Shown here in pieces: positions 1 to 64,000 of a DNA stretch of 64,000 nucleotides. Each line of letters begins with the position of its first letter. Positions within the stretch are counted from its first letter, which is position 1. The position numbers and the translations under genes are program-made. Origin of the DNA: Sphaerolaimus hirsutus (lineage: Eukaryota > Nematoda > Chromadorea > Monhysterida > Sphaerolaimidae). The stretch covers positions 10,605,504 to 10,669,503 of the forward strand of contig OZ038460.1 in assembly GCA_964036195.1 (NCBI GenBank), read 5' to 3'. Under the pieces are notes generated by a model. That model was not told the DNA's origin. It ran no database searches and saw nothing but the letters and a program-made list of their open reading frames with translations.

Positions 1-125
1 AGGAAGTGTGACGTAGGTTGGTTGGCCCATTTACAATCGGGCAGAAGGATTACAGTTTTGTTAGGAAAAAGATGTTTATGTCTGACATGTTGCGTGAGCT
101 AAGCCTACGTGGGCGGGTGGCTGAG

Positions 126-132
126 TATAAAA
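126..132 (+). promoter_or_regulatory. LTR TATA box
   Basis: TATAAAA sits in the sequence GAGTATAAAAGAG. Transcription would start near 150-160, where CAGGGTTCAG occurs. The same box is at 20386-20392 in the 3' LTR. It is the only good TATA element in the LTR. Confidence 0.7.
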
Positions 133-342
133 GAGAGCCCCGGTGAGGTATTCAGGGTTCAGAACCGTGATGCGAAAGATATCTAAAAGCTAGCTAAGCC
201 AAGCTACAGCTGAAAACAGTAGCTGAAGGTCTGTGTGACAGTGCTTCGTGAACCTGAATACCGAGCCGGTGCTGTAGGATTCGGTGCCGTGTGATTCAGT
301 ATTTCGTGAGTATTTTGTGAAACATTGAAGTATTTAACCATC

Positions 343-348
343 AATAAA
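343..348 (+). terminator. LTR polyadenylation signal candidates
   Basis: AATAAA occurs at 343-348 and again at 436-441. The copies that would end the genomic RNA are at 20603-20608 and 20696-20701 in the 3' LTR. Which one is used cannot be told from sequence. Confidence 0.5.
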
Positions 349-569
349 CAGGTGCCAGGCAACGATCGGCTGCGTTGGCTATTTAGTAACTCAGCACCAA
401 CGACATTGAACCCTAACTTCACAAACGTGCGCACAAATAAACATACACTAACATCGTATGACATCTGTGAAGCTGCCGGGCTCCTTTGTCCTCCTCCTGA
501 AGTTTGTCGTAGTCGAAGTCGTGGACTCGGTTGACTGCAAAGGTTTGAGTCACAGTTCACATAGAAAAG

Positions 570-600
570 TGGTGATCGTCTGTGGCGCCACGCAACGACA
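570..600 (+). other. Primer-binding-site region
   Basis: Directly after the 5' LTR the sequence begins TGGTGATCG, and a second TGGCGCC lies at 583-589. A PBS normally starts TGG because tRNAs end in CCA. Position 570 is the better placed candidate. The priming tRNA was not identified. Confidence 0.45.
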
Positions 601-608
601 CGAACCTG

Positions 609-614
609 GTACGT
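609..614 (+). promoter_or_regulatory. Candidate major splice donor in the leader
   Basis: CTG|GTACGT at 608/609 is a strong donor just downstream of the primer-binding region, the place retroviruses use for their major donor. It could feed the candidate acceptor at 4320/4321 (and others) to make subgenomic mRNAs. Inference from sequence only. Confidence 0.4.
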
Positions 615-908
615 TTGACATTTTATTGATATTTAGTTATAAAATTTGAGACAAATTTTTTGTGTTGGGGGGAAGCCAATTTGGCGACAGAAGCCACAGT
701 TGGCACACAGAAGGAAGCCTTGTGCTTTACACAGCAGGCAACCCCTGGGGTTGCGGGCAGATAGACACCTGGTGTCTATAAAAACACAGCAGTGCTGGTG
801 AAACAGGTGCGAAGCACCTGTCTCACTTTGCAAGTTCCCTGGTTCCCAAGTACCCATTCAGTACGGGAGTACACATAGTATACGAAACAACCAGCCCCCA
901 GTCCACCC

Positions 909-3400
909 ATGATGGTTTTTCCATTGCCACCCCTGGTGCCTGAGTTTGACGCCGAGGGAAAGCTTGTGCTACCTGAGCTCCCAGAGAAAGTGGTGGAGGT
1001 CCGGACCATGGAGGAGCTTGACGAACAGATTGATAACATTACTCGCCAGCAACAAATTTTGCAAGGCAAAGACTACTCCTTTGAAGACCGGGCGCTGCGT
1101 GCACAGTGCCGCAGCTACCTAGCCAGATTGGATGGGTTACTAGCGCAACTTAAGGCAGTCAAGAGAACATTTGCTACGGAAGAAGTTCGTCGCCGCGCAA
1201 ACGCGTTGCGCAATGATCCTGGCGAGGTGCCAGGGGGTTCGGGAAATGGAGATAATGCAGAAAATGACCCAAATAATCCAACGGGGGATCCACCAACCAC
1301 TGACCCACCTATTCAGCTGTTGACAGTTGCAGATCCGAATGGGGCTCCGCCCACTGGCGGCATTCCAGCACAGCATGTTGGCGGCGCCCAGCCACCGATG
1401 GGAAGGGGGTTGCCTCGCACGCCGTTGCAGCCGGCAAATCCACCAGCTGGGACAGCACCCCGTACACCACCACCTGCAACGAGCCGTGCATCATCAACTG
1501 GAGCTGGAGCGTCAACTATTTCTGCGCCAGGTATGGCTGGGGGAGGTGTTTTTCCCCGCTCAAGTGTGGTGATGGCTGCACCCCGCCGACGAGCATTTAG
1601 TGGTTCTTCTACCGTGCAAAATTTGAACGCACTGACTGCTCAAAATGGTTCAAATCAAGTGTTTGGACTTGTGCCAAGTGTGCAGAAAGGGACGCCATCC
1701 GGCTCAAATGGTTATGGAAGTCAAGGTGGCGCGCCGGGGGTGCCATCACCACAAGTGGGCGGAGTTGGGGGAACCTTTTCAAGTGGCAGAGCTTCAAACG
1801 TAGCATCAAACCAACCAGGGGGCCCAATCGATCTTGTAAATGATGTGAGGGGCGGCGAGTGGTACCAAAAGTACATGGACGACCGCGAGCAGACTGTCGA
1901 GTACTTGCGCAATGCGACCAATCAGCGCCTGCAAAATTTAGAACTCGAAATTGCACATGCTAAGCGTGCTGCCATAAATGACAGCGTGAACCCCTACGAA
2001 TTGGGAGGGGGCAAAGATTCAGTGCTTACAGGACCCTATATAACTGCACTTAGTCAAAAATGTTGTGAATACGGGGGAGAGCGGTCTGAAGGCGCCATAA
2101 ACCCCTCAGTATGGATTAAACAGCTTGAAGTGGCCCTGTATTCTTTGTGTATTCCCAAAAAAAAATGGCCGCTGTGTTTGTCTTTACGCTTAAAAGGGGA
2201 ACCCCTCAGGTGGCTCGCTGGAGTGGATGATTCCACCCGATCCAACTATCAGGAGCTAAAAAGGCAGTTTTTACTGACTTATGAAAATACTGAAGTTCAA
2301 ATGAGAGCTCGAGATGAACTTTCTAGGACCAAACAAATGAAAACTCAGTCGGTGAAGGAGTTTTATCACAATCTAAGGGACATGCATGCATCTGCTTTTG
2401 CACATTTGGATGAAGCAACTAAGGAACGTGATTTTCGAATATTGTTTGCAAATAGCATTTCCCCCCAACTGCAAATATTTTATAGGACTCTGTCGCCTGC
2501 AGAACAGAATCAACCTTTTCTTACCTTGTTGGAGCGTTTGTCCACTTATGAAAGCCAAGTGACGGATACACGTGCACCACCGTCATTTGAGGTTCGCCCC
2601 AGTGCACCGGGCGATCAGAATAGGCGGGGCGGCTACGTGCCGCGCGGCCGATTTGTGATGAATAGGCGGCGGTTTGAAAGGCGCCCATTTAATGACCGCG
2701 AAAATGCCTCTGCAAATCGAGCTGAAGACCCCCTTAGCCAACTGGAGCGCCCAACGGAAGTGTTGCAATCTGCGCGTACAGGTCTTAGAACGGAAGAAAA
2801 TGATTCCAGTTCCAAAAATACAGAAATTGTAAAAAAATTAGATGAAATTTCTGGCGAGATAAAAAAGGGTACTGAGCGAGTTGATAAGTTAGAGTCACAG
2901 TTTCGTGACGAATCTTCAGAGATGAGGCGGGCTATTCTCGAAATAGGTAGGAAATCGGCGGAAAATTTCGCGCAGGGGCGCGGAATGACTTTTCGCAGGG
3001 GAGGGGCATCAAATCCAAATTTTCAAGGAATTTCAATGCCCAGAAATTTTCAAAATTCGAACCCAAATGGCCCTAATCAAAACTTAAATGCTAGTTTTAC
3101 TTCGGCCCCCCCGAGTTCGCCAAATTACACGCAACAAAACCAACAAAATATGCGTGGTACCGGGTGGTCCACTCAGTATAGGTCCCAGGGGCCCGGCTCA
3201 AACATGGGTCAGGGCGCAGGTTCTCCGCGGGCGTGTTATCAATGCGGCCAGGTGGGGCACTTGGCGCGCTCGTGTACGGCCACGCGCGGGCAAAATAGAC
3301 CACCTGAGAGGGTAAATCATGTTTATCATTCATTGTCAACTCTGGCCGCGGGGGTTGCCATGGAAGACAAAAATGAGGGAAATGGGGCGGTAGAGCATCT
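909..3400 (+). other. Gag portion with CCHC zinc knuckle
   Basis: Gag structural segment of the retroelement. A proline/glycine/alanine-rich stretch is followed by a capsid-like region (about 1990-2570) with the W-x-[KR]-x-L-E pattern and the L-x-G-x-x-x-x-W motif typical of the Ty3 retrotransposon gag domain. Next come an acidic/basic coiled coil (about 2815-2950), an N/Q/G-rich linker and a knuckle CYQCGQVGHLARSC (3234-3275), a perfect C-x2-C-x4-H-x4-C. It should package genomic RNA. The C-terminal end of Gag is not marked by a stop; the text after about 3400 no longer looks like Gag. Confidence 0.85.
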
Positions 3401-6400
3401 GTTTTCGATACTCGCTAAACCAGTGAATAAAATTGGAGAAGGGGGTGGTGTAGAAAACCCCCCGGGGGAAGATTTGCCCCAGAAGTGCAAACTAATTTAC
3501 AAAGAAATTGAGCAAAAAACGCTCGATAGACCGGGCGGTCAACTTACTGCAGTCAACTCACGTCAGGCTGAGTTGACAAAAGCGCGTGCGTTTTGGGTTC
3601 CGCACGCAACGCTAAATGCTGCGCCGCTCGAACTGCCGCGGCCATTTCTGTGCCCATTTTTCGGCGCCAAATTGATTGCGCGCCCGGCCCGTTGTGCAGA
3701 TAAGGACGGGAAGATCTGCGAAGGGCAAAAATTGAAAGCGATAATATTAGATAATAAAATGGCGTGCGTGCCCCCCCGCAAAAATGTGCCGGGCCCAAAT
3801 AATGACGCGCGGGCTTGTCAATTAGGTTCAAAAATTTGGGTCAGTGTGAATCTCTCTGAAGAAGTAGAGAAGAGGCTGAAAATTGCAGAAATTACTGCAA
3901 GCGAGCAAACTGTGAAAATGCTTGAAGTTTGCGACAAAAACGGAAGCGGACAAATTAGGGCCGAAAGCAAACGAAAAATTAGTGCGAATAAGGGATCAGG
4001 TATGCGTCACCGGGAGTGTTACGGTAGCGGCCGAGGCGTGTGCGCCTACAAATGGCGTTTTCGCCATGGAAATCTACCTGTGGGCCATAAAATGCGTGCA
4101 CTAGGAATGCGGTGGCGGTTGCCGTGGCCGCGCGGCCGCGCGGTGTGTAAAATGGGGCGTCCGTCTGCGCCGCCTAAGAAACCACAAATGAATGGATCTG
4201 CGTGCTTGCCGGCTAACTTTGCACCGCCGGTCTGTACGCACAAAAGGGGAGGAAAAATCAGACAGATCTTATCTATTTCATATACATTGAATGGCGGGAC
4301 AAAAATACCCGTATTCGCAGTGCTCGCATTTTTATACGCTGCGCTGGGTGCCTGGACTTATCATTCGAGCATTAAGCATTCTGAAAAGCTCAAAATTTTC
4401 GAAAGAATGGAGCCCAACCCGCAAGGAAATCCGGACCTGTTCGAGCCCCGGCCCGAATCGCCCCCAAATCCCATCTTGGATCAAATGATCGATGAGGTCG
4501 ATCGTTTATCGACCATCGACGATTTCGTGCGCTCGTTGAGCCAAGACAATCGCCCGCCGCGCATGGCGCCAGGTAAATTAGTGAGCTCGTGCGCGCGCGC
4601 GAGTGCAGTAAGTGAGACGTACGCGGCGGCGGCGGGAAATGTTGGAAATTGGCGCAAAATTTATTGCAAGCGTATTTTTATTGCTAGAGCGGTTATTGTA
4701 GATTTAAGTGGAAATTCATGGCCCCCCCGAGAGATATGTGATTTTGTAAAATGGCGGCATTTTTCTGATGAACATTCCTATATGATGTTTCGCTTTGCAG
4801 AAGCGGCCGCTGCAGCGGCGGAAAGGGAAGCGGGCGCGGCCGAGATTTTGGCCAATCTATTTAACGACGCGCCCGAACCGGTGAAGGCCGAGCATGAGCG
4901 CGGTGGCGCGGCGGGTGCCCTAGATCAGCTGGAATGGGCCGAATTGTACGGTGAGTGTGGAGAGTTGATGAAGGGTTTTTACTGGCAGTTTTTGTCGAGG
5001 CGTAATAAAAATGGGACGTGCGCAGAGGCGCTGTCGCCGGACATGGTCGACCAGGCGCGCGCGATCACGCCGCCCCAGCTGTTGGCGTCGTCCACGTTGG
5101 ACGCCGGCGTGCTGCTCGCCACGCCCCCCCCGCCGGTGCACATGCACGTGCCCGTGCAGCAGCGCGAAATGACTCCAGGTGGGTGTGAAAATGCACCAGG
5201 AATTTTCTTGGCATCTTACGAAATGGGAGTAGGTGTGATTGATGTAAAGCTAGGGAGTTTTTTTGCAGGCGCGGCGTCGAGCGACGCGCCCATGCCTGGC
5301 CGCACGGCCGAAGGATTTCCTACAGAAGGTGCGCAGACCTCTGCTTACAACCCTAGCATTATGCATAATTTGGTTGCAAGTATTGGATTGCGTGTAGGCG
5401 TCGACGTGGCCGGCACGCAAGCCGCGCTGGGACGCGCTGTCGAGCGATACGAGCAGCGGGCGCGCGGGGCGGCGCCGGTGTCGCAACAAAGTGAGTTCCA
5501 GATGGTCCCTTATGTAAACAAACTTCATAAGGCACATCCGGAACTCTCAGGTGCAACGAGCGAGGGGCGAGATGACTCGCCGGTCGACCAGGTCGACTCG
5601 GTGGTCGACTCGGCTGAGACAGGCGCCCAAGGCGACGACGGGCGGGTGCCGGTCAGGCGCAGCAAGCGGCCGCAGCGCCCTTCGCGACGGCGCTACGCCT
5701 TTGTGGCTATCGAGCCGGGCAGCGAGCCGGCGCCGGAAGACACGCCGCAGCCGGTCAAAAGTAAGTGTTTCTTATGTGCTCGGAGGCGCGCACTTGTTTA
5801 TTCGCATGTGTTCTGCGCTAAGAATGGTCCCAATCTTAGAGTTTCAGCTGGTAAGGATCCGTGTGCCATTTTCTACCTATGTCTGGTTGATTTCCCGCCC
5901 AAGACGGATTTGAAAAGGTACGTGTTAGTCATACGAAAACAAATTCCAGATTATTGCAAAAATGCAATAAGTTTTCGCTCAATTGAACACAATTGCGAGG
6001 GACACGTGAATGGGACACGTTTCTTAGCGCAAAACACAATCTTATCTGATATGATCTCCAGACAAGAGGGCACGCATTTTTGCGATTTTTGCGGACACGT
6101 GAATGCTATTTACGCGCCGCTTGAATGGAGATCTGGGCGCGGCGAGGAGGTAATAATGAAAATTGTAAAAGTAATGAATCATGGCCACTTATTGCAATTG
6201 GCGCACTTAGAGGGGAAATTAGCGTTGGAAAAGCGCCCTAAATGTAAGCATAGGCCTGCATGCCGCGTGAAAATTATCAAGAGGGATAATGTGACTAAGT
6301 TAAGTGGGCAATTAAAATTGGTGTTATCATTACCTAATGACAGCATAAAATCAAAGTGGGAAAAATCTCATAAATTTAACGGTGCATGTTATTTACAAAT

Positions 6401-9400
6401 AAATGACGCAAGCGCACACTGGTTCACTAGAAAGCTAGTTGAGCTAATTGCAACAGTGGAAAAGGTGAAGTTGAAAAATAGTGACTCTGAGCAAACACAA
6501 GATACCCCTTGCCGTGGTTGTGACTGGGATATTTTCAATTCAACCGTGAAAATTCCTATAAAATGTGCGAAATTGAGATGCAAGCTTGGGCATGATTGTG
6601 TTCGCTCGTTACGAGTGACGGGTGCCCACAAATACTTTTACGAAGTGAAAAGACTTCTTAAAAATTGTAAATATTACGAAGGAGGGTGTGATCAAAATTG
6701 TAAACCCAAAAATTGTAAACCCAAAGACTGTAAAACCAAAGAATGTGAACCCAAACATAAAACCACCCACCGTTGCAGGCAAGCGAAAGGCGAGTGCGCC
6801 GGCGCCCGCGAACGGCAACGGCAGCAAGCGCCGCGGCGCCAGCGCGTCCGCACGCGGGTCCGGCGTGGAGCCCGAGCCCATCTCGGAGGGCACCGCGATC
6901 GCCATCGGCGGGATGGCGGCACAGGAGTTGACGGTGCAGGCCAAGGCGCGCCACAAGTTGGCTGCGCAAATAACAGGTGTGAAAGTTGTGATTGTGGACG
7001 TTTTCGAGGACTTGAGGGTGGTTTTGCAGGACTTGAGGGCTTCTTCGTCCTAAATTTGCCCCTTTTATGCACCCAAATAGCACCTAGAGCGGGTCAAATG
7101 CAAAGCATAAATACCACCTCTGCCACCAACATTCCCATTACCCCTGAGCGAAATAACTTGTCATTTTCTGTCCATGTGGACAGACGGAGAGAATTTGCCC
7201 CTTTTAAAATGGTGAATTTACAGCTTGGCGCAGTTAGAGATAACAACTTTACTCAAAAGAATAAGATTTTGTACCAATGGAACATGTTTTCTAGCGCAAA
7301 ACCACGCTCAACACACCCTGTACAGTTTTGGCATAGTTCCAGTGTTATAAACTTACGTTTTGAAAAATGTTGCCTTAGCCCCGAAAATGAAATCTCAGTT
7401 AATGTTTTTCGCCCTGTCAATAAAGTTCCAGTGCTTAAAAGGTGTGGTGTTTACCTAGCTGATACTTGTCCACTAACCCCCTTATCTTGTCCGTCCATTT
7501 ACCGAAATGTTCTACACACAAGTGTCAACAGCAACTGCACAAAACGAAACCATCTAAACTGTCAAACTAACCGAGTTTTATTAGTCAGTAATCATACCAA
7601 CTTAGAATATTTCAGCCAACACCAAATTAGTATTTCCGTTGGTGAAGTTAGCGTTAGGGCGAGTTCGCAGCGGAGTTCGCGAACGATTTTGCCAGGGTGG
7701 AAACGTCTGGAAAACAAATCGAAATGTGAAATTGAAAATAGCAAACCGAAATGTGAAAATGAAAATAGAAAACTTGAATTTCACAAAAGCTTGGAAATGA
7801 GGAAACAAAAGTGTTTAAACATTACGGAAAAGATGTTGGAAATGTGGAATTTTGAAACGTTTTTTGAAACTTTTGAAGCTGGAGTCTTTGGGGGTAAAAT
7901 GTCTAGGCGGCCGGACCTATTGCGCAAACGCTTACGCGAAACTGGAGAACAATGTATATCGCTAAAGTCAAAAACACCTGAAACCTTAGGTAGTCCGACC
8001 GAAACAGAAACTAGGCCTGAAACATTTGGTGCGGCGGTCTGCGACTTAGAAACGTCCGGGACAAGAACGAATGACGAAATTTGGCAAGGCGCCTATTCCC
8101 CGGACTTACACAAGCCTTACGGCGGCCGTTTGAATTCCATTAATACTAAGCTCGGTGGCAAAAATGGTCGGGGGAAACGTGCTCATGTTTTGGGGCGTTT
8201 TTCTGCATTCCTAAGTTGCGGTTTCAGGGCCGCAAACAGCATTTATCGATTCCAGTTGGCAAGTCGCCAAATTTGGGGTAACGGCACATTCGTACCAAAA
8301 ATCCGGAAGAAACAAAATTACGCTCATATGATGATAAAAGTGGCTGAAAATGGCCCGCAAAAGGAAGTGGGGATGCAAATTGAGAAAGATGGTTCTAATT
8401 TTGAAGGTAGAAATAGTTTAAATGAAAACGGAAGTACGTTTGGGAACGTGAGAATTGTGTGCGCCGCTGAGCTCAGTATTGATGGGATCTGTGGGGGCAA
8501 ATTTGAGGGAACCCCGCAGTTGTATCTAAGGCCGGAAAATACCCATTTCTTGTGTAAAATAGTGAAGTGGGCCGTCCGGAAGGCTTGTGAGGGTCAAGTG
8601 AACGGGAAAAAGGGCAAGTATGAGTATTATAAATTTAGGGGAAGTAAAAGGGTGGAAATGCAAACTTTCGGGAGTGTTAGTAGGAAATCCCGGTGTGCAC
8701 GTGAATGGATTCTGACTTTCGTAATGACTCACAAGTCCTCGAAATGGATAATTATTTCGAAATCAATGGTAATGGTTGATAAACTCATAGATGCACCTAC
8801 TACGTCGACCCACCAACCGGTCGAGGAGGACGTGGGTGAGCAGCCAGTTGAAACAAGGGCGGGCTTGTCAGACGACGGGTCTAATGCCGAGCAGCGAGAG
8901 CGTGCCGCTCCCGCCCGATATCCACTCATAGTGCAGCCAAATCGCACAGCGCCGCCGCGCATGGAGCCAGCGGGCGTCGAGAACAACCTGAATTATGAGG
9001 CAGAATATGGCCACCACAAATGTGAGTATTGTGAGAAGGTGAATCGAAGCTTTTTGAGTAAAATGGGTAGTGCTGTGTTTGGTGAAGGGGGTGCGTGTGG
9101 ATTTGAGAAAAATACTGGAACATGTTTTGCAGCTATTCGAGTGCCGCTGCGCCCTGGGCAGACTATCTGTCACATATTTGACTCTCCAGTGCCTATTTTT
9201 CGGCACGTGGTGGGGCTGCCGCTGGAGTACTACCAGGCTACCTACTTCCCATTGGCGTGCTTGCTGGGCGGCTGCAGCACCAATAAAATCAGGCTGGCTT
9301 CTGGCGATGTGGATGTCACTGTGCCACACGTGACTTATGGAAATTTACCATTCAAGGACTTTTCTATCAATTTTATGCATGCAAGGCACCGCTTGTGCCA

Positions 9401-12400
9401 CACTGTGGGCGCCGATTGCTACTGGTGGGGCGTGAATCTGATGGTAGCCTCGGCAATGGGAAATGACCATCTAATCAGAGACTTACTGTTGAGGCCACCG
9501 GTAGTGATGGGCCGCATTCCGATGGTGTGCACTGAACACCAGTACTTCTTTCTGGTCAAACCCAAGGACATCATGGACAGGGTGCCCGGATCGGGCGTGA
9601 TGTGCTTCACATATTTGGATTGTGTGGAGCACCTGACGATGAGCCACTCGTTGAAGATGACACCAGTCACGGTGATGGCTGTGGTAGAGACACTTTTGAG
9701 TGAGTTCGAGCATGTTGAGGGGGTTGTTTGGACTTTTACCAGCTCTATGGGAAATGAAATATTTCACAATTTTGTCAGTTTGTACGAAATGAAAAGTGCT
9801 ATCCATCTCACAGGAGTGATACGCAGCGAGATAGTGCCGAAGGAAGTGACCAGGCTGGTGTCCCGGGAGAGGGTGGAAAGGTGTGCCTGCAACATGGCGT
9901 TGGCGCTGCGCTGGCGCGCTAGCCGCTCGCTTTCGCTAGCGGTTCACAACAAGCACCCAATCAACATCAGCAAGATGACTTTTGGCGTGACGGTCGAGCA
10001 ACTGCGTGTGCTGGCCACCGAGAACAAGGTTGTCAGGGTTGTCAGCACGCCCGAGGGGGATCAATTTATGCTCAAATCGAGGCAGCAGACGTACGTGGAC
10101 CCACTCATGCCAGATGGGCAGAATAAACAGAAGCCCTGTCAGGAAAATTTGGTAGGTGTGGTTTTGGTTTTGATGATTTTGCTGTTGAGTGGATTTAGAG
10201 GGAGGGCGATCCGGTTACTGAGTGTGGCCTTGTTATTTGAGAAGGTCACGGCAGACCCAATGTTGCTGCAAATTTGCTCTAAACCTACAGGGGCTTGGTA
10301 TTTAGATTTACCCGAGATACCCACGTGTAATTTGTACAGTTCAACGTTATTTGGTGAGTCTGAACTGTCACCAGTTCATGACGTGTCAGTGTCAGTATAT
10401 GCACAGAGGCGTCGCCCTGTGACAGCGAATGCCACCTTTTGTCAAGCCAGACGGCACGAGGTGACAACTTGTACAAATGCTTTATTTGCACATTATATTT
10501 ATGAATATCATGATAGTTATGTACCAATGCCGATTGAGAAGTGCGCAGAAATGTTTCACGCGGTGCGTGACGGTCACGCGCGTGAGTCGGGCTTGAAACA
10601 GATTGAACCGATGGTCTGGTCAACCATGAAAAGCATTGATCTGCAATTCCCTACGTGGAATGACTGTTTTAAGCAGCATGTTGATAATTTCATTTTGACA
10701 CAGGGAACTGTGGCCACATTTGATAATCAGCAACTGATTACGGACATGGATGCTGCGCCTACGTGTAGCCCAGCTGCTGGGCGCTGCACCAGCAGCAGGG
10801 GGGTGTTATTCTGGGAACCGACTACTTTAGCACCGGCTTCCTGCCCCTTTGAGCATGTAGGAAACTTTCCTGGGAAAAGACAGAATGAAACGGTTATTTT
10901 GATTCATGAACAAAGTGCTTTCACTATAAAAGGTGGCCCGGTGCACATACAATGCCTGGAGCCAGCGGTATATTTGACAGATCAGGGTCCACTGCTGTCC
11001 ATTTTGCAAATAGACAATTCATCAACTGAAAGCATGTGCCAAATCATGTTTAAGAAGAAGTGTGCATCGACAGTAAAAATGACATTCGCGGAATTTTGGA
11101 GTGGAAATCTAACTCCAAACGCAGCTACACAGCACCAGTTTATGTACCAGGTGTTGACACAGCAAGCCCATCAGAATTTTGAGACCCTAAGACATCAGAT
11201 TTGTGTGTTGGCACGCAGCAATGCACTAATGGTGCGGGCGCTGGCTCATATCTCGCCTGTGGCCGCAGCAAGATTATTGCTTGCTGATGAAAGTATAAAT
11301 GCTGAATACGCTGGTGACGTGCTTTCAGTCACCGCGTGTCATAAGGTTCAACCTGATAGACTCTATATGTCCCATAAAGTGAATGGAATCTGTTATGATA
11401 TGATGCCGGTAAGAGTACATGGGAAGCTTTTATTCAAAATACCAGGATCTCAGGACCTGGTGGAGCATGCAAGCCAGTTGCCCTGCTCTCAATTGCAGTC
11501 ACCAGTGTTTAAATCCAAAAATGGAACCTACTTAGCCTTGACCGATGGGAATATGGTGAAAGTAAAAATGCACCATACCCCAGCTTTTGTACATCCCAAG
11601 TTTCTGTCAGATGGAATCAAATTCAATCGAACCTTGATTCGGCCCGGAATGGTCATGGAAAATGCCATGATGTATGCCAACATGCGTAGTTTACACATGC
11701 GACAGATTGAGGCACGGGAAAAATTGGATAGGCTAATTCATTACACTAGCTTGTTTTCTATTGATAGCGCCCATACAGCAAGTATGTTGCATGGGCGGGG
11801 GCTGGAGCACATGGTAACTCATGCTGGCGAGCTGCTGTTAAATGCATCTGGCCGCGTGATTGACCATGAGTTTGATGTGATTCACATGATTACTACTAGT
11901 GCTGTTCCTAAAGCCATCAGGGGACCGTTTCAATTTGTATTGAACATTCTGTGGGTGATTTTCATTACATTATTGATAATGGGGCTTATCTATCTGTGTG
12001 TGCGTTATGAAGGTTTTCGTAGTGCGGTAATTACTGCATGTGAATGGCCCGTAAGGATGGTAAGTATGGGGATAGTTTGGGTGCGACGCCAGTATGCAAT
12101 GCATGTGACAAATTCTGGTGTGGGTAGTGATCAACAGAAGCCAGATGCTTTTGGTGACAGACCGGAAGTGGATAGGCCAAATACGCTTGACCTGCCTATT
12201 CGATATGTGAGTGGAAGTGGCTATTCTGGAAATAGGGTTCGCATACCTAGGGTGCGTCTGGGGCCGCAATTGCTGCGTACCTTAAAACAAACTAGAGAGG
12301 AAAATGATTTCGATGAACAGATTCAGTCTGAGGTGGTGGCGTCGATGCGCGTGCGTGCCCCGCGACAAGTTCCTTTTCTAGTATTATTGGCGCTTGTGAT

Positions 12401-15400
12401 GATTATCACACCTGCTAATTGTGTGCCTACTTGGAGAGGCGTATTGCATGAGACATTTTCTTGTGTCGGTGTGGTTGATTGGTGTGAGTGTGTTATGGCT
12501 GTGTGTGTGGTATTTAGTGTGTGCATGTGGAACATGTTGAATAAACCCATGATGGTGAGGCCTGTGGGTTTGACTGGCTGTGAGCCAATGAGTGAGTACT
12601 CAAGTACAATGTTACCAAGGTGTGTGTTGATGTCTCAGGTCGAGAAATGGCCGCTCAATAAGTTTGGGGTCGGGGTGTTTGAAACGGAACCTGACTTTTC
12701 TCTGCGGGCCAGGGTGCTGAGCTGTGTGCCATCCCTGTCTGGATTTCTACAGTTTTCTGACAAAGCAAGATTTGTTTTGGAAAGGAATGTGGCTGTGTGG
12801 ATAGGCTTTGAGGGGAACACGTGGGAAAGGAAACTAGGGCAAATTCAAGATTTGCTGAAAGGTAAGAAAAGGAGGTGTGTGCATGGCAGTGGCGCAAGAG
12901 CGCCTAGGTTTAAGAATAAGGCGATTCTTGAGCGAAAGGGCCGCATAAATGAGTTGCACGGTCGCATGCACATGATTCTTGCAACGACCACTGTGCATCA
13001 GCTGAATTCTCTGCCTACGACTGGCCATTTGGCCGCTGCGGGCACAGGAGTGGTTTTGAGTGCCCATGGAATGATTAGGGACATAGAAGTGCACTGTATA
13101 ATAGATACAGGGGCGTCTATGTCATGCCTGAATAAAAGATTGCTTGACAAGTTGAAAATTCCCTACAAAAGCACACAAATTACCATTACGGTAGCAGATG
13201 GTGCTGATATGGTGCCAATTGGCACATGTGATGTGCAACTTGCTATAGATGGCACATTGTTTAATGTGCATGCTCTAGTGTTGGAAGGAATTACCAGTGA
13301 TGTGTATATCGGTTTCAAAACTTTGAAACAGTGGGGAGACTTTCAAGTCACCTTCTATCGAGGAAATGACAATAAAAACTTGGACATGGGAGAGATAAAA
13401 TTTATTACGGGAAAGAAAATACGTTTTAATGTGCCTAAGGGCCGGGGAGTGAATCATGTTATGGTCATGCACACTAAGGAGCGTGTGAAATTAAAGCCGC
13501 TTAGTGTCACTTCTGTGTCCATTTACGCACCTGATGTGACTCAGGAATTTCTGACAATGGTGTTGAAGGACAGAAAACTGGAACGGAATTATGTGTGTGC
13601 TCCGATAGATAAAATGATGAGAGTTCATCGTATAAAAATCTATCCCACACTGATTGACTTGAAGCGTCATTTTGATGAGGAACGTAAGAGCTTTGTTTTG
13701 TCTGGCTCGGTTCCAGTGTTCAATCCAAATAGGAGTGACATCACGGTGCCCAGTGATAGGCCCGTGGTGAAGATTACTCAGCTAGGGGGAATCATGCACA
13801 GGGCGCTAGGAATGGTGCCGGAAAAGCAAATTTTGATTTCGGCGCCAGCTAAGCCCAGTAGTTTAGGGGATCAGGAAACGCCAGTGTATATTACTGGTCA
13901 CACGACTAAAAGGGGTACACAAGTCCCTGTGCTGCTCACGCCGCAATATGGAAGTGAATTTAAGAAACTAGTGATGACTGGTGATGAATGCCAGCAACGT
14001 TTGGGCGAGTGGTTGGATTGTTTGCAGTCAATACACCCAGAAGCCAAGCTGTCTTCGATGATATTGAATGAAGTGAGTATGGCTCAAGTGTTCCCAGAGT
14101 CTATAGCAGCGATGTCAGATGACGCCGGAAAAGCAAGATTGACAGAGTTGAAAAGGGCAGCAGAGGTGGCTAGAAGAGACTCACCTAATGCAGTGGCTAC
14201 GGTAACGGTGCAAGAAAATTATGAAGATGATAATAGGTTAAACCTACCGAACCTGGCTAAACCTATGGTGCCGCAGCTTAGTTTGGAAGAGAGACATGAA
14301 ATAATTAAGCGAGACGCAAATTTTAAAGATACTGTTTTGAATGAACAACAAAAACAAGAGTTCATGGAAATGCTATTACGTTATCATGATGTTTTCGTGT
14401 TAGAATTGGCAAACAGGAGTTCCTGTAGTGCCCTGGTGGCCGACATTCGGCTGAAAGATGAAAACCATCCCGGTTTTCAATCACGCCCGTATCCCATTAG
14501 TTTTTTTGAAGAAAAAATTCTCGATCATTGGCTAGTAAGGCAGATATCTCTGGGATTAGCAGAGTTTGGAGTAAGCCGTTTTTCGAGCCCTGTGTTTCTA
14601 GTTCGAAAACCTACCGCAGAGCCGGAAAAGATACCGTCAATAAAAAACTGGCGTACAGTGTTTGATTTGAGGAAAATCAATTCGCTTTGTCGTTTAGAGC
14701 AAGGAAATGTAACACCCCTCAAACAGTTATTAGAAAAACTTTTATTGGGCGTGGTGTGGTCCACTTTTGATGGATTGTCCGCCTATGACATGATAAAATT
14801 GTCTGAAAATAGTAAAGATTTGTTCGCAATTTCAACTGCGCGTGGTGTTTTAAAATTTAATTCTTTACCCCAGGGGTCCTCATCGAGCACATCAATATTT
14901 TCTCTCGCCATGACCGTGATCTTTTGGAACAGTCGAAAAACTCTAACGTACGTAGATGACGTGTGCACTGTGTCTGACAAAGTGGAGGACCATGTGCATG
15001 ACGTAGAGGACGCGTTGAAGCGTTTTGCTCACTACAGATTTCGCATTTCGCTCAAAAAAACAGTTTTTGCTGCTAGACGAGTGAAAATGCTGGGACAGTA
15101 CATAAGTAGAGAGGGTAGGGAAATGGACAAGGAAAAAGTGGAGGCAATTTGTAAATTGCCCCCACCAAAGGACAAGACTGGTGTGCGCAGTTTCCTAGGG
15201 ATGGCAAACTGGCACCGGAGTTGGATTAAGGATTTTGCACTTCATACGAGACACTTAAATAAGTTGTTAACTGGAAAGGATAATCAACCTTTTGTGTGGA
15301 ATGAGAATGCACAGGAGGAATGGCAATGGTTGAAGGACCAGCTGGTGAAGGCGCCAATTTTGGCAGCACCAGACTATGATAAAGGTTTTGAATTGAGAAC

Positions 15401-17972
15401 TGATGGGTCTAAAAGAGGGATTTCTGGCATTTTGTCGCAGAAGTCTGACAAAAATAGGCACAATGTAATTGGGTACTATTCTAGGGTGTTGTCCAAGCAG
15501 GAACAGCGCATGGCCAGTTATGATTTTGAAATGCTTGCCATTGTGTCTTCCTTAATTCACTGGCGCAGCATCATTTACTGTTATAAAGTTGAAGTGCATA
15601 CTGACTGTGCGGCTGCATGTTACCTGTTGAGAGACAAGCACGCACAGAACCCTAGGGTAGCTAGGTGGTCATTGGCAATTAGTTCCTTCCCGGGGGTTAC
15701 AATAAAATATACCCCTGGTAAAACCAACCCAGCAGACGTATTGTCTAGGGAATTTTCAGCTGAAGATGTGTCCCGCCAACCAGAAATGGTGCCCGACCCG
15801 TCTGAGGCGATTTTGAATGATGACCGCATGGAAATCTGCGGGGAAGATTGTGGTGATTCATGTGAATTGCAGCAAACAGTTAAGGATCATGTGCAGAAGC
15901 ATCTCTTGCAAGTGATGCAAACGAGAAGTAGGGCCAAAGTTGTAAATGCAGGTGTGACTGCAGTTCCTGCAACAAACAATCAAAGTGATGCACAAAATAG
16001 TGCGACTCCAGCCGCTGCGATAAGAGTAGCGACCCCAAATGTTATGGTGACAAATGACCAGGGAGTTAGTCATTCTCTGGTTATCCCCAATGATCCAAAT
16101 ATGGATCAGACGCCAGATCAAATCGCTAGAAGCCAAATTCCAAGTGCGTCTGATTATGACAAGGAGAACTTTTCTGATTTTTTGGAGGAAGATGGAATAG
16201 TACAAAAGTTCCGTGATGGACAGGTTTCAGACGAGTTCTGTGCCGCCATGAAGGATTTTTTGGTGCATGGGAATTTGCCAGTAAACTCTACCTTAGCAAG
16301 GAGGGTGGTTCTGGCGGCACAGCAATATGTTTTGGAAGATGATCTTCTGTATTACTTTGACAAAAGGAAACCTGGTTTGGAGCCAGCGTTACTGCTGTAT
16401 GTGCCTAGAGACATGCGTCGTGCAGTGATGGCGCTGCATCATGCATCTGGGTGGGGAGCACACCAGGGTGCATCGAGAACTTACCAGCGATTATTGCATT
16501 GTTTTTATTGGCACAATGCCTATAATGATGTGGTTGAATATATTAGGAAATGTGCAAAGTGTTTTGCACACAAGGGACAGACTGGTCAAGTGGTTTCACC
16601 ACATGGCCAATTACCACAAGCTGACAAACCTTTTGATGTTTTATATTTCGACATTTCAAATGTCATGCATTACAGTGCAACATGTCAGTACAAGGCAGTG
16701 GTGACAGCCATCTGCCCCTTTTCTAGTTATCCCTTTGCTGCGCCTCTGTCAGACATGCGCACGATTACCATTGCGCAGGCTTTAATGACCCATGTTTTTT
16801 CATTTACTGGGTTCCCCAGGGTTTGCATCAGTGATCATGGCGCAAATTTGATGGCCTTGCGGGAGTGTTTTAGGTTTTTGCGTGTAGGTTACAGAAATGT
16901 GCTACTTGCAAACCCACAGTCGAATAAGGTTGAAAATTGGCACCGTTTCAAGACATCATTAGGCATAATGATTACACAGTATGCTAGAAGTCATGAGAAT
17001 TGGGATGAGACCCTGCCCATGCTCATGCTGGCTCTTAGAACCAGCCATTCAGCGAGCATTGGCATGAGTGCTTTTGAAGTAGTTTTTGGACACAGGCCCA
17101 ATCTGTTTTTCTTGCCTGATGCGTTGAGTAGGCCAAGTTTGGCATTGAGAACCAGTGAGTCAGCTATTGGTTTTGTTAGGGAGTCAATTTATCAGGCATG
17201 GAAAACAGCAATTAAGAATAAACTGGAGTATGAGCAGACCACAGCTAAACAGGTAGAGCTGGAAAAAAATAAGTTGCAAGTAGGTGATGCCGTCTATGTG
17301 AGACAAGTATTTGTGCCAAAGGTTGGCCAGACTAGTAAATTTTTGCCAAAACTTTTGGGACCATTGGTGGTTCGCAAGGTTTTGAATAGTGCTGCGTATG
17401 TGGGTGCAATAGGCGAACCGGATCGCCCTGCACAACTTATTCCTTTTAGACGTATTTGTAAAGTTGTTGGAGATGCTGAAGCTAAGAAAATGAAGAAGAG
17501 TGAAGTTTTAAATTGTATGTTAAGTAAAGGAGAAATTTTGAAATTTTCAGCCCTTCACCGCGCTGGCAGTGACTCAGGCTGTGCCGATCCAGGTCACTCA
17601 AGACGGAGCCCTGGTGGGAATGGTGGAATGCCATCGCTGGCCGGCCCTGTCGGACAGAATGATAGAAATGCATCATTGTGTTCACAAGTACGAGGTGCCC
17701 TACTTGAAGAGGGTGTGGTTGCGTGTGAGAGGTGGAGTGATGCACTTCGCAGTGGGAGTGCGCCCGTTCCTGACGGAGTGGCACGATCGCAGCACCCACT
17801 GGCCGGTGGCCAGCAGCGAGGTTTTCGAACCATCCAACTTGCTGTTCAGAATGCCCACGGTGAATTTGGACCCGAGACACACGCAGTTTGGACAAGTGAT
17901 GAATGTGGGTGCACCGGCTCCCGGCACCAGTGCTGGCCGGCAGGAGCTGCTGATGCATCCATGGCCATCTGA
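909..17972 (+). CDS. Gag - middle region - Env-like - Pol single open frame (5,687 aa)
   Basis: One uninterrupted frame starts at ATG 909. In order: proline/glycine-rich N-terminus; Gag capsid-like helical region about aa 360-555; coiled coil about 635-680; CCHC knuckle at 776-789; a 2,300-aa section of mixed character; an envelope-like part (about 3089-3720); aspartic protease with DTGAS (Asp at 4066); RT with YVDD (first Asp 4683); RNase H (TDGS Asp 4832); integrase HHCC and D-D-E (5248, 5309, 5342). The last 140 or so residues after the integrase look like out-of-frame translation of a different real frame (17551-18048). By chance about 267 stops would be expected in 5,687 codons at even base composition, so openness is selected. 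Whether one polyprotein is made or several spliced products is unknown; no stop or frameshift separates gag from pol. Confidence 0.9.
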   Translation: MMVFPLPPLVPEFDAEGKLVLPELPEKVVEVRTMEELDEQIDNITRQQQILQGKDYSFEDRALRAQCRSYLARLDGLLAQLKAVKRTFATEEVRRRANALRNDPGEVPGGSGNGDNAENDPNNPTGDPPTTDPPIQLLTVADPNGAPPTGGIPAQHVGGAQPPMGRGLPRTPLQPANPPAGTAPRTPPPATSRASSTGAGASTISAPGMAGGGVFPRSSVVMAAPRRRAFSGSSTVQNLNALTAQNGSNQVFGLVPSVQKGTPSGSNGYGSQGGAPGVPSPQVGGVGGTFSSGRASNVASNQPGGPIDLVNDVRGGEWYQKYMDDREQTVEYLRNATNQRLQNLELEIAHAKRAAINDSVNPYELGGGKDSVLTGPYITALSQKCCEYGGERSEGAINPSVWIKQLEVALYSLCIPKKKWPLCLSLRLKGEPLRWLAGVDDSTRSNYQELKRQFLLTYENTEVQMRARDELSRTKQMKTQSVKEFYHNLRDMHASAFAHLDEATKERDFRILFANSISPQLQIFYRTLSPAEQNQPFLTLLERLSTYESQVTDTRAPPSFEVRPSAPGDQNRRGGYVPRGRFVMNRRRFERRPFNDRENASANRAEDPLSQLERPTEVLQSARTGLRTEENDSSSKNTEIVKKLDEISGEIKKGTERVDKLESQFRDESSEMRRAILEIGRKSAENFAQGRGMTFRRGGASNPNFQGISMPRNFQNSNPNGPNQNLNASFTSAPPSSPNYTQQNQQNMRGTGWSTQYRSQGPGSNMGQGAGSPRACYQCGQVGHLARSCTATRGQNRPPERVNHVYHSLSTLAAGVAMEDKNEGNGAVEHLFSILAKPVNKIGEGGGVENPPGEDLPQKCKLIYKEIEQKTLDRPGGQLTAVNSRQAELTKARAFWVPHATLNAAPLELPRPFLCPFFGAKLIARPARCADKDGKICEGQKLKAIILDNKMACVPPRKNVPGPNNDARACQLGSKIWVSVNLSEEVEKRLKIAEITASEQTVKMLEVCDKNGSGQIRAESKRKISANKGSGMRHRECYGSGRGVCAYKWRFRHGNLPVGHKMRALGMRWRLPWPRGRAVCKMGRPSAPPKKPQMNGSACLPANFAPPVCTHKRGGKIRQILSISYTLNGGTKIPVFAVLAFLYAALGAWTYHSSIKHSEKLKIFERMEPNPQGNPDLFEPRPESPPNPILDQMIDEVDRLSTIDDFVRSLSQDNRPPRMAPGKLVSSCARASAVSETYAAAAGNVGNWRKIYCKRIFIARAVIVDLSGNSWPPREICDFVKWRHFSDEHSYMMFRFAEAAAAAAEREAGAAEILANLFNDAPEPVKAEHERGGAAGALDQLEWAELYGECGELMKGFYWQFLSRRNKNGTCAEALSPDMVDQARAITPPQLLASSTLDAGVLLATPPPPVHMHVPVQQREMTPGGCENAPGIFLASYEMGVGVIDVKLGSFFAGAASSDAPMPGRTAEGFPTEGAQTSAYNPSIMHNLVASIGLRVGVDVAGTQAALGRAVERYEQRARGAAPVSQQSEFQMVPYVNKLHKAHPELSGATSEGRDDSPVDQVDSVVDSAETGAQGDDGRVPVRRSKRPQRPSRRRYAFVAIEPGSEPAPEDTPQPVKSKCFLCARRRALVYSHVFCAKNGPNLRVSAGKDPCAIFYLCLVDFPPKTDLKRYVLVIRKQIPDYCKNAISFRSIEHNCEGHVNGTRFLAQNTILSDMISRQEGTHFCDFCGHVNAIYAPLEWRSGRGEEVIMKIVKVMNHGHLLQLAHLEGKLALEKRPKCKHRPACRVKIIKRDNVTKLSGQLKLVLSLPNDSIKSKWEKSHKFNGACYLQINDASAHWFTRKLVELIATVEKVKLKNSDSEQTQDTPCRGCDWDIFNSTVKIPIKCAKLRCKLGHDCVRSLRVTGAHKYFYEVKRLLKNCKYYEGGCDQNCKPKNCKPKDCKTKECEPKHKTTHRCRQAKGECAGARERQRQQAPRRQRVRTRVRRGARAHLGGHRDRHRRDGGTGVDGAGQGAPQVGCANNRCESCDCGRFRGLEGGFAGLEGFFVLNLPLLCTQIAPRAGQMQSINTTSATNIPITPERNNLSFSVHVDRRREFAPFKMVNLQLGAVRDNNFTQKNKILYQWNMFSSAKPRSTHPVQFWHSSSVINLRFEKCCLSPENEISVNVFRPVNKVPVLKRCGVYLADTCPLTPLSCPSIYRNVLHTSVNSNCTKRNHLNCQTNRVLLVSNHTNLEYFSQHQISISVGEVSVRASSQRSSRTILPGWKRLENKSKCEIENSKPKCENENRKLEFHKSLEMRKQKCLNITEKMLEMWNFETFFETFEAGVFGGKMSRRPDLLRKRLRETGEQCISLKSKTPETLGSPTETETRPETFGAAVCDLETSGTRTNDEIWQGAYSPDLHKPYGGRLNSINTKLGGKNGRGKRAHVLGRFSAFLSCGFRAANSIYRFQLASRQIWGNGTFVPKIRKKQNYAHMMIKVAENGPQKEVGMQIEKDGSNFEGRNSLNENGSTFGNVRIVCAAELSIDGICGGKFEGTPQLYLRPENTHFLCKIVKWAVRKACEGQVNGKKGKYEYYKFRGSKRVEMQTFGSVSRKSRCAREWILTFVMTHKSSKWIIISKSMVMVDKLIDAPTTSTHQPVEEDVGEQPVETRAGLSDDGSNAEQRERAAPARYPLIVQPNRTAPPRMEPAGVENNLNYEAEYGHHKCEYCEKVNRSFLSKMGSAVFGEGGACGFEKNTGTCFAAIRVPLRPGQTICHIFDSPVPIFRHVVGLPLEYYQATYFPLACLLGGCSTNKIRLASGDVDVTVPHVTYGNLPFKDFSINFMHARHRLCHTVGADCYWWGVNLMVASAMGNDHLIRDLLLRPPVVMGRIPMVCTEHQYFFLVKPKDIMDRVPGSGVMCFTYLDCVEHLTMSHSLKMTPVTVMAVVETLLSEFEHVEGVVWTFTSSMGNEIFHNFVSLYEMKSAIHLTGVIRSEIVPKEVTRLVSRERVERCACNMALALRWRASRSLSLAVHNKHPINISKMTFGVTVEQLRVLATENKVVRVVSTPEGDQFMLKSRQQTYVDPLMPDGQNKQKPCQENLVGVVLVLMILLLSGFRGRAIRLLSVALLFEKVTADPMLLQICSKPTGAWYLDLPEIPTCNLYSSTLFGESELSPVHDVSVSVYAQRRRPVTANATFCQARRHEVTTCTNALFAHYIYEYHDSYVPMPIEKCAEMFHAVRDGHARESGLKQIEPMVWSTMKSIDLQFPTWNDCFKQHVDNFILTQGTVATFDNQQLITDMDAAPTCSPAAGRCTSSRGVLFWEPTTLAPASCPFEHVGNFPGKRQNETVILIHEQSAFTIKGGPVHIQCLEPAVYLTDQGPLLSILQIDNSSTESMCQIMFKKKCASTVKMTFAEFWSGNLTPNAATQHQFMYQVLTQQAHQNFETLRHQICVLARSNALMVRALAHISPVAAARLLLADESINAEYAGDVLSVTACHKVQPDRLYMSHKVNGICYDMMPVRVHGKLLFKIPGSQDLVEHASQLPCSQLQSPVFKSKNGTYLALTDGNMVKVKMHHTPAFVHPKFLSDGIKFNRTLIRPGMVMENAMMYANMRSLHMRQIEAREKLDRLIHYTSLFSIDSAHTASMLHGRGLEHMVTHAGELLLNASGRVIDHEFDVIHMITTSAVPKAIRGPFQFVLNILWVIFITLLIMGLIYLCVRYEGFRSAVITACEWPVRMVSMGIVWVRRQYAMHVTNSGVGSDQQKPDAFGDRPEVDRPNTLDLPIRYVSGSGYSGNRVRIPRVRLGPQLLRTLKQTREENDFDEQIQSEVVASMRVRAPRQVPFLVLLALVMIITPANCVPTWRGVLHETFSCVGVVDWCECVMAVCVVFSVCMWNMLNKPMMVRPVGLTGCEPMSEYSSTMLPRCVLMSQVEKWPLNKFGVGVFETEPDFSLRARVLSCVPSLSGFLQFSDKARFVLERNVAVWIGFEGNTWERKLGQIQDLLKGKKRRCVHGSGARAPRFKNKAILERKGRINELHGRMHMILATTTVHQLNSLPTTGHLAAAGTGVVLSAHGMIRDIEVHCIIDTGASMSCLNKRLLDKLKIPYKSTQITITVADGADMVPIGTCDVQLAIDGTLFNVHALVLEGITSDVYIGFKTLKQWGDFQVTFYRGNDNKNLDMGEIKFITGKKIRFNVPKGRGVNHVMVMHTKERVKLKPLSVTSVSIYAPDVTQEFLTMVLKDRKLERNYVCAPIDKMMRVHRIKIYPTLIDLKRHFDEERKSFVLSGSVPVFNPNRSDITVPSDRPVVKITQLGGIMHRALGMVPEKQILISAPAKPSSLGDQETPVYITGHTTKRGTQVPVLLTPQYGSEFKKLVMTGDECQQRLGEWLDCLQSIHPEAKLSSMILNEVSMAQVFPESIAAMSDDAGKARLTELKRAAEVARRDSPNAVATVTVQENYEDDNRLNLPNLAKPMVPQLSLEERHEIIKRDANFKDTVLNEQQKQEFMEMLLRYHDVFVLELANRSSCSALVADIRLKDENHPGFQSRPYPISFFEEKILDHWLVRQISLGLAEFGVSRFSSPVFLVRKPTAEPEKIPSIKNWRTVFDLRKINSLCRLEQGNVTPLKQLLEKLLLGVVWSTFDGLSAYDMIKLSENSKDLFAISTARGVLKFNSLPQGSSSSTSIFSLAMTVIFWNSRKTLTYVDDVCTVSDKVEDHVHDVEDALKRFAHYRFRISLKKTVFAARRVKMLGQYISREGREMDKEKVEAICKLPPPKDKTGVRSFLGMANWHRSWIKDFALHTRHLNKLLTGKDNQPFVWNENAQEEWQWLKDQLVKAPILAAPDYDKGFELRTDGSKRGISGILSQKSDKNRHNVIGYYSRVLSKQEQRMASYDFEMLAIVSSLIHWRSIIYCYKVEVHTDCAAACYLLRDKHAQNPRVARWSLAISSFPGVTIKYTPGKTNPADVLSREFSAEDVSRQPEMVPDPSEAILNDDRMEICGEDCGDSCELQQTVKDHVQKHLLQVMQTRSRAKVVNAGVTAVPATNNQSDAQNSATPAAAIRVATPNVMVTNDQGVSHSLVIPNDPNMDQTPDQIARSQIPSASDYDKENFSDFLEEDGIVQKFRDGQVSDEFCAAMKDFLVHGNLPVNSTLARRVVLAAQQYVLEDDLLYYFDKRKPGLEPALLLYVPRDMRRAVMALHHASGWGAHQGASRTYQRLLHCFYWHNAYNDVVEYIRKCAKCFAHKGQTGQVVSPHGQLPQADKPFDVLYFDISNVMHYSATCQYKAVVTAICPFSSYPFAAPLSDMRTITIAQALMTHVFSFTGFPRVCISDHGANLMALRECFRFLRVGYRNVLLANPQSNKVENWHRFKTSLGIMITQYARSHENWDETLPMLMLALRTSHSASIGMSAFEVVFGHRPNLFFLPDALSRPSLALRTSESAIGFVRESIYQAWKTAIKNKLEYEQTTAKQVELEKNKLQVGDAVYVRQVFVPKVGQTSKFLPKLLGPLVVRKVLNSAAYVGAIGEPDRPAQLIPFRRICKVVGDAEAKKMKKSEVLNCMLSKGEILKFSALHRAGSDSGCADPGHSRRSPGGNGGMPSLAGPVGQNDRNASLCSQVRGALLEEGVVACERWSDALRSGSAPVPDGVARSQHPLAGGQQRGFRTIQLAVQNAHGEFGPETHAVWTSDECGCTGSRHQCWPAGAADASMAI

Positions 17973-18487
17973 GGGTTTGGCCTGTGATGAAATAGATAGG
18001 GAGGTGCCGCCAATCAGGGCGCAACCGCTGGGCACAGGCACTCCAGTGGTTGGTATTTGTTATTTTTCGTTTTCAATGTCAATACTTGAATTTTTAATTT
18101 TTTGACACAGTAGCCTAAAAGGTTAAAATGTTGCAGGTGATGAAGCCGTCGCGTCCCATGGATGCTGAGCGCAGGTATGCTAGGGCCTTTTCTTGTCACC
18201 GTTGTGGCCGCCGAGGCCACAAACAACATGAGTGTCGATATGATAGGTATTGTCCTAAGTGTCGAGTGAACACACATAAGGCGGGAAATTGCATTTTCGG
18301 CGCTCCTGATGACAGAGAGTCACAGTATGCGCGCAGTAGAAACTCCATTCAGCAACTTGCACAAGAAATCAAGGCTGATGTCATGACTGCTGTGATATCT
18401 CAATTAGCACCATCTAATCAGTCATCTTCTCAGAATTTTGGAGGCAATGTGCAAGCGCGAGGCCGAAAACGTAGAGGCAATGTATAA
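4407..18487 (+). CDS. Overprinted 12-exon gene inside the retroelement (predicted, 1,004 aa)
   Basis: Predicted exons: 4407-4572, 4801-4950, 5026-5178, 5269-5328, 5398-5490, 5551-5760, 6779-6976, 8791-9021, 9133-9699, 9814-10151, 17551-18048, 18137-18487. All junctions are GT-AG and phases agree at each, giving 3,015 nt. ATG 4407 is the first ATG after a good acceptor at 4320/4321. Exons 2-7 are strikingly GC-rich against AT-rich introns. Seven introns (228, 75, 90, 69, 60, 111, 114 nt) are multiples of three and stop-free in the Gag-Pol frame; exon 7 and exons 11-12 are read in other frames. The product has an acidic Ala/Pro-rich N-terminus, basic stretches such as KRPQRPSRRR and a possible NLS, a Cys-containing globular region (exons 9-11), and two C-terminal zinc knuckles. 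No known family recognised. The last donor (GTG|GTTGGT at 18048) is weak. A captured host gene or a viral-type accessory gene are both possible. Confidence 0.65.
6690..6778 (+). repeat. Short Cys-Lys repeat before exon 7 acceptor
   Basis: About 15-bp units of the form AATTGTAAACCCAAA are repeated four to five times with drift, encoding NCKPK-like repeats in the polyprotein frame. The run ends close to the acceptor CCGTTGCAG at 6778. The unit could be coding, or could be a splicing or RNA-folding element. Confidence 0.5.
10173..12540 (+). other. Envelope-like membrane glycoprotein segment
   Basis: ATG 10173 starts a hydrophobic leader (MILLLSG and following) that ends near a TADP sequence, as a signal peptide would. 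A cysteine-rich ectodomain of roughly 580 residues follows with several N-x-S/T sites, then a strong membrane anchor (about 11934-12000, FVLNILWVIFITLL) and a basic cytoplasmic part. Two more hydrophobic stretches lie at about 12366-12430 and 12488-12540. The layout is that of a type I viral envelope glycoprotein. The family could not be assigned. Unusually, it lies upstream of the protease. It is bounded by the donor at 10151/10152 of the overprinted gene, so spliced transcripts would skip it. Confidence 0.65.
13035..17510 (+). other. Pol: protease, reverse transcriptase, RNase H, integrase
   Basis: Protease: CIIDTGASMSCLNK with the catalytic Asp at codon 13104. RT: FDLRKINSL, the STFDGLSAYD catalytic motif, LPQGSSSS and YVDD (14949-14960). 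RNase H: LRTDGSKRG (Asp codon 15402) and the VEVHTDCAA motif. Integrase: HHCC zinc domain from about 16437, then Asp (16650), Asp (16833, SDHGAN) and Glu (16932, VENW), with a C-terminal domain to about 17460. Order PR-RT-RH-IN identifies the Ty3 lineage. All catalytic residues are present. The second Asp to Glu spacing is 32 residues, not the usual 35. Confidence 0.95.
17551..18048 (+). other. Penultimate exon overlapping the end of pol in another frame
   Basis: The acceptor GAAATTTTCAG ends at 17550. From CCC at 17551 a frame shifted relative to pol stays open to 18105 and reads as ordinary protein (LKRVWLRVRGGVMHFAVGV, PFLTEWHDRS). In the same interval the pol frame is Gly/Ser/Arg-rich and looks non-biological. 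Phase 0 fits the donor TTG|GTAGGT at 10151. The AT-rich sequence 18049-18136 looks like an intron ending in TTGCAG. Confidence 0.65.
18128..18487 (+). CDS. Double zinc-knuckle ORF / terminal exon
   Basis: A 119-codon frame with two CCHC knuckles: CHRCGRRGHKQHEC and CPKCRVNTHKAGNC, both perfect C-x2-C-x4-H-x4-C, followed by an amphipathic helix and a basic tail (RGRKRRGNV). It is either the last exon (18137-18487) of the spliced gene or a stand-alone small protein from ATG 18128. It is separate from the Gag knuckle at 3234, so the element has two nucleocapsid-like modules. Single-stranded nucleic acid binding is the family-level expectation. Confidence 0.7.
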   Translation: MLQVMKPSRPMDAERRYARAFSCHRCGRRGHKQHECRYDRYCPKCRVNTHKAGNCIFGAPDDRESQYARSRNSIQQLAQEIKADVMTAVISQLAPSNQSSSQNFGGNVQARGRKRRGNV

Positions 18488-20260
18488 GTTCATGATCGAC
18501 CAGGGGAATTGGAAGATTCAGGACGTGCGCGCCTTAACATCGAGGTGCCAAATCATCCCTGCCACGGAGCCACATACCACCGACTTCATGTGTGTTTTGT
18601 GTTTGTGTTCTAGTGCTGTGATGGTGTTGTAGAGTCAGACACAGTGTCTTTTGGTTACTGCTGGAGCCGAGAAGTTCTGACCTTTCTTTTCCTTTCGGTC
18701 AGACCCTTCTCAGTTCAGCGAAAAATTATGGTCCTCCTTGTTTTATTTTATTTTTCCTTTCACTTATTTACTCCCACTTTAATCAAAAACAAAAACCAAA
18801 CAAAAATAAAACACTTTACCAAATTTCTTTCTAAATTACTAAATTTTTCATTTCAATTAAAATAATTTAACAATTATTTTATTAATCATTTTCAAACAAA
18901 TTTTAAAAAAAAAAAAAAAAAAACATACATTAACACGCTAAGTATTTTGGAAAGTGTGGTAAATTTATTTAAATATTTACATTTCACGTTTCATTATCAT
19001 ATGCTGTATTTTGCATTTTGTTTTGAGTTTTTGAGTGTCTAAACATTTTTAAAAATTTTGAAAATATCCTACGCTTATGTATCGTCTACCGCACATCATC
19101 ATTTTACCACATAAGTGTAGGGCACTAATCCACATTATACCAATTGCTCCAACCAAAGGATGTCAATTCTACTGCACCATCACAACGACTGACAATTAAT
19201 TATTCTTGCCTAAATGAACAATATATCCTCTAACGTCACAGTGAGGATACAGCTGTCTGCACAACTTTGAAGCCAGAAGTCCCACAACCTGCTGTGTTCA
19301 GCACTTCATTGTCAAGAATTCCGGTCAGAGGGCGGTCTAAAGTGTATATGCAGAATGACCAAACTCCCAATTCGCTGGCAATGGGCAACAGCGTACTGGT
19401 CGCCGCTAGGCAGACATATTTGCCGATACCTATGACGGAATCTGTGCCACCACCATCTGCTATTTCTTCAAGGCACAGAGTGCTCCAGCAAAGGGCAAAG
19501 GCTAAGAGCAGTGTTTGGCAGGAAAAGTGACATTTGCAGACAGGAAGGAAGGATTTGGCAGATGTTGGAGTAGATTGAGTGGGGCAGTGCATAAATTCAT
19601 AAATTGTATATTTCGCATTATCTTTTGCATTCACCGTTTTGCGCCTGTGGAAAGGCTTTTGTTGTATTAGGGGGTGATCCCACCCACACCATATAAAAAT
19701 TTTACTTTGTGCTAGTCTTAAGTTATAAAAATTTTTACCCTTTTCCATTTTTCCCATTTTTTATTTTTTTTAAAAATTGAACAGTCTTGCCTTGATTAGG
19801 AGTGCAAATTTTGTTTGAAATTTGCCATTGCGCTTGACCTTAAGTTGGCTTTGGTGTACAGTTTTGTTTGATAGCTGTTGTGGTCTCAAAACCAAGAAAA
19901 ATCTCCAAAAAAATATTGCATCTCAATACTTTTGCTCATGTGTTGAAACTGTTGTGTTCATGATACTCATGTTGTGACATGTACATTTGCTCATGACTAT
20001 AATCATTCCAAGTTGGTGGTATGTTTCTTTCAGTGGCTTATTTAGGCTATGTGGTAATCAAATTTTAGGTAGGTGTGAAACTTTGTAGAGTAGGCCCTGG
20101 CACCAATATTCTGCTAAGTTTTGTTCTGTGTGGAACCAGAAGTTCTATTAGGGGGTGATCTATTGTATTGTTGGCATTTTGCCATAAGATCTATTGTATT
20201 GTTGGCCTTTTGCCATGATCTAAAATAGCTATTGTACTTTGGCTTGTTGCCGTGGTTATT
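18488..20260 (+). other. 3' non-coding region of the retroelement
   Basis: 1.8 kb between the last recognised exon and the 3' LTR. It holds a run of 19 A (18905-18923), a plus-strand ORF 19267-19530 and an overlapping minus ORF 19236-19757 that I could not assign, and two copies of TTAGGGGGTGATC (19668-19680 and 20149-20161). No strong polypurine tract is visible before 20261; AGGAAG is the only purine run there. Confidence 0.5.
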
Positions 20261-20829
20261 AGGAAGTGTGACGTAGGTTGGTTGGCCCATTTACAATCGG
20301 GCAGAAGGATTACAGTTTTGTTAGGAAAAAGATGTTTATGTCTGACATGTTGCGTGAGCTAAGCCTACGTGGGCGGGTGGCTGAGTATAAAAGAGAGCCC
20401 CGGTGAGGTATTCAGGGTTCAGAACCGTGATGCGAAAGATATCTAAAAGCTAGCTAAGCCAAGCTACAGCTGAAAACAGTAGCTGAAGGTCTGTGTGACA
20501 GTGCTTCGTGAACCTGAATACCGAGCCGGTGCTGTAGGATTCGGTGCCGTGTGATTCAGTATTTCGTGAGTATTTTGTGAAACATTGAAGTATTTAACCA
20601 TCAATAAACAGGTGCCAGGCAACGATCGGCTGCGTTGGCTATTTAGTAACTCAGCACCAACGACATTGAACCCTAACTTCACAAACGTGCGCACAAATAA
20701 ACATACACTAACATCGTATGACATCTGTGAAGCTGCCGGGCTCCTTTGTCCTCCTCCTGAAGTTTGTCGTAGTCGAAGTCGTGGACTCGGTTGACTGCAA
20801 AGGTTTGAGTCACAGTTCACATAGAAAAG
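20261..20829 (+). repeat. 3' LTR
   Basis: Same sequence as 1-569 at constant offset. Host sequence (AAGGCCGCTCAACTATC) follows at 20830, 87 bp from the nearest S28 peptidase exon end. Confidence 0.95.
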
Positions 20830-20915
20830 AAGGCCGCTCAACTATCTATCCAACCACTCGGAGGGTCAAAATTAAAGATACCCCTGCGGAAGAACATCGG
20901 AAAAATCCCACTCAC

Positions 20916-23900
20916 ATTGAACTTGGTTCTACCACCGTAATATTCGTTAGTTTCTTTCACGGATGCCTCAACTTGAGCTTTAGTGACCCCAAAAATCGAT
21001 TGACATGGGTCTTCGCGGAAACTGCGATGGGTGAGAAAATGCTATAAAAATGTTGTCCCCTGGCTCGCAAATCAATATGTTTACTCTATGCTGATTCTTT
21101 GTCCGAATGGGTGGTTTTTTCCGTTGGTGGTTTTGAAGTATCCGAATTCCGTACACTTCTGGTAGGCCCACGGTTTATCTGTGATGATAACGTGGGTTCA
21201 ATAGTTGTTAGAGCGTATTTTGCTTACTCTATAAATACGTATACTCCAGTACTGCGTAAATACGTTTACGTTGCCTCCCACAAAATCTACCGGTACTCAA
21301 TTACTCGCGTACTTGTTGAAAGTACGCGGGTACAGAAAACGTATTTTAGATAGGTAGACTTTTTTATAGGTAGGCTTTTCAAGGGAAAAAGGAGAAAACG
21401 CTAAAAAAATTGGAAAAATATCCAAAATATTAAAAAATGGACAAAGACACATTAACCAATGAATTTGTTTGGGTTTCCCAAAAAAGTTTGGGAATTTGTG
21501 ATTTTGAATGTTAAACAATTACTTTACTTTTTCTGTACTCAGCGTTGCGTAAAAATTAATACTTTACGTTTACATTTACTTTCAAAAGTTCAGTACTTTT
21601 AACAACTGGTGGGTTCGATGGTGCGCGGTGGCTAATAATTGAGGCGTCTTATTCTAAAAGTCAACAAGTTCACAAAAAGCGATTTTGAGTAAATCGCATT
21701 TTAAGTTTCAGACCCAATTCCAGGCGTGCGTGTCCAATTTGGCTCTCATGCTTTCCCTTAAGTTCCATATGTTGACAATAAAGTGTCTAATTTTCAGCCC
21801 CTGCTCTCAACCTATATGTGAAAAATGGGGTATCCATAAAATTCCTTTCTGTCAGAGCAAAACTTTTGGGGAGGGAAATGGACTTCTTGCACGCGAGAAC
21901 ATTTTTGTTTCCGGCGACGACGACGCTGCCTTATGGGAAATTTATGGACTTGTCGACTTTTAAGCGGGAATTAGAGCTCAGCGTCGAATCGACGCTGAGC
22001 TCTAATTCCCGCTTTAGAAATCGGTTTCCACAGTGGACTTATCACATTTCTTGGGGGGTTTTCCCATAAAAAATGCTGAAAGGATGCGGAGTATGGACTT
22101 GTCGACTTTTACCCCAAAACTGAGTGGACTTGTCGACTTCTTGCCCATTTTTTGCATTTTCCCCAAAAAATGACAAATTTGGCACTATGCCATATGGGCA
22201 TGTGAGGTCAAAAAATTTATTGAAAATTATGAAAAATGTGCGTGAGTAGCCCCAGATGACGTTCCGGGTCTAACTCGAATTTTTCACATTTTGGACTTGT
22301 CAACCTTTAGAATTGGACGCCTCAATTATGGGAGCACGGTAGTTAGATAAATATTGGTGTCACCCCACAACTTGCATCCCATATCTGTTTTCAGCTTATC
22401 CAAGAAATCCCTGTAGTCCACGTCAAAACATTTTTCTTCAGCAGTTTCGTTTTTACCAGAAACCATCAACTTTAGTACATTCACCAGCCTATCTAAAGGA
22501 TCTGGGAACCCTGAAGTGTCTTCAATTGTTGCGCATAAACTTTCCATGTTCAGCCAAATGAATGGAATCTGTAGTTTTGTGAAAAATGGTTTACAACTGT
22601 TTTTCAATTATAATACTTCAAATTAGTTTCAGAACAAACAAGGTTGTTTCCGCCATATTGGGCAATAGACATAAACGGTGACATGAGTGTATCATAGAAA
22701 AGGCCTCTTGAATCTGCTGACTTCACTCGAATTGGTGGACAGACTCTGTGTTGGAATTAAATTAAACTTCATGTTTAGAAACAAGACTGAAGTTTACTGA
22801 CCCAACTTGATATATCAGTTTCAATTTCCCAATAATTGTGGTTAGATCACTCGCCACGGAGTCGAATATCGCCTTCGTAAGATCGAAACAACTTTGATTG
22901 ACTCTCTTCAGGTCATCACCGACAACATTTAAATATTCTGCAATCGAATTTAACTGGCGTTTACGTTGGATAAATTATCGTAATCATCTTATGAATCTCT
23001 GCGTAGTGAAGGCTGCGCTGTAATTTTTTTTACCTAAATTTAAATACGCAGCTAAATATCTAAATTTTAAGTTTAATGCTGCCGCACTGTATTTAAGTCA
23101 CTGAAGTGACAAACTATGTTGGATGGAATAGGGCACGGGATTGGCTCACGTACTATTTCCAAGTCATCGTCAAGAAGCTTAACAAACCGTAGAAATCTAG
23201 CTTTGCCCTCAGTGGTGCCGAGCTTGCGATCGAACCCAGCACCGTGTCGCTGTGAAGATCTCTCACCCATGCAGCCAGATTTCCTGGTGGTTGTTTGTAT
23301 GATAAATACTGATACCATATTTCCTCGAAATACCCCTCTCATCGAAAACACCACCCGAGATACCCCCTTCGACATACCTCCCCTCGTTGTACCCCCTTCA
23401 AAATTTCCACTCTGAAACAATCTCCCTCGGGGGTATTTCGAGGAAATATTGCGTGTAAGTAGGTTGCTGATGAATGCAAATGACATTTTGGTAGCGTTGT
23501 ATTTACTCGGAAAGTTTTTATTTTCACAGGAAAGTGAAATATACCAACCAACCTGCGTAAGATCCACCGAAAACTATCCACCTAACCGATACGAGATTGT
23601 ATTTTCTTGTTGCATATTTTATAAATTGTACAATGTCTTCTATTGCTTGTTTGCTGCTCAAGAATTTTAGATTTGCCGTGGTCATCTGCCTGGGAATTAA
23701 TTAGCTACGCTTAAATTAATAAGGATGTACAGGTTTAATATCCTCCTTTGGAAAACCTATGTTCCAAAAACGAGCTTTTGACGCAGGTCATCAGCTGGAG
23801 ACCAACTTGACTGGACTCTGTTACTACCTAAATTAGTTACCTCGGTATTTATGTAAAGGCGACACCGCGAAAAAGCGAAAAGCGCTATGGTGCCATGGTA

Positions 23901-25640
23901 AGTCTTGTGCCTAGGTGCCAGTTTTGAGTGCTTCTCCCGCGCCAATGCGCTGGATATGCTGCGCTATTTTTTCTGTCGCTTTTGTCCACAATCAGTCTCA
24001 GTGGTCACGCACACTACTAGCACACCTTCGAAATTTCGGAAATCGTAAGTCTGTTTTCAATACATTTGAGTTTCCATAATGAATAAATTTTGATCGCCTT
24101 CACTAGTAGATGACACACTTCTCATTGGGCCTACGCACACTAGTTTTGAACGAAAATTTCAAAAACGCCTAAATCAATAACCGCATTTGAGTTACCGGAA
24201 TGAGCTCCAATAACAGCATCAATACACTAGTCAAAAATAATGTTACCTAAAAGGCAGGCTTTCTCCATAGTAGCGGTGTTCCAGTGCAAAAGCCATAGCT
24301 CCATAGATTTTGGCGTTTTTCATCCAATCCATAATCCTGATGTCATTGTTAGTGTCTATATTTTTCCGAGAGAGTGGACCTTCCCCTCCCAAATACAGAA
24401 ATGCTGTTGTAGTTTCATTTGTAGGATTATAGTATAATCCATTTACCATGTATTTCTGAGTGATGAAGTGCGTTTTGGACATTACTAATTTATTTGAATA
24501 TTTAGCTGAAAATCAGTCAGAATGTAAATACTGTATTTCCTCGAAATACCCCCTCGACACACCCCCGTTTCGAAATACCCACCCTCAAAATGGCCACTAT
24601 GAATTTATTAGCCCCCCTCGAAATACCCCCCCCAAATTGAGTGTACAGAGAACGTACATGACAAAACTGCGGTTTGTGATTCGGGCAATGCTAAACACAC
24701 GTTAAAAAACAATGAATTCTTACGTTAGAACAGTGTTACATACTTACCTAAATAAAATAAGTGAATAGACTCTTATATATAGCGGTTATTGTTGCATTTT
24801 TCTACGTCTGTGTACGCTACAGACGACAATTTAGTACTGGAATTTCAACAAAAAAATTCTGGCGAAATAATAAACCCCCCCTCTAAATACCCCCCTCGTT
24901 TAACCCCCCCCCCCCTCAAAATTCTCAATCTGAAACAATCACCCCCCGGGGGGTATTTCAAGGAAATACGGTAGGTAGGTACGTTTTTAAACCAACTATT
25001 ATGAACATATTTACATGGATAAACTTTTTCATATCAACGTATTATACCTACTGATCACCTTGGAGTGTTAACGTTCAGGCACATTTTGCAGTGCAGCTCC
25101 TTTCGAAGGCATTGCACAACGTTACGCTAATTTACTTGTAGCGAACAAAAAAATAGTAAACTCATGCATGAATTGAATGGCACTTGAGTTTACTGGAATT
25201 AGGTGTTCATCAACTACAGTTGACGGAGAGTAAAATAACTCATTCTGGTAAACACAAATGCATTCCAGACCGATTCTATTTACGAGTTGACTAGTTAAAG
25301 TTTCTCTAGTGTGTGTAAAAAATAATCTGGTAAGGTAAAATAATCTCCCTCGTTATAATGATCCCTGCGCAGAATCACAACGTCAAGGGATTTCTAATAC
25401 CCCGTTTTTTCAGAAAAAAACAACCTGCTTGAAAGTTTTCCCATCGGTCTTGTTAAAATGGTCCAGTTTCTGTGCGTAAAAAGCGACTGTGATATTGTCT
25501 CTGTTTGGGGGCTGCGGGGGTAATCTGTCTGCGGGCAACAACAACCCATTTTCGTAATACCTTCCGTCGTACATTGGCCAAGCTTTACTGTATCCTATTA
25601 TGAGGATGAGTATCCACAATATGGCAGGGAGGTTTTTCAT
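20916..25640 (-). CDS. S28 family serine peptidase (lysosomal Pro-X carboxypeptidase-like), 3' end outside window
   Basis: Nine exons in consistent phase: 25425-25640, 24247-24455, 23553-23689, 23188-23283, 22802-22937, 22640-22745, 22364-22568, 21085-21178, 20916-21021 (435 codons). The product starts with a hydrophobic signal peptide (MKNLPAILWILILIIGYS), then the family motifs LDHFN, TFKQ, LYLGGEGP, FALEHRYYGES, the nucleophile FGGSYAG, SIASSAPL, LDFYEYLN, CPPI and WAYQKCTEFGYF. S28 enzymes release residues after proline in lysosomes or outside the cell. The C-terminal exon(s) with the catalytic Asp and His (normally within about 70 residues of the end) are not in the window: a donor AAT|GTGAGT at 20916 leads into the intron that now holds the 20.8-kb retroelement. 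Donors at 23188 and 22640 are the unusual GTTTGT. The gene may still be functional if the intron is spliced. Confidence 0.85.
21200..21608. mobile_element. hAT-like MITE, TSD gtgggttc
   Basis: Ends AATAGTTGTTAGAG and (other end, reversed) CAGTTGTTAAAAGTAC; 8-bp duplication GTGGGTTC at 21192-21199 and 21609-21616. It carries TACGTTTACG-type subterminal repeats. It begins 21 bp from S28 exon 8. Confidence 0.75.
21636..22328. mobile_element. MITE with TTGAGGCGTC inverted ends
   Basis: Left end TTGAGGCGTCTTATTC and right end GGACGCCTCAA are inverted repeats; inside are repeated GGACTTGTCGACTT motifs. A second copy in the opposite orientation is at 38168-38692. Together with the element at 21200 it makes up almost all of S28 intron 7. 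Confidence 0.7.
23315..23452. mobile_element. MITE of the CCGTATTTCCTCGAAATACC family
   Basis: Inverted ends CCATATTTCCTCGAAATACC and its complement at about 23430-23451, within the intron between S28 exons 3 and 4. Related copies: 24531, 25862, 26700, 27328. Confidence 0.65.
24531..24971. mobile_element. MITE of the CCGTATTTCCTCGAAATACC family, TA duplication
   Basis: TA at 24529-24530 and 24972-24973 flanks inverted ends CTGTATTTCCTCGAAATACC / CCGTATTTCCTTGAAATACC. The interior is AT-rich with C-rich ends. It lies in S28 intron 1. Confidence 0.75.
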
Positions 25641-26360
25641 TTCATTCATTTTTTTCAATAGACAAGTTAACAAAATTCAAATAAAATGCTAATTGGTAAG
25701 CTAAGATTGTCAGCTGATAAGATTTTTTAAACAAAAATGCGCGTGTGTATATTTACCTGATAAGGTTCACATCCACAGTGTTTCGTGTTCTCATTAGCTA
25801 TTCATTTCTGACCGAGTGTCTAAATTGTCCAGGATGTAAAGAGAGTTAGGCATTTACCGTAGGTATTTCCTCGAAATACCCCGCGGGGGGTGATTGTTTC
25901 ATAGTGGTCCCGAGAGGGGGGGGGTTAAACGAGGGGGGGGGTATTTCGAGGGGGGGTGATTGTTCCATAGTGGTCCCGAGAGGGGGGGTCAAACGAGGGG
26001 GGGGGGTATTTCGAGGGGGGGTATTTCGAGGAAATACGGTATGTTAATGTTTTACGTAGAAAAAAACACAGAAAATCAATGTAGAAAAAGTATTTACATT
26101 TACGTTTACCTAAAATACCAGTATTTCAACAACTCTTAAGTAAAGTAAAATAAATACAAGGCATACCTCAAATGTCAATACATAAGAATATTCGTAATAT
26201 TGTCAGAAGTGGTGCATATAAAATAAAACATATCATAAATGATGCGGACAGCGTCAAAGTTATCACAAAGTGAAGGGATATGAGTGACAGAATTCTACTA
26301 AGGCACGATTAAAAATATTTACAAACAACCAAAAATATATAGTGTCTATTTAATATGCCA
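25641..26360. other. Intergenic region between S28 peptidase and protein kinase D
   Basis: Holds S28 5' flanking sequence and a repeat of the CCGTATTTCC family at about 25862-26039, whose interior has a G-rich block of roughly 75 bp (containing CATAGTGGTCCCGAGAGGG) in two tandem copies. The rest is plain AT-rich DNA, likely 3' flank of the kinase gene. Confidence 0.6.
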
Positions 26361-29300
26361 CTATTCCGCCATGGTAACTGACATAGTGGGCGCGGTCTGC
26401 GCGCCGTGCTGCGCTACCTCCTGCGCCTGCGTCGCCGGCTCCTGCTGTTCCATGGCGCTGCGTTGTCGCTGCAGCAGCTCCGCGTCTTCGCGCAGCAGTT
26501 GCTTCGCCTCGGACTCGTACTGGGCGTCGTCCGCCTCGGTGGTGATGTAGCGCACGTTGAGCCGCGCCTCGAGCTGCTTCAGGTCGAGGTAGAGCCGCGC
26601 GTCGTCCAGCCACCGGTGCGACAGGCACTGGTCGATCGTGGCTCGGTATTGGATCTGTGTTAGGCTTAGGGGACATCTATCGCTGCCGGCAGTCATTTTA
26701 ATCTACCTCGAAATACCCCCACGAAATACCCGCACGAAATACCTCCCACGAAATACCCCCACGAAATACCCCTCACGAAATACCTCCCTTTCGAAATACC
26801 CCCCTCAAATGACCACCATGAATTAATAACCCCCTCGAAATCAGTGTAAATAGAATCTAATTGCCAAAAGCTGCAGTTTCTGATCAGGTTAATGCAGAGC
26901 ACACATAAAAAACAATGACTTTACAAATACATGGTACTGTTACATTTTTTACGTCTCCGTAGGTACAAACAATGGATTAGTAGTGGGAGTTCAAAAAATT
27001 CTGGTTAAATCAAACCCCCCTCGTTTAACTCCCTCAAAATTTCCACTATGAAAAACCCTACGGTATTCCGAGGAAATACGGTAATCACAACTCACGTCAA
27101 CTTTAAGCAATCTTCCAATAAAGTCGACCGCGTCGGCGGAGATCTCAGCCCACGGCTGTTCGGGGTACATGAAGTTGGCGTCCTGTATCTGCTGGGCGAT
27201 GTCCTCGCGCTCGTTGAAGGGGAACGTGCCCGACAGGGTGACGTACACGACCACGCCCACGGCCCACATGTCGATGCTCTTGTTGTATTCTGCGTGGGAG
27301 GTGCTTGTGGTCGCTTGATCGTATTTACCGTATTTCCTCGTAATAGCCCCTGGGGCCAGATTTAATACTCCCTACAGATTTGTAGGGTAGGGCGTACGCC
27401 CTACAGATTTTTTTAAGTTTAGCCCCAACGACGCACATGCAACGAGAGCAAGGCGGTTCGTAAAATATACGAAACCATCCCTTAAGGTTGCCGATATTGT
27501 AATATGACGTATATCACTTCGATTTTGGCCCGGAAATCACGATTTCGTCATTTCTTGGCCGTCTGCCAATTCGTTTTTTATTTTATTTTGTCGGGCGGGT
27601 TACTCGCATAGGTCGCGCTTTTGTGTAGTCAGGTGGTCACTTTTTTAGTGTTCACTGTCTGCAACCAAAACCATGAGGGCAGCGACAAGAAAGAAATGCA
27701 TGCACGAGCGTACAAAAGCGCGACTTATGCGAGTAACCTGCCCGACAAAATAAAATAAAAAACGAAATGGCAGACGGCCAAGAAATGACGAAATCGTGAT
27801 TTCCGAGCCAAAATCGAAGCGATATACGTCATATTGCAATATCGGCGACCTTAAGGGATAGTTTCGTGTATTTTATGAACCGCCTTGCTCTCGGTGCATG
27901 TGCGTCGATGCGGCTGAACTTTAAAAAATCTATCGGGCGTACGCCCTACCCTACAAATCTGTAGGGAGTATTAAATCTGGCCCCTGGGGGGTTTATTTTT
28001 TCATATTTGTAATTTTGAGGGGGGTATTTCGAGAGGGGTTTATTATTTCGCCAGAAATTTCTTACACTCGCAGTACTACAACTTTTGTCATTTACATCGC
28101 TCTGTTTTTATGTACACTCAATTTGGGAGGTTTTTCGAGGGGCGTCTATAAATTCATAGTGGTCATTTTAACTGGGGGTATTTCGATGGGGGGGCGGTAT
28201 TTCGAGGAGGGGGTATTTCGAGGAAATACAGTAGTTGGATGGCAGTCAGTAGTAGTAGCGGTGAAATTTGCTCACTGCGACGCTGCAACACTTCCGGCGC
28301 CAGGTAGGCCGGCGTGCCCACCATGGTCGACCGGAACTGGGCCTCTTCGATGCAGCGCGCGTAGCCAAAGTCGCACAACTTGGTTTGCGGCAGGTCCGTC
28401 CGCTTGTCATTCAACAGCACGTTCTCTGGCTTCAAGTCACAGTGCGCTATGTCCTGTATTGTCAAGATAGGGCTGGGAATTTTTCAACAAATATTTTTAC
28501 ATAGGGATAGCGAATTTTACACTACCGAATTTGAAATACGTTTTCTGTACTTGAGTACTTTCAAAAACTATACGTAAAAGCGAGTACAGGTATTTTTTTC
28601 GGTAAATTGGTTGACGCCGGACGTTTCCAAGGTCGTATCGTATGATAATTGATTTCTAACACCATCGTCATATTAAAACTGTGTGAACGCCAATTTATAG
28701 TTAAATAATTTACCTTTGAATGTAAATAAGCCAATGCGTTCAAGATTTGCTTAATAAGAAACTTGGTGTGTCTCTCATCCAAACGCGAGGGCACAGAGCT
28801 CAGTATCATCTCAAGCATGTCAGCCTCCATTTTCTCCATAACCACGTAAATCTTGTCCGTCGTGTGGAACATTGATTCCAGTTTGATAATACCCGGGTGT
28901 GAAACTCTCTGCGAGGTGGAAATTGCGATACGGTCGATTTAACTTTCCGGTGTCGATAAAAAGTGCGCGAGATTCGATACAGTAGGAATAGAATTTGTTA
29001 CGGTGTCGGTCCATAACCGTATAGGTATCCATTTTTCTGTTTCGATATTAAATATTCAACATAAAAATTACACTACTCTATAAAAATCTGCCCGCAACGT
29101 AGTTGGAGAGTCACAAAGATTTACTGAGCCACGGGTAAATAAACATAGTAAAAAATCATTTGAAACTTACATGCAATATATTAACTTCAGCCCACAACTG
29201 GCTCTGCTGCCTGCGTCCAAATCGTTCTTTGGATATGAGCTTGACGGCGACCTTCTTGCCGGTCTGCCTGTGCACGCCGCCGTAGACGGTGCCGAACTGG

Positions 29301-32300
29301 CCGGAGCCGAGCTCCTCATTGGCGTTCACCTGGTAGATGGCGCTGAACTCCATGGGCTGCTCGACGCTGGTGCGCGCGCGGGGCCCCGACGGCGGCAGTA
29401 ACGCGCCCCGCAGCGCGTCGTACCATCTGCGGGCGGCCGGCTTTTCACACATCGTGTATGGAAGTGGCAAGCCGACTTACAGCGATCTGCCAACATGGAG
29501 CTAACTATTTGAATATATTTATTTATCTACCTACATACATACTTTGTTTCTCTCAATGACTACCTCCACTTGGTTTCAGTCTAAAGTGTAATTAGCATTT
29601 TAAAAAATCCGTCAATTTTTGAAAATATAATCTCAGAATATCTCTCAAGAAAAAAAAAATGATTAAATCTCTCTCAAAAAACCTGGAAAAAAATATATAA
29701 ATATAAAGATCAGAATTTGAGAGATTTTCTGATATTTTTAAAAATCTCAGAAAATCTCTCAAAAAGAAAATATAATTAAATCTCTCGAGAAAATCGTGAA
29801 AAAATATAAATCTCCGAAAATCTTATTTTTTTCTGAGATTTTTTAAAAAACAAATCTCCCAGAGATTTTTTCCATGCTATTTTAAGTGTAATATCAATTG
29901 CCAAATGCAAAGTGTCAATCAAAAAGAAGATTTCATTACTAAACTTTTGACATTTCGCATGACATTTGACACATGATTTTACACTTTACAGGGTGTGGGA
30001 CTGCCAGGCCAGGTCAGGTCTGCCTACTTTTCAGCTGGCCTACATACAGTTTAGTAAATCTTTTCCATTTTCAGTTTCTCAGTAAGTACCTAGTTGATTG
30101 ACTTACTACAATAATATTGTATTATTTAAGTAAATCAACTACTACAAAACGTACTACACGGCGTCATCCTACTAGTGGCACGCACGACGCACAATTAGCT
30201 CTTCTCTGCTTTTCTTGCTCTCTAAAAAATATAAACATCGCGATGAAAATCTTGGAACCAGAAATCGCTTCAGTCCGTTCATCTAACTGTTGCTACCTGT
30301 TCGGGTCGCTGGTGGGCGCGTGGCCGGTCGGCACCGATTCGGAGCGTATTTCCGCGCCGTTGTGCTGCTGCGGCGCTTGCGGCCCATTGGCGTAATAATC
30401 CAGCCGCTCGCCCACGTAAAATATGAGCTCGGCGGTGACGATCTCGAAGGCGTGCGGCGGGTTGCGGCCGTCCAACGGCCCCGCCTGGTTGAGCCGCACG
30501 TCGAGCACTTGCGACAGGCACACGCGCGTGTACAACCTGTTGCCCTCGCTGTACATGCAGATCGCGTCCGGCTCCAGCACCCACAGGTGCCGCAGGCGGC
30601 GCTCGGGGAACCTATTGGTGAAGTGCAGCAGCCAGCCGCTGAGCAGCTGCGACGGCGGTCGCGAGTGCAGCACGCCCACGGAGCCTAGGAATGTTACACA
30701 CTTATGGGTTTGGTGCGTCGCTAACAAAAGTCATTCCACCGACTGCACTCACCGGGTATGCGCTGCGCAGGTATCAGCTGCACGCTGTCGTCGGTCATTG
30801 GCTGCGTGGACGTCTCGGTGGCCGGCTGCTGCGGCGGCGGCGCGTGCACAGCCGCCGGCAGCGGCGCCTCAGTCGGTCGGCAGTTACTCGGCACCAGATG
30901 CATGCACTTTTTGTGCACGTTTGTTTTGCAGTCGCGGCACTGCATGCCCTGCTTGATGATGCCCATGAGCAGGTTGTTGCACGCGCTACACACCGTGGGC
31001 ATCTTGTAGTTGTGCTCGGCGAATGTGTGCGGCAGCCCCGTGGTCGGCTGCGATTGCAACTTTGCCTCTGGCGTTGTGGCCCCGTCACCAATTTGAGCGT
31101 CGAGTGCCGGCGCCATTGGGCAATTGTTAAACGGTGCGTGCACGCAGCTGCGAATGTAAATATTTATGTACCTATGTTTTTGTTCTGAGCGCCGTGATTA
31201 CAGAACGCTCACTTCTAATACCCCCGTACTATTAATCCTAATTATTTTTTTAAACAGTTACCAGGAAAACGCCAGACTCACAGGGCGAGAAAGATTTGTC
31301 CAGACAGATTTTGTTTTATATTGATAAGTCCACCTCAGTTATCGAAAATAACAAAACCAACTGCTTGTGATAATTTTGATGGCACCTAGTGCAGCGGAAT
31401 CCTTGCCTAACCAATCCAACGAGAATTTGTCCGCATAAATTGCAAAAGGTCGGGGCCATATACGAGTGCAGCTCGGCAGAATGTGGTGCGGTCGGCCTGT
31501 GAGGGGAAAATGGAGGGAATCATCCAATAGGTTCTATAGATGTCGCATAGGGGATACATACACTAGTTGACATCGCAAAACTGTCAACTGAATGTCAACC
31601 AAAAAACACAACATAATTTTTAAAAGCATCACGCTTGTCAGAAACAATGAAAATCAAGTGTCACGATATAAATGTAATTATGCTCTATCACATAGGAATG
31701 TTGAAATCTCAGAATTCACCAAAATCTAGTTGAATTTAGTTGACATTTTTTGCTGTCAACTCGCGTGTGAGAGGGAGCCTTTAAAGCGGGCTTGCCTTTC
31801 GTTGTGCGACAGCAGGACGACCTCTAGCACGGCGCCGTTGTGCAGGTGCATGGGGTCGGTGACCAGCGCGAGCATGTTCGGCGAGTTGTAGTCATGCCGC
31901 AGCAGGAGCACTCTGTCGATGCCGATGTTGGCCCGCTGCTGAGGCTCGGCCCTGTCGAGCAGCATGCGATGCGCCACCTCCCTCACCGAGTACAGCGCCG
32001 CGTGCGGCTCCCGGTTGTCCAAGGCCACGTTCACGTGCTCCACCGCGGTGCCGAGCTGCAGCGTGACGCAGATGCGCAGCGCCGCCGGTGCCCCGCTCGT
32101 CGCCGCCGGGCCCCCTGCGCGTTGACGCGGCGCTGAACGGTGAACACGTGACCCACGGAACACCCGCTCTGCCCGGTGATTGCAGCGAGTTGACGAGAAG
32201 GCTCGATGCACCTGGTTAGTGGCGGCGTGCGCGTGTCGCGTTCCACCTCGAAGCGCACCGGCTAAGATCGCATCAGCTGCGCGCGCCGCCCTACTCGGTG

Positions 32301-32382
32301 CGTGAGCGGCGTGTCGGCCGACGACGCGGCGTCGCCAGCGCGGCAGTAGTCGGCCGAAGACACGTGAGCGCCGAATTCGCAT
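26361..32382 (-). CDS. PRKD: Protein kinase D (CAMK group serine/threonine kinase)
   Basis: Eight exons in consistent phase: 31796 to about 32150/32382, 30753-31147, 30297-30684, 29171-29426, 28714-28908, 28276-28453, 27096-27289, 26361-26654 (828 aa from ATG 32382). Domains: N-terminal ubiquitin-like domain ([21 protein letters not shown]); one C1 zinc domain with all eight ligands ([17 protein letters not shown] onward); PH domain; kinase with [28 protein letters not shown] and GTPAYLAPE. PKDs are activated by diacylglycerol and PKC phosphorylation and act at Golgi and plasma membrane. Oddities: the ubiquitin-like domain is followed directly by a C1b-like domain, with no C1a seen; the first intron starts GC (GAAAG|GCAAGC); the activation loop reads QFRSTMVGT. 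The N-terminal 90 residues are Arg-rich and may be UTR; the start is uncertain. Confidence 0.92.
26700..27083. mobile_element. CCGTATTTCC-family element filling a kinase intron
   Basis: The intron 26655-27095 is almost wholly this element. The left end is a tandem run of about 14-bp units (ACGAAATACCCCC) at 26707-26800; the right end is GAGGAAATACGGTA at 27070-27083. It splits the codons for the last part of the kinase domain. Confidence 0.65.
27328..28231. mobile_element. CCGTATTTCC-family element, TA duplication, host of a nested element
   Basis: TA at 27326-27327 and 28232-28233; ends CCGTATTTCCTCG and its complement. Without the nested insertion it is about 270 bp. It lies in the protein kinase D intron 27290-28275. 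Confidence 0.75.
27356..27980. mobile_element. Foldback element, Mutator-like, 9-bp duplication
   Basis: Two arms of roughly 270 bp form a near-perfect inverted repeat (CCAGATTTAATACTCCCTAC at one end, its complement at the other) around a loop of about 90 bp. It is flanked by CCCCTGGGG at 27347-27355 and 27981-27989. Long terminal inverted repeats with 9-bp duplications are the hallmark of Mutator-like elements. No transposase is present. Confidence 0.8.
28454..28713. other. Kinase intron with a truncated hAT-like end
   Basis: TAGGGCTGGGAATTTTTC at 28468 resembles the hAT-like ends elsewhere in the window and is followed by ACGTTTTCTGTACTTGAGTA-type sequence, but no matching right end or duplication was found. 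Confidence 0.4.
29427..30296. other. Kinase intron, AT-rich with AATCTCTC repeats
   Basis: Between exons 29171-29426 and 30297-30684. At 29600-29870 there are several copies of AAATCTCTCAAAAA and their complements, able to fold into hairpins. The rest is plain AT-rich sequence. Confidence 0.5.
31555..31775. mobile_element. MITE of the GTTGACA family at the kinase exon 1 boundary
   Basis: Inverted ends ACACTAGTTGACATCGCAAA and CTCACACGCGAGTTGACAGC (reverse strand, ending near 31773). The family recurs at 47671, 50640 and 57401. The right end is about 20 bp from the exon 1 donor. Confidence 0.6.
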
Positions 32383-33270
32383 TGTCTCCGCCGGGCGGGC
32401 GGCCGAGCGCGCGGACACGGCTGCTCACGGGCGCGACGCTGCGCCGCATTCCGCGCGCCGCGCGTTTTTCCTGCAAACTTCGCGGCGAAGGCGAACGGCG
32501 GCAGCCGAGTGCGCCGTCCGGCGTTGTGGCGGCAATCAGCGCGCAGCTCATGGCGACGAGTGTGGCCGGCGCGACAATCACTTCAGCAGGCTATGCGTGC
32601 ACGGCCGGAAATGATTCCAGTGGCGACGTTATGGACATTCCGGCCGCCGAGTGCCACTCCGTCCATGTGCAGCGGCGCGGCAATGGCCATTGCCAGCGCG
32701 GCAGCATTTGCTGTTTGTCCGCTGGATTTGCCGCGGCTGCCTTCCTTTCCACGTGCAGCGCGGCGTGCATTTCGAGCGGCGTGGAAACGCGACACACGAC
32801 TCACGCCGCAAAACACTTGTGTAGAATAAACTCGGTAAAAGGGATTTCCAAAAATTTACGTGTTCCGCGAAGCACAAATACTGAGTCTCACTAAAATGTA
32901 GCGTGTCATCTGAACCAGAAAGAAACGTATTCTACAAAGACGGTAAAAAGAGTGTTTCCGTCAAACTTGATCGCTAAATAATTTACCTAGGTATTTACTC
33001 TTGTCATTTTACTCGACATATCGTCATGGGCGAAGTTATGTAAAAGGCTCACCTGGAGGGGGTGAGGATGCACTTCCAGCCACGTCCATTGCGGCTGGAT
33101 TGCGGATGGTGCCGTCTGCCCTCTGCTCAGGAATTTCCCAAAATTAATATTTGATATTAATTAGCAGCCGGTGTTTTCTAAATAGTAGTATTTTGCAGAT
33201 AAATAAGCGTTAAAGACAATGTGTTTTTATTTGAAGTTAGGTAAATACATAACATATCTGAACGACACTG
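32383..33270 (-). promoter_or_regulatory. GC-rich 5' flank of protein kinase D, then AT-rich spacer
   Basis: 32300-32820 is strongly GC- and CpG-rich compared with the surroundings, fitting a CpG-type promoter and 5' UTR for the kinase gene. Several ORFs cross it on both strands but none resembles a protein. 32830-33270 is featureless. Confidence 0.45.
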
Positions 33271-33275
33271 TGCCT

Positions 33276-33612
33276 GTTGGCATGTAAACCCGTTTGGCAT
33301 GTATCAGACAACGGATCAGAGAATTCCAAGGTTTTGACCTACGCGGGGCTTGACAAATAGCAAATCCCTCCTTCAGAGGGATAGATAGCTGAAAATTATT
33401 CTGGGGGCTAGCTGGGGCAAAAATATATGATTTATGGCAAAATTGACAAAATGGGGCAAAATGTAGCGATTTAAGTAAAAATTGGGGAAAAATCACTCAA
33501 TTGGGAGGGGATAGCAGCCTTGGGTTGGATTTTTATATAGCTGTCCAGCCCCTCCATGAGGCCACCACAACGGGTCTACATGCCAAGCGGGTTTACATGC
33601 CAAGCGAGCCTA
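33276..33612. repeat. Dispersed repeat with GGCATGTAAACCCG inverted ends
   Basis: GGCATGTAAACCCG near 33280 and CGGGTTTACATGCC near 33590 are inverted. The interior has the GGGATAGATAGCTG motif shared with 48630-48790, 49690-50130 and 63880-64000. 33613-33890 shows nothing recognisable. Confidence 0.5.
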
Positions 33613-33892
33613 CGTCAAAAACATTACCGACGTTCTAAATACAGTTCACATCTCATAAGGTGGATATAATTTGCCACAGTTCAGACGACGGTCATTATTT
33701 TTACAACAGTAAAAATTGCTGCAATATTCCAAAAAATACGACGAGAGCATAAAAAATAAGCGTTCAATAATTTGTGTTTGAGATTGTTCACCCCATTTAC
33801 TTACTTTTTGTGAACAAAAAAATTTAATCCAAACAGGTAGGTAAATAGATAATATTTTGTGATGAGTCATCATCTATAAATCAATGTATTTA

Positions 33893-34291
33893 CCGTATAT
33901 CCTCGAATAAGTCAGCGTTTTTGAGGGCAGTATTCAAGGGGCGAGTCATTCTTTTCCTCAGAAAACTTGGACTCTATTCATTGTAAATATGAATGCATTC
34001 CGTCAACTCATCTAAGACAGGTATTTAACAGTTCTACGACAACTAAAAGGTGTTTGTACACTGCAAACACATTATGTATCGGCTGTCGCTGCCATACGTT
34101 AACATTATTTTGTATTTTCATCGATCATTTTTGTCAATTTTGTAGCATATTTTTCACCCAGAGGGGGAGTTATTCAAGAGGGGGGAGTTATTCGAGGGGG
34201 AGTTATTATTTCGTCAGAGGTTTTGAGGGGGGAATTATTCACGGGGGAGGAGTTATTCGAGGGGGGGGGGGGCTTATTCGAGGATATACGG
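33893..34291. mobile_element. MITE with CCGTATATCCTCGAATAAG ends, TA duplication
   Basis: TA at 33891-33892 and 34292-34293; inverted ends CCGTATATCCTCGAATAAG. Subterminal GGGGGAGTTATTCGAG blocks resemble the CCGTATTTCC family in layout but differ in sequence. Confidence 0.75.
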
Positions 34292-35196
34292 TACCTACTT
34301 ATTGGCAGTGTTCAGTTCCCTGATATTTAGTTTGTGCGAGAAGATTTTTCGCGGAGCGCAGTTGATATATGGAATCGTACGCTGCCCGATGGAAAGAAAC
34401 ATTTCAGAAACGATGAATGGGGCGACAAAAGGCGTCCAAATAGTGGCAATTCACAGATGGTTAAAAGCGACACCCTAAATACCAGTTTTAGCTGTGAACC
34501 GCCCTCGAGTCACCTACGGCAGCCACAAGTGACAAACTCGAACACGTTGATAATTTTAATAATACCCAAATATTTACACAGAAATTCGAGTGAGGTAGGT
34601 AGCCAAAAGTGCATAAATACGCGGTCGCAGCGCGGACCGGGGCGCGACAAACAGGTAAAGTAATGGTCCGGGCGAGCGTAATGTACGTTCGGAGGGGCGA
34701 CACATCATCGAGCGGCCGCGCGGCACACACCGGGCCGCAGTGCTGCGGCTGGCACCGGCCGCCGAGAAGTGTAAACAGGCGGGCAGGTCGTATTCCCACC
34801 GCTGGCACCGACAATGACAACATTAACACCGCGCCAGCTAGTGTAGCCGTGCGTAGGAGTGGGGCACCAGCTACGACATTAGTCAGTGACTCCCTGGTAA
34901 CCTCGTCTTCAGGGTGATTCCCACTATTAGGCGGCGAGAAACAACAAAAGTCAAAGGCAGGCAGTCCTAAAACTTCACTGAACTCATTCCTTCGGAAACT
35001 GCCAAAATTTAGGTTTAAGCAGAATGGATATTTATCCTTTCAGCAAATCAGCATTAAACGTTATGGATGCCAAAGGTCTATTGAAAACAGCAAGAAATTC
35101 GCAAAGATATCGGTATCAAGTCACTGCAAATCACAGTGAACATTATAGTCGTTTCAAATGTAGGTACAGTTCACTATTGTAATATGTAGTTGATTG
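34292..35196. other. Unassigned region with a GC-rich patch
   Basis: 34600-34920 is GC-rich and CpG-rich, with ORFs in both directions; it could be a promoter island or a first exon but no protein family or clear splice structure was seen. The rest is AT-rich. Confidence 0.35.
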
Positions 35197-36115
35197 CAGA
35201 GTTGGAAAAACGTATTTACGTTTACCCGAAATACCCGGTTATTCGGGTATTTATACTTACGTTTACGTTTACGTTTTCCAAAAATACCATTACGTTTTGT
35301 TACGTTTTCCTGACCAAAATACCCGGGTACTAAGGAAAACGTAAAAAACTTGTGATCGTTCACACGTGCACATGGTCAAATGGGCCGCACCACCTGCAGC
35401 CAACAATATTCTTATGTTTTTGCATAAAGGTAACATATATACATACAAAAAAGCGGTATGAAAAAAGTGACTACACGCTTGCACTTACACATGGAATACT
35501 GGGTACATATTCATAAATGTGTTCAAATGCTGAACACAGAAACATGTTTGTTTGTGGAGCCTTGCGTATACAAAAATTTTTTGTGATGAACTCCGACGAC
35601 GCCAGTTGCAACAACTGTGAGTAGCACACGTTTTGAAACTGGCAGGGCGAGTGCAACCTCTGGTGCAAATCCCAGACTCTGTAATACGCCCTGTAAAATG
35701 TAAAATTCATGCAAATGTCAAAACTCATGTAAAATGCCCAGCAAAATGGCTAAGATTTGCCACCTTCCAGGGCATTTTGCATGACTTTACACACTTTGAA
35801 TGCGATTTGACATTTTACACAGCATTTTACAGGGTCTGGGACTCCCCCAGAATCACCAGCGTAGTTGGATTTGGCCACTTACAACAGAAGTGGTGCAGAT
35901 GGAGCGATTGCCCCCTTCTAAAGGTGAAAATGATGGTATTTTCGAAAGCACAATGGCAAATACTGTGTGTAAAAATTTTTACGTTTACGTTTTTTTTACG
36001 TATTCCTTGGTATTTTAAAAATACCTTACGTTTTAGTATTTATACTTTTAATTTTGAAAAGGTATTTACGTTTACGTTTACGTTTTCCAAAAATACCAGT
36101 ATTTGCACAACTCTG
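35197..36115. mobile_element. hAT-like element with CGTTTACG subterminal arrays, TSD gttgattg
   Basis: Ends CAGAGTTGGAAAAACG and (reversed) CAGAGTTGTGCAAATACTGG; duplication GTTGATTG at 35189-35196 and 36116-36123. Both ends carry runs of TACGTTTACGTTT. There is no transposase. Confidence 0.8.
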
Positions 36116-36635
36116 GTTGATTGAACTTACTACAATAAGTTCAATCAACTACTACACTATGAATACCCAGACACTTCGAATCCTTCCTAAATCTGATATT
36201 GGGAGAATGGTGCTGAAAATAGACTTCAACAGTGGTAAGCAACCAAAAAAAAATTCTCAAAAAACTCTCAAAAACGGCACTTCATCAACAACTCAAGGGA
36301 GAGTTCAGCAACAGAGGAAACATAAAGTAACGCGGAAACGCGTCACATTTTACATAAAGTAACAAAATACACGCTATTCAATTCGAACATTAAATTTACC
36401 ATTCTGATAATAATCGATAGAAAGGAAGGACGGCAGTGACCAAAACAGGTATTTGACACCGGGAAGGACGGTGGCAGTGCCGCCTCTGGACTGGAACAAG
36501 TCATGCAAAGTGTGTGCACTTTCAGTGTTACTCCAAGGTGAAACTACGCGCGTATATTGCATGAAATGGTTACCGATGTTCACTATTCACCTAACTACAT
36601 CGTAAATAAATACCTAATACGTATACGCTAGGTAT
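36116..36635. other. AT-rich intergenic DNA
   Basis: No gene, repeat pair or structural RNA recognised; small ORFs only. Confidence 0.4.
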
Positions 36636-38072
36636 ACTCGGCGTACATGACACTCTGCCGTCGCACTGATTTATGTCTCGTGTTGGAAGCGTGCCAATGA
36701 TTGTTAAGTCATGCGATTTCCGTAAAAAGATGAAAAAATTCATCGATGTGAATATGTTAATGAATAACATTACAACAACAATCAATTTTGTCATCTTTTT
36801 ATGTAACTCGCATGAGCTAACCATCGTTGGCACACTTCCAGCGGGAACCACGCGTGCAGGGTGTTAAGTAACCGGAGTATACAACATTCGACCATGCCGA
36901 GAGACGGTCAAGAGGCGTGTGATTTTGTGCATCTTGACGTCATGCGTGTCATATCATTTTTGCATAGGGCCTACACATGCTAGTAGAGTTGTTAAAATTA
37001 CTTAACTTTTCCAAAGTATATGTATATATGTAAAATACATTTTGACTCACCTGAGTACAGAAAATGTAAAATACTTTTTTGTCTATACTCATGAGTATAT
37101 TGTGAGTAAAATACTTTTTTCAAGGAAAATGTAAAATCGAGTATTTTTTCCAGGTAAATGTAAAACTGATCACTTTTTCCACTGGAAAAAAGGAAAAAGC
37201 GAGTACTTCTCGTCACAGTATTTGTAAACGTTGGTAATTTTTCAGGAAAAATGTAAAAGCTACTACTTTTTACACGTGAGAGCGACTTTTACACTGGAAG
37301 ACATAAAACACGTCATTTTTTAATAATTACTTAGTATAATATTTTTATAGGAAATTGGTATGAATGTATAACTACCTTTTTATTTATCATGGCAACAAAA
37401 AATTGCGATTTGAAATTTCTGAAATACATTTTCTGTAGACGTGTACTTTTCAAAAGTATGCGTACAGGTGAGTACGGGTACTTTTTAAAAGTATATGTTA
37501 ATGTATTTACCCAGTACTCAAGTATGTATATTTCTCGATCAAATGTAAATACGTTTTAACAACTTTGCGTGCTTGTTGACATAATGATTTTGTCATTACC
37601 ATGACAACTTTGTCAACTTTGATGCCAACCAAAACCCATCATAAAGAAATGTCAACACGAAAAATGTGGTAACACGACAAAGAAGTTGGCACACAAGTTA
37701 GCACACATATGCACTGTTTTTAATTGACAATTATTGAAAACAAACAATAGTTAGTAATTTCCAAATTTCAGTTGGCATTTATGGTGCATTTGTCAACTGC
37801 GGTTAACATTTATGATATGTAGTATACTCCGGTTACATTACACCCTGCACGCGTGGTTCCCGCTGGAAGTGTGCCAACGATGGTTAACGCGTCTGAGTTT
37901 CATAAAAAAATGACAAAATTGATTGTTGTTATAATGGTATTCATTCACATCTTCACATCGATGAATTTTTTTCATATTTTTACGGAAATCGCATGATTTA
38001 GTAATCATTGGCACGCTTCCAACACGAGACATAAATCAGTGCGAGGGCAGAGTATCACGTACGCCGAGTATA
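36636..38072. mobile_element. Two inverted copies of a 245-bp MITE flanking 0.94 kb
   Basis: 36636-36882 and 37822-38072 are the same sequence in opposite orientation (TATACTCGGCGTAC outer ends, CCGGAGTATAC inner ends, AGTGTGCCAACGATGGTTA inside). Each copy has its own inverted ends, so this may be two MITE insertions or one composite foldback unit. Confidence 0.7.
36984..37567. mobile_element. hAT-like element between the inverted MITE pair
   Basis: Ends TAGAGTTGTTAAAATTAC and (reversed) CAAAGTTGTTAAAACG; flanks CATGCTAG and CGTGCTTG agree at 6 of 8 positions. Subterminal GTAAAATACTTTTT repeats. Confidence 0.6.
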
Positions 38073-38167
38073 ATTGAGTTTTTTATATTTACAACAAACT
38101 TATCCACTTAAAAATTACATGCTTGCACATATTCTTTCAGCAACTGTTTTTTACTTAGTTGACAAAT

Positions 38168-38692
38168 GAGACGTCTACTTCTAAAAGTTGACAAGTCCAA
38201 AATATGAAAATTTTGCATTAGGCCTAGAAACGAATTTTCAGCAAGAAGTCGACAAGTCCACTTAGTTTAGAGCAAGAAGTCGACAAGTCCATCCTCTTTA
38301 TCCTTTTTTTATGACAAGAAATGTGATATGTTCGTCACGGACAGCTACTTCTAAAAGTTGACAAGTCCATAAATTGCCCATCACGGAGAATCATCCAGGA
38401 CAGGAACAAAAATATTTGTTAGTGCAAAAAGTCGACAAGTCCATTTCCCTCCCCAAAACAGTTTTGTTCTGTCCAAATGGAATTTTATGGACACCCCGTT
38501 TTTCACGTATACGTTGAGAGAAGGGGCTGAAAATTTGAAACTTTATTGTCAACATTTGGAACTTAATGGTAGGCGTGAGAGCCAAATTGGACAAGTAGGA
38601 TGAACCTGGAATTGGATCGGAAACTTAACATGCGATTTACGAAAAATCGCATTTTGTGGACTTGTCGACTTCTAGAAGTAGACGCCTCAAAT
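38168..38692. mobile_element. Second copy of the GGACTTGTCGACTT MITE
   Basis: Ends GAGACGTCTACTTCTAAAAG and its near complement. The interior matches 21636-22328 in the opposite orientation, including the AAATCGCATTTT block. Confidence 0.7.
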
Positions 38693-39356
38693 GCCATTGG
38701 GCATGCATAAAAGTGCCAAAAACATGTGCAGGCATGTGGAAATGTGTGAAATTTGGACAATTCACAACGTATTTATAACATTTCCATTAGTAACTTTGCT
38801 TACTAAAATTTAATGTGGTTTGATGAAACTTTGCACACTTGTAAGTAAAAATAGGTATAATACAGTCAAATCTTCATAGAAGAACAGGAGGGATAAAATT
38901 GTTAAAAACTACAAAAATTGTTTTGCGAAACTGTCACATTCAGTTTACATGATGGTTTTTGTATACAATTCATGGGCTCACAGAAAAAAATTTTGTTGTA
39001 ATAAAAATAAAAATGACAACAAAAAAACTCCAGAAAATCTAATGCGATTGTGTGGGGTCAAAAAGAAAAACAACATTAACAAAAATAAACTTGGTGGGTG
39101 GAGCATAAGTTGTTTTGCATCTGTGAATATTTTTATTAGAAAGAAGTAACGCTAGTCAAGACAAAAAGTTCTTTGCACTTTTGTTCTGTGCACACACGGT
39201 AAAACAGCTGATTATTTTACAGTTATTTTATAATTATCAAATTAAAAAAATCTACGTGCCCAAATCACGAAATCGTTGTAAGCCTGCCGAATTTTTCCGG
39301 ACATGAAATTTAACATTTTGCAGCGAACGAGGTTGGCTGACCAGGTATACTCCAGC
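38693..39356. other. AT-rich intergenic DNA
   Basis: No gene recognised. A 66-codon Lys/Asn-rich ORF at 38949-39149 has no protein-like features. Confidence 0.4.
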
Positions 39357-39730
39357 GACATTACGCCTTACAATGAAATCTACCATAACCCATCTGAATA
39401 AAAGAATAAACATAAACTTTTTCTCATCATGTTTATCACATTGCTTCTACTTTGGTGCATTAGGCCTGCGCACACTAGTTTTCACACGAAATTTCGAAAA
39501 CTCATAAATGAGTTTTGAACATGTTTGAGTTTTCCACAATGAGTCATTTTTAATAGCCGTCAACTGTAGTTCACTGCCACCTCATTGTAGAAAACTCAAA
39601 TGCGTTCTAAGCAGATTTGTGAGTTTTCGAAATTTCGTGTGAAAACTAGTATGCGCAGGCACAATTGGTACAGTTTTCCACGTGACCTTATTCATCAAAA
39701 TATGGTATCATTCATTGTAAGGCGATGTCT
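39357..39730. mobile_element. MITE with a second MITE nested inside
   Basis: Outer ends GACATTACGCCTTACAATGAA and complement (39357, 39730). Inside, 39464-39660 has inverted ends GCCTGCGCACACTAGTTTTC. A relative of the inner element appears at about 24125-24180. Confidence 0.65.
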
Positions 39731-39929
39731 AGTCTAAATATGAATGTAAGAGCATTTTTAACGATGGGAAAACACCGCCCCACAAATTTTTAGACAACCA
39801 AATGCAATAATAATCCACGTAACGTAAACCACAAGGTATTTTTGTAAACTAAAACTCGAATAAACCCCCTCAGGTATTTTGGCGACTTTTCGTAGTCAAC
39901 GGGGCCTGCATGGTAATGCGCAGCAGTTT

Positions 39930-40590
39930 ACTGAGCTGCGCTACGCCCATAGGGGATTTTGGGGTTAGCATTTGGGGGGGGGGGGGTAACCTGTCGGCGC
40001 GTGCTAATAACTCGGGAACCGCTTGAGTTTTGAAGTTGCATGCATGTGGTTAATTATGTGGATGGGGGGGGGAAAGTTTGAAGCGCCATAACTTTTGATC
40101 GGAAAGAGATATCGATCTCATTTTTGTTTCATTGAGTTTCTCTCGATTAGGAGAATAGGATAGCATGTTCAAAAAGCAAACTTTTGCGGAAATTTTGCAT
40201 TTCGAAATCGGGCTAAATTGATATATAAACAAATGTGTATCTCCGATTTGACCTCAGAAATGAACTCTCCGAACATTTGTGATCATTTTAACATTTTAAT
40301 GACTAAAATCGGTTCACAAATGACCAAGATATTGATGTTCAAAGTTTGCATGTTCTCGGTGACACCCAAAAAAACGCAAATGACAGTGTTTTTATAGACC
40401 CCCCTATCTCCGGTCTGGGGGGTCGTAGAAAAAACCGTCAAAATTGTGCGTAGCCCCAACCTAGAACTATATCATATCCAAATTTCAACATTTTTTGCCA
40501 AGCGGTTCCCGAGTTATTAGCACGCGCCGGCAGGTTAACCCCCCCCCCCCAAAATGCTAACCCCAAAATCCCCTATGGCTACGCCCCGAT
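39930..40590. mobile_element. MITE with GCTACGCCCATAGGGGATTT ends
   Basis: About 70-bp inverted ends, including a G/C homopolymer run and GTGCTAATAACTCGGGAACC. The interior has CCATAACTTTTGATCGGAAA, shared with the element at 57507-58767. Confidence 0.75.
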
Positions 40591-42951
40591 AGAGCACTGC
40601 ACAACAAGATCGACGCTGCTACACTGGCAGACCAAGTTTCCCATGTTTCTGCGGTTGTAGTGCTCTGCACATTTTTGTTTCCCTACCCCCATCAACTTTT
40701 CATATCAACATGTTCTAATTTAAGCAAAACTTAGCTAAGTTATTCCTAGCCCAAATATAAACTACATTCCATGTGGCGCAAGGTGAGAGGGGAATTTCAC
40801 ATTTTCACTCTAAAAATGCCGCGGCGCGGCGTGCAGACGATTTTGAAGTTGTCGACACGGTGTTATGACTCTCTGGGTGGCCGAATGCACATTCCACTCT
40901 TTACTAATCTTTGGGCAGAGGCAGAGACTGCGACTGATAGGTAGGTGGCGACCGGAAGCCAGGAACAATGAATTCCACTGAAAGCGTATCAAAATAAATA
41001 CTGTTCTGAGTTTCTCCCCATGTTGACTAGATTGTCGGTAGTGTCATCTAGTATTGGTGGGTGGTAGAAACAGCTTCTGATCACGCCCCGAGTGACAAGT
41101 CGCGGTCCCAAAAATACATTTTCCGCCGCCCCAGCACAAATATTCCATCACGCTTGGAAGGGCGAGGCCATCGGGCTGAAACCTTTCTCACAGGCGCGAG
41201 CTGACCAGATAGTCACAATAATGTGTCGCGGCATTGAGGGGGATAAGCACCTGCGCCTGCGAGCATTCCGCTAGCTACCGTAACTCTTGAATACAAACCC
41301 CCCGTAAAAAAGTTTCCACGTGACATGTAGAAAATGTTGTAAATATTGTTTCACGCCAATGTCTTTCATTCCCATGAGCGTAATCAATCACATTTAGCAG
41401 ATTAATTAATTAGTGTTATTTGTAAGCTCGTATTAATTGCCTAATTACCTGTCAAGTTGATTTCCTATGACATTTTATGACCTCATGTTTTCTTTGGTCT
41501 CAGGTTATTCGCTCCCATTTTGTAAATATGCATTGCACTGCGCTGTTAAGTATTTTAGGTTGTATTAGGTTAAGTAGGAAGTTGTAGGTGATTGTGGAAG
41601 TAGTTAATTGTTTTATGTACATTAATCCTTTCTTGAATTAAGCCCCATGTTGCATGAAGCTAACATTTGATACCATGAATCGTATTTAATTGTTACCGCA
41701 CATTTAATTGATCTAATTAATTACCATTTGTTCCTAACGATTTTATTAAGTGCTTATATTGAGCTTAGTTGAGTTGGAAGTGATCTCATGCCTTTTCTGA
41801 TATTATGCCTTTTTTAGTCTTTTTATTCATGTCGATTATGGTACATCACTTCGTCTTATAAGTAGCTGAATTGTTGTTTTTGCACAATCTTTTGATTTAC
41901 AATCAAAATTGACTTTGCTTCTACTCTGCTGCTAGTGTTCTTCCATCGCCCTAAAAAATAAACTCTCTTCTCAAACTCAACTTGGACCCCCCTTGAGTAG
42001 TACTACTAACCTCTTTTCCCTTTGCTAATTAACCGTTTGCTAATTAACAAACCGCTCTAATTACTGCGCTGCTTGTGCTAGTGTAAGCGCGTGATAGGCA
42101 GGAAACAGGACAGCGTGATCCCGAGTGGTTTACTGCACGTTTGGCAAAAAACCGTCTTCGGACACATTCCCTTAAAATTTACAAACGGCATCATTTCCTG
42201 GACCTCCGGGCCCAGTGCAGTGCACACCGGCGACAAGCGGGTGGTGAAGTGGAGTGATAGGGAAAGCAGTGAGGTAAAAAGCGCTCTGAATTGTGTAGAC
42301 AAAAACCAGCTGAATACACAGATTCATGACATGAACATGCGACGATAATAAAATTTCAACGGGAACATTTTGGGTGTGTGTTCAGGGGAAATTTTCCATT
42401 GTGAATAGCGGTTGTCCCGGAGGACTGTCTCCACTGCTTTCAACTTTGAGAACATGAGGATAGGTACCTAGATGTTTCCTATTGATAAAGACATTGGTAA
42501 CTCCAATTTTGAAAAAAGCAATATTATGACACAACGTAAATTATAAGGCGACAAAATACGGTAGTCCTAGGGAAATACTAAAAAATGGGTCCTGTAGGCA
42601 CCAATGTTACTGATAATGAGGGTGCCCCACACAGCTATCTAAATCCAGGACAGTTTAGAACACTCAGTCACGAATGATAGAGAAAATGCTAAACCAATGT
42701 GTATGTAAACGCTATCAGGTCAATATATTTACACACATACAGTTTTGCAAAAAATCTTATCAGCTGGTATCTTATTTTATTTGTGAATTTTGTTCACTCA
42801 ACTATATTTACACCGTGGACAGCATAAATAACCTACTTCACTTTCGCACGTACTTCACAAATAAAAATTGAAAAATAATGAAGAAATAAGAAAAATTACA
42901 AAGAAATGGAGAGCACTCCTCGCTGTCGTGGAGTTTTTATCTTGTGTTGGC
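40591..42951. other. Intergenic region without recognised gene
   Basis: 2.4 kb. 41300-42010 has LTR-like signals (CTTATAAGTAG near 41855, AATAAA near 41957) but no second copy in the window, so a solo LTR is only a suggestion. An 85-codon ORF (42091-42348) is not assignable. Confidence 0.35.
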
Positions 42952-42996
42952 CAGAGTAGTTAAAAGTACCGAACTTTTTTCAAAGTATACGTAAAC

Positions 42997-44956
42997 TAGG
43001 GTGTCAAATTTCCGTTTCCGTTTTCCGTTTCCGCCTTTCCGCAGGAAAATTTTTTACCTTTCCGTTTTCCGTTTTCCGGCAGCCGAAAAATTTTTACCTT
43101 TCCGTTTTCCGTTTTCCGGCAGCCGAAAATTTTTTACCTTTCCGTTTTCCGTTTTCCGGCAGCTGAAAATTTTTTACCTTTCCGTTTCCGTTTTTCCGGC
43201 CCATTTTTCCGTTTTCCGGCTGAAAAATTTTTACCTTTCCGTTTCCGTTTTACCAGGCCATTTTTCCATTTTCTGGCTCGATTTTCAGTTTTCTGGCATT
43301 TTTCCATTGTTTTTCCAATCTGTATTTATCTTCAATTGGCTCATCCCATTGTGTTGTTTTTGTCTCTTGGAGCAGCATTGACAACTGGGATTTCAGGGTC
43401 AGTGAAACAGGTGCTGTGAACCCAATTGGGTCATATGCTGACACCAATAATTTATTCAAGTTTCATCTGGTTGGTGTTGTGATGCTGTCAATTTGCAATT
43501 TTGGTGTTGATATTGCCAGCATGTCCGTTCGGTGATTTTATTTTTATGCCCATTACTGCGACAATTTTATTCACCTTTGGACTCCTGTCATTTTCTGCTA
43601 TTTCATTCATGACTGATCTGGAGTTTGACAGCCATTCCCTCATGTTCATAGAACATTGGTTAAATAAAGCTTTGACTTTGTAATATAGTTCTAAAGCTTC
43701 AACTTCATTTGTGACACTCATGATGAAGTTATTGATGTAAATGTTGTTTATTATCATCGCCAACTGGTTTCGTTCCCCTTCATTTTCTTCATATTCATTC
43801 ATGTTGTTTATTGTCACATTTAAATGGTATTTTATGACTGCTCCCAAAATTGCTGGGCTGCAGACAAGTCCAAACAGTACGCGTTTAAAATGAAGTACTA
43901 TTAAGTTATTTTCAGTTACTGGTTTTGAGGCATCTTTCAGCCAAAAAAATCGTGTGTAGTCTCTAGCTTGGTCATGCAATCCTATTTGCAAAAATGCCTT
44001 TTAATGCTAGATTGCCTGCCCTGAACCTCAGGAGTAGGCCCAGTGCTAATGGTGTTTTAATTGGTCCTCTAAAAAGGCACTCGTTGAAACTGGGCTTACC
44101 TGCCGACCCATCGTACACGATTCTGCATGATGTCGATTTGCCCGGCGTGATTACTGGCTGGTGTGGCAGGTAATGAATCCCTTTGTTGTCTGTTTTGTCG
44201 TCACAGATCTCAATTATTCCCTTTTCTAGTTGGTCGTCCAAAACTTTCCGGTATTGTTTGAATAAGTTTGGATCTTTGTTGAATCTTTTTATCAGTGATT
44301 TAAACTGCACCAAGGCTTCTGCTTTTCCCGTGGGCAGGTCACTGATACTCTCTTTATACGACCAGTCAATAAAGTATCGTTTGTTGTTGTTGTTGAATTT
44401 TATGCTATTTATTATCATCTCCTCTGCAATGTTGTCATCAATTGCATAGGGGTCATCAGTGATTCCCACTGCTTCTAGACTGTGAAGTTGTCATAGTGTT
44501 TCCTTTCATATGGCCACTATGGCTACTTTTTGATGATTTTTTGTTGGTTCACTTAAGCTTGAACTACAAGTGAAGTTACAGGCATGATCCATAGTTGCAG
44601 AATGTACAGCTACCACAATCAAAGCCAAACAGGCAAACCTGCATGCAGGTTTTCCTTCTGCACATTTGTCTATTACCGTGCTAATTTCACTTTATTTTTT
44701 TCCGTTTCCGTGAAAATTTTGCTTTCCGTTTTCCGTTTTCCGGCATTTCATTTTTCCGTTTTCCGTTTTCCGGCTGACAATTTTTTTTTACCTTTCCGTT
44801 TTCCGTTTTCCGCTGAGTGAAATTTTTTTACCTTTCCGTTTTCCGTTTTCCGGCAGAAATTTTTTTTTTACCTTTCCGTTTTCCGTTTTCCGTAAAGTGA
44901 AAAAATTTTACCTTTCCGTTTTCCGTTTTCCGTAAAAAAAATTTTTTGACACCCTA
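42997..44956. mobile_element. hAT-like element with TTTCCG arrays carrying a BEL/Pao fragment, TSD acgtaaac
   Basis: Ends TAGGGTGTCAAATTTCC and (reversed) TAGGGTGTCAAAAAATTT; perfect 8-bp duplication ACGTAAAC at 42989-42996 and 44957-44964. Subterminal arrays of CCTTTCCGTTTTCCG units occupy about 43013-43250 and 44700-44935, in mirrored orientation. The core between them is a retroelement pol fragment. hAT-type termini are an inference from the end sequence and duplication length. Confidence 0.85.
43250..44469 (-). pseudogene. BEL/Pao retroelement pol fragment (RT to A17 region), decayed
   Basis: Three minus-strand pieces in order: 43972-44469 (HYLPHQPV, CRIVYDGSAGKPSFNECL, LLRFRAGN), 43488-43991 (FLQIGL, DYTRFFWL, LFGLVCSPAILG) and 43250-43459 (VSAYDPIGFTAPVSL). 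These are hallmarks of BEL/Pao RT and the following peptidase A17 region. One frame change separates the first two pieces, and the RT active site reads YINN where YVDD-type is required, so it is inactive. There is no LTR on either side; it is bounded by the TTTCCG arrays of the carrying element. Confidence 0.85.
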
Positions 44957-45431
44957 ACGTAAACGTAAGGTATTTATTTTTTACTCACCCCTTGAGTACA
45001 GAAAACGTAAAGTAATTTTTTTATACCTTAACTCATGAGTAAACGTGAGTAAACGTACTTTTTCCCAGCAGAAAACGTAAACGTGAGTACTTTTGAAAAA
45101 TGTCGCAAATTTTTTCAATAAATGTCGCTCAAAATCACTCATTTTCATAATTTTTTGGCTACTTTACGCAATTTTGACTATATATTTGTTCTATACCCAT
45201 TTTCGACTAGTATCCCATATTTTTAGCACATTTTCTCCTATTTTTCCCTTCGAGGAGTTTAAAAACCTATATAAACGACTATCTAAAATACGTTTTCTGT
45301 ACTCGAGTACTTCCAAAAAGTATACGTAAGAGCGAGTACCAGAACTTTTTTGGAGGAAACGTAAACGTATTTACTCTGTACTCGAGTTTACGTATTTATC
45401 GAGTAAAAGTAAATACGTTTTAACAACTATG

Positions 45432-46138
45432 GTGTTGGCTTCGGTGCGTGCCGATAGACTGACAAATTTTCCGAATATGATTTGGTGTAGAAACAATACG
45501 CAGACAACCTAGATTTGTTCATGATTCCGATTTCTCAATTTGTTCAGAGATCAGTTTTTCAACGCGCTTTTAGGCATATGCATTGCACGCCGTATGCCAA
45601 AAAGTGCAAAAAGGCTGGCGTCTGCCGGACTGCGTGCTCGGTCGGGGGTTTGTGCCATTTTCTGAGGGGACAAGTAAACGAAGTAACCGACGCACTGAGC
45701 CAGCGAGCCAGCCTAGATGGACTGTTAAATCTAATGCTTATAAACAAACACCTTGTGCTGGGTGTGCTCTGCGCATGCTTGCAACTTTTCATTGCTTTGT
45801 TAGAACATGGAACTGGTATGCTTTGTATGCCTGAGTATACCCAATTGAAGACGCCTGAGACACCAGGGCCAGTTCCGCAAGTGGAGAAGTAAAATGGCAA
45901 AGGCTTAGTGAAATGGCAAGTAAAATGGCATAAGCGAAGTAAAATAATAAGCAATTTCCCTTCGCGTTTGCCATTCTACTTCTAAATTTACTTCGCTCTT
46001 GCCGTTTTACTTATCACTTCTCCACTTGCGGCATAATGGTATCAATATATCATAATGCGGAGTTCAGATGTCGAATAAAGCGTGACGCTGCAGTCTCGGT
46101 TCTGTTGAGCTAAACACCTAAATATATGAATGAATATA
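45432..46138. repeat. Dispersed repeat plus palindromic MITE
   Basis: 45486-45780 has a second copy in opposite orientation at about 62160-62400 (shared TTTTTCAACGCGC, CTGACTGAGCCAGCGAGCC-like blocks). 45869-46032 is a hairpin-forming MITE (TTCCGCAAGTGGAGAAGT and complement). Confidence 0.55.
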
Positions 46139-46699
46139 CCGCAAATCCCCGAATAAGCCCGCTCAAGAAACTTCTTCTTCAACGCCTACACTATATTATT
46201 TAGCTGAGCGAGGAAAAATAAAACCACCCACCAGTGACAAACTTGTGTTTTCTTGACAAACATGCGTTCCTTTGCAACTGATGTTCACTAGCATTGATTT
46301 CATTGCTTGAATTATGGAATTTGTACTCTATTTCTGACTTACAGATCAGGTGCCAGTTCCGCAAAATGAGAAGTGAGAAGTGAAATGGCTAAGGCGAAGT
46401 TAAAGCGCAAAGGCGAAGTGAAATGGCAAGTGAATTGGCTAAAGTGAAGTAAAAAAGAAGAAGTAATTTCCCTTCGCTTTTGCCAATTTCCTTCTCAATT
46501 CACTTTCCATTTCACTTCGCCTTAGCCATTTCACTTCTCACTTCTCATTTTGCGGAACTGGCCACTGGGTTACTGATTGAACTCCATTGATCATGCATCT
46601 TACTCTATATTTTGACAAAACTCCTTCGCTCGAATAACTCCCCAAACAAAGTGTGAAAAAATGACTGCCCCGGGGACTTATTCGAGGACACACATACGG
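46139..46699. mobile_element. CCG...GAATAAGCCC element with nested palindromic MITE
   Basis: Outer ends CCGCAAATCCCCGAATAAG and complement of CCGTATGTGTGTCCTCG. Inside, 46351-46564 is a near-perfect palindrome (TGCCAGTTCCGCAAAATGAG) made of AAGTGAAATGGC repeats, related to 45869-46032. Confidence 0.6.
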
Positions 46700-47224
46700 C
46701 AGTCGCGGCGCTAAACGTTCAATTGAATCCCTGGTACACCGGCCAGCGCACATCAAAAGGCTAATAAATCCATGTGCAGATGAACATGTGTTCCATATAA
46801 AATGATCACTTTTCCTGTATGCTGCATTGAATGCAGGTGTGAAAAATCACCGGAAGGAGCGCGCGGATACTTAATCAACTAATTAGCATGATAATTGTGG
46901 ATGTCAATAGACCAATTGAGAATTTAGTGGATGGAAATGTAACACGTTCAGCGGGAGGGGGTATAAAACGAGTGAGATTAACCGCGCGGCCTATTTCCCG
47001 TCATGATGGAAATTGACCGCGGGTGGAAACTGGCATGTTACGATGCGACACTGATAACGCGTATCAATGGCAGAATTGGACTTGTTGCCATAGTGTCGCA
47101 ATATTTCGCACCGAAGGATAACTTTACACGAAAAACGATAAAGTGCGAGTATATAACATACCCGAGAAATTAATTGAAGAAAAAGAAAACCATAATCAGC
47201 GGAGAAAACGAGCCAACTGCCAAC
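46700..47224 (+). promoter_or_regulatory. 5' flank of the eL42 gene
   Basis: Contains TATAAAACGAGTGAG at 46971 and AT-rich DNA. Transcription start is not determinable. No ORF of note. Confidence 0.35.
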
Positions 47225-48063
47225 ATGGTGAATGTGCCGAAGAGCCGCAAGACATTCTGCGCGGGCAAATGCCGCAGGCACACCCAGCACAAGGTGACGC
47301 AGTACAAGAAGGGCAGGGAAATGCCCACGAAGCAAGGTGACACCTACCCACCCGCATCAACTACTTTAAATTTTCCAGCATGGAGCGACCAGCGCTACAA
47401 AAATCTGGGAAGATTTATACTTTTTCAATATAAAAATATTAGGTATATAGCTATTTATATATATCTTTTCCAGGTTTTTCCATAGAGATTTAATTCTATT
47501 GATTTTATGAAAAGAAAATATGAAAATATCTCACAAATATCTAAATGTTTTTTAAAATATATTTTCTCGACTTTTTTCAGAGATTTAATTACATTTCCTG
47601 AAAATCGGCAATTTTTTGGAACACTAGGCGCAGCACACCAACCCACACTAAATACGACTACAGCCCCACACACGCTAAATGACATCGACACGAAAGTTCA
47701 ACTGATTCCCAGCCCAATACAAAGCTTGCTGGCGATACGACGAACAAAGTTCAAATATAACCTTTGAATTGGGCAGGGAACCAGTTGACATTTGGTGTCG
47801 ATGTCAACTAGCGTGTGTGGGACCTACAAACTGCACGGCAACGCGCGCATCACGCAGGCCGGCGGCGCTACGACCGCAAGCGGCAGGGTCACGGCGGCCA
47901 GCCCAAGCCGATCCAGCGCAACAAAGCAAAGACGACCAAGAAAATCACGCTGAGATTGGAGTGCACCCAGTGCAAGCACAGACGTATGCTGGCGATAAAA
48001 CGGACAAAGCACTTTGAACTTGGCGGCGCCAAGAAAACCAAGGGCGTGATGATTTCTTTCTAG
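47225..48063 (+). CDS. RPL36A: 60S ribosomal protein eL42 (L36A/L44)
   Basis: Two exons, 47225-47336 and 47858-48063 (105 aa; family about 105-106), joined in phase 1 through GT-AG sites. Begins [12 protein letters not shown], contains [30 protein letters not shown] and KHFELGG. A component of the large subunit near the E site. First zinc pair is C-x3-C (CAGKC). In the second zinc site the usual Cys before KH is Thr (KRTKH), which would leave that site a ligand short. The intron holds a MITE. Confidence 0.95.
47671..47821. mobile_element. MITE in the eL42 intron with an eL42-like core
   Basis: Inverted ends CCACACACGCTAAATGACAT and (reversed) CCACACACGCTAGTTGACAT, about 50 bp each. The core (47728-47750) reads TGCTGGCGATACGACG and onward, matching 20 of 23 bases with eL42 exon 2. 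Confidence 0.65.
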
Positions 48064-48873
48064 ATTAGTTAGATGATCAACAGTGATATAACTGCAATGT
48101 GAGCTATATACAAATAGAAATAGCTGGCAAACTACTTTGTCTAGTGATTAGTAAATTGAAAATGTTGTGATTTTTGTTACCACAATGACATCATAACATC
48201 CACCCGAAGTGAATTTTCTTATGGATGCATTCTAGAGGTAAGGTTGTTTTTTTAACGTAAATTGAGACTTCAACCCTTCCCTGTAAAGTTCTATTTTTTT
48301 CACCAATTTTTTCACAGATTTCTCATTTCAAAGTAGTCTTATTTTGAATGAAGCTTAGCAATATTTTAATATCAGAGCATCAATTTTTAGATTTAACACC
48401 TATTTGAATGCTTCGCATGTTTTGGAACACTCCCAACGTAACTTCTACCAGCCGTTCTATTGGAGGTGCCGTTCAATTGGAGGCTGTCGTTCTATTGTTT
48501 TCGTGAGTGCAAAAATGTGCCGTTCTATTAGAAGAAATACGGTATCACTCCGGGGGAAAATTTGGCCATCAATGAAGCCCCAGCGAGAAATAAAACCTGG
48601 GAAACCCCCGATATGCTGTCTAGATGCTGAACGGGTTACATGCCAACAGGCACAGGCCCGTAAATTGAGCAATTTGTGGGGTATCAGGGTATAGTAGCTT
48701 CGGGATGTATAAATAGATAGCTGAGCCGCCCTCCCCCATGAGACCCCCGCAACGAGTCTGGATGCCAAGCGGTTAACATGCCAAGCAAGCCTATGCCATG
48801 TTTTTCACCGTTTCAAAAGGGGAAAGTTATATAGTGCCAAACAGGGGTCTCCTAGGGAAGGGGGGCTGGGGGG
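48064..48873. other. 3' flank of eL42 and dispersed repeat
   Basis: 48630-48792 carries the GGTTACATGCC / GGCATGT repeat also found at 33276. No gene seen. Confidence 0.45.
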
Positions 48874-49659
48874 TAGGGTGGCAGAATTTACCGTACCGTA
48901 CCGTACCGTACCGCCTTTTTGGGAAATTTACCGTACCGTACCATTTACCGCACTTTTAGAAATTTACCGTACCGTACCGCGTACCGCATTATCCAAAATT
49001 TACCGTACCGTACCGCGTACCGCACTCATTTACCGCAGAAAATGCAGTAAATTTTACTCAGATTGACATTAAATATGCCAATTTATTGATGACAATTAAC
49101 GCAGTGTTTTGAATTTTTTGCGCGCAAGCGCGCAAATTTCACAGCACTGTTTTCCTGATTTGAAGCCCTTTCATTTCATTGATATAAGTCATGATTTACA
49201 TTAGTATAATGTGTTTATAAAATCAAGCCATGTGCTTTGACACGCTCTTAAGGTGTAAATTTCACTTACTTTTAGCAATTATTCACACACTTTTAGTAAT
49301 TTTTCTTCATTTTCTTCCTTCTACACCTTGAATAAACCTATATATTGAACCCCTACATTGTGGGTAATGGAATTTTATGTCATCATACTGTTATTGTGTT
49401 CTTAAGTTCTTATCAAATTGTGTCACTGAATTTGGTGTCAATTTATGAAGTAAAAGTTCTCTGTAGTCCGGCACTGATACAGTTCTGACAATCGGAAATT
49501 TACCGTACCGTACCGTACCGCGTACCGCACTTTACAGATTTACCGTACCGTACCGTTTACCGCAAAATTGAAGATTTACCGTACCGTACCGTTTACCACA
49601 AAATAGTAAATTTACCGTACCGTACCGTTTACCGCAAGGCCGTACCGTCTGCCACCCTA
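48874..49659. mobile_element. hAT-like element with TTTACCGTACCG arrays, TSD ctgggggg
   Basis: Ends TAGGGTGGCAGAATTTACC and (reversed) TAGGGTGGCAGACGG; perfect duplication CTGGGGGG at 48866-48873 and 49660-49667. Both ends are packed with TTTACCGTACCG units in mirrored orientation (48889-49035 and 49498-49640). Same architecture as 42997-44956 with a different unit. Confidence 0.85.
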
Positions 49660-49667
49660 CTGGGGGG

Positions 49668-50358
49668 GGGGCTGCCCCCCCCCCAAATCGGCCAGCTATC
49701 TATCTATCCCGGAGGCCGCTCAGCTATCTATCTATCCCGAGGCAAAATTTTTGGCTACTACCCCCAAAGACCCCCCCCCCAAATCGCTCAGCTATCTATC
49801 TATCTGGAGTGGTTTTTGAGAAATTTTGCCCCAATTTTCGCTCAAAATCACAAATTTTCGCACCTTTTTATAGTTTTTCACCTTCAAAATCGTGCATTCC
49901 AGTTATATACATGGTTATATACCTATTTTGAGCCATTTTATGCCTACTTTTGGTTACTTTTAACTGATTATTAGCGATTTTTTCTCCTTTCTGCCTTCTT
50001 AACCTTCAAAAAGCCTATATATTGTGCCCCCGCCAGCCCCCCCCCAGAAAATTTTTCCAGCTATCTATCCCTCCGGAGGAGCGATTTGCTATCTATCCAG
50101 CCCCCGCGAGGGCCAAAATCCTGGAGACCCCTGGTGCCAAAACTGGTTCAAGAGTAACGAGTCCGGTGGAAGCCATTGATTTTCACAGATGTTTTCTTTG
50201 TCAAAATACCGTAAGCAAAATCTATAAGAGGAATTTCACGGTTTCAAAAGGGCAACGACGCTAAATTTTTGTAACTTCAATTCAACAATAATCCAAACAA
50301 TCGAACCACGATCAAAACAATAACCCGATCACGCAATCACCCAAAACACTCAATCACC
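49668..50358. repeat. GCTATCTATCTATCCC repeat region
   Basis: Several copies of GCTCAGCTATCTATCTATCC separated by poly-C; the same order of motifs is repeated at 63885-64000. 50280-50358 is 3' flank of eL36. Confidence 0.55.
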
Positions 50359-51276
50359 TCACTTGTGGTGGGCCTTCCTCTGGGCGACGAGCACCTGCTG
50401 CACGTCGTCGCGCTTCCTCTTGGCCCTGCCGTGGTTGCCGACGCGCTTCTTCAGGTACTTCAGGGCCTTCTTGTCCTTGCCGATGCGCAACAGCTCCATG
50501 GTGCGGCGCTCGTACGGCGCGAAGCCGACCACCTCGCGCACCAGGTCGCGCACGAACTTGACGTGCTTGTGCAGGCGCTGCGAGGGGATACCAAATGATG
50601 AATCGGTGAAAAAGGGTGTCAATTCAGCATGTTTACATTGCCGCCAGACACATTGGATGTCAACTATTTCGGTGTCAACTCGATTTGAATAAAATTAAGT
50701 TCGCAGGGCAATTTTCAGTGTAATAAAATCGAGTTGACACAAAAACCGGTTGACATCCAGTGTGTGGCGCCATTGGCGCAAACGGTACTCAAGCTAAAAC
50801 TTAGATAGTGAGGGAAACAGGAGCCTGTCTTCCAGCTGGGCGCCGCCTATTGAGGACAAATCCTAACAACCAGGGGTATCTAGGATGCGGGGGTCAGATA
50901 TATAGCAAATCAGTGGGGGCTATACATCGCAGGATTTTTCGAGGTGTAGAAAGCAAAATGGCGATAAAAATCACTAAAACACTGAAATTTAACTAAAATA
51001 GGTATAGAAACACACAATAGTTGACAATAGGCCTGTCAGTCAGAATACAATTTCAGGAATTTTGGTCTTTCATGGCAGTCTCAGAACAAGCTCAGTAGTC
51101 AGTAGCTTAGTAGCGGTAAACCAAACATTCTAGCCAACAAACGGCAACAGAGAATATCTCGCACCGCATATACTCACCCCCTTAGTTCTGGACGGCTTCA
51201 CACGACGCTGGTTCTTGGTGATCTTGTGGCCCTTGTGCAGGCCCACGGCCAAAGCCTCCACTGAAGCGTTCGTCAT
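50359..51276 (-). CDS. RPL36: 60S ribosomal protein eL36
   Basis: Exon 1 51178-51276 and exon 2 50359-50577, phase 0, GT-AG; 105 aa, the family length. Motifs: [56 protein letters not shown] and AKRKRDD. A surface protein of the large ribosomal subunit. The start is fixed by the initiation Met ahead of the family N-terminus. The 600-bp intron contains a MITE. Confidence 0.97.
50640..50770. mobile_element. Short palindromic MITE in the eL36 intron
   Basis: GCCAGACACATTGGATGTCA at the left and GCCACACACTGGATGTCA (reverse strand) at the right; each arm about 45 bp with GTGTCAACTCGATTT. Same GTTGACA family as 47671. Confidence 0.65.
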
Positions 51277-51874
51277 GCTAGCAGAAAATTTACCAAAAAC
51301 TCAGGATAATCGTAAAATAACCTGCAAAGGAACATATTTAGAAGGTAAAGATGTGAAATGCGTTGGTAAATAAAATTGTTTTATAGTCCAACAAAAGTGT
51401 TGGGTGGAAGTTTTACCAATTGTTTCAACCGCTCAATCGAGATTTTTCCAGTCACCTTCATTGAATGTAAATCACAAAGCTAAACAAATTATGAACTTGT
51501 ACAGCGGGAAAAAATGGTGGAACACACTATCGACCAAATGACAATTTAGGACTTCTGGGAAACAGATTATTGTAAATATTTAAAATGCGCATGGTATCAC
51601 CGATTCAATCAATAAATGAATTGCATTTGAACTTATAAATATGTTGAATACCGTGGGAAAAGGGATGACCGGTTTTTTTTAATGAGTAAAAACATGTATT
51701 CAAAAAAGCGCAAACATCGAAACCGGTTGCCGCTGGAATCGCAATTTTGAAAAGGTCAGCTGAAATTTTCAGTACTTACCCATTCACTAGCTATTTCGCA
51801 GTTTTTGGCAATTTCACTAATAGACTAAGAATATGATTGATTGCAAAGCAGTGAAACTTTTCTGATATTTAGAT
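51277..51874. promoter_or_regulatory. Divergent upstream region of eL36 and the 51875 ORF
   Basis: A 600-bp AT-rich gap between head-to-head coding starts. A shared promoter is possible; no TATA box or pyrimidine tract is convincing. Confidence 0.3.
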
Positions 51875-52228
51875 ATGTCGAGTGTTCACATATTTCCGAG
51901 CTTTTTTAAAATAACCTATTTAAAAAACGTGGGTCTTTTAAGAAAGCACCGGCCATCCCAAATCCTTACCGTAGAAGAAATGACCCAACAGCTGAGTTTC
52001 GATTGCATTAGTTTCCTATTTAAAAGCCTCACTCAAGCGGGAAAATATTTAGACATTAGTTCGGAGGTCCCGATCAAAAACACAAAAAGTATATACAAAT
52101 ACAAGATAACCATGAGTACAATAGAAATCCGTGAATTGCCCTCTGTATTATGTGCACATGTCGAAGAGCGAATCACAAAAAGCGAGCGCATTCATAGCCA
52201 AGCAAAAGTGGGAAACGAGCGATTGTAA
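51875..52228 (+). CDS. Hypothetical 117-aa protein
   Basis: An intronless frame from ATG 51875 to the stop at 52228, in AT-rich DNA where a frame of this length is uncommon. The composition is protein-like (MSSVHIFPSFFKITYLK, then a mixed helical region). I do not recognise a family. It is divergent from eL36 and 120 bp from the 3' end of the next gene. Confidence 0.4.
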   Translation: MSSVHIFPSFFKITYLKNVGLLRKHRPSQILTVEEMTQQLSFDCISFLFKSLTQAGKYLDISSEVPIKNTKSIYKYKITMSTIEIRELPSVLCAHVEERITKSERIHSQAKVGNERL

Positions 52229-52347
52229 CAATACCAATGTCAATGTCAATGTCAGCGGAATCTCTCGGCAATAACCCCACGGAATCAAGGTGCCAAATCA
52301 CAACACAGCCAATCAAATGTCACTCAAATTACCTAACCTATCATATT

Positions 52348-55300
52348 CTACCTAAACCTCGGCTGTGTGTGCGGCGCGAACGGATTCCTGGGCACGAACA
52401 GGGAGTTGATCAAGGGCTGCGGCAGCTGCGGCGCCGGTGGGAAGCGCATCTGCAGCTGCGGCGCCCCGGGGCCCACTGGTCGGTGTTCGAATTGCGGCGG
52501 GGCACCCCCCAATGGGCCGAGGGGTGCGGAGCCAAACTGCAGTCGTTGCTGCATCAAGCCGGCGGCGGGGAACGGCGCCGACTGCGGCCGCATGCCGCCG
52601 CTCTGCATGGGACCCACGCCGACTGCGGGCGGCGGCCTGGATATGATCGCTGGCGGCGGCGGCACGCTGAACGGACTCGACCCGCTGCAGCTAGATATCA
52701 TCGGCACAGAGGGGCGGAATGAAGACCGGGATGAGGGAGTCGTTTGAACTGCGCTCGGCCGAGCGCCCGGTTTTGGCAGTGGGTTCCCGTAGCTGCGACG
52801 TTCAAATGTGAAAATATTTACGAATTATTAGATGAAAGAAGGACGCTGTGCTGGTACATTTGAAGGGTGTGCTTCTAAAAGTACCGATCTGCAAATTTGT
52901 CAAATTTGAGTTAGGACCATTTTTGGGGTCCCCATAAAAATGCGCTTCAAAAAAATATATAATATGTGGGGGGTGCGAAATTCAATTTTGAGATATGGGC
53001 GGTCGAAAAAAGCAAAAAAAATCGCAAAATACAGTTTTTGAAATTTTAAAAGTACCGATCTACAAGCTTTTTCAGCTTTTGTATTTTTAAAAGTACCGAT
53101 CTACACACATTTTTAAAAATTGTACTTCTAAATGTACCGATCTGCACTTTATTTTCTGTGCTTCTAAAAGTACCGATGTCAGCTCGGCTTCATCCGCAGC
53201 AAAAACTCAATTTGTGCTTTTTTACTATGGGTAAAAGTACCGATCTACATCTATCTGATTTTGTGCTTTAAAATGTACCGATCTACATGCTATTACCAAT
53301 TTGTTCCTTTAAAATGTACTGTACTACAAAAAATACGATTCACTTAATGTTATATAGCTAGTGTTATATGTATAAACAATGATTATACCCATGAATGTGG
53401 ATACCCAATAATATGGTCGAAATACCCATACCCAAAATTCCCATACCCAATACCCATGTATGGGTATTGCATACTCCAAACGTTCAATTGCGATTATCTC
53501 AAAATCGATTTTTTGTAGATCGGTACTTTTAGAAGCACACCCTTCATATCTAAACCCATTACACATGTAGACCCGGCACCCATCTATTTCTACCGATTGC
53601 CCATCTACACCCATTACCAGGGTTGGCAAAATCTCAGAAATAAATAAAGATAAAATAAAAATAAAATGGAAAATTGAAGAATAAAATAAAATAAAATGGA
53701 AAATTAATAAAATAAAAATACAATTTTAGTAAAATTTGAATTTTAGTAAAATTTTAGTAAATTTTTACAAAAACTCGAGTGTCTATAAAATTCTACAAAA
53801 AGTGTTCTATCCTGTTGCTTAAGCTTCTAGCTGCCAATTTGCAGAACTGGAACCTTCTTGTTGCTTTTATTGTTGTGATTGAAAAATATTTTTGCTCAAA
53901 ATTGAAAATTTTCACATCTTTTAATATATTTTCACCTTAAAAATCATTAATTTATGTGATTTTCTCCCCATTTCCTTCATTCCATAGGTTGAAAAAAACC
54001 TATGTAACCAAAAACAAACAAACAATTTTGTTAGCAGTTTACGGGAGGAGCAATTCTATCCGGCCCCTGTATGTGAGGGTCAAAATTCAAGATATTATAC
54101 CTGTCGTAACCCTGTGACACAAGTCTACATTAAATTTTTTGTATTCATCTGCATGCTTCTAGTGTGCACATTGGTTTATGGCCTTGCATCCAAGGTTCCG
54201 GTTTTTTGTAAAAATTTTGTAAAATATTTGTAAAATTTTTGTAAAATGGTTTCATTTTATTATATTAATGACATTTAAGAATAAAATAAAATAAAATGAA
54301 ACATGAATAAAATGAAAATAAGATACAATTTTAATAAAAATAAAATACAATTTTAGTAAAAAGAATTTTACTAAAACCAACCATGCCCATTACACATTCA
54401 AGCCAATTTTTTTATTTTCAAATTTTTTATTTTAACTTATAAGTTTATTTACTAACTTAATATGAATTAAATATTAAATAATATTTTAGTAATTTAATGT
54501 TTAAAATGTAAATTAATAAATTAAATAATATAATATTTAAAAATAATAAATAATAAAAATAAATTCATTTGATTTATAATATTTACATCATGTGACCCAT
54601 CCAGGGGTTAGATGGGTTTAGATGTGTACTAGGCCTCAGTCGATAAAGGGCCAATGGCAATAAAGGCTCGGGAGGTGGCCCTCAATAAATAAACAACTCA
54701 AACCAGCACTCACCGATCAAGCAGCTCAGGGGAAGGAGCGCGATCCCTCACAGGCTGCATGGGCATGGGCGCCGGGCGCGCGCCGCCCGCGCCCATAGAC
54801 GGCGGGGGGACGGAGACATTGTGCGGCACCGACGCAGTCGTCGTTGCCGACATCGATGTGGTGGTCTGGGGTTCGCAGCTAGTTTGCCCAGGGAAGAACT
54901 GCGAGCGTTTCATCACGTTGACAGTAGCCAGATGGCAAAATAGTGAAGCCGTGTGAAATTTGAATTTTTTTTTGTGGAAAATATTAACGGACAAAATTCA
55001 ACCTTCAATTATAAACTGATTTTGGTACTGTGCTCAAGAGGAAAAATCAGTTTCCGCTAGAAACGATGCATATGTCTGAGGAAAAATCAGTTTCCGCTAG
55101 AAACGATGCAGATGTCTGAGGAAAAATTGATACACACAACAAAGTTGTCAACGTTTTTCTATAGTTGACACACTACCGTGTATTCAGTGGTTCTACGGAG
55201 ATTGTGATCACATATTTAAGACATCATAGTACAATATTCAAATCGATTTAAAAAATCGGCCTCCTTAAAAACCAATCACAAAGGAAGACCAGCCTGGTTT

Positions 55301-58300
55301 AGTAATGAGGGCGGCTTGCGCGGCAGTGTGGACAACGGCGGCGGCTGCGGCGTCTGCATAACTGACGTGGCCGGTCTCATTTGCCCTCCAGTTGGCGACT
55401 TGCCCAAAGTGCACATTAGAGTGTCGAACACCTGCACTCATATCACAAAATTCAGTCATGACGCGAATGTGAAACAGGTGAATCGCAAGATTCGAGTTTA
55501 GTTTGTGGCAACGCCCAAGCCGACCTTGTTTTGCGACGGCAAATCGGGCATCGGCGTGGCAGCACTGGTGCTCGCAGCGGCGATTTGCCGCGGCGGCGTG
55601 ACTACGGGCAGCGGCGGCGGGGGCCGGTTATAAACGGGAGTCGGAGCTATAGGTATGGGCACCTGCCGCCGGTCCGGGGGCGGGCGCGTGGTGTATATCG
55701 GCAGCTTCTGCTGCAGTGATAAAGGAACATTGAACGAGCGTGCGCAAGCGCTCTCCCACTAAAAAATTGAATCAGTGTTTGTGACGTAATTTTAACCATA
55801 TGAACACAGAGCAATCAAATGGCGACAAACCATGAAAGTGGGCTGCGTGCTGGAAATAATCGGCGGCGTCACGCCAACCATAGAAGTCACAGGAGCCGGT
55901 GTGCGCGTCAAGCTGCCGCGCGATTGCGGCCGGTCGTCGGTGTCAGTCAATTTCGGCTTGGAAGATTCGTCGTTCGGCGGCTCGTCGACGTCCGCCGGCT
56001 TGCTGGGCGTGCTTGTCGGCACGGGCGTCGGAGCCTCCACGGCTGGCATGGGCGGCGGCGGCGGCGGCGGTTGCAGCACCACACTGGGCAGGCTGGCGGA
56101 CGGCTTGGCCAGCGACGACGAACTGGACACGGCGGCCATCATGTGGGCGTGTTGCGCCGCGGCGGCTGCGAGCGCGTCGGCGATGCACGCCACCGGCAGG
56201 CCGAACGGCATGCCCAGCGGGATGGGCGGCGGCGGCGGCAGTGCCGCCATGCCCGCCATGCCGAACGGCGGCATCGGCGGAGGAGGGAACATGCCGCCGG
56301 GGCGGCCGACGGACGTTGGCGCGTCGTCGTCCCCGACTGTAGCCATGCCATCCGAACTGGCAATCTCCATTTCCACCTATAGATGGCGACAGACGTTCAG
56401 TTAAATATAAATAAGGGTCAACAGTCACCCTGAAGGTGCAACCTACCGAATCTTCGGCGTCATCAATATGAGGCAGATTCGTGCTGCTGCTCACAATAGC
56501 TTCTTGGTGCGGCAGTTTGGCGTCGCTGGTGGCGGAGCGGCGACCTCCAGCTGCACTGTGCCGTCCGCCGCGATCATCCGTGGCGAGACCTTAATGAGTC
56601 ATTGCAGTCATAATTCCATTCAATTACTGAAGGATAAAATAACATATACTTTTCCGGATGATTTCATTAAATAGTTTTTGACGTGCAAAACACTGAAGAA
56701 ATCCACCCAGTGAATTAATCCCAACAAGACAAACTGAAAACAATATTTTCCGGTATCCGAACTAACATTCCAAAATCGGGGTATTTATACTTATGAATCA
56801 AACGGGGTTATTTATACTTACGAAAGAAAATAATTAAAATTTTAATATATTTTTGTTAGAAAATAATTTAAGGTTTTTTCCAGATTGGATGCTATTTTCT
56901 TTTTGATAATAATATCGCTTTTTTCCAGGAATTTATTTTAAAATTTTCTAGATTTTTGTTTTCGATTCATTAAATTAAAGTTTTTGAGAGATTATCTGAG
57001 ATTATATTGTATAAAAGTTAAGGCAAAACGCTTGCACCCTAGTGGTCGCAGTCTCACCTTCAGTCTCAACGGGCGTGGCGGCACGCCTCCTCCTGGCTCT
57101 CCGAGCCGCCTTGGTGCGCTCGGTGGTGGCGATCGTGCCCAGGATGGTGCCCACGGTGGCGACCAGCAGCGAGGGGTCGACCGCCTGCAGCGACCGGTAC
57201 AACTCTGGCGCTATGGCCTTCTTCAGCTGCTCCACGTCGATGCCGGCCATGTTGGCGATGCGCAGCAGCACGCGCTCGCCGTCCTCGGCCGTGGTCGTCT
57301 GCGCCTCGTTGGCCGCGCTGACCACTTCCGCCGGCGTGTTCTGCGATGCGACAGTGGCCACGTGCTCAAAGCTTCAGTTCGGGTTTGTCGAATAGCGGCC
57401 CACACACTAGTTGACGTTTCTGTGTCAAATGGTTTATGTCAACTAAATATTCCAGCTCACGTGTCACAGAGAGTTCTACAAATGCACATGCGACAATGTT
57501 GAAATACACTACCGTGCAGAATAGTTGAGACTTTTTGTGCTGCGTGATAAATGTTGCCAGAATTTCGAAATGGTCGATATGCAAAACATTCGGATACTAT
57601 ACATGGGTACCCTGGGGGGTTTACTACACATGCCCGGGATGACTGCCCCTCGAGTTCAAATCTGTGTATATTCCTAGTGTACAAACATTTTTACTCAGTT
57701 TGTTCATGTTTCAGAATAGTTGAGACTTTTCTTGTTTTGGGCAGTAGCCACCTAGTATCTCACTTTAAAGTCTATATCCAACCCCTATGTTCATTTTTTA
57801 ACAAAATTTTCACCATGGCAACTGCTTTCCTGCATCGCTGAGCTCTGTGTGCAGCAAGAAACATTCTAAGCATGAACAGCATATGGCAATGCATAAATGG
57901 AAATGTGGCATTTATTTATTTTTGCTGCAGTTTAGAATCCATTACCAGCAACTCAGAAATGGGGGTAGGCATACTACTGAGTGGGGCTATTTGGTGTGTA
58001 AATTTGATGTTTTGGCTTTGCTCTATAAGGGAGAAGAGTTGGCCCAACTGTGAATGAGTAATGTGCAATTATTTTGGATGGAATGAAGATGGAAGTTTGT
58101 AAGTGCTATAACTTTTGATTGGAAAGAGATATTGAAAAAAACGTTTTTGTCATATTAATTCTCTCTGTCTAACATATGTTATAGACTGTTCAATAACAAA
58201 ATTTTCATGCTGCAAACCCCAGTAAAAAAGCATAAAATATTTAGACACCATTGAAAACTTTGAAGTGCCATAACTTTTGATTGGAAAGAGATATTGAACT

Positions 58301-61300
58301 CATTTTTGTTTTAAATAAATTCTCGTTATCTAAAGTATATGATAGCATGTTCAAACAAATTATTTTTTCATGTTCAAAAACTGGGTCAAATTGACATACA
58401 GAGTTTAGACATCACTAAACCAACAACAAAAATAGAATCTGCAGGTAATCCTGATTATTTTAAGAGTTGAATTATTCAAATCAGCCCAGAAATGGTTGAG
58501 TTATTAAGCTTCAAAGACACTCATCCAGATTGCCCATTTTCTGTATATTTATTGACCATCATTTTATATACCCCCTTAAGTCGGGCCTGGGGGATTATTT
58601 GAGCAAACAAAAATTTGTCGTAGGAGCCCCAGCATCAAACCCCGACATACTCAAATGGCATCAAAATTGGGCAAGGGACAAGAAATTGGGAAGCAGAAAA
58701 GTGTGGTGGACCCCCAGCCTACTGTTTCTCTATGTGTGAAAAGTCTCAACTATTCTGCACGGTAGTGTATAAATGTTTCAATAAGTGCATTGGAAGATCG
58801 CTCTGCGACAGGTGAGCTGAAATCTGGAGTTGACATAAACCAGTCGACACACAAATGTCAGGTGTGTAATGTATTGTGCGAGTCGTCAAAATATTCACCT
58901 GTGCAGAGGACAGTTTCTTCCGCTTAATAGGTGCCTCGTAATGGTGGCTCGAGTCACGTGATCCGGGTTTCTGCTTGGCGGCATTGCGAATGCGCTTTTT
59001 CGGCGTCGCATCTGAGTCTGTCCGCGCCGGCGAGTCGACCTGTCGACTTTCCAATTTGGGCGCGGGTGAACGTCCCTCGCACGGCGTCGACTGCGCCGCC
59101 GGTGCCGCCGCTGCGGCGACAGGTCGCGGCTGCAGTTGTTGACTAGCCGGCTGAGACGCGACCGGCTGGTGCGCCGCAGCGGCATCAGCAGTTGGTCGCA
59201 GAACGGGTGGAGATATCGGCGGCTCTCCTGCCGAGCGAATCAGATTAGGGTTGTGAGGACTAGGGTTGGAAAAAACTCGATGTTAAAAAAACAAAACGTT
59301 TTTTTTAAAAGCTCCCAGATATGACCTTGTGTCAACATATATAGGTATATCAGACAGTGGCAATACTCTGTGATGTTATATATGACCATATAATGTCTGT
59401 GGAGCCATGGGATAGCATTATAAGTGGTGATTTGTGTCAAAGTTACCAATTTTTCGTCGACATATCGTTCGTATATTGCCTTATAGTCGAATGTTCGTGA
59501 CTTCAGGTAAAGTTTGGCACGGAATAGTGATCAAACAAGGTTATAAAAGGAGGTTGTTACTTTGGGAGTGAAGTTACACACTGTGGAGGTACATGGAAGC
59601 ACATTACCTCAATATTATATACTACAGCAACATATGACGGCTTATTAACCCATGGTAGCACATAGAAATGTTTACTTTGATACTAAAAATGCCACAAAAC
59701 CAATGAAAACAACCACCAATGTCAATTTGTGTGTGAAATTGAGCGCCTGCCTGCAAAATTTTTGCAAAATACCTAGTGCTTAGTACTAAAAATTTCGGCC
59801 GATGTTTTAAAAAAAACAACATTTCGGACGTCAAGTCTTTTTAATAAAAAAAACGTTTAAAAAAACATCGGCCAACCCTAGTGAGGTCAGTGGTTTTCAA
59901 GGAAAAACACGAAAAAATATTTTATCTTTTTACGAGTACAAAACAGTTGCCATCACTGCGCAAGTTCAAATCAACCTTAATTATGAATAACATCAAATAG
60001 AAGATCAATAAGCAAATTAATGAAGGTCTACTTCAAAGTCGATATCGCCAAAAAGTCTATTTCGAGAAAATGGCCAAACGGACAATTTAAGCAGAAGTCG
60101 GCATCCCACAGGGACTTTTTACACGGAGATAACAAAGGGACTTCTTTTTCCACCGGGAAAATTATTTAAAAATATGCGGAAGCGATTCTAGATAGCGTTT
60201 CCACGCTTAGTTTCTGAAATTTTAGAGTTATCGACTTTTACGTGGAAGCTTTTAAGTGGAAGCCCCAAACGCGTACCTGGCGGCGTGGTCGGCCCCCTCC
60301 TGGCAGCGGAAGTGCGTCCCCCAGTTGCAGGGGTCACATCGACATGCTGCCTGCTGGGGCCGGGGCCGGCCGCGTGTTGGTAGCGGTCGAGGGTGTGCGC
60401 CATGTTGGTCGTGTCGTCCGCGGTGGGGTCGGCCGTCGACGCGAACATGGCCGACGACGAGGCGACCCGGAGAAGGGCGCGCGCCGCCTCCACGCGCCCG
60501 TGACGCATCTTGTGCGCCAAGATACGCTCCATCAGCTCCTCGCCTGCGATTTGTCGTGGTGAAAATGTTTCCGAAGTTTCCCCGACTGTGTTTCCCATTT
60601 CCGTCTTATGGCGTTGCGTACACAGTGAGCAAGTTAAACCGTTTCAAATACCTTGGGTAATCAATTTTTGTTTTAGGATAAATACCTGGTGAGCGCGGTC
60701 GCTACAGAACCTAAAAAATAAGTATGGAAAATGGGTAAACGCTGAGTTCTTTAGGATTGGCACGATTTTATACAAAAAATGTACATGGTCCGGCTGAAAA
60801 GTCCCCGGGCAGTGCTCGCCATTTGCGCTAGGGGTAAGCTACGGTCATAAAATTTTAACACGTTAATATATAATGTGTTTTGAGTTTTCACCCAAAATTT
60901 CACCCTTCTAGCTCCACCCACTGCGGAACTGTGGGGGTCACAATTTCGGTCATTTTGTACTGATGTACAAAGCTCAACGCTGCTTTAAGTTGTGATCATG
61001 AAACTTTGGCTAGTGTAAGCCACCAGTGTTGGCAATGTGCCAGCACTAACCAACATTAGCTATGATATCATAAGCCTAGTCCATATTGTCATAACTGTCG
61101 CTACTCTCACTACCAAATTCATCATTCTGCCTCTCCTTCTCAAAATAGCCCCCCTTGGAGCCTACTCACTGCTGTTGAACACAGGTAATGTGTCCATTAC
61201 ACATAAGTAATGAAACATAGGGCAATTTTATCCACATGATTCATTTACTGCACATTACAAAACAACATAAAAATCACTGCAATACAACATGATCTCAGAT

Positions 61301-63727
61301 GATCACCAAAAACATCCATCACAGTTCCCACGTTTCTTGCACATCACCCTGATCTGCATATCAATTTTACCTTAAGCAATAATGTGTATGAAAGTGTTGA
61401 ATACTATCAGCACATTGCCAACACTGGTGGCTTATACTAGCCAAAGTTTCATGATCACAACTTAAAGCAGCGTTGAGATAGAGCACCATTTGTACATCAG
61501 TACAAAATGACCGAAATCGTAGCCCCCACAGTTCCGCAGCGGTTGGAGCTAGAGGGGTGAAATTTTGGGTGAAAACTCAAAACACCTGATATATTAACGT
61601 GTAAAAATGTTATGACCGTAGCTTACCACTAGCGATGGCGAGCACTGCCCGGGGACTTTTCAGCCGGACCATGTAGTTAAAGTTAAAAATATAGAAAAAT
61701 TGACAGCGGTTCTATATAGAGAAACATTACTGCGGCTTCACGCACAGAAATTTTAAAAATAAGTTCGAATGCTTTTTTTTCAGTCAAAACTCCAATAAAA
61801 TTCTAAAAAAATTTCTAAAAATTTTATGGGGTTGCTTCCCCTTATGAAAATTTTTGAGTTCATGTTTTCAGTTCGTACTTTTACACAGTTCATGTTCAAC
61901 ACCTACTCAGATGACAATTTCAGTTGGTGCTGAGCATCAAAACATGAGCTCAAAACATAAACTAAAATTTTTCAAACAGGCGAAGCCATACAAATTTTCG
62001 AGTATTATTAGGGTTCTAACTGTGAAAACAAAGTGTGCGAACTGTTTTTTTAAATTTCTGTGTGTGGAGCGCAATTCCGTGATAATCCAAGCATTATCGA
62101 CAACTCGGATCGCCACCCATGGAAGCATCCCAGCCAATTATATATTTTAACCAATAAGCCCCAGCACGACCCAGCACAAAGTATACATAAACAGTAGGTT
62201 TCATGCGCACATCCAGGCTGGCTCGCTGGCTCAGTGCGTCGGTTACTTCGTATACTTGTCTCCAAAACAAACTCATACACACACCAACCGAGCACGCAGT
62301 CCGGCAGATGCAAGTCTTTTTGCACTTTTTTGGCATATGGCGCAAAGCGCGTTGAAAAACTGATCTTTGAACAAATCTAGGACATCGGAATCGTGAACGA
62401 ATCCAGGAAGTTTGAGTATAGTTTCCACGCCAAATCCAACCCCCACCCCCAAAAATTTTCACATGAGTCCTTATCTATATCGCCTCGCCTATTTTCAACT
62501 TTATTATCGGTGCTCAAACTAAAAGATTTCATTTTCAACTTTTCACTTCAAACCAAGTGCACACTTATTTTTTTATGGTAACTAAAGAAACCTCGCGCAC
62601 AAACTAAAATAAATCGCGAAAATTGCTAGAGAAACTCACTGGCTGCAAGTATGGACGTGCACGAGCGTCCATCCACGATGTAGAAATCGTCGCTTTTCGA
62701 CAGCCGCATGGCGTGCGCCTCCACTCGCTCAATGGTCAGTTCAGTCTCGCCCGTGAAAGTCGGGACTGCACGGTGGCATTTTACAAATTAATATTTTTTT
62801 GCATTTTATCAATTTTTTTCGAGTGTATTTACAACGGTTGTAAATATTTACGTTTTACAGTACTTTAGACAAACCTGTTTCCGGGCAGATATACAACTGT
62901 CAAATCGGCGGGAATGTAAAAATGGGAAAGTGCCGAAAACTTAGATTTTGAGAAATGCGAGAAAAATACAGCTGAATAGCACCGGGAAACAACAACGGCT
63001 GTGATCCGCTGGCGAAACACGGATGGGGACCACTCACATCTGGGCATGCTGACAGTGGAACCAGCCTCACTGGGCGCCGCCGGGGGCTCGTCGCCGGGCG
63101 GCTGCTGCACCGCCGCGTGCTGCTGCTGCTGCTGCGGCGGCACGGCAGTTTGGTGCTGCGCGTGCGTTTTGGGCCGCTTCCGATCCGGCCGCTGCTTGGC
63201 GTGGTCGCGGCTGGGCAACAGCATCGTGTTCAAGATCTGCCCCATCGGACCATCGCCGTCGTGGGGCTTCCGGCGGGCGGGCGGGCGACTTTGGAACGCC
63301 GACGTCCTGAGGCGGGTGGCGATATTGGCGGATGTGACCACCTGGGGGTAAATCAGAGCCCTGCAAAGTCAAGTGTCGACCGCCACGTAAAACGCCAATC
63401 AAAACAAGATTTTATCACCGAAATGTTGACATCTTTACGTGACATTCAACACCACCTCGCAGGGCTCCGGACTGGCACCCGACAACAGACAAAACGACAC
63501 GCCACGCGGCAGTATCACCAACCTCTTCTGCGGCGGCTTGCCGAAGGCGCTGCGCTGCGCATTGGGCGGCGGCAGGGCGGAGCGGCCGTTACTGGTAGAG
63601 CTGACGTGCCGCTCGGCGCCGTCGTCGGCCGAAGTGCCCGCGGCGGGCGCCGCGCCGCCGGTCGCCTGCCGCCGCGGGATGCGGTACGGCCGGATCAGTT
63701 CGTTCGACTGGTCCAGGATCGACATCA
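52348..63727 (-). CDS. Proline-rich, probably nuclear protein, 12 exons
   Basis: Exons in consistent phase: 63519-63727, 63038-63341, 62640-62765, 60277-60543, 58899-59227, 57058-57340, 56447-56550, 55831-56376, 55525-55710, 55294-55353 (weak, would need a GC donor), 54714-54898, 52348-52792; about 1,013 aa from Met 63725. Visible features: an N-terminal conserved-looking stretch (NELIRPYRIPRR, GQILNTMLLPSRDH, LTIERVEAHAMRLSKSDDFY), a helical segment (EELMERILAHKMRHG), a basic patch likely to be a nuclear signal (KKRIRNAAKQK, APIKRKKL), a second helical segment (DGERVLLRIANMAGIDVEQL), and long polyproline and alanine runs to the C-terminus. No catalytic domain or family recognised. The first exon has an acceptor-like sequence (ACCCAG|TGATG), so more exons may lie to the right. 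Exon 8 uses a GTTTGT donor. Confidence 0.75.
52861..53546. mobile_element. MITE with AAAGTACCGATCTAC repeats
   Basis: Inverted ends TGAAGGGTGTGCTTCTAAAA at both sides; at least seven internal copies of AAAAGTACCGATCTAC. It lies in the last intron of the proline-rich gene. Confidence 0.75.
53618..54385. mobile_element. hAT-like element with AATAAAATAAAATGG arrays, TSD cccattac
   Basis: Ends CAGGGTTGGCAAAATC and (reversed) CATGGTTGGTTTTAGTAAAA; perfect duplication CCCATTAC at 53610-53617 and 54386-54393. Subterminal GAATAAAATAAAATAAAATG arrays at both ends. 54400-54700 is AT-rich simple sequence. Confidence 0.85.
55038..55131. repeat. 40-bp tandem repeat, 2.3 copies
   Basis: Units GAGGAAAAATCAGTTTCCGC (first half) at 55038 and 55078, then a partial third at 55118. 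The two full copies differ at one base. Confidence 0.8.
57401..58869. mobile_element. GTTGACA-family MITE split by another insertion
   Basis: Outer inverted ends CACACACTAGTTGACGTTTC and (reversed) CACACCTGACATTTGTGTG, with GGTTTATGTCAACT inside both arms. Nearly all of its length is the element 57507-58767. Confidence 0.65.
57507..58767. mobile_element. Tc1/mariner-like non-autonomous element, TA duplication
   Basis: TA at 57505-57506 and 58768-58769; 29-bp inverted ends CACTACCGTGCAGAATAGTT. At 1.26 kb it is the size of an autonomous mariner element, but no transposase frame survives. The interior has two copies of ATAACTTTTGATTGGAAAGA. Confidence 0.8.
59261..59880. mobile_element. hAT-like element, TSD gtgaggac/gtgaggtc
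   Basis: Ends TAGGGTTGGAAAAAACTCGA and (reversed) TAGGGTTGGCCGATGTTTTT; flanks agree at 7 of 8 bases. Subterminal AAACGTTTTTTTT repeats. Confidence 0.8.
60784..61673. mobile_element. Long-inverted-repeat element, TA duplication
   Basis: Arms of about 280 bp, CATGGTCCGGCTGAAAAGTC at each end, flanked by TA (60782-60783 and 61674-61675). The central 300 bp is unique. Lies in the intron between exons 60277-60543 and 62640-62765. Confidence 0.8.
61674..62639. other. Intron remainder with dispersed repeat
   Basis: 62160-62400 is the opposite-orientation copy of 45486-45780. The rest is AT-rich and unremarkable. Confidence 0.5.
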
Positions 63728-64000
63728 CTGGGTACGGATGCGGGTGTTATGGCGGTGGAATGGGTGATCACTGGAGTTCGGACGACCGATCGCAGATATT
63801 TACTGCAGCGAGTCCGAATGACTCAAAAAACTGAGTTGCTGTTTATGGCAGGGGTCTCGAATGGGGGGGAGGGGTTACCCCCCAAACCGCCCAGCTATCT
63901 ATCTATCCCGGAGGCCGCTCAGCTATCTATCTATCCCGGAAGCAAAATTTTGGGCTACTACCCCCTAAACCCCCCCCCCCCAAATCGCCCAGCTATCTAC
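63728..64000. repeat. 5' flank or intron of the proline-rich gene with GCTATCTATC repeat
   Basis: 63885-64000 repeats the motif order found at 49690-49800 (CAGCTATCTATCTATCCCGG, then CTACTACCCCC and poly-C). It runs off the window edge. Confidence 0.6.

Follow-up and report, generated by a model that had tools for sequence, protein, structure and literature searches.

Evidence for a twelve-exon spliced gene within the giant frame of a Ty3/gypsy-type retroelement of Sphaerolaimus hirsutus

Can a retroelement take a spliced gene about 1,000 codons long through an RNA life cycle while keeping its full-length frame open? The question was raised by an original prediction of a 12-exon gene, here called X, within a retroelement of Sphaerolaimus hirsutus. 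That prediction also held that an element with a spliced gene must protect its unspliced RNA, which is a sound inference. We analyzed the element in a 64-kb window, the whole stretch of DNA under study. Coordinates are positions in this window, and all features lie on the + strand.

Architecture and class of the element

The element is about 20.9 kb long, virus-like and of the LTR type, and it lies in an animal genome. Its 3' LTR spans 20161..20829 (about 669 nt). The part of the 5' LTR inside the window (1..569) is identical to 20261-20829 at 569/569 positions. The exact match runs on for another 100 nt, which places the LTR start 100 nt upstream of the window. By eye, the LTR flanks fit a 4-nt GAAG target duplication.

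A single frame-0 ORF of 5,687 codons (909..17972) contains Gag, the exons and introns of X, Env, PR, RT/RNase H and IN, in this order. Its domains were scanned by piece. Pfam matches were found for Gag at 2181..3278 (Retrotrans_gag 2181-2429, zinc knuckle 3228-3278) and for an aspartic protease at 13068..13331. RT, RNase H, an H2C2 zinc domain and a weak rve core of integrase were found at 14640..16853; the H2C2 domain scored over the Pfam cut-off and the rve core under it. Hydropathy analysis gave a membrane-spanning-like segment in frame 0 immediately 5' of X (4305..4361). The Env-like part (10146..12002) contains a signal-like segment, a class III fusion glycoprotein match (11043-11546) and a membrane anchor-like segment (11946-12002). 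It matched PF24664 with an E value of 3.5e-13 and PF00606 with an E value of 2.7e-8, the latter below that family's curated cut-off. The LTRs flank gag, PR, RT, RNase H and IN in the order of Ty3/gypsy elements (Metaviridae). Placed by gene order and Pfam domains, the element is a Ty3/gypsy-type LTR retroelement.

A protein search with the pol piece gave at least 84 distant matches among 7,985 candidates scored, and the top matches were 26-34% identical. A large-polyprotein search gave 39 matches. Four of these were put through Pfam, and none of the four had an envelope match at E<=0.01. An Rfam scan of the whole window gave nothing at gathering scores.

The original prediction stated that no element with this layout had been described. 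This was too strong, given Cer1 with its CERV gene (PMC10309623, PMC3315495) and Burro (PMC6431247), as far as the excerpts of these papers go. These two are the nearest elements in open-licence PMC full texts, where none with exactly this layout was found. In the excerpted description, Burro of planarians has a single ORF of ~5,000 aa in which env lies in frame, after gag and before PR, and matches mononegavirus fusion glycoproteins (PMC6431247). The present element likewise has a single ORF from gag to integrase (5,687 codons vs about 5,000), and its env is in frame, with the class III glycoprotein at 11043-11546 followed by PR at 13068. A difference is that Burro exceeds 30 kb and has BIR, BCL2, ankyrin or MATH-type domains, whereas the element here is about 20.9 kb and none of these domains had a Pfam match in six overlapping pieces of it. 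The excerpts on Burro do not mention a multi-exon spliced gene (PMC6431247). In Anakin and other elements whose envelope derives from chuviruses, a glycoprotein gene was likewise captured; the excerpts on them are silent on an in-frame giant polyprotein and on a spliced accessory gene (PMC12440569, PMC7642597, PMC10084718).

Exon structure of gene X

The predicted 12 exons, with eleven junctions in phase and a total of 3,015 nt, were re-derived exactly. One chain fits the four junctions and the total proposed earlier. It encodes about 1,000 aa in consistent phase with no internal in-frame stop. Exons 1 to 6 are in frame 0 and are located at 4407..4572 (starting with ATG 4407), 4801..4950, 5026..5178, 5269..5328, 5398..5490 and 5551..5760. 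Exon 6 has basic patches, and a KRK motif lies at the join of exons 6 and 7. Exon 7 (6779..6976) is in frame 1 and overprinted on frame 0. Exons 8 to 10 are again in frame 0 (8791..9021, 9133..9699 and 9814..10151). They are followed by intron 10 (10152..17550, 7.4 kb), which holds env, PR, RT, RNase H and IN. Exon 11 (17551..18048) is in frame 1 and overprinted on the polyprotein tail to 17972. Exon 12 (18137..18487) is in frame 2, with a basic tail and a TAA at 18485. As predicted, the gene ends in two zinc knuckles, seen by eye as two CCHC knuckles in exon 12. The whole gene had been described as overprinted on the polyprotein frame. This is true of exons 7 and 11; nine of the twelve exons (1-6 and 8-10) use the polyprotein frame itself, and exon 12 starts past the stop codon of that frame. 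Most introns have lengths divisible by 3.

A mechanical exon-chain search was run from ATG 4407 to donor 10151 with five settings. Two settings returned the same ten exons except one acceptor (9190 for 9133). The other three, with no or double composition weight, kept many sites and added, dropped or moved exons. When codons were block-shuffled at three block sizes, 0/400 shuffles reached the real chain score at each size. With base composition disregarded, splice motifs were not significant: 48, 39 and 43 of 400 shuffles (10-12%) reached the real score. By region, 0 and 0 of 300 shuffles reached the real score in X at two block sizes. The same test gave 280 and 283 of 300 in gag, 16 and 44 in env-PR, 114 and 129 in PR-RT, and 172 and 158 in RT-IN. 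Three splice sites scored low: the exon-11 donor and, among the acceptors, those of exons 3 and 8.

The exons might instead be mere GC-rich segments of the polyprotein, never spliced, with chance GT/AG pairs as junctions. The nine exons in frame 0, the many intron lengths divisible by 3 and the 10-12% of shuffles reaching the splice-motif score all agree with this possibility. Comparison across copies and families, described below, provided far stronger sequence evidence for X than the shuffle tests.

Variation among copies and families

X was aligned in 13 rows (the window and 12 further genomic copies), and the 3' part in 17 rows (16 further copies). The X alignment omits four of the 16 copies. 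In two of them, the fetched piece has this region deleted or displaced, and the two others are only partly covered. Aligning other copies had been proposed as a check, and the result agreed with the prediction. The dinucleotides were invariant (13/13) at the donors of exons 1-8, including the GT of exon 1, and at the acceptors of exons 2-9. Where the fetched pieces reached, the exon-9 donor and exon-10 acceptor were invariant in 12/12 rows, the exon-10 donor in 11/11 and the 3' part in 17/17. Gaps at exons 9-10 (two rows) and at 10326-10340 (one row) are ends of fetched pieces and not losses of splice sites. One of the two rows gapped at exons 9-10 also has a big insertion in exon 9. ATG 4407 was present in 13/13 rows, and the stop of exon 12 in 17/17. 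The predicted leader acceptor 5' of this ATG (4321) held within the family, with an AG in 13/13 rows; in the one sister copy examined, no AG was seen by eye at the matching place.

Variable sites favored the third codon positions of the predicted exon frames, even in exon 11, which is off the polyprotein frame. The counts at the three positions were 5/1/25 for exon 1, 3/4/18 for exon 2, 14/11/25 for exon 6, 8/8/17 for exon 7 in frame 1, 9/4/32 for exon 8, 13/1/61 for exon 9, 7/3/38 for exon 10 and 6/4/29 for exon 12. Exon 11 up to 17972 gave 10/2/53 read in frame 1 and 53/10/2 read in frame 0. The excess was significant in exons 1, 2 and 6-12 (P 1e-17 to 0.02); exons 3 (10/4/10), 4 and 5 were not significant alone. 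Introns 1, 6, 7, 8 and 9 had no such excess, the counts being flat in intron 6 (5761..6778; 136/132/140) and intron 7 (6977..8790; 275/262/266). Eight of the 10 introns compared differed by 11-21% between copies. Exons 9-12 ranked among the best conserved.

Two other candidates were rejected. Exon 12 could be a stand-alone small ORF from ATG 18128; that ATG was found in only 4/17 rows. Splicing was also considered as the origin of internally deleted copies; of two deletions, one has its ends at a 2-nt overlap, off the splice sites.

Gene X is also present in a sister family, with 40-78% amino-acid identity by exon. In the one sister copy whose exons were mapped individually, each of the nine introns from exon 1 to exon 10 is phase 1. 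Intron 2 is missing, so that exons 2 and 3 are fused, and one additional GT-AG intron lies inside exon 9. This extra intron splits exon 9 in 42/60 exon-9 loci of the genome as well, and both halves are in one open frame at 42/42 loci. The frame shift at exon 7 is retained in the mapped copy. Exon 11 is 75-77% identical to the sister in frame 1 and 48-51% in frame 0, and exon 12 is 77-78% identical. Between families, conservation of X is lower in the N-terminal half than in the C-terminal half.

A copy of a third family (C4) appears to be processed. Compared with the C12 family, intron 9 (159 nt) and intron 10 (7,507 nt) are missing exactly at GT..AG, and exon 10 is joined straight to exons 9 and 11. 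The removed counterpart of intron 10 holds env. Exons 10 and 11-12 of C4 and C12 are 89-90% identical in DNA. The copy still has intron 11 and the exon-9 intron; therefore, its RNA was only partly spliced. On this sequence pattern, the C4 copy is a natural trace of splicing at the predicted junctions.

These results contradicted the possibility that the exons are unspliced polyprotein segments. Exons 7, 11 and 12 show conservation in frames other than frame 0, the introns have no third-position bias, splice sites are invariant, and intron presence varies between families at exact borders. The copy exactly lacking two introns could be reconciled with it only as a contig artifact. We regard it as hardly credible, and a chance gene model was ruled out by the shuffles, the invariant splice sites and the processed copy. 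The prediction of a spliced gene of ~1,000 codons in a retroelement that keeps its full-length frame open was borne out by the copies, the sister family and the processed copy of a related family. We infer that this Ty3/gypsy-type element, with its giant polyprotein and class III-type envelope, very probably uses splicing to express X as a second protein of about 1,000 aa.

Frame 0 also remained open through the introns. In introns 1-9 of 10 rows, 2 polymorphic stop-bearing codons were found among 1,180 in frame 0, where about 41 were expected. One of the two adjoins alignment gaps and is out of frame in those rows, an alignment artifact. The same rows had 86/1,184 stop-bearing codons in frame 1 and 126/1,181 in frame 2. 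Three broken rows were omitted from this count, and two rows from the exon-11 stop count. In the aligned part of the ORF, the net length change of every segment in ten rows was a multiple of three, piece ends aside. In intron 7, 6/13 distinct gap lengths were not multiples of three; these cancel out or sit in broken rows. Over 6.1 kb, frame 0 was stop-free in 9/13 rows, and frames were broken in 3/13. Frame 0 was stop-free in 3/5 sister copies, and one frame was without stops in 5/5 pieces from other families. A new feature is that introns 1-9 are purged of frame-0 stops despite having no third-position bias, which suggests that the unspliced RNA would be translated through them so that Env and Pol are made. 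Such translation would lead selection to purge stops and frameshifts while being largely blind to the intron-encoded peptide.

Alternatively, frame 0 across the introns encodes a functional protein, and the introns are alternative coding exons instead of neutral spacer. We consider this quite improbable. Weak codon structure was present (z about 3 in introns 6 and 7, 2.1 in intron 8), part of intron 6 is 36-40% identical in amino acids to the sister, and introns 8 and 9 exceed shuffled identity to the sister (0.61 vs 0.47; 0.56 vs 0.43). However, variable sites were flat across codon positions in introns 1, 6, 7, 8 and 9, and introns 1 and 3 were near shuffled identity to the sister.

Hairpin introns and the possible role of X

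Introns 4 (5329..5397) and 5 (5491..5550) are both short and fold as hairpins that are kept in the sister. Intron 4 has a mean pairwise difference of 0.032 and a fold z of -1.8 (sister -2.9), with 5/21 pairs changed on both sides. In intron 5, the donor side pairs with the acceptor side; its fold z is -6.4 (sister -5.5), and its structure model has matches in two further families. Similar hairpin introns were found in three of five further families, where GT..AG ends and fold, not exon homology, mark them as intron-like. They were not found in the other two of the five. The scan was restricted to lengths that are multiples of three and is therefore uninformative on intron length. The structure appears to be kept across families whose adjacent exons scarcely align. 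Intermediate introns of euglenids also have stable RNA secondary structure; they occur in other organisms, and the excerpted text describes no link to retroelements (PMC4770533).

X has no recognized homologue and no Pfam domain, and its zinc knuckles are left unscored by Pfam; its proposed function therefore rests on motif and analogy. The exon 9-10 part had no protein match at E<=0.01 among 6,564 candidates of about 550-1,750 aa, a length range above CERV (517 aa), to which X is likened by layout and motif. Structure prediction for exon 11 from a single sequence was unusable (pLDDT 31).

In the excerpted descriptions of Cer1, a Ty3/gypsy element of C. elegans, CERV comes from a 5-exon spliced RNA and is needed for export of the genomic RNA. 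CERV exons 1-3 and 5 are in the polyprotein frame and exon 4 is not, and its C-terminal half lies after pol (PMC10309623, PMC3315495). Judged from gene structure and the processed copy of the related family, X would similarly be a second protein from spliced RNA, with exons partly in the polyprotein frame, an internal exon off it and the C-terminus after pol. Both elements have a gag-pol frame without an internal stop, and CERV and X both combine mostly polyprotein-frame exons and an off-frame exon with a KRK-type basic motif (PMC10309623, PMC3315495). Compared with the excerpted Cer1 data, there are 12 exons here instead of 5, the first ten lie between gag and env and do not share gag, env and pol lie inside one intron, and there are hairpin introns. 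X is about twice as long as CERV and has CCHC knuckles at its end. Complex retroviruses (HIV-1 Rev/RRE) are alike in having a spliced regulatory gene and unspliced RNA that must be exported, according to the excerpted text (PMC10309623).

By analogy, and given its basic patches and the two CCHC knuckles at its C-terminus, our leading but tentative reading is that X may bind RNA in the nucleus as a regulator of the CERV or Rev kind, letting unspliced RNA exit the nucleus. Rev is small and lacks zinc knuckles, and we know of no sequence relation between it and X.

On the unlikely side, though deserving weight, X could be a second structural protein, Gag- or nucleocapsid-like, made from spliced RNA and coating or packaging RNA instead of exporting it. 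C-terminal zinc knuckles are typical of nucleocapsid, the Gag of the element has a similar knuckle (a 19-residue match to exon 12), and the conserved rank of exons 9-12 would fit. Nevertheless, no capsid domain was found in the exons scanned, and the element has a Gag already. Exon 12 and the Gag piece had no similarity outside the knuckle, and X as a duplicated Gag was rejected on this comparison. Accessory genes of retroelements often counter host defence, and it is conceivable, if unlikely, that X acts against piRNA, NMD or innate silencing instead of serving export of its own RNA. Its less conserved N-terminal half, rich in basic patches, would suit such a role, yet no specific domain or target was found in the searches with X.

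If X is an RNA-binding regulator, the hairpin introns, present only in RNA unspliced there, would be candidate recognition sites for X and/or would hide splice sites. In HIV-1, the cis element for Rev (RRE) lies in an intron, a likeness to the candidate intron element here. A hairpin switch would mark unspliced RNA and set the balance of spliced and genomic RNA. It is possible, and we propose it with reserve, that this clade of giant retroelements keeps its many-intron gene by translatable introns together with paired hairpin introns, acting as a switch read by the spliced zinc-knuckle protein X.

Natural variation alone indicates that a retroelement can carry eleven sense GT-AG introns through an RNA life cycle. 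The price of such introns would be that those within the giant frame must remain open, and the requirement for an open frame can now be separated from that for a conserved peptide. In the open-licence PMC texts, as excerpted, the CERV principle was found described only for nematode Cer1 elements; it appears to extend to a clade that is rich in families and carries an envelope gene. The element may serve as a clean system in which to study the escape of RNA from splicing in elements other than retroviruses. Its hairpin introns offer a specific candidate RNA for testing.

The giant reading frame and the exon chain

The LTR element occupied positions 1-20829. Its 5' and 3' LTRs were identical over 569 nt inside the window, and the match extended 100 nt further upstream. 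Because the two LTR copies are identical, the insertion was probably recent. A single open frame (frame 0) of 5,687 codons ran from 909 to 17972. Searched in pieces, it contained Gag with a zinc knuckle, a class III fusion glycoprotein (Env), an aspartic protease, RT, RNase H and integrase; no recognised domain was found in 3609-9308. A signal-like segment at 10146, at the start of the Env-like part, overlapped the exon-10 donor. A membrane-spanning-like segment was observed in the polyprotein frame at 4305-4361, directly upstream of X, the 12-exon spliced gene, which is an odd place between Gag and X. By eye, a similar hydrophobic stretch seemed present in DNA of the sister family, a related element family. 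Public data contained further giant Ty3-type polyproteins, P0111 (4,872 aa), P0092 and P0094. One of them carried a 3'-5' exonuclease, an MLLE and an IQ domain, and no envelope match was found in the three.

The twelve exons of X summed to 3,015 nt when re-derived, in agreement with the original prediction. X had been described as overprinted on the polyprotein. This held for exons 7 and 11, which are in frame 1, but not for exons 1-6 and 8-10, which are in the polyprotein frame; exon 12 is in frame 2. Introns 1-9 were all phase 1 and seven of the nine were multiples of three, whereas the two flanking exon 7 (1,018 and 1,814 nt) compensated each other in frame. GC content was 0.53-0.75 in exons 1-11, 0.48 in exon 12 and 0.27-0.47 in introns.

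At two of its five settings, a mechanical exon-chain search recovered the same chain apart from a single acceptor. Its combined score was reached by none of 400 shuffles in each of three runs; splice motifs alone were not significant against shuffles. The same search in gag, env and pol gave nothing comparable, the nearest being env-PR (16 and 44 of 300 shuffles). Under a codon-usage model trained on the frame-0 exons, exon 11 scored +19 bits in frame 1 versus -78 in frame 0. Exon 7 preferred frame 1 less strongly (-7 versus -27 bits).

Beyond the element, a minus-strand ORF (31759-32418) matched the ubiquitin-like domain of protein kinase D, a gene of animals (E 1e-13). The element is near a conserved gene, and its host is probably an animal. 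G-rich repeats with units like GGGGGGTATTTCGAG were present at 24594-28600. A 278-nt inverted repeat at 27347-27989 (94% complementary, 87-nt spacer) is perhaps a small mobile element.

Conservation in the sister family and among copies

The sister family comprised five copies with ~75% identity in the compared LTR part, and two pieces were read per copy. Amino-acid identity to the window was 58-63% for exon 1, 57-59% for exon 2, 40-42% for exon 6, 46% for exon 8, 67% for exon 9, ~60% for exon 10, 75-77% for exon 11 and 77-78% for exon 12, and 93-94% for integrase. Exons 3 and 7 had no sister match from sequence alone; their placement relied on position and reading. Three of the five copies had no in-frame stop. 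The copy mapped exon by exon had the same structure, with nine introns in the part from exon 1 to exon 10, all phase 1, and it retained the frame change at exon 7. In this copy, exons 2 and 3 form a single exon, and the spliced join ELY|EALSPDM of the window aligned with uninterrupted GMYEPMSPDQ. Its exon 9 had one extra intron with GT..AG at the exact borders. These two intron differences are in effect natural experiments.

Sixteen further copies of the window family were read for 17350-18650, and 12 of these for 4200-10350. Splice dinucleotides were all invariant wherever the fetched piece reached. When variable sites were assigned to the three codon positions of the predicted frame, the counts were 5/1/25 in exon 1, 13/1/61 in exon 9, 7/3/38 in exon 10 and 6/4/29 in exon 12. 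Up to 17972, exon 11 gave 10/2/53 in the predicted frame and 53/10/2 in the polyprotein frame. The bias was not significant for exons 3, 4 and 5 taken singly. Introns were flat (intron 6, 136/132/140; intron 7, 275/262/266).

Over 4230-10340, frame 0 was stop-free in 9 of 13 aligned rows; one row had one stop, and three were broken by indels or insertions. In the ten rows without frame break, introns 1-9 contained two polymorphic stop codons in frame 0 (~41 expected), compared with 86 in frame 1 and 126 in frame 2. One of the two frame-0 stops adjoins alignment gaps, and in the rows concerned it does not form an in-frame stop. In the exon-11 overlap, zero frame-0 stops versus 3.3 expected was a weak result. 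As stops were purged in frame 0 and codon positions were flat, most intron sequence is constrained to readability and not to a given peptide. Ribosomes passing through the introns would be the simplest cause of the stop-free frame.

Intron 11 (18049-18136), outside the giant ORF, was AT-rich with a GC content of 0.27, and only one of six indel lengths was a multiple of three, in contrast to introns 1-9. Tandem repeats in introns 6 and 7 (6694-6755 and 7715-7773) had periods of 15 and 27. Both periods are divisible by three, as would follow from intron lengths being kept in frame. Over 4200-10350 the further copies (L009-L024) were mosaic: identity to the window jumped by block (e.g. 96%, 86%, 95% and 89% in L019), and otherwise different copies had indels in common. 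They look as if produced by template switching or recombination.

Hairpin introns and a spliced copy in the wider clade

Introns 4 and 5 differed little between copies (mean 0.032 and 0.049, versus 0.11-0.21 for the other eight) and were better conserved to the sister family than exon 5. Both folded end to end, intron 5 with z -6.4 (sister -5.5) and intron 4 with z -1.8 (sister -2.9); four other short introns gave -1.2 to +0.6. Between families, 5 of 21 pairs in intron 4 were changed on both sides (four sequences only), as was one pair in intron 5. Intron-like hairpins of 57-69 nt (z -4.4 to -6.2) occurred twice in each of two other families and once in a third; two further families had no such hairpin. 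A covariance model built from window and sister found the intron-5 type in two of these hairpin-bearing families, neither in its training set (26.0 and 25.3 bits, E ~1e-4). The predicted hairpins tie donor side to acceptor side and exist only where the intron in question has not been spliced out of the RNA.

Searching the 348-Mb assembly with exon 9 yielded at least 60 loci, the most divergent with 38% identity, and 27 of the 60 were within open frames of 5,000 codons or more. Exon 9 was in two pieces at 42 loci, ~75-207 nt apart and in one open frame in all 42. Five additional loci, belonging to other families, were read in part, and each piece had one stop-free frame over 4.3-4.6 kb. At the most distant loci (G000 C7:14894576, C1:17077624, C1:28185914, C3:11267939 and C2:25414741), exon 11 was within the giant frame itself. 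Its overprinting is therefore not universal, and its frame relation changed in evolution.

Exon 11 lay downstream at 59 loci, 7.7-9.5 kb away in 58. The exception, on contig C4, had exon 11 only 346 nt past exon 9. Its DNA identity to a family member on contig C12 was 90% in exon 10, 89% from exon 11 to 12 and 82% in the exon 9 part. In the C12 member, intron 9 is 159 nt and intron 10, which begins with env, is 7,507 nt. C4 lacked both, with the gaps falling precisely at GT..AG, but retained intron 11 and the exon-9 intron. No gag, env, RT or IN was found within the 6 kb fetched. The simplest reading is that a partly spliced RNA was reverse transcribed and inserted. For a related family, the C4 copy shows the joining of exon 9 to 10 and of exon 10 to 11 across env-pol.

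Proposed role of X and novelty of the layout

In the proposed working, unspliced RNA would be both the genome and the mRNA from which the giant polyprotein is translated, and splicing would yield X. X had two CCHC knuckles, as well as basic patches in exons 6, 7 and 12; Pfam searches matched no domain in it. According to PMC10309623, CERV is made from spliced RNA of Cer1, a C. elegans Ty3/gypsy element, and is required for export of unspliced RNA. By analogy with CERV, export or protection of unspliced RNA is the most likely role of X, tentatively assigned. A structural role is less likely, and an anti-silencing role less likely still.

The layout combines what is already known from Burro (planarian giant retrotransposons) and from Cer1/CERV, and is therefore not a new kind. 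As far as our searches show, what is new relative to the literature searched is the intron number, env-pol as an intron, the hairpin introns, and introns that are purged of stops but under little other constraint.
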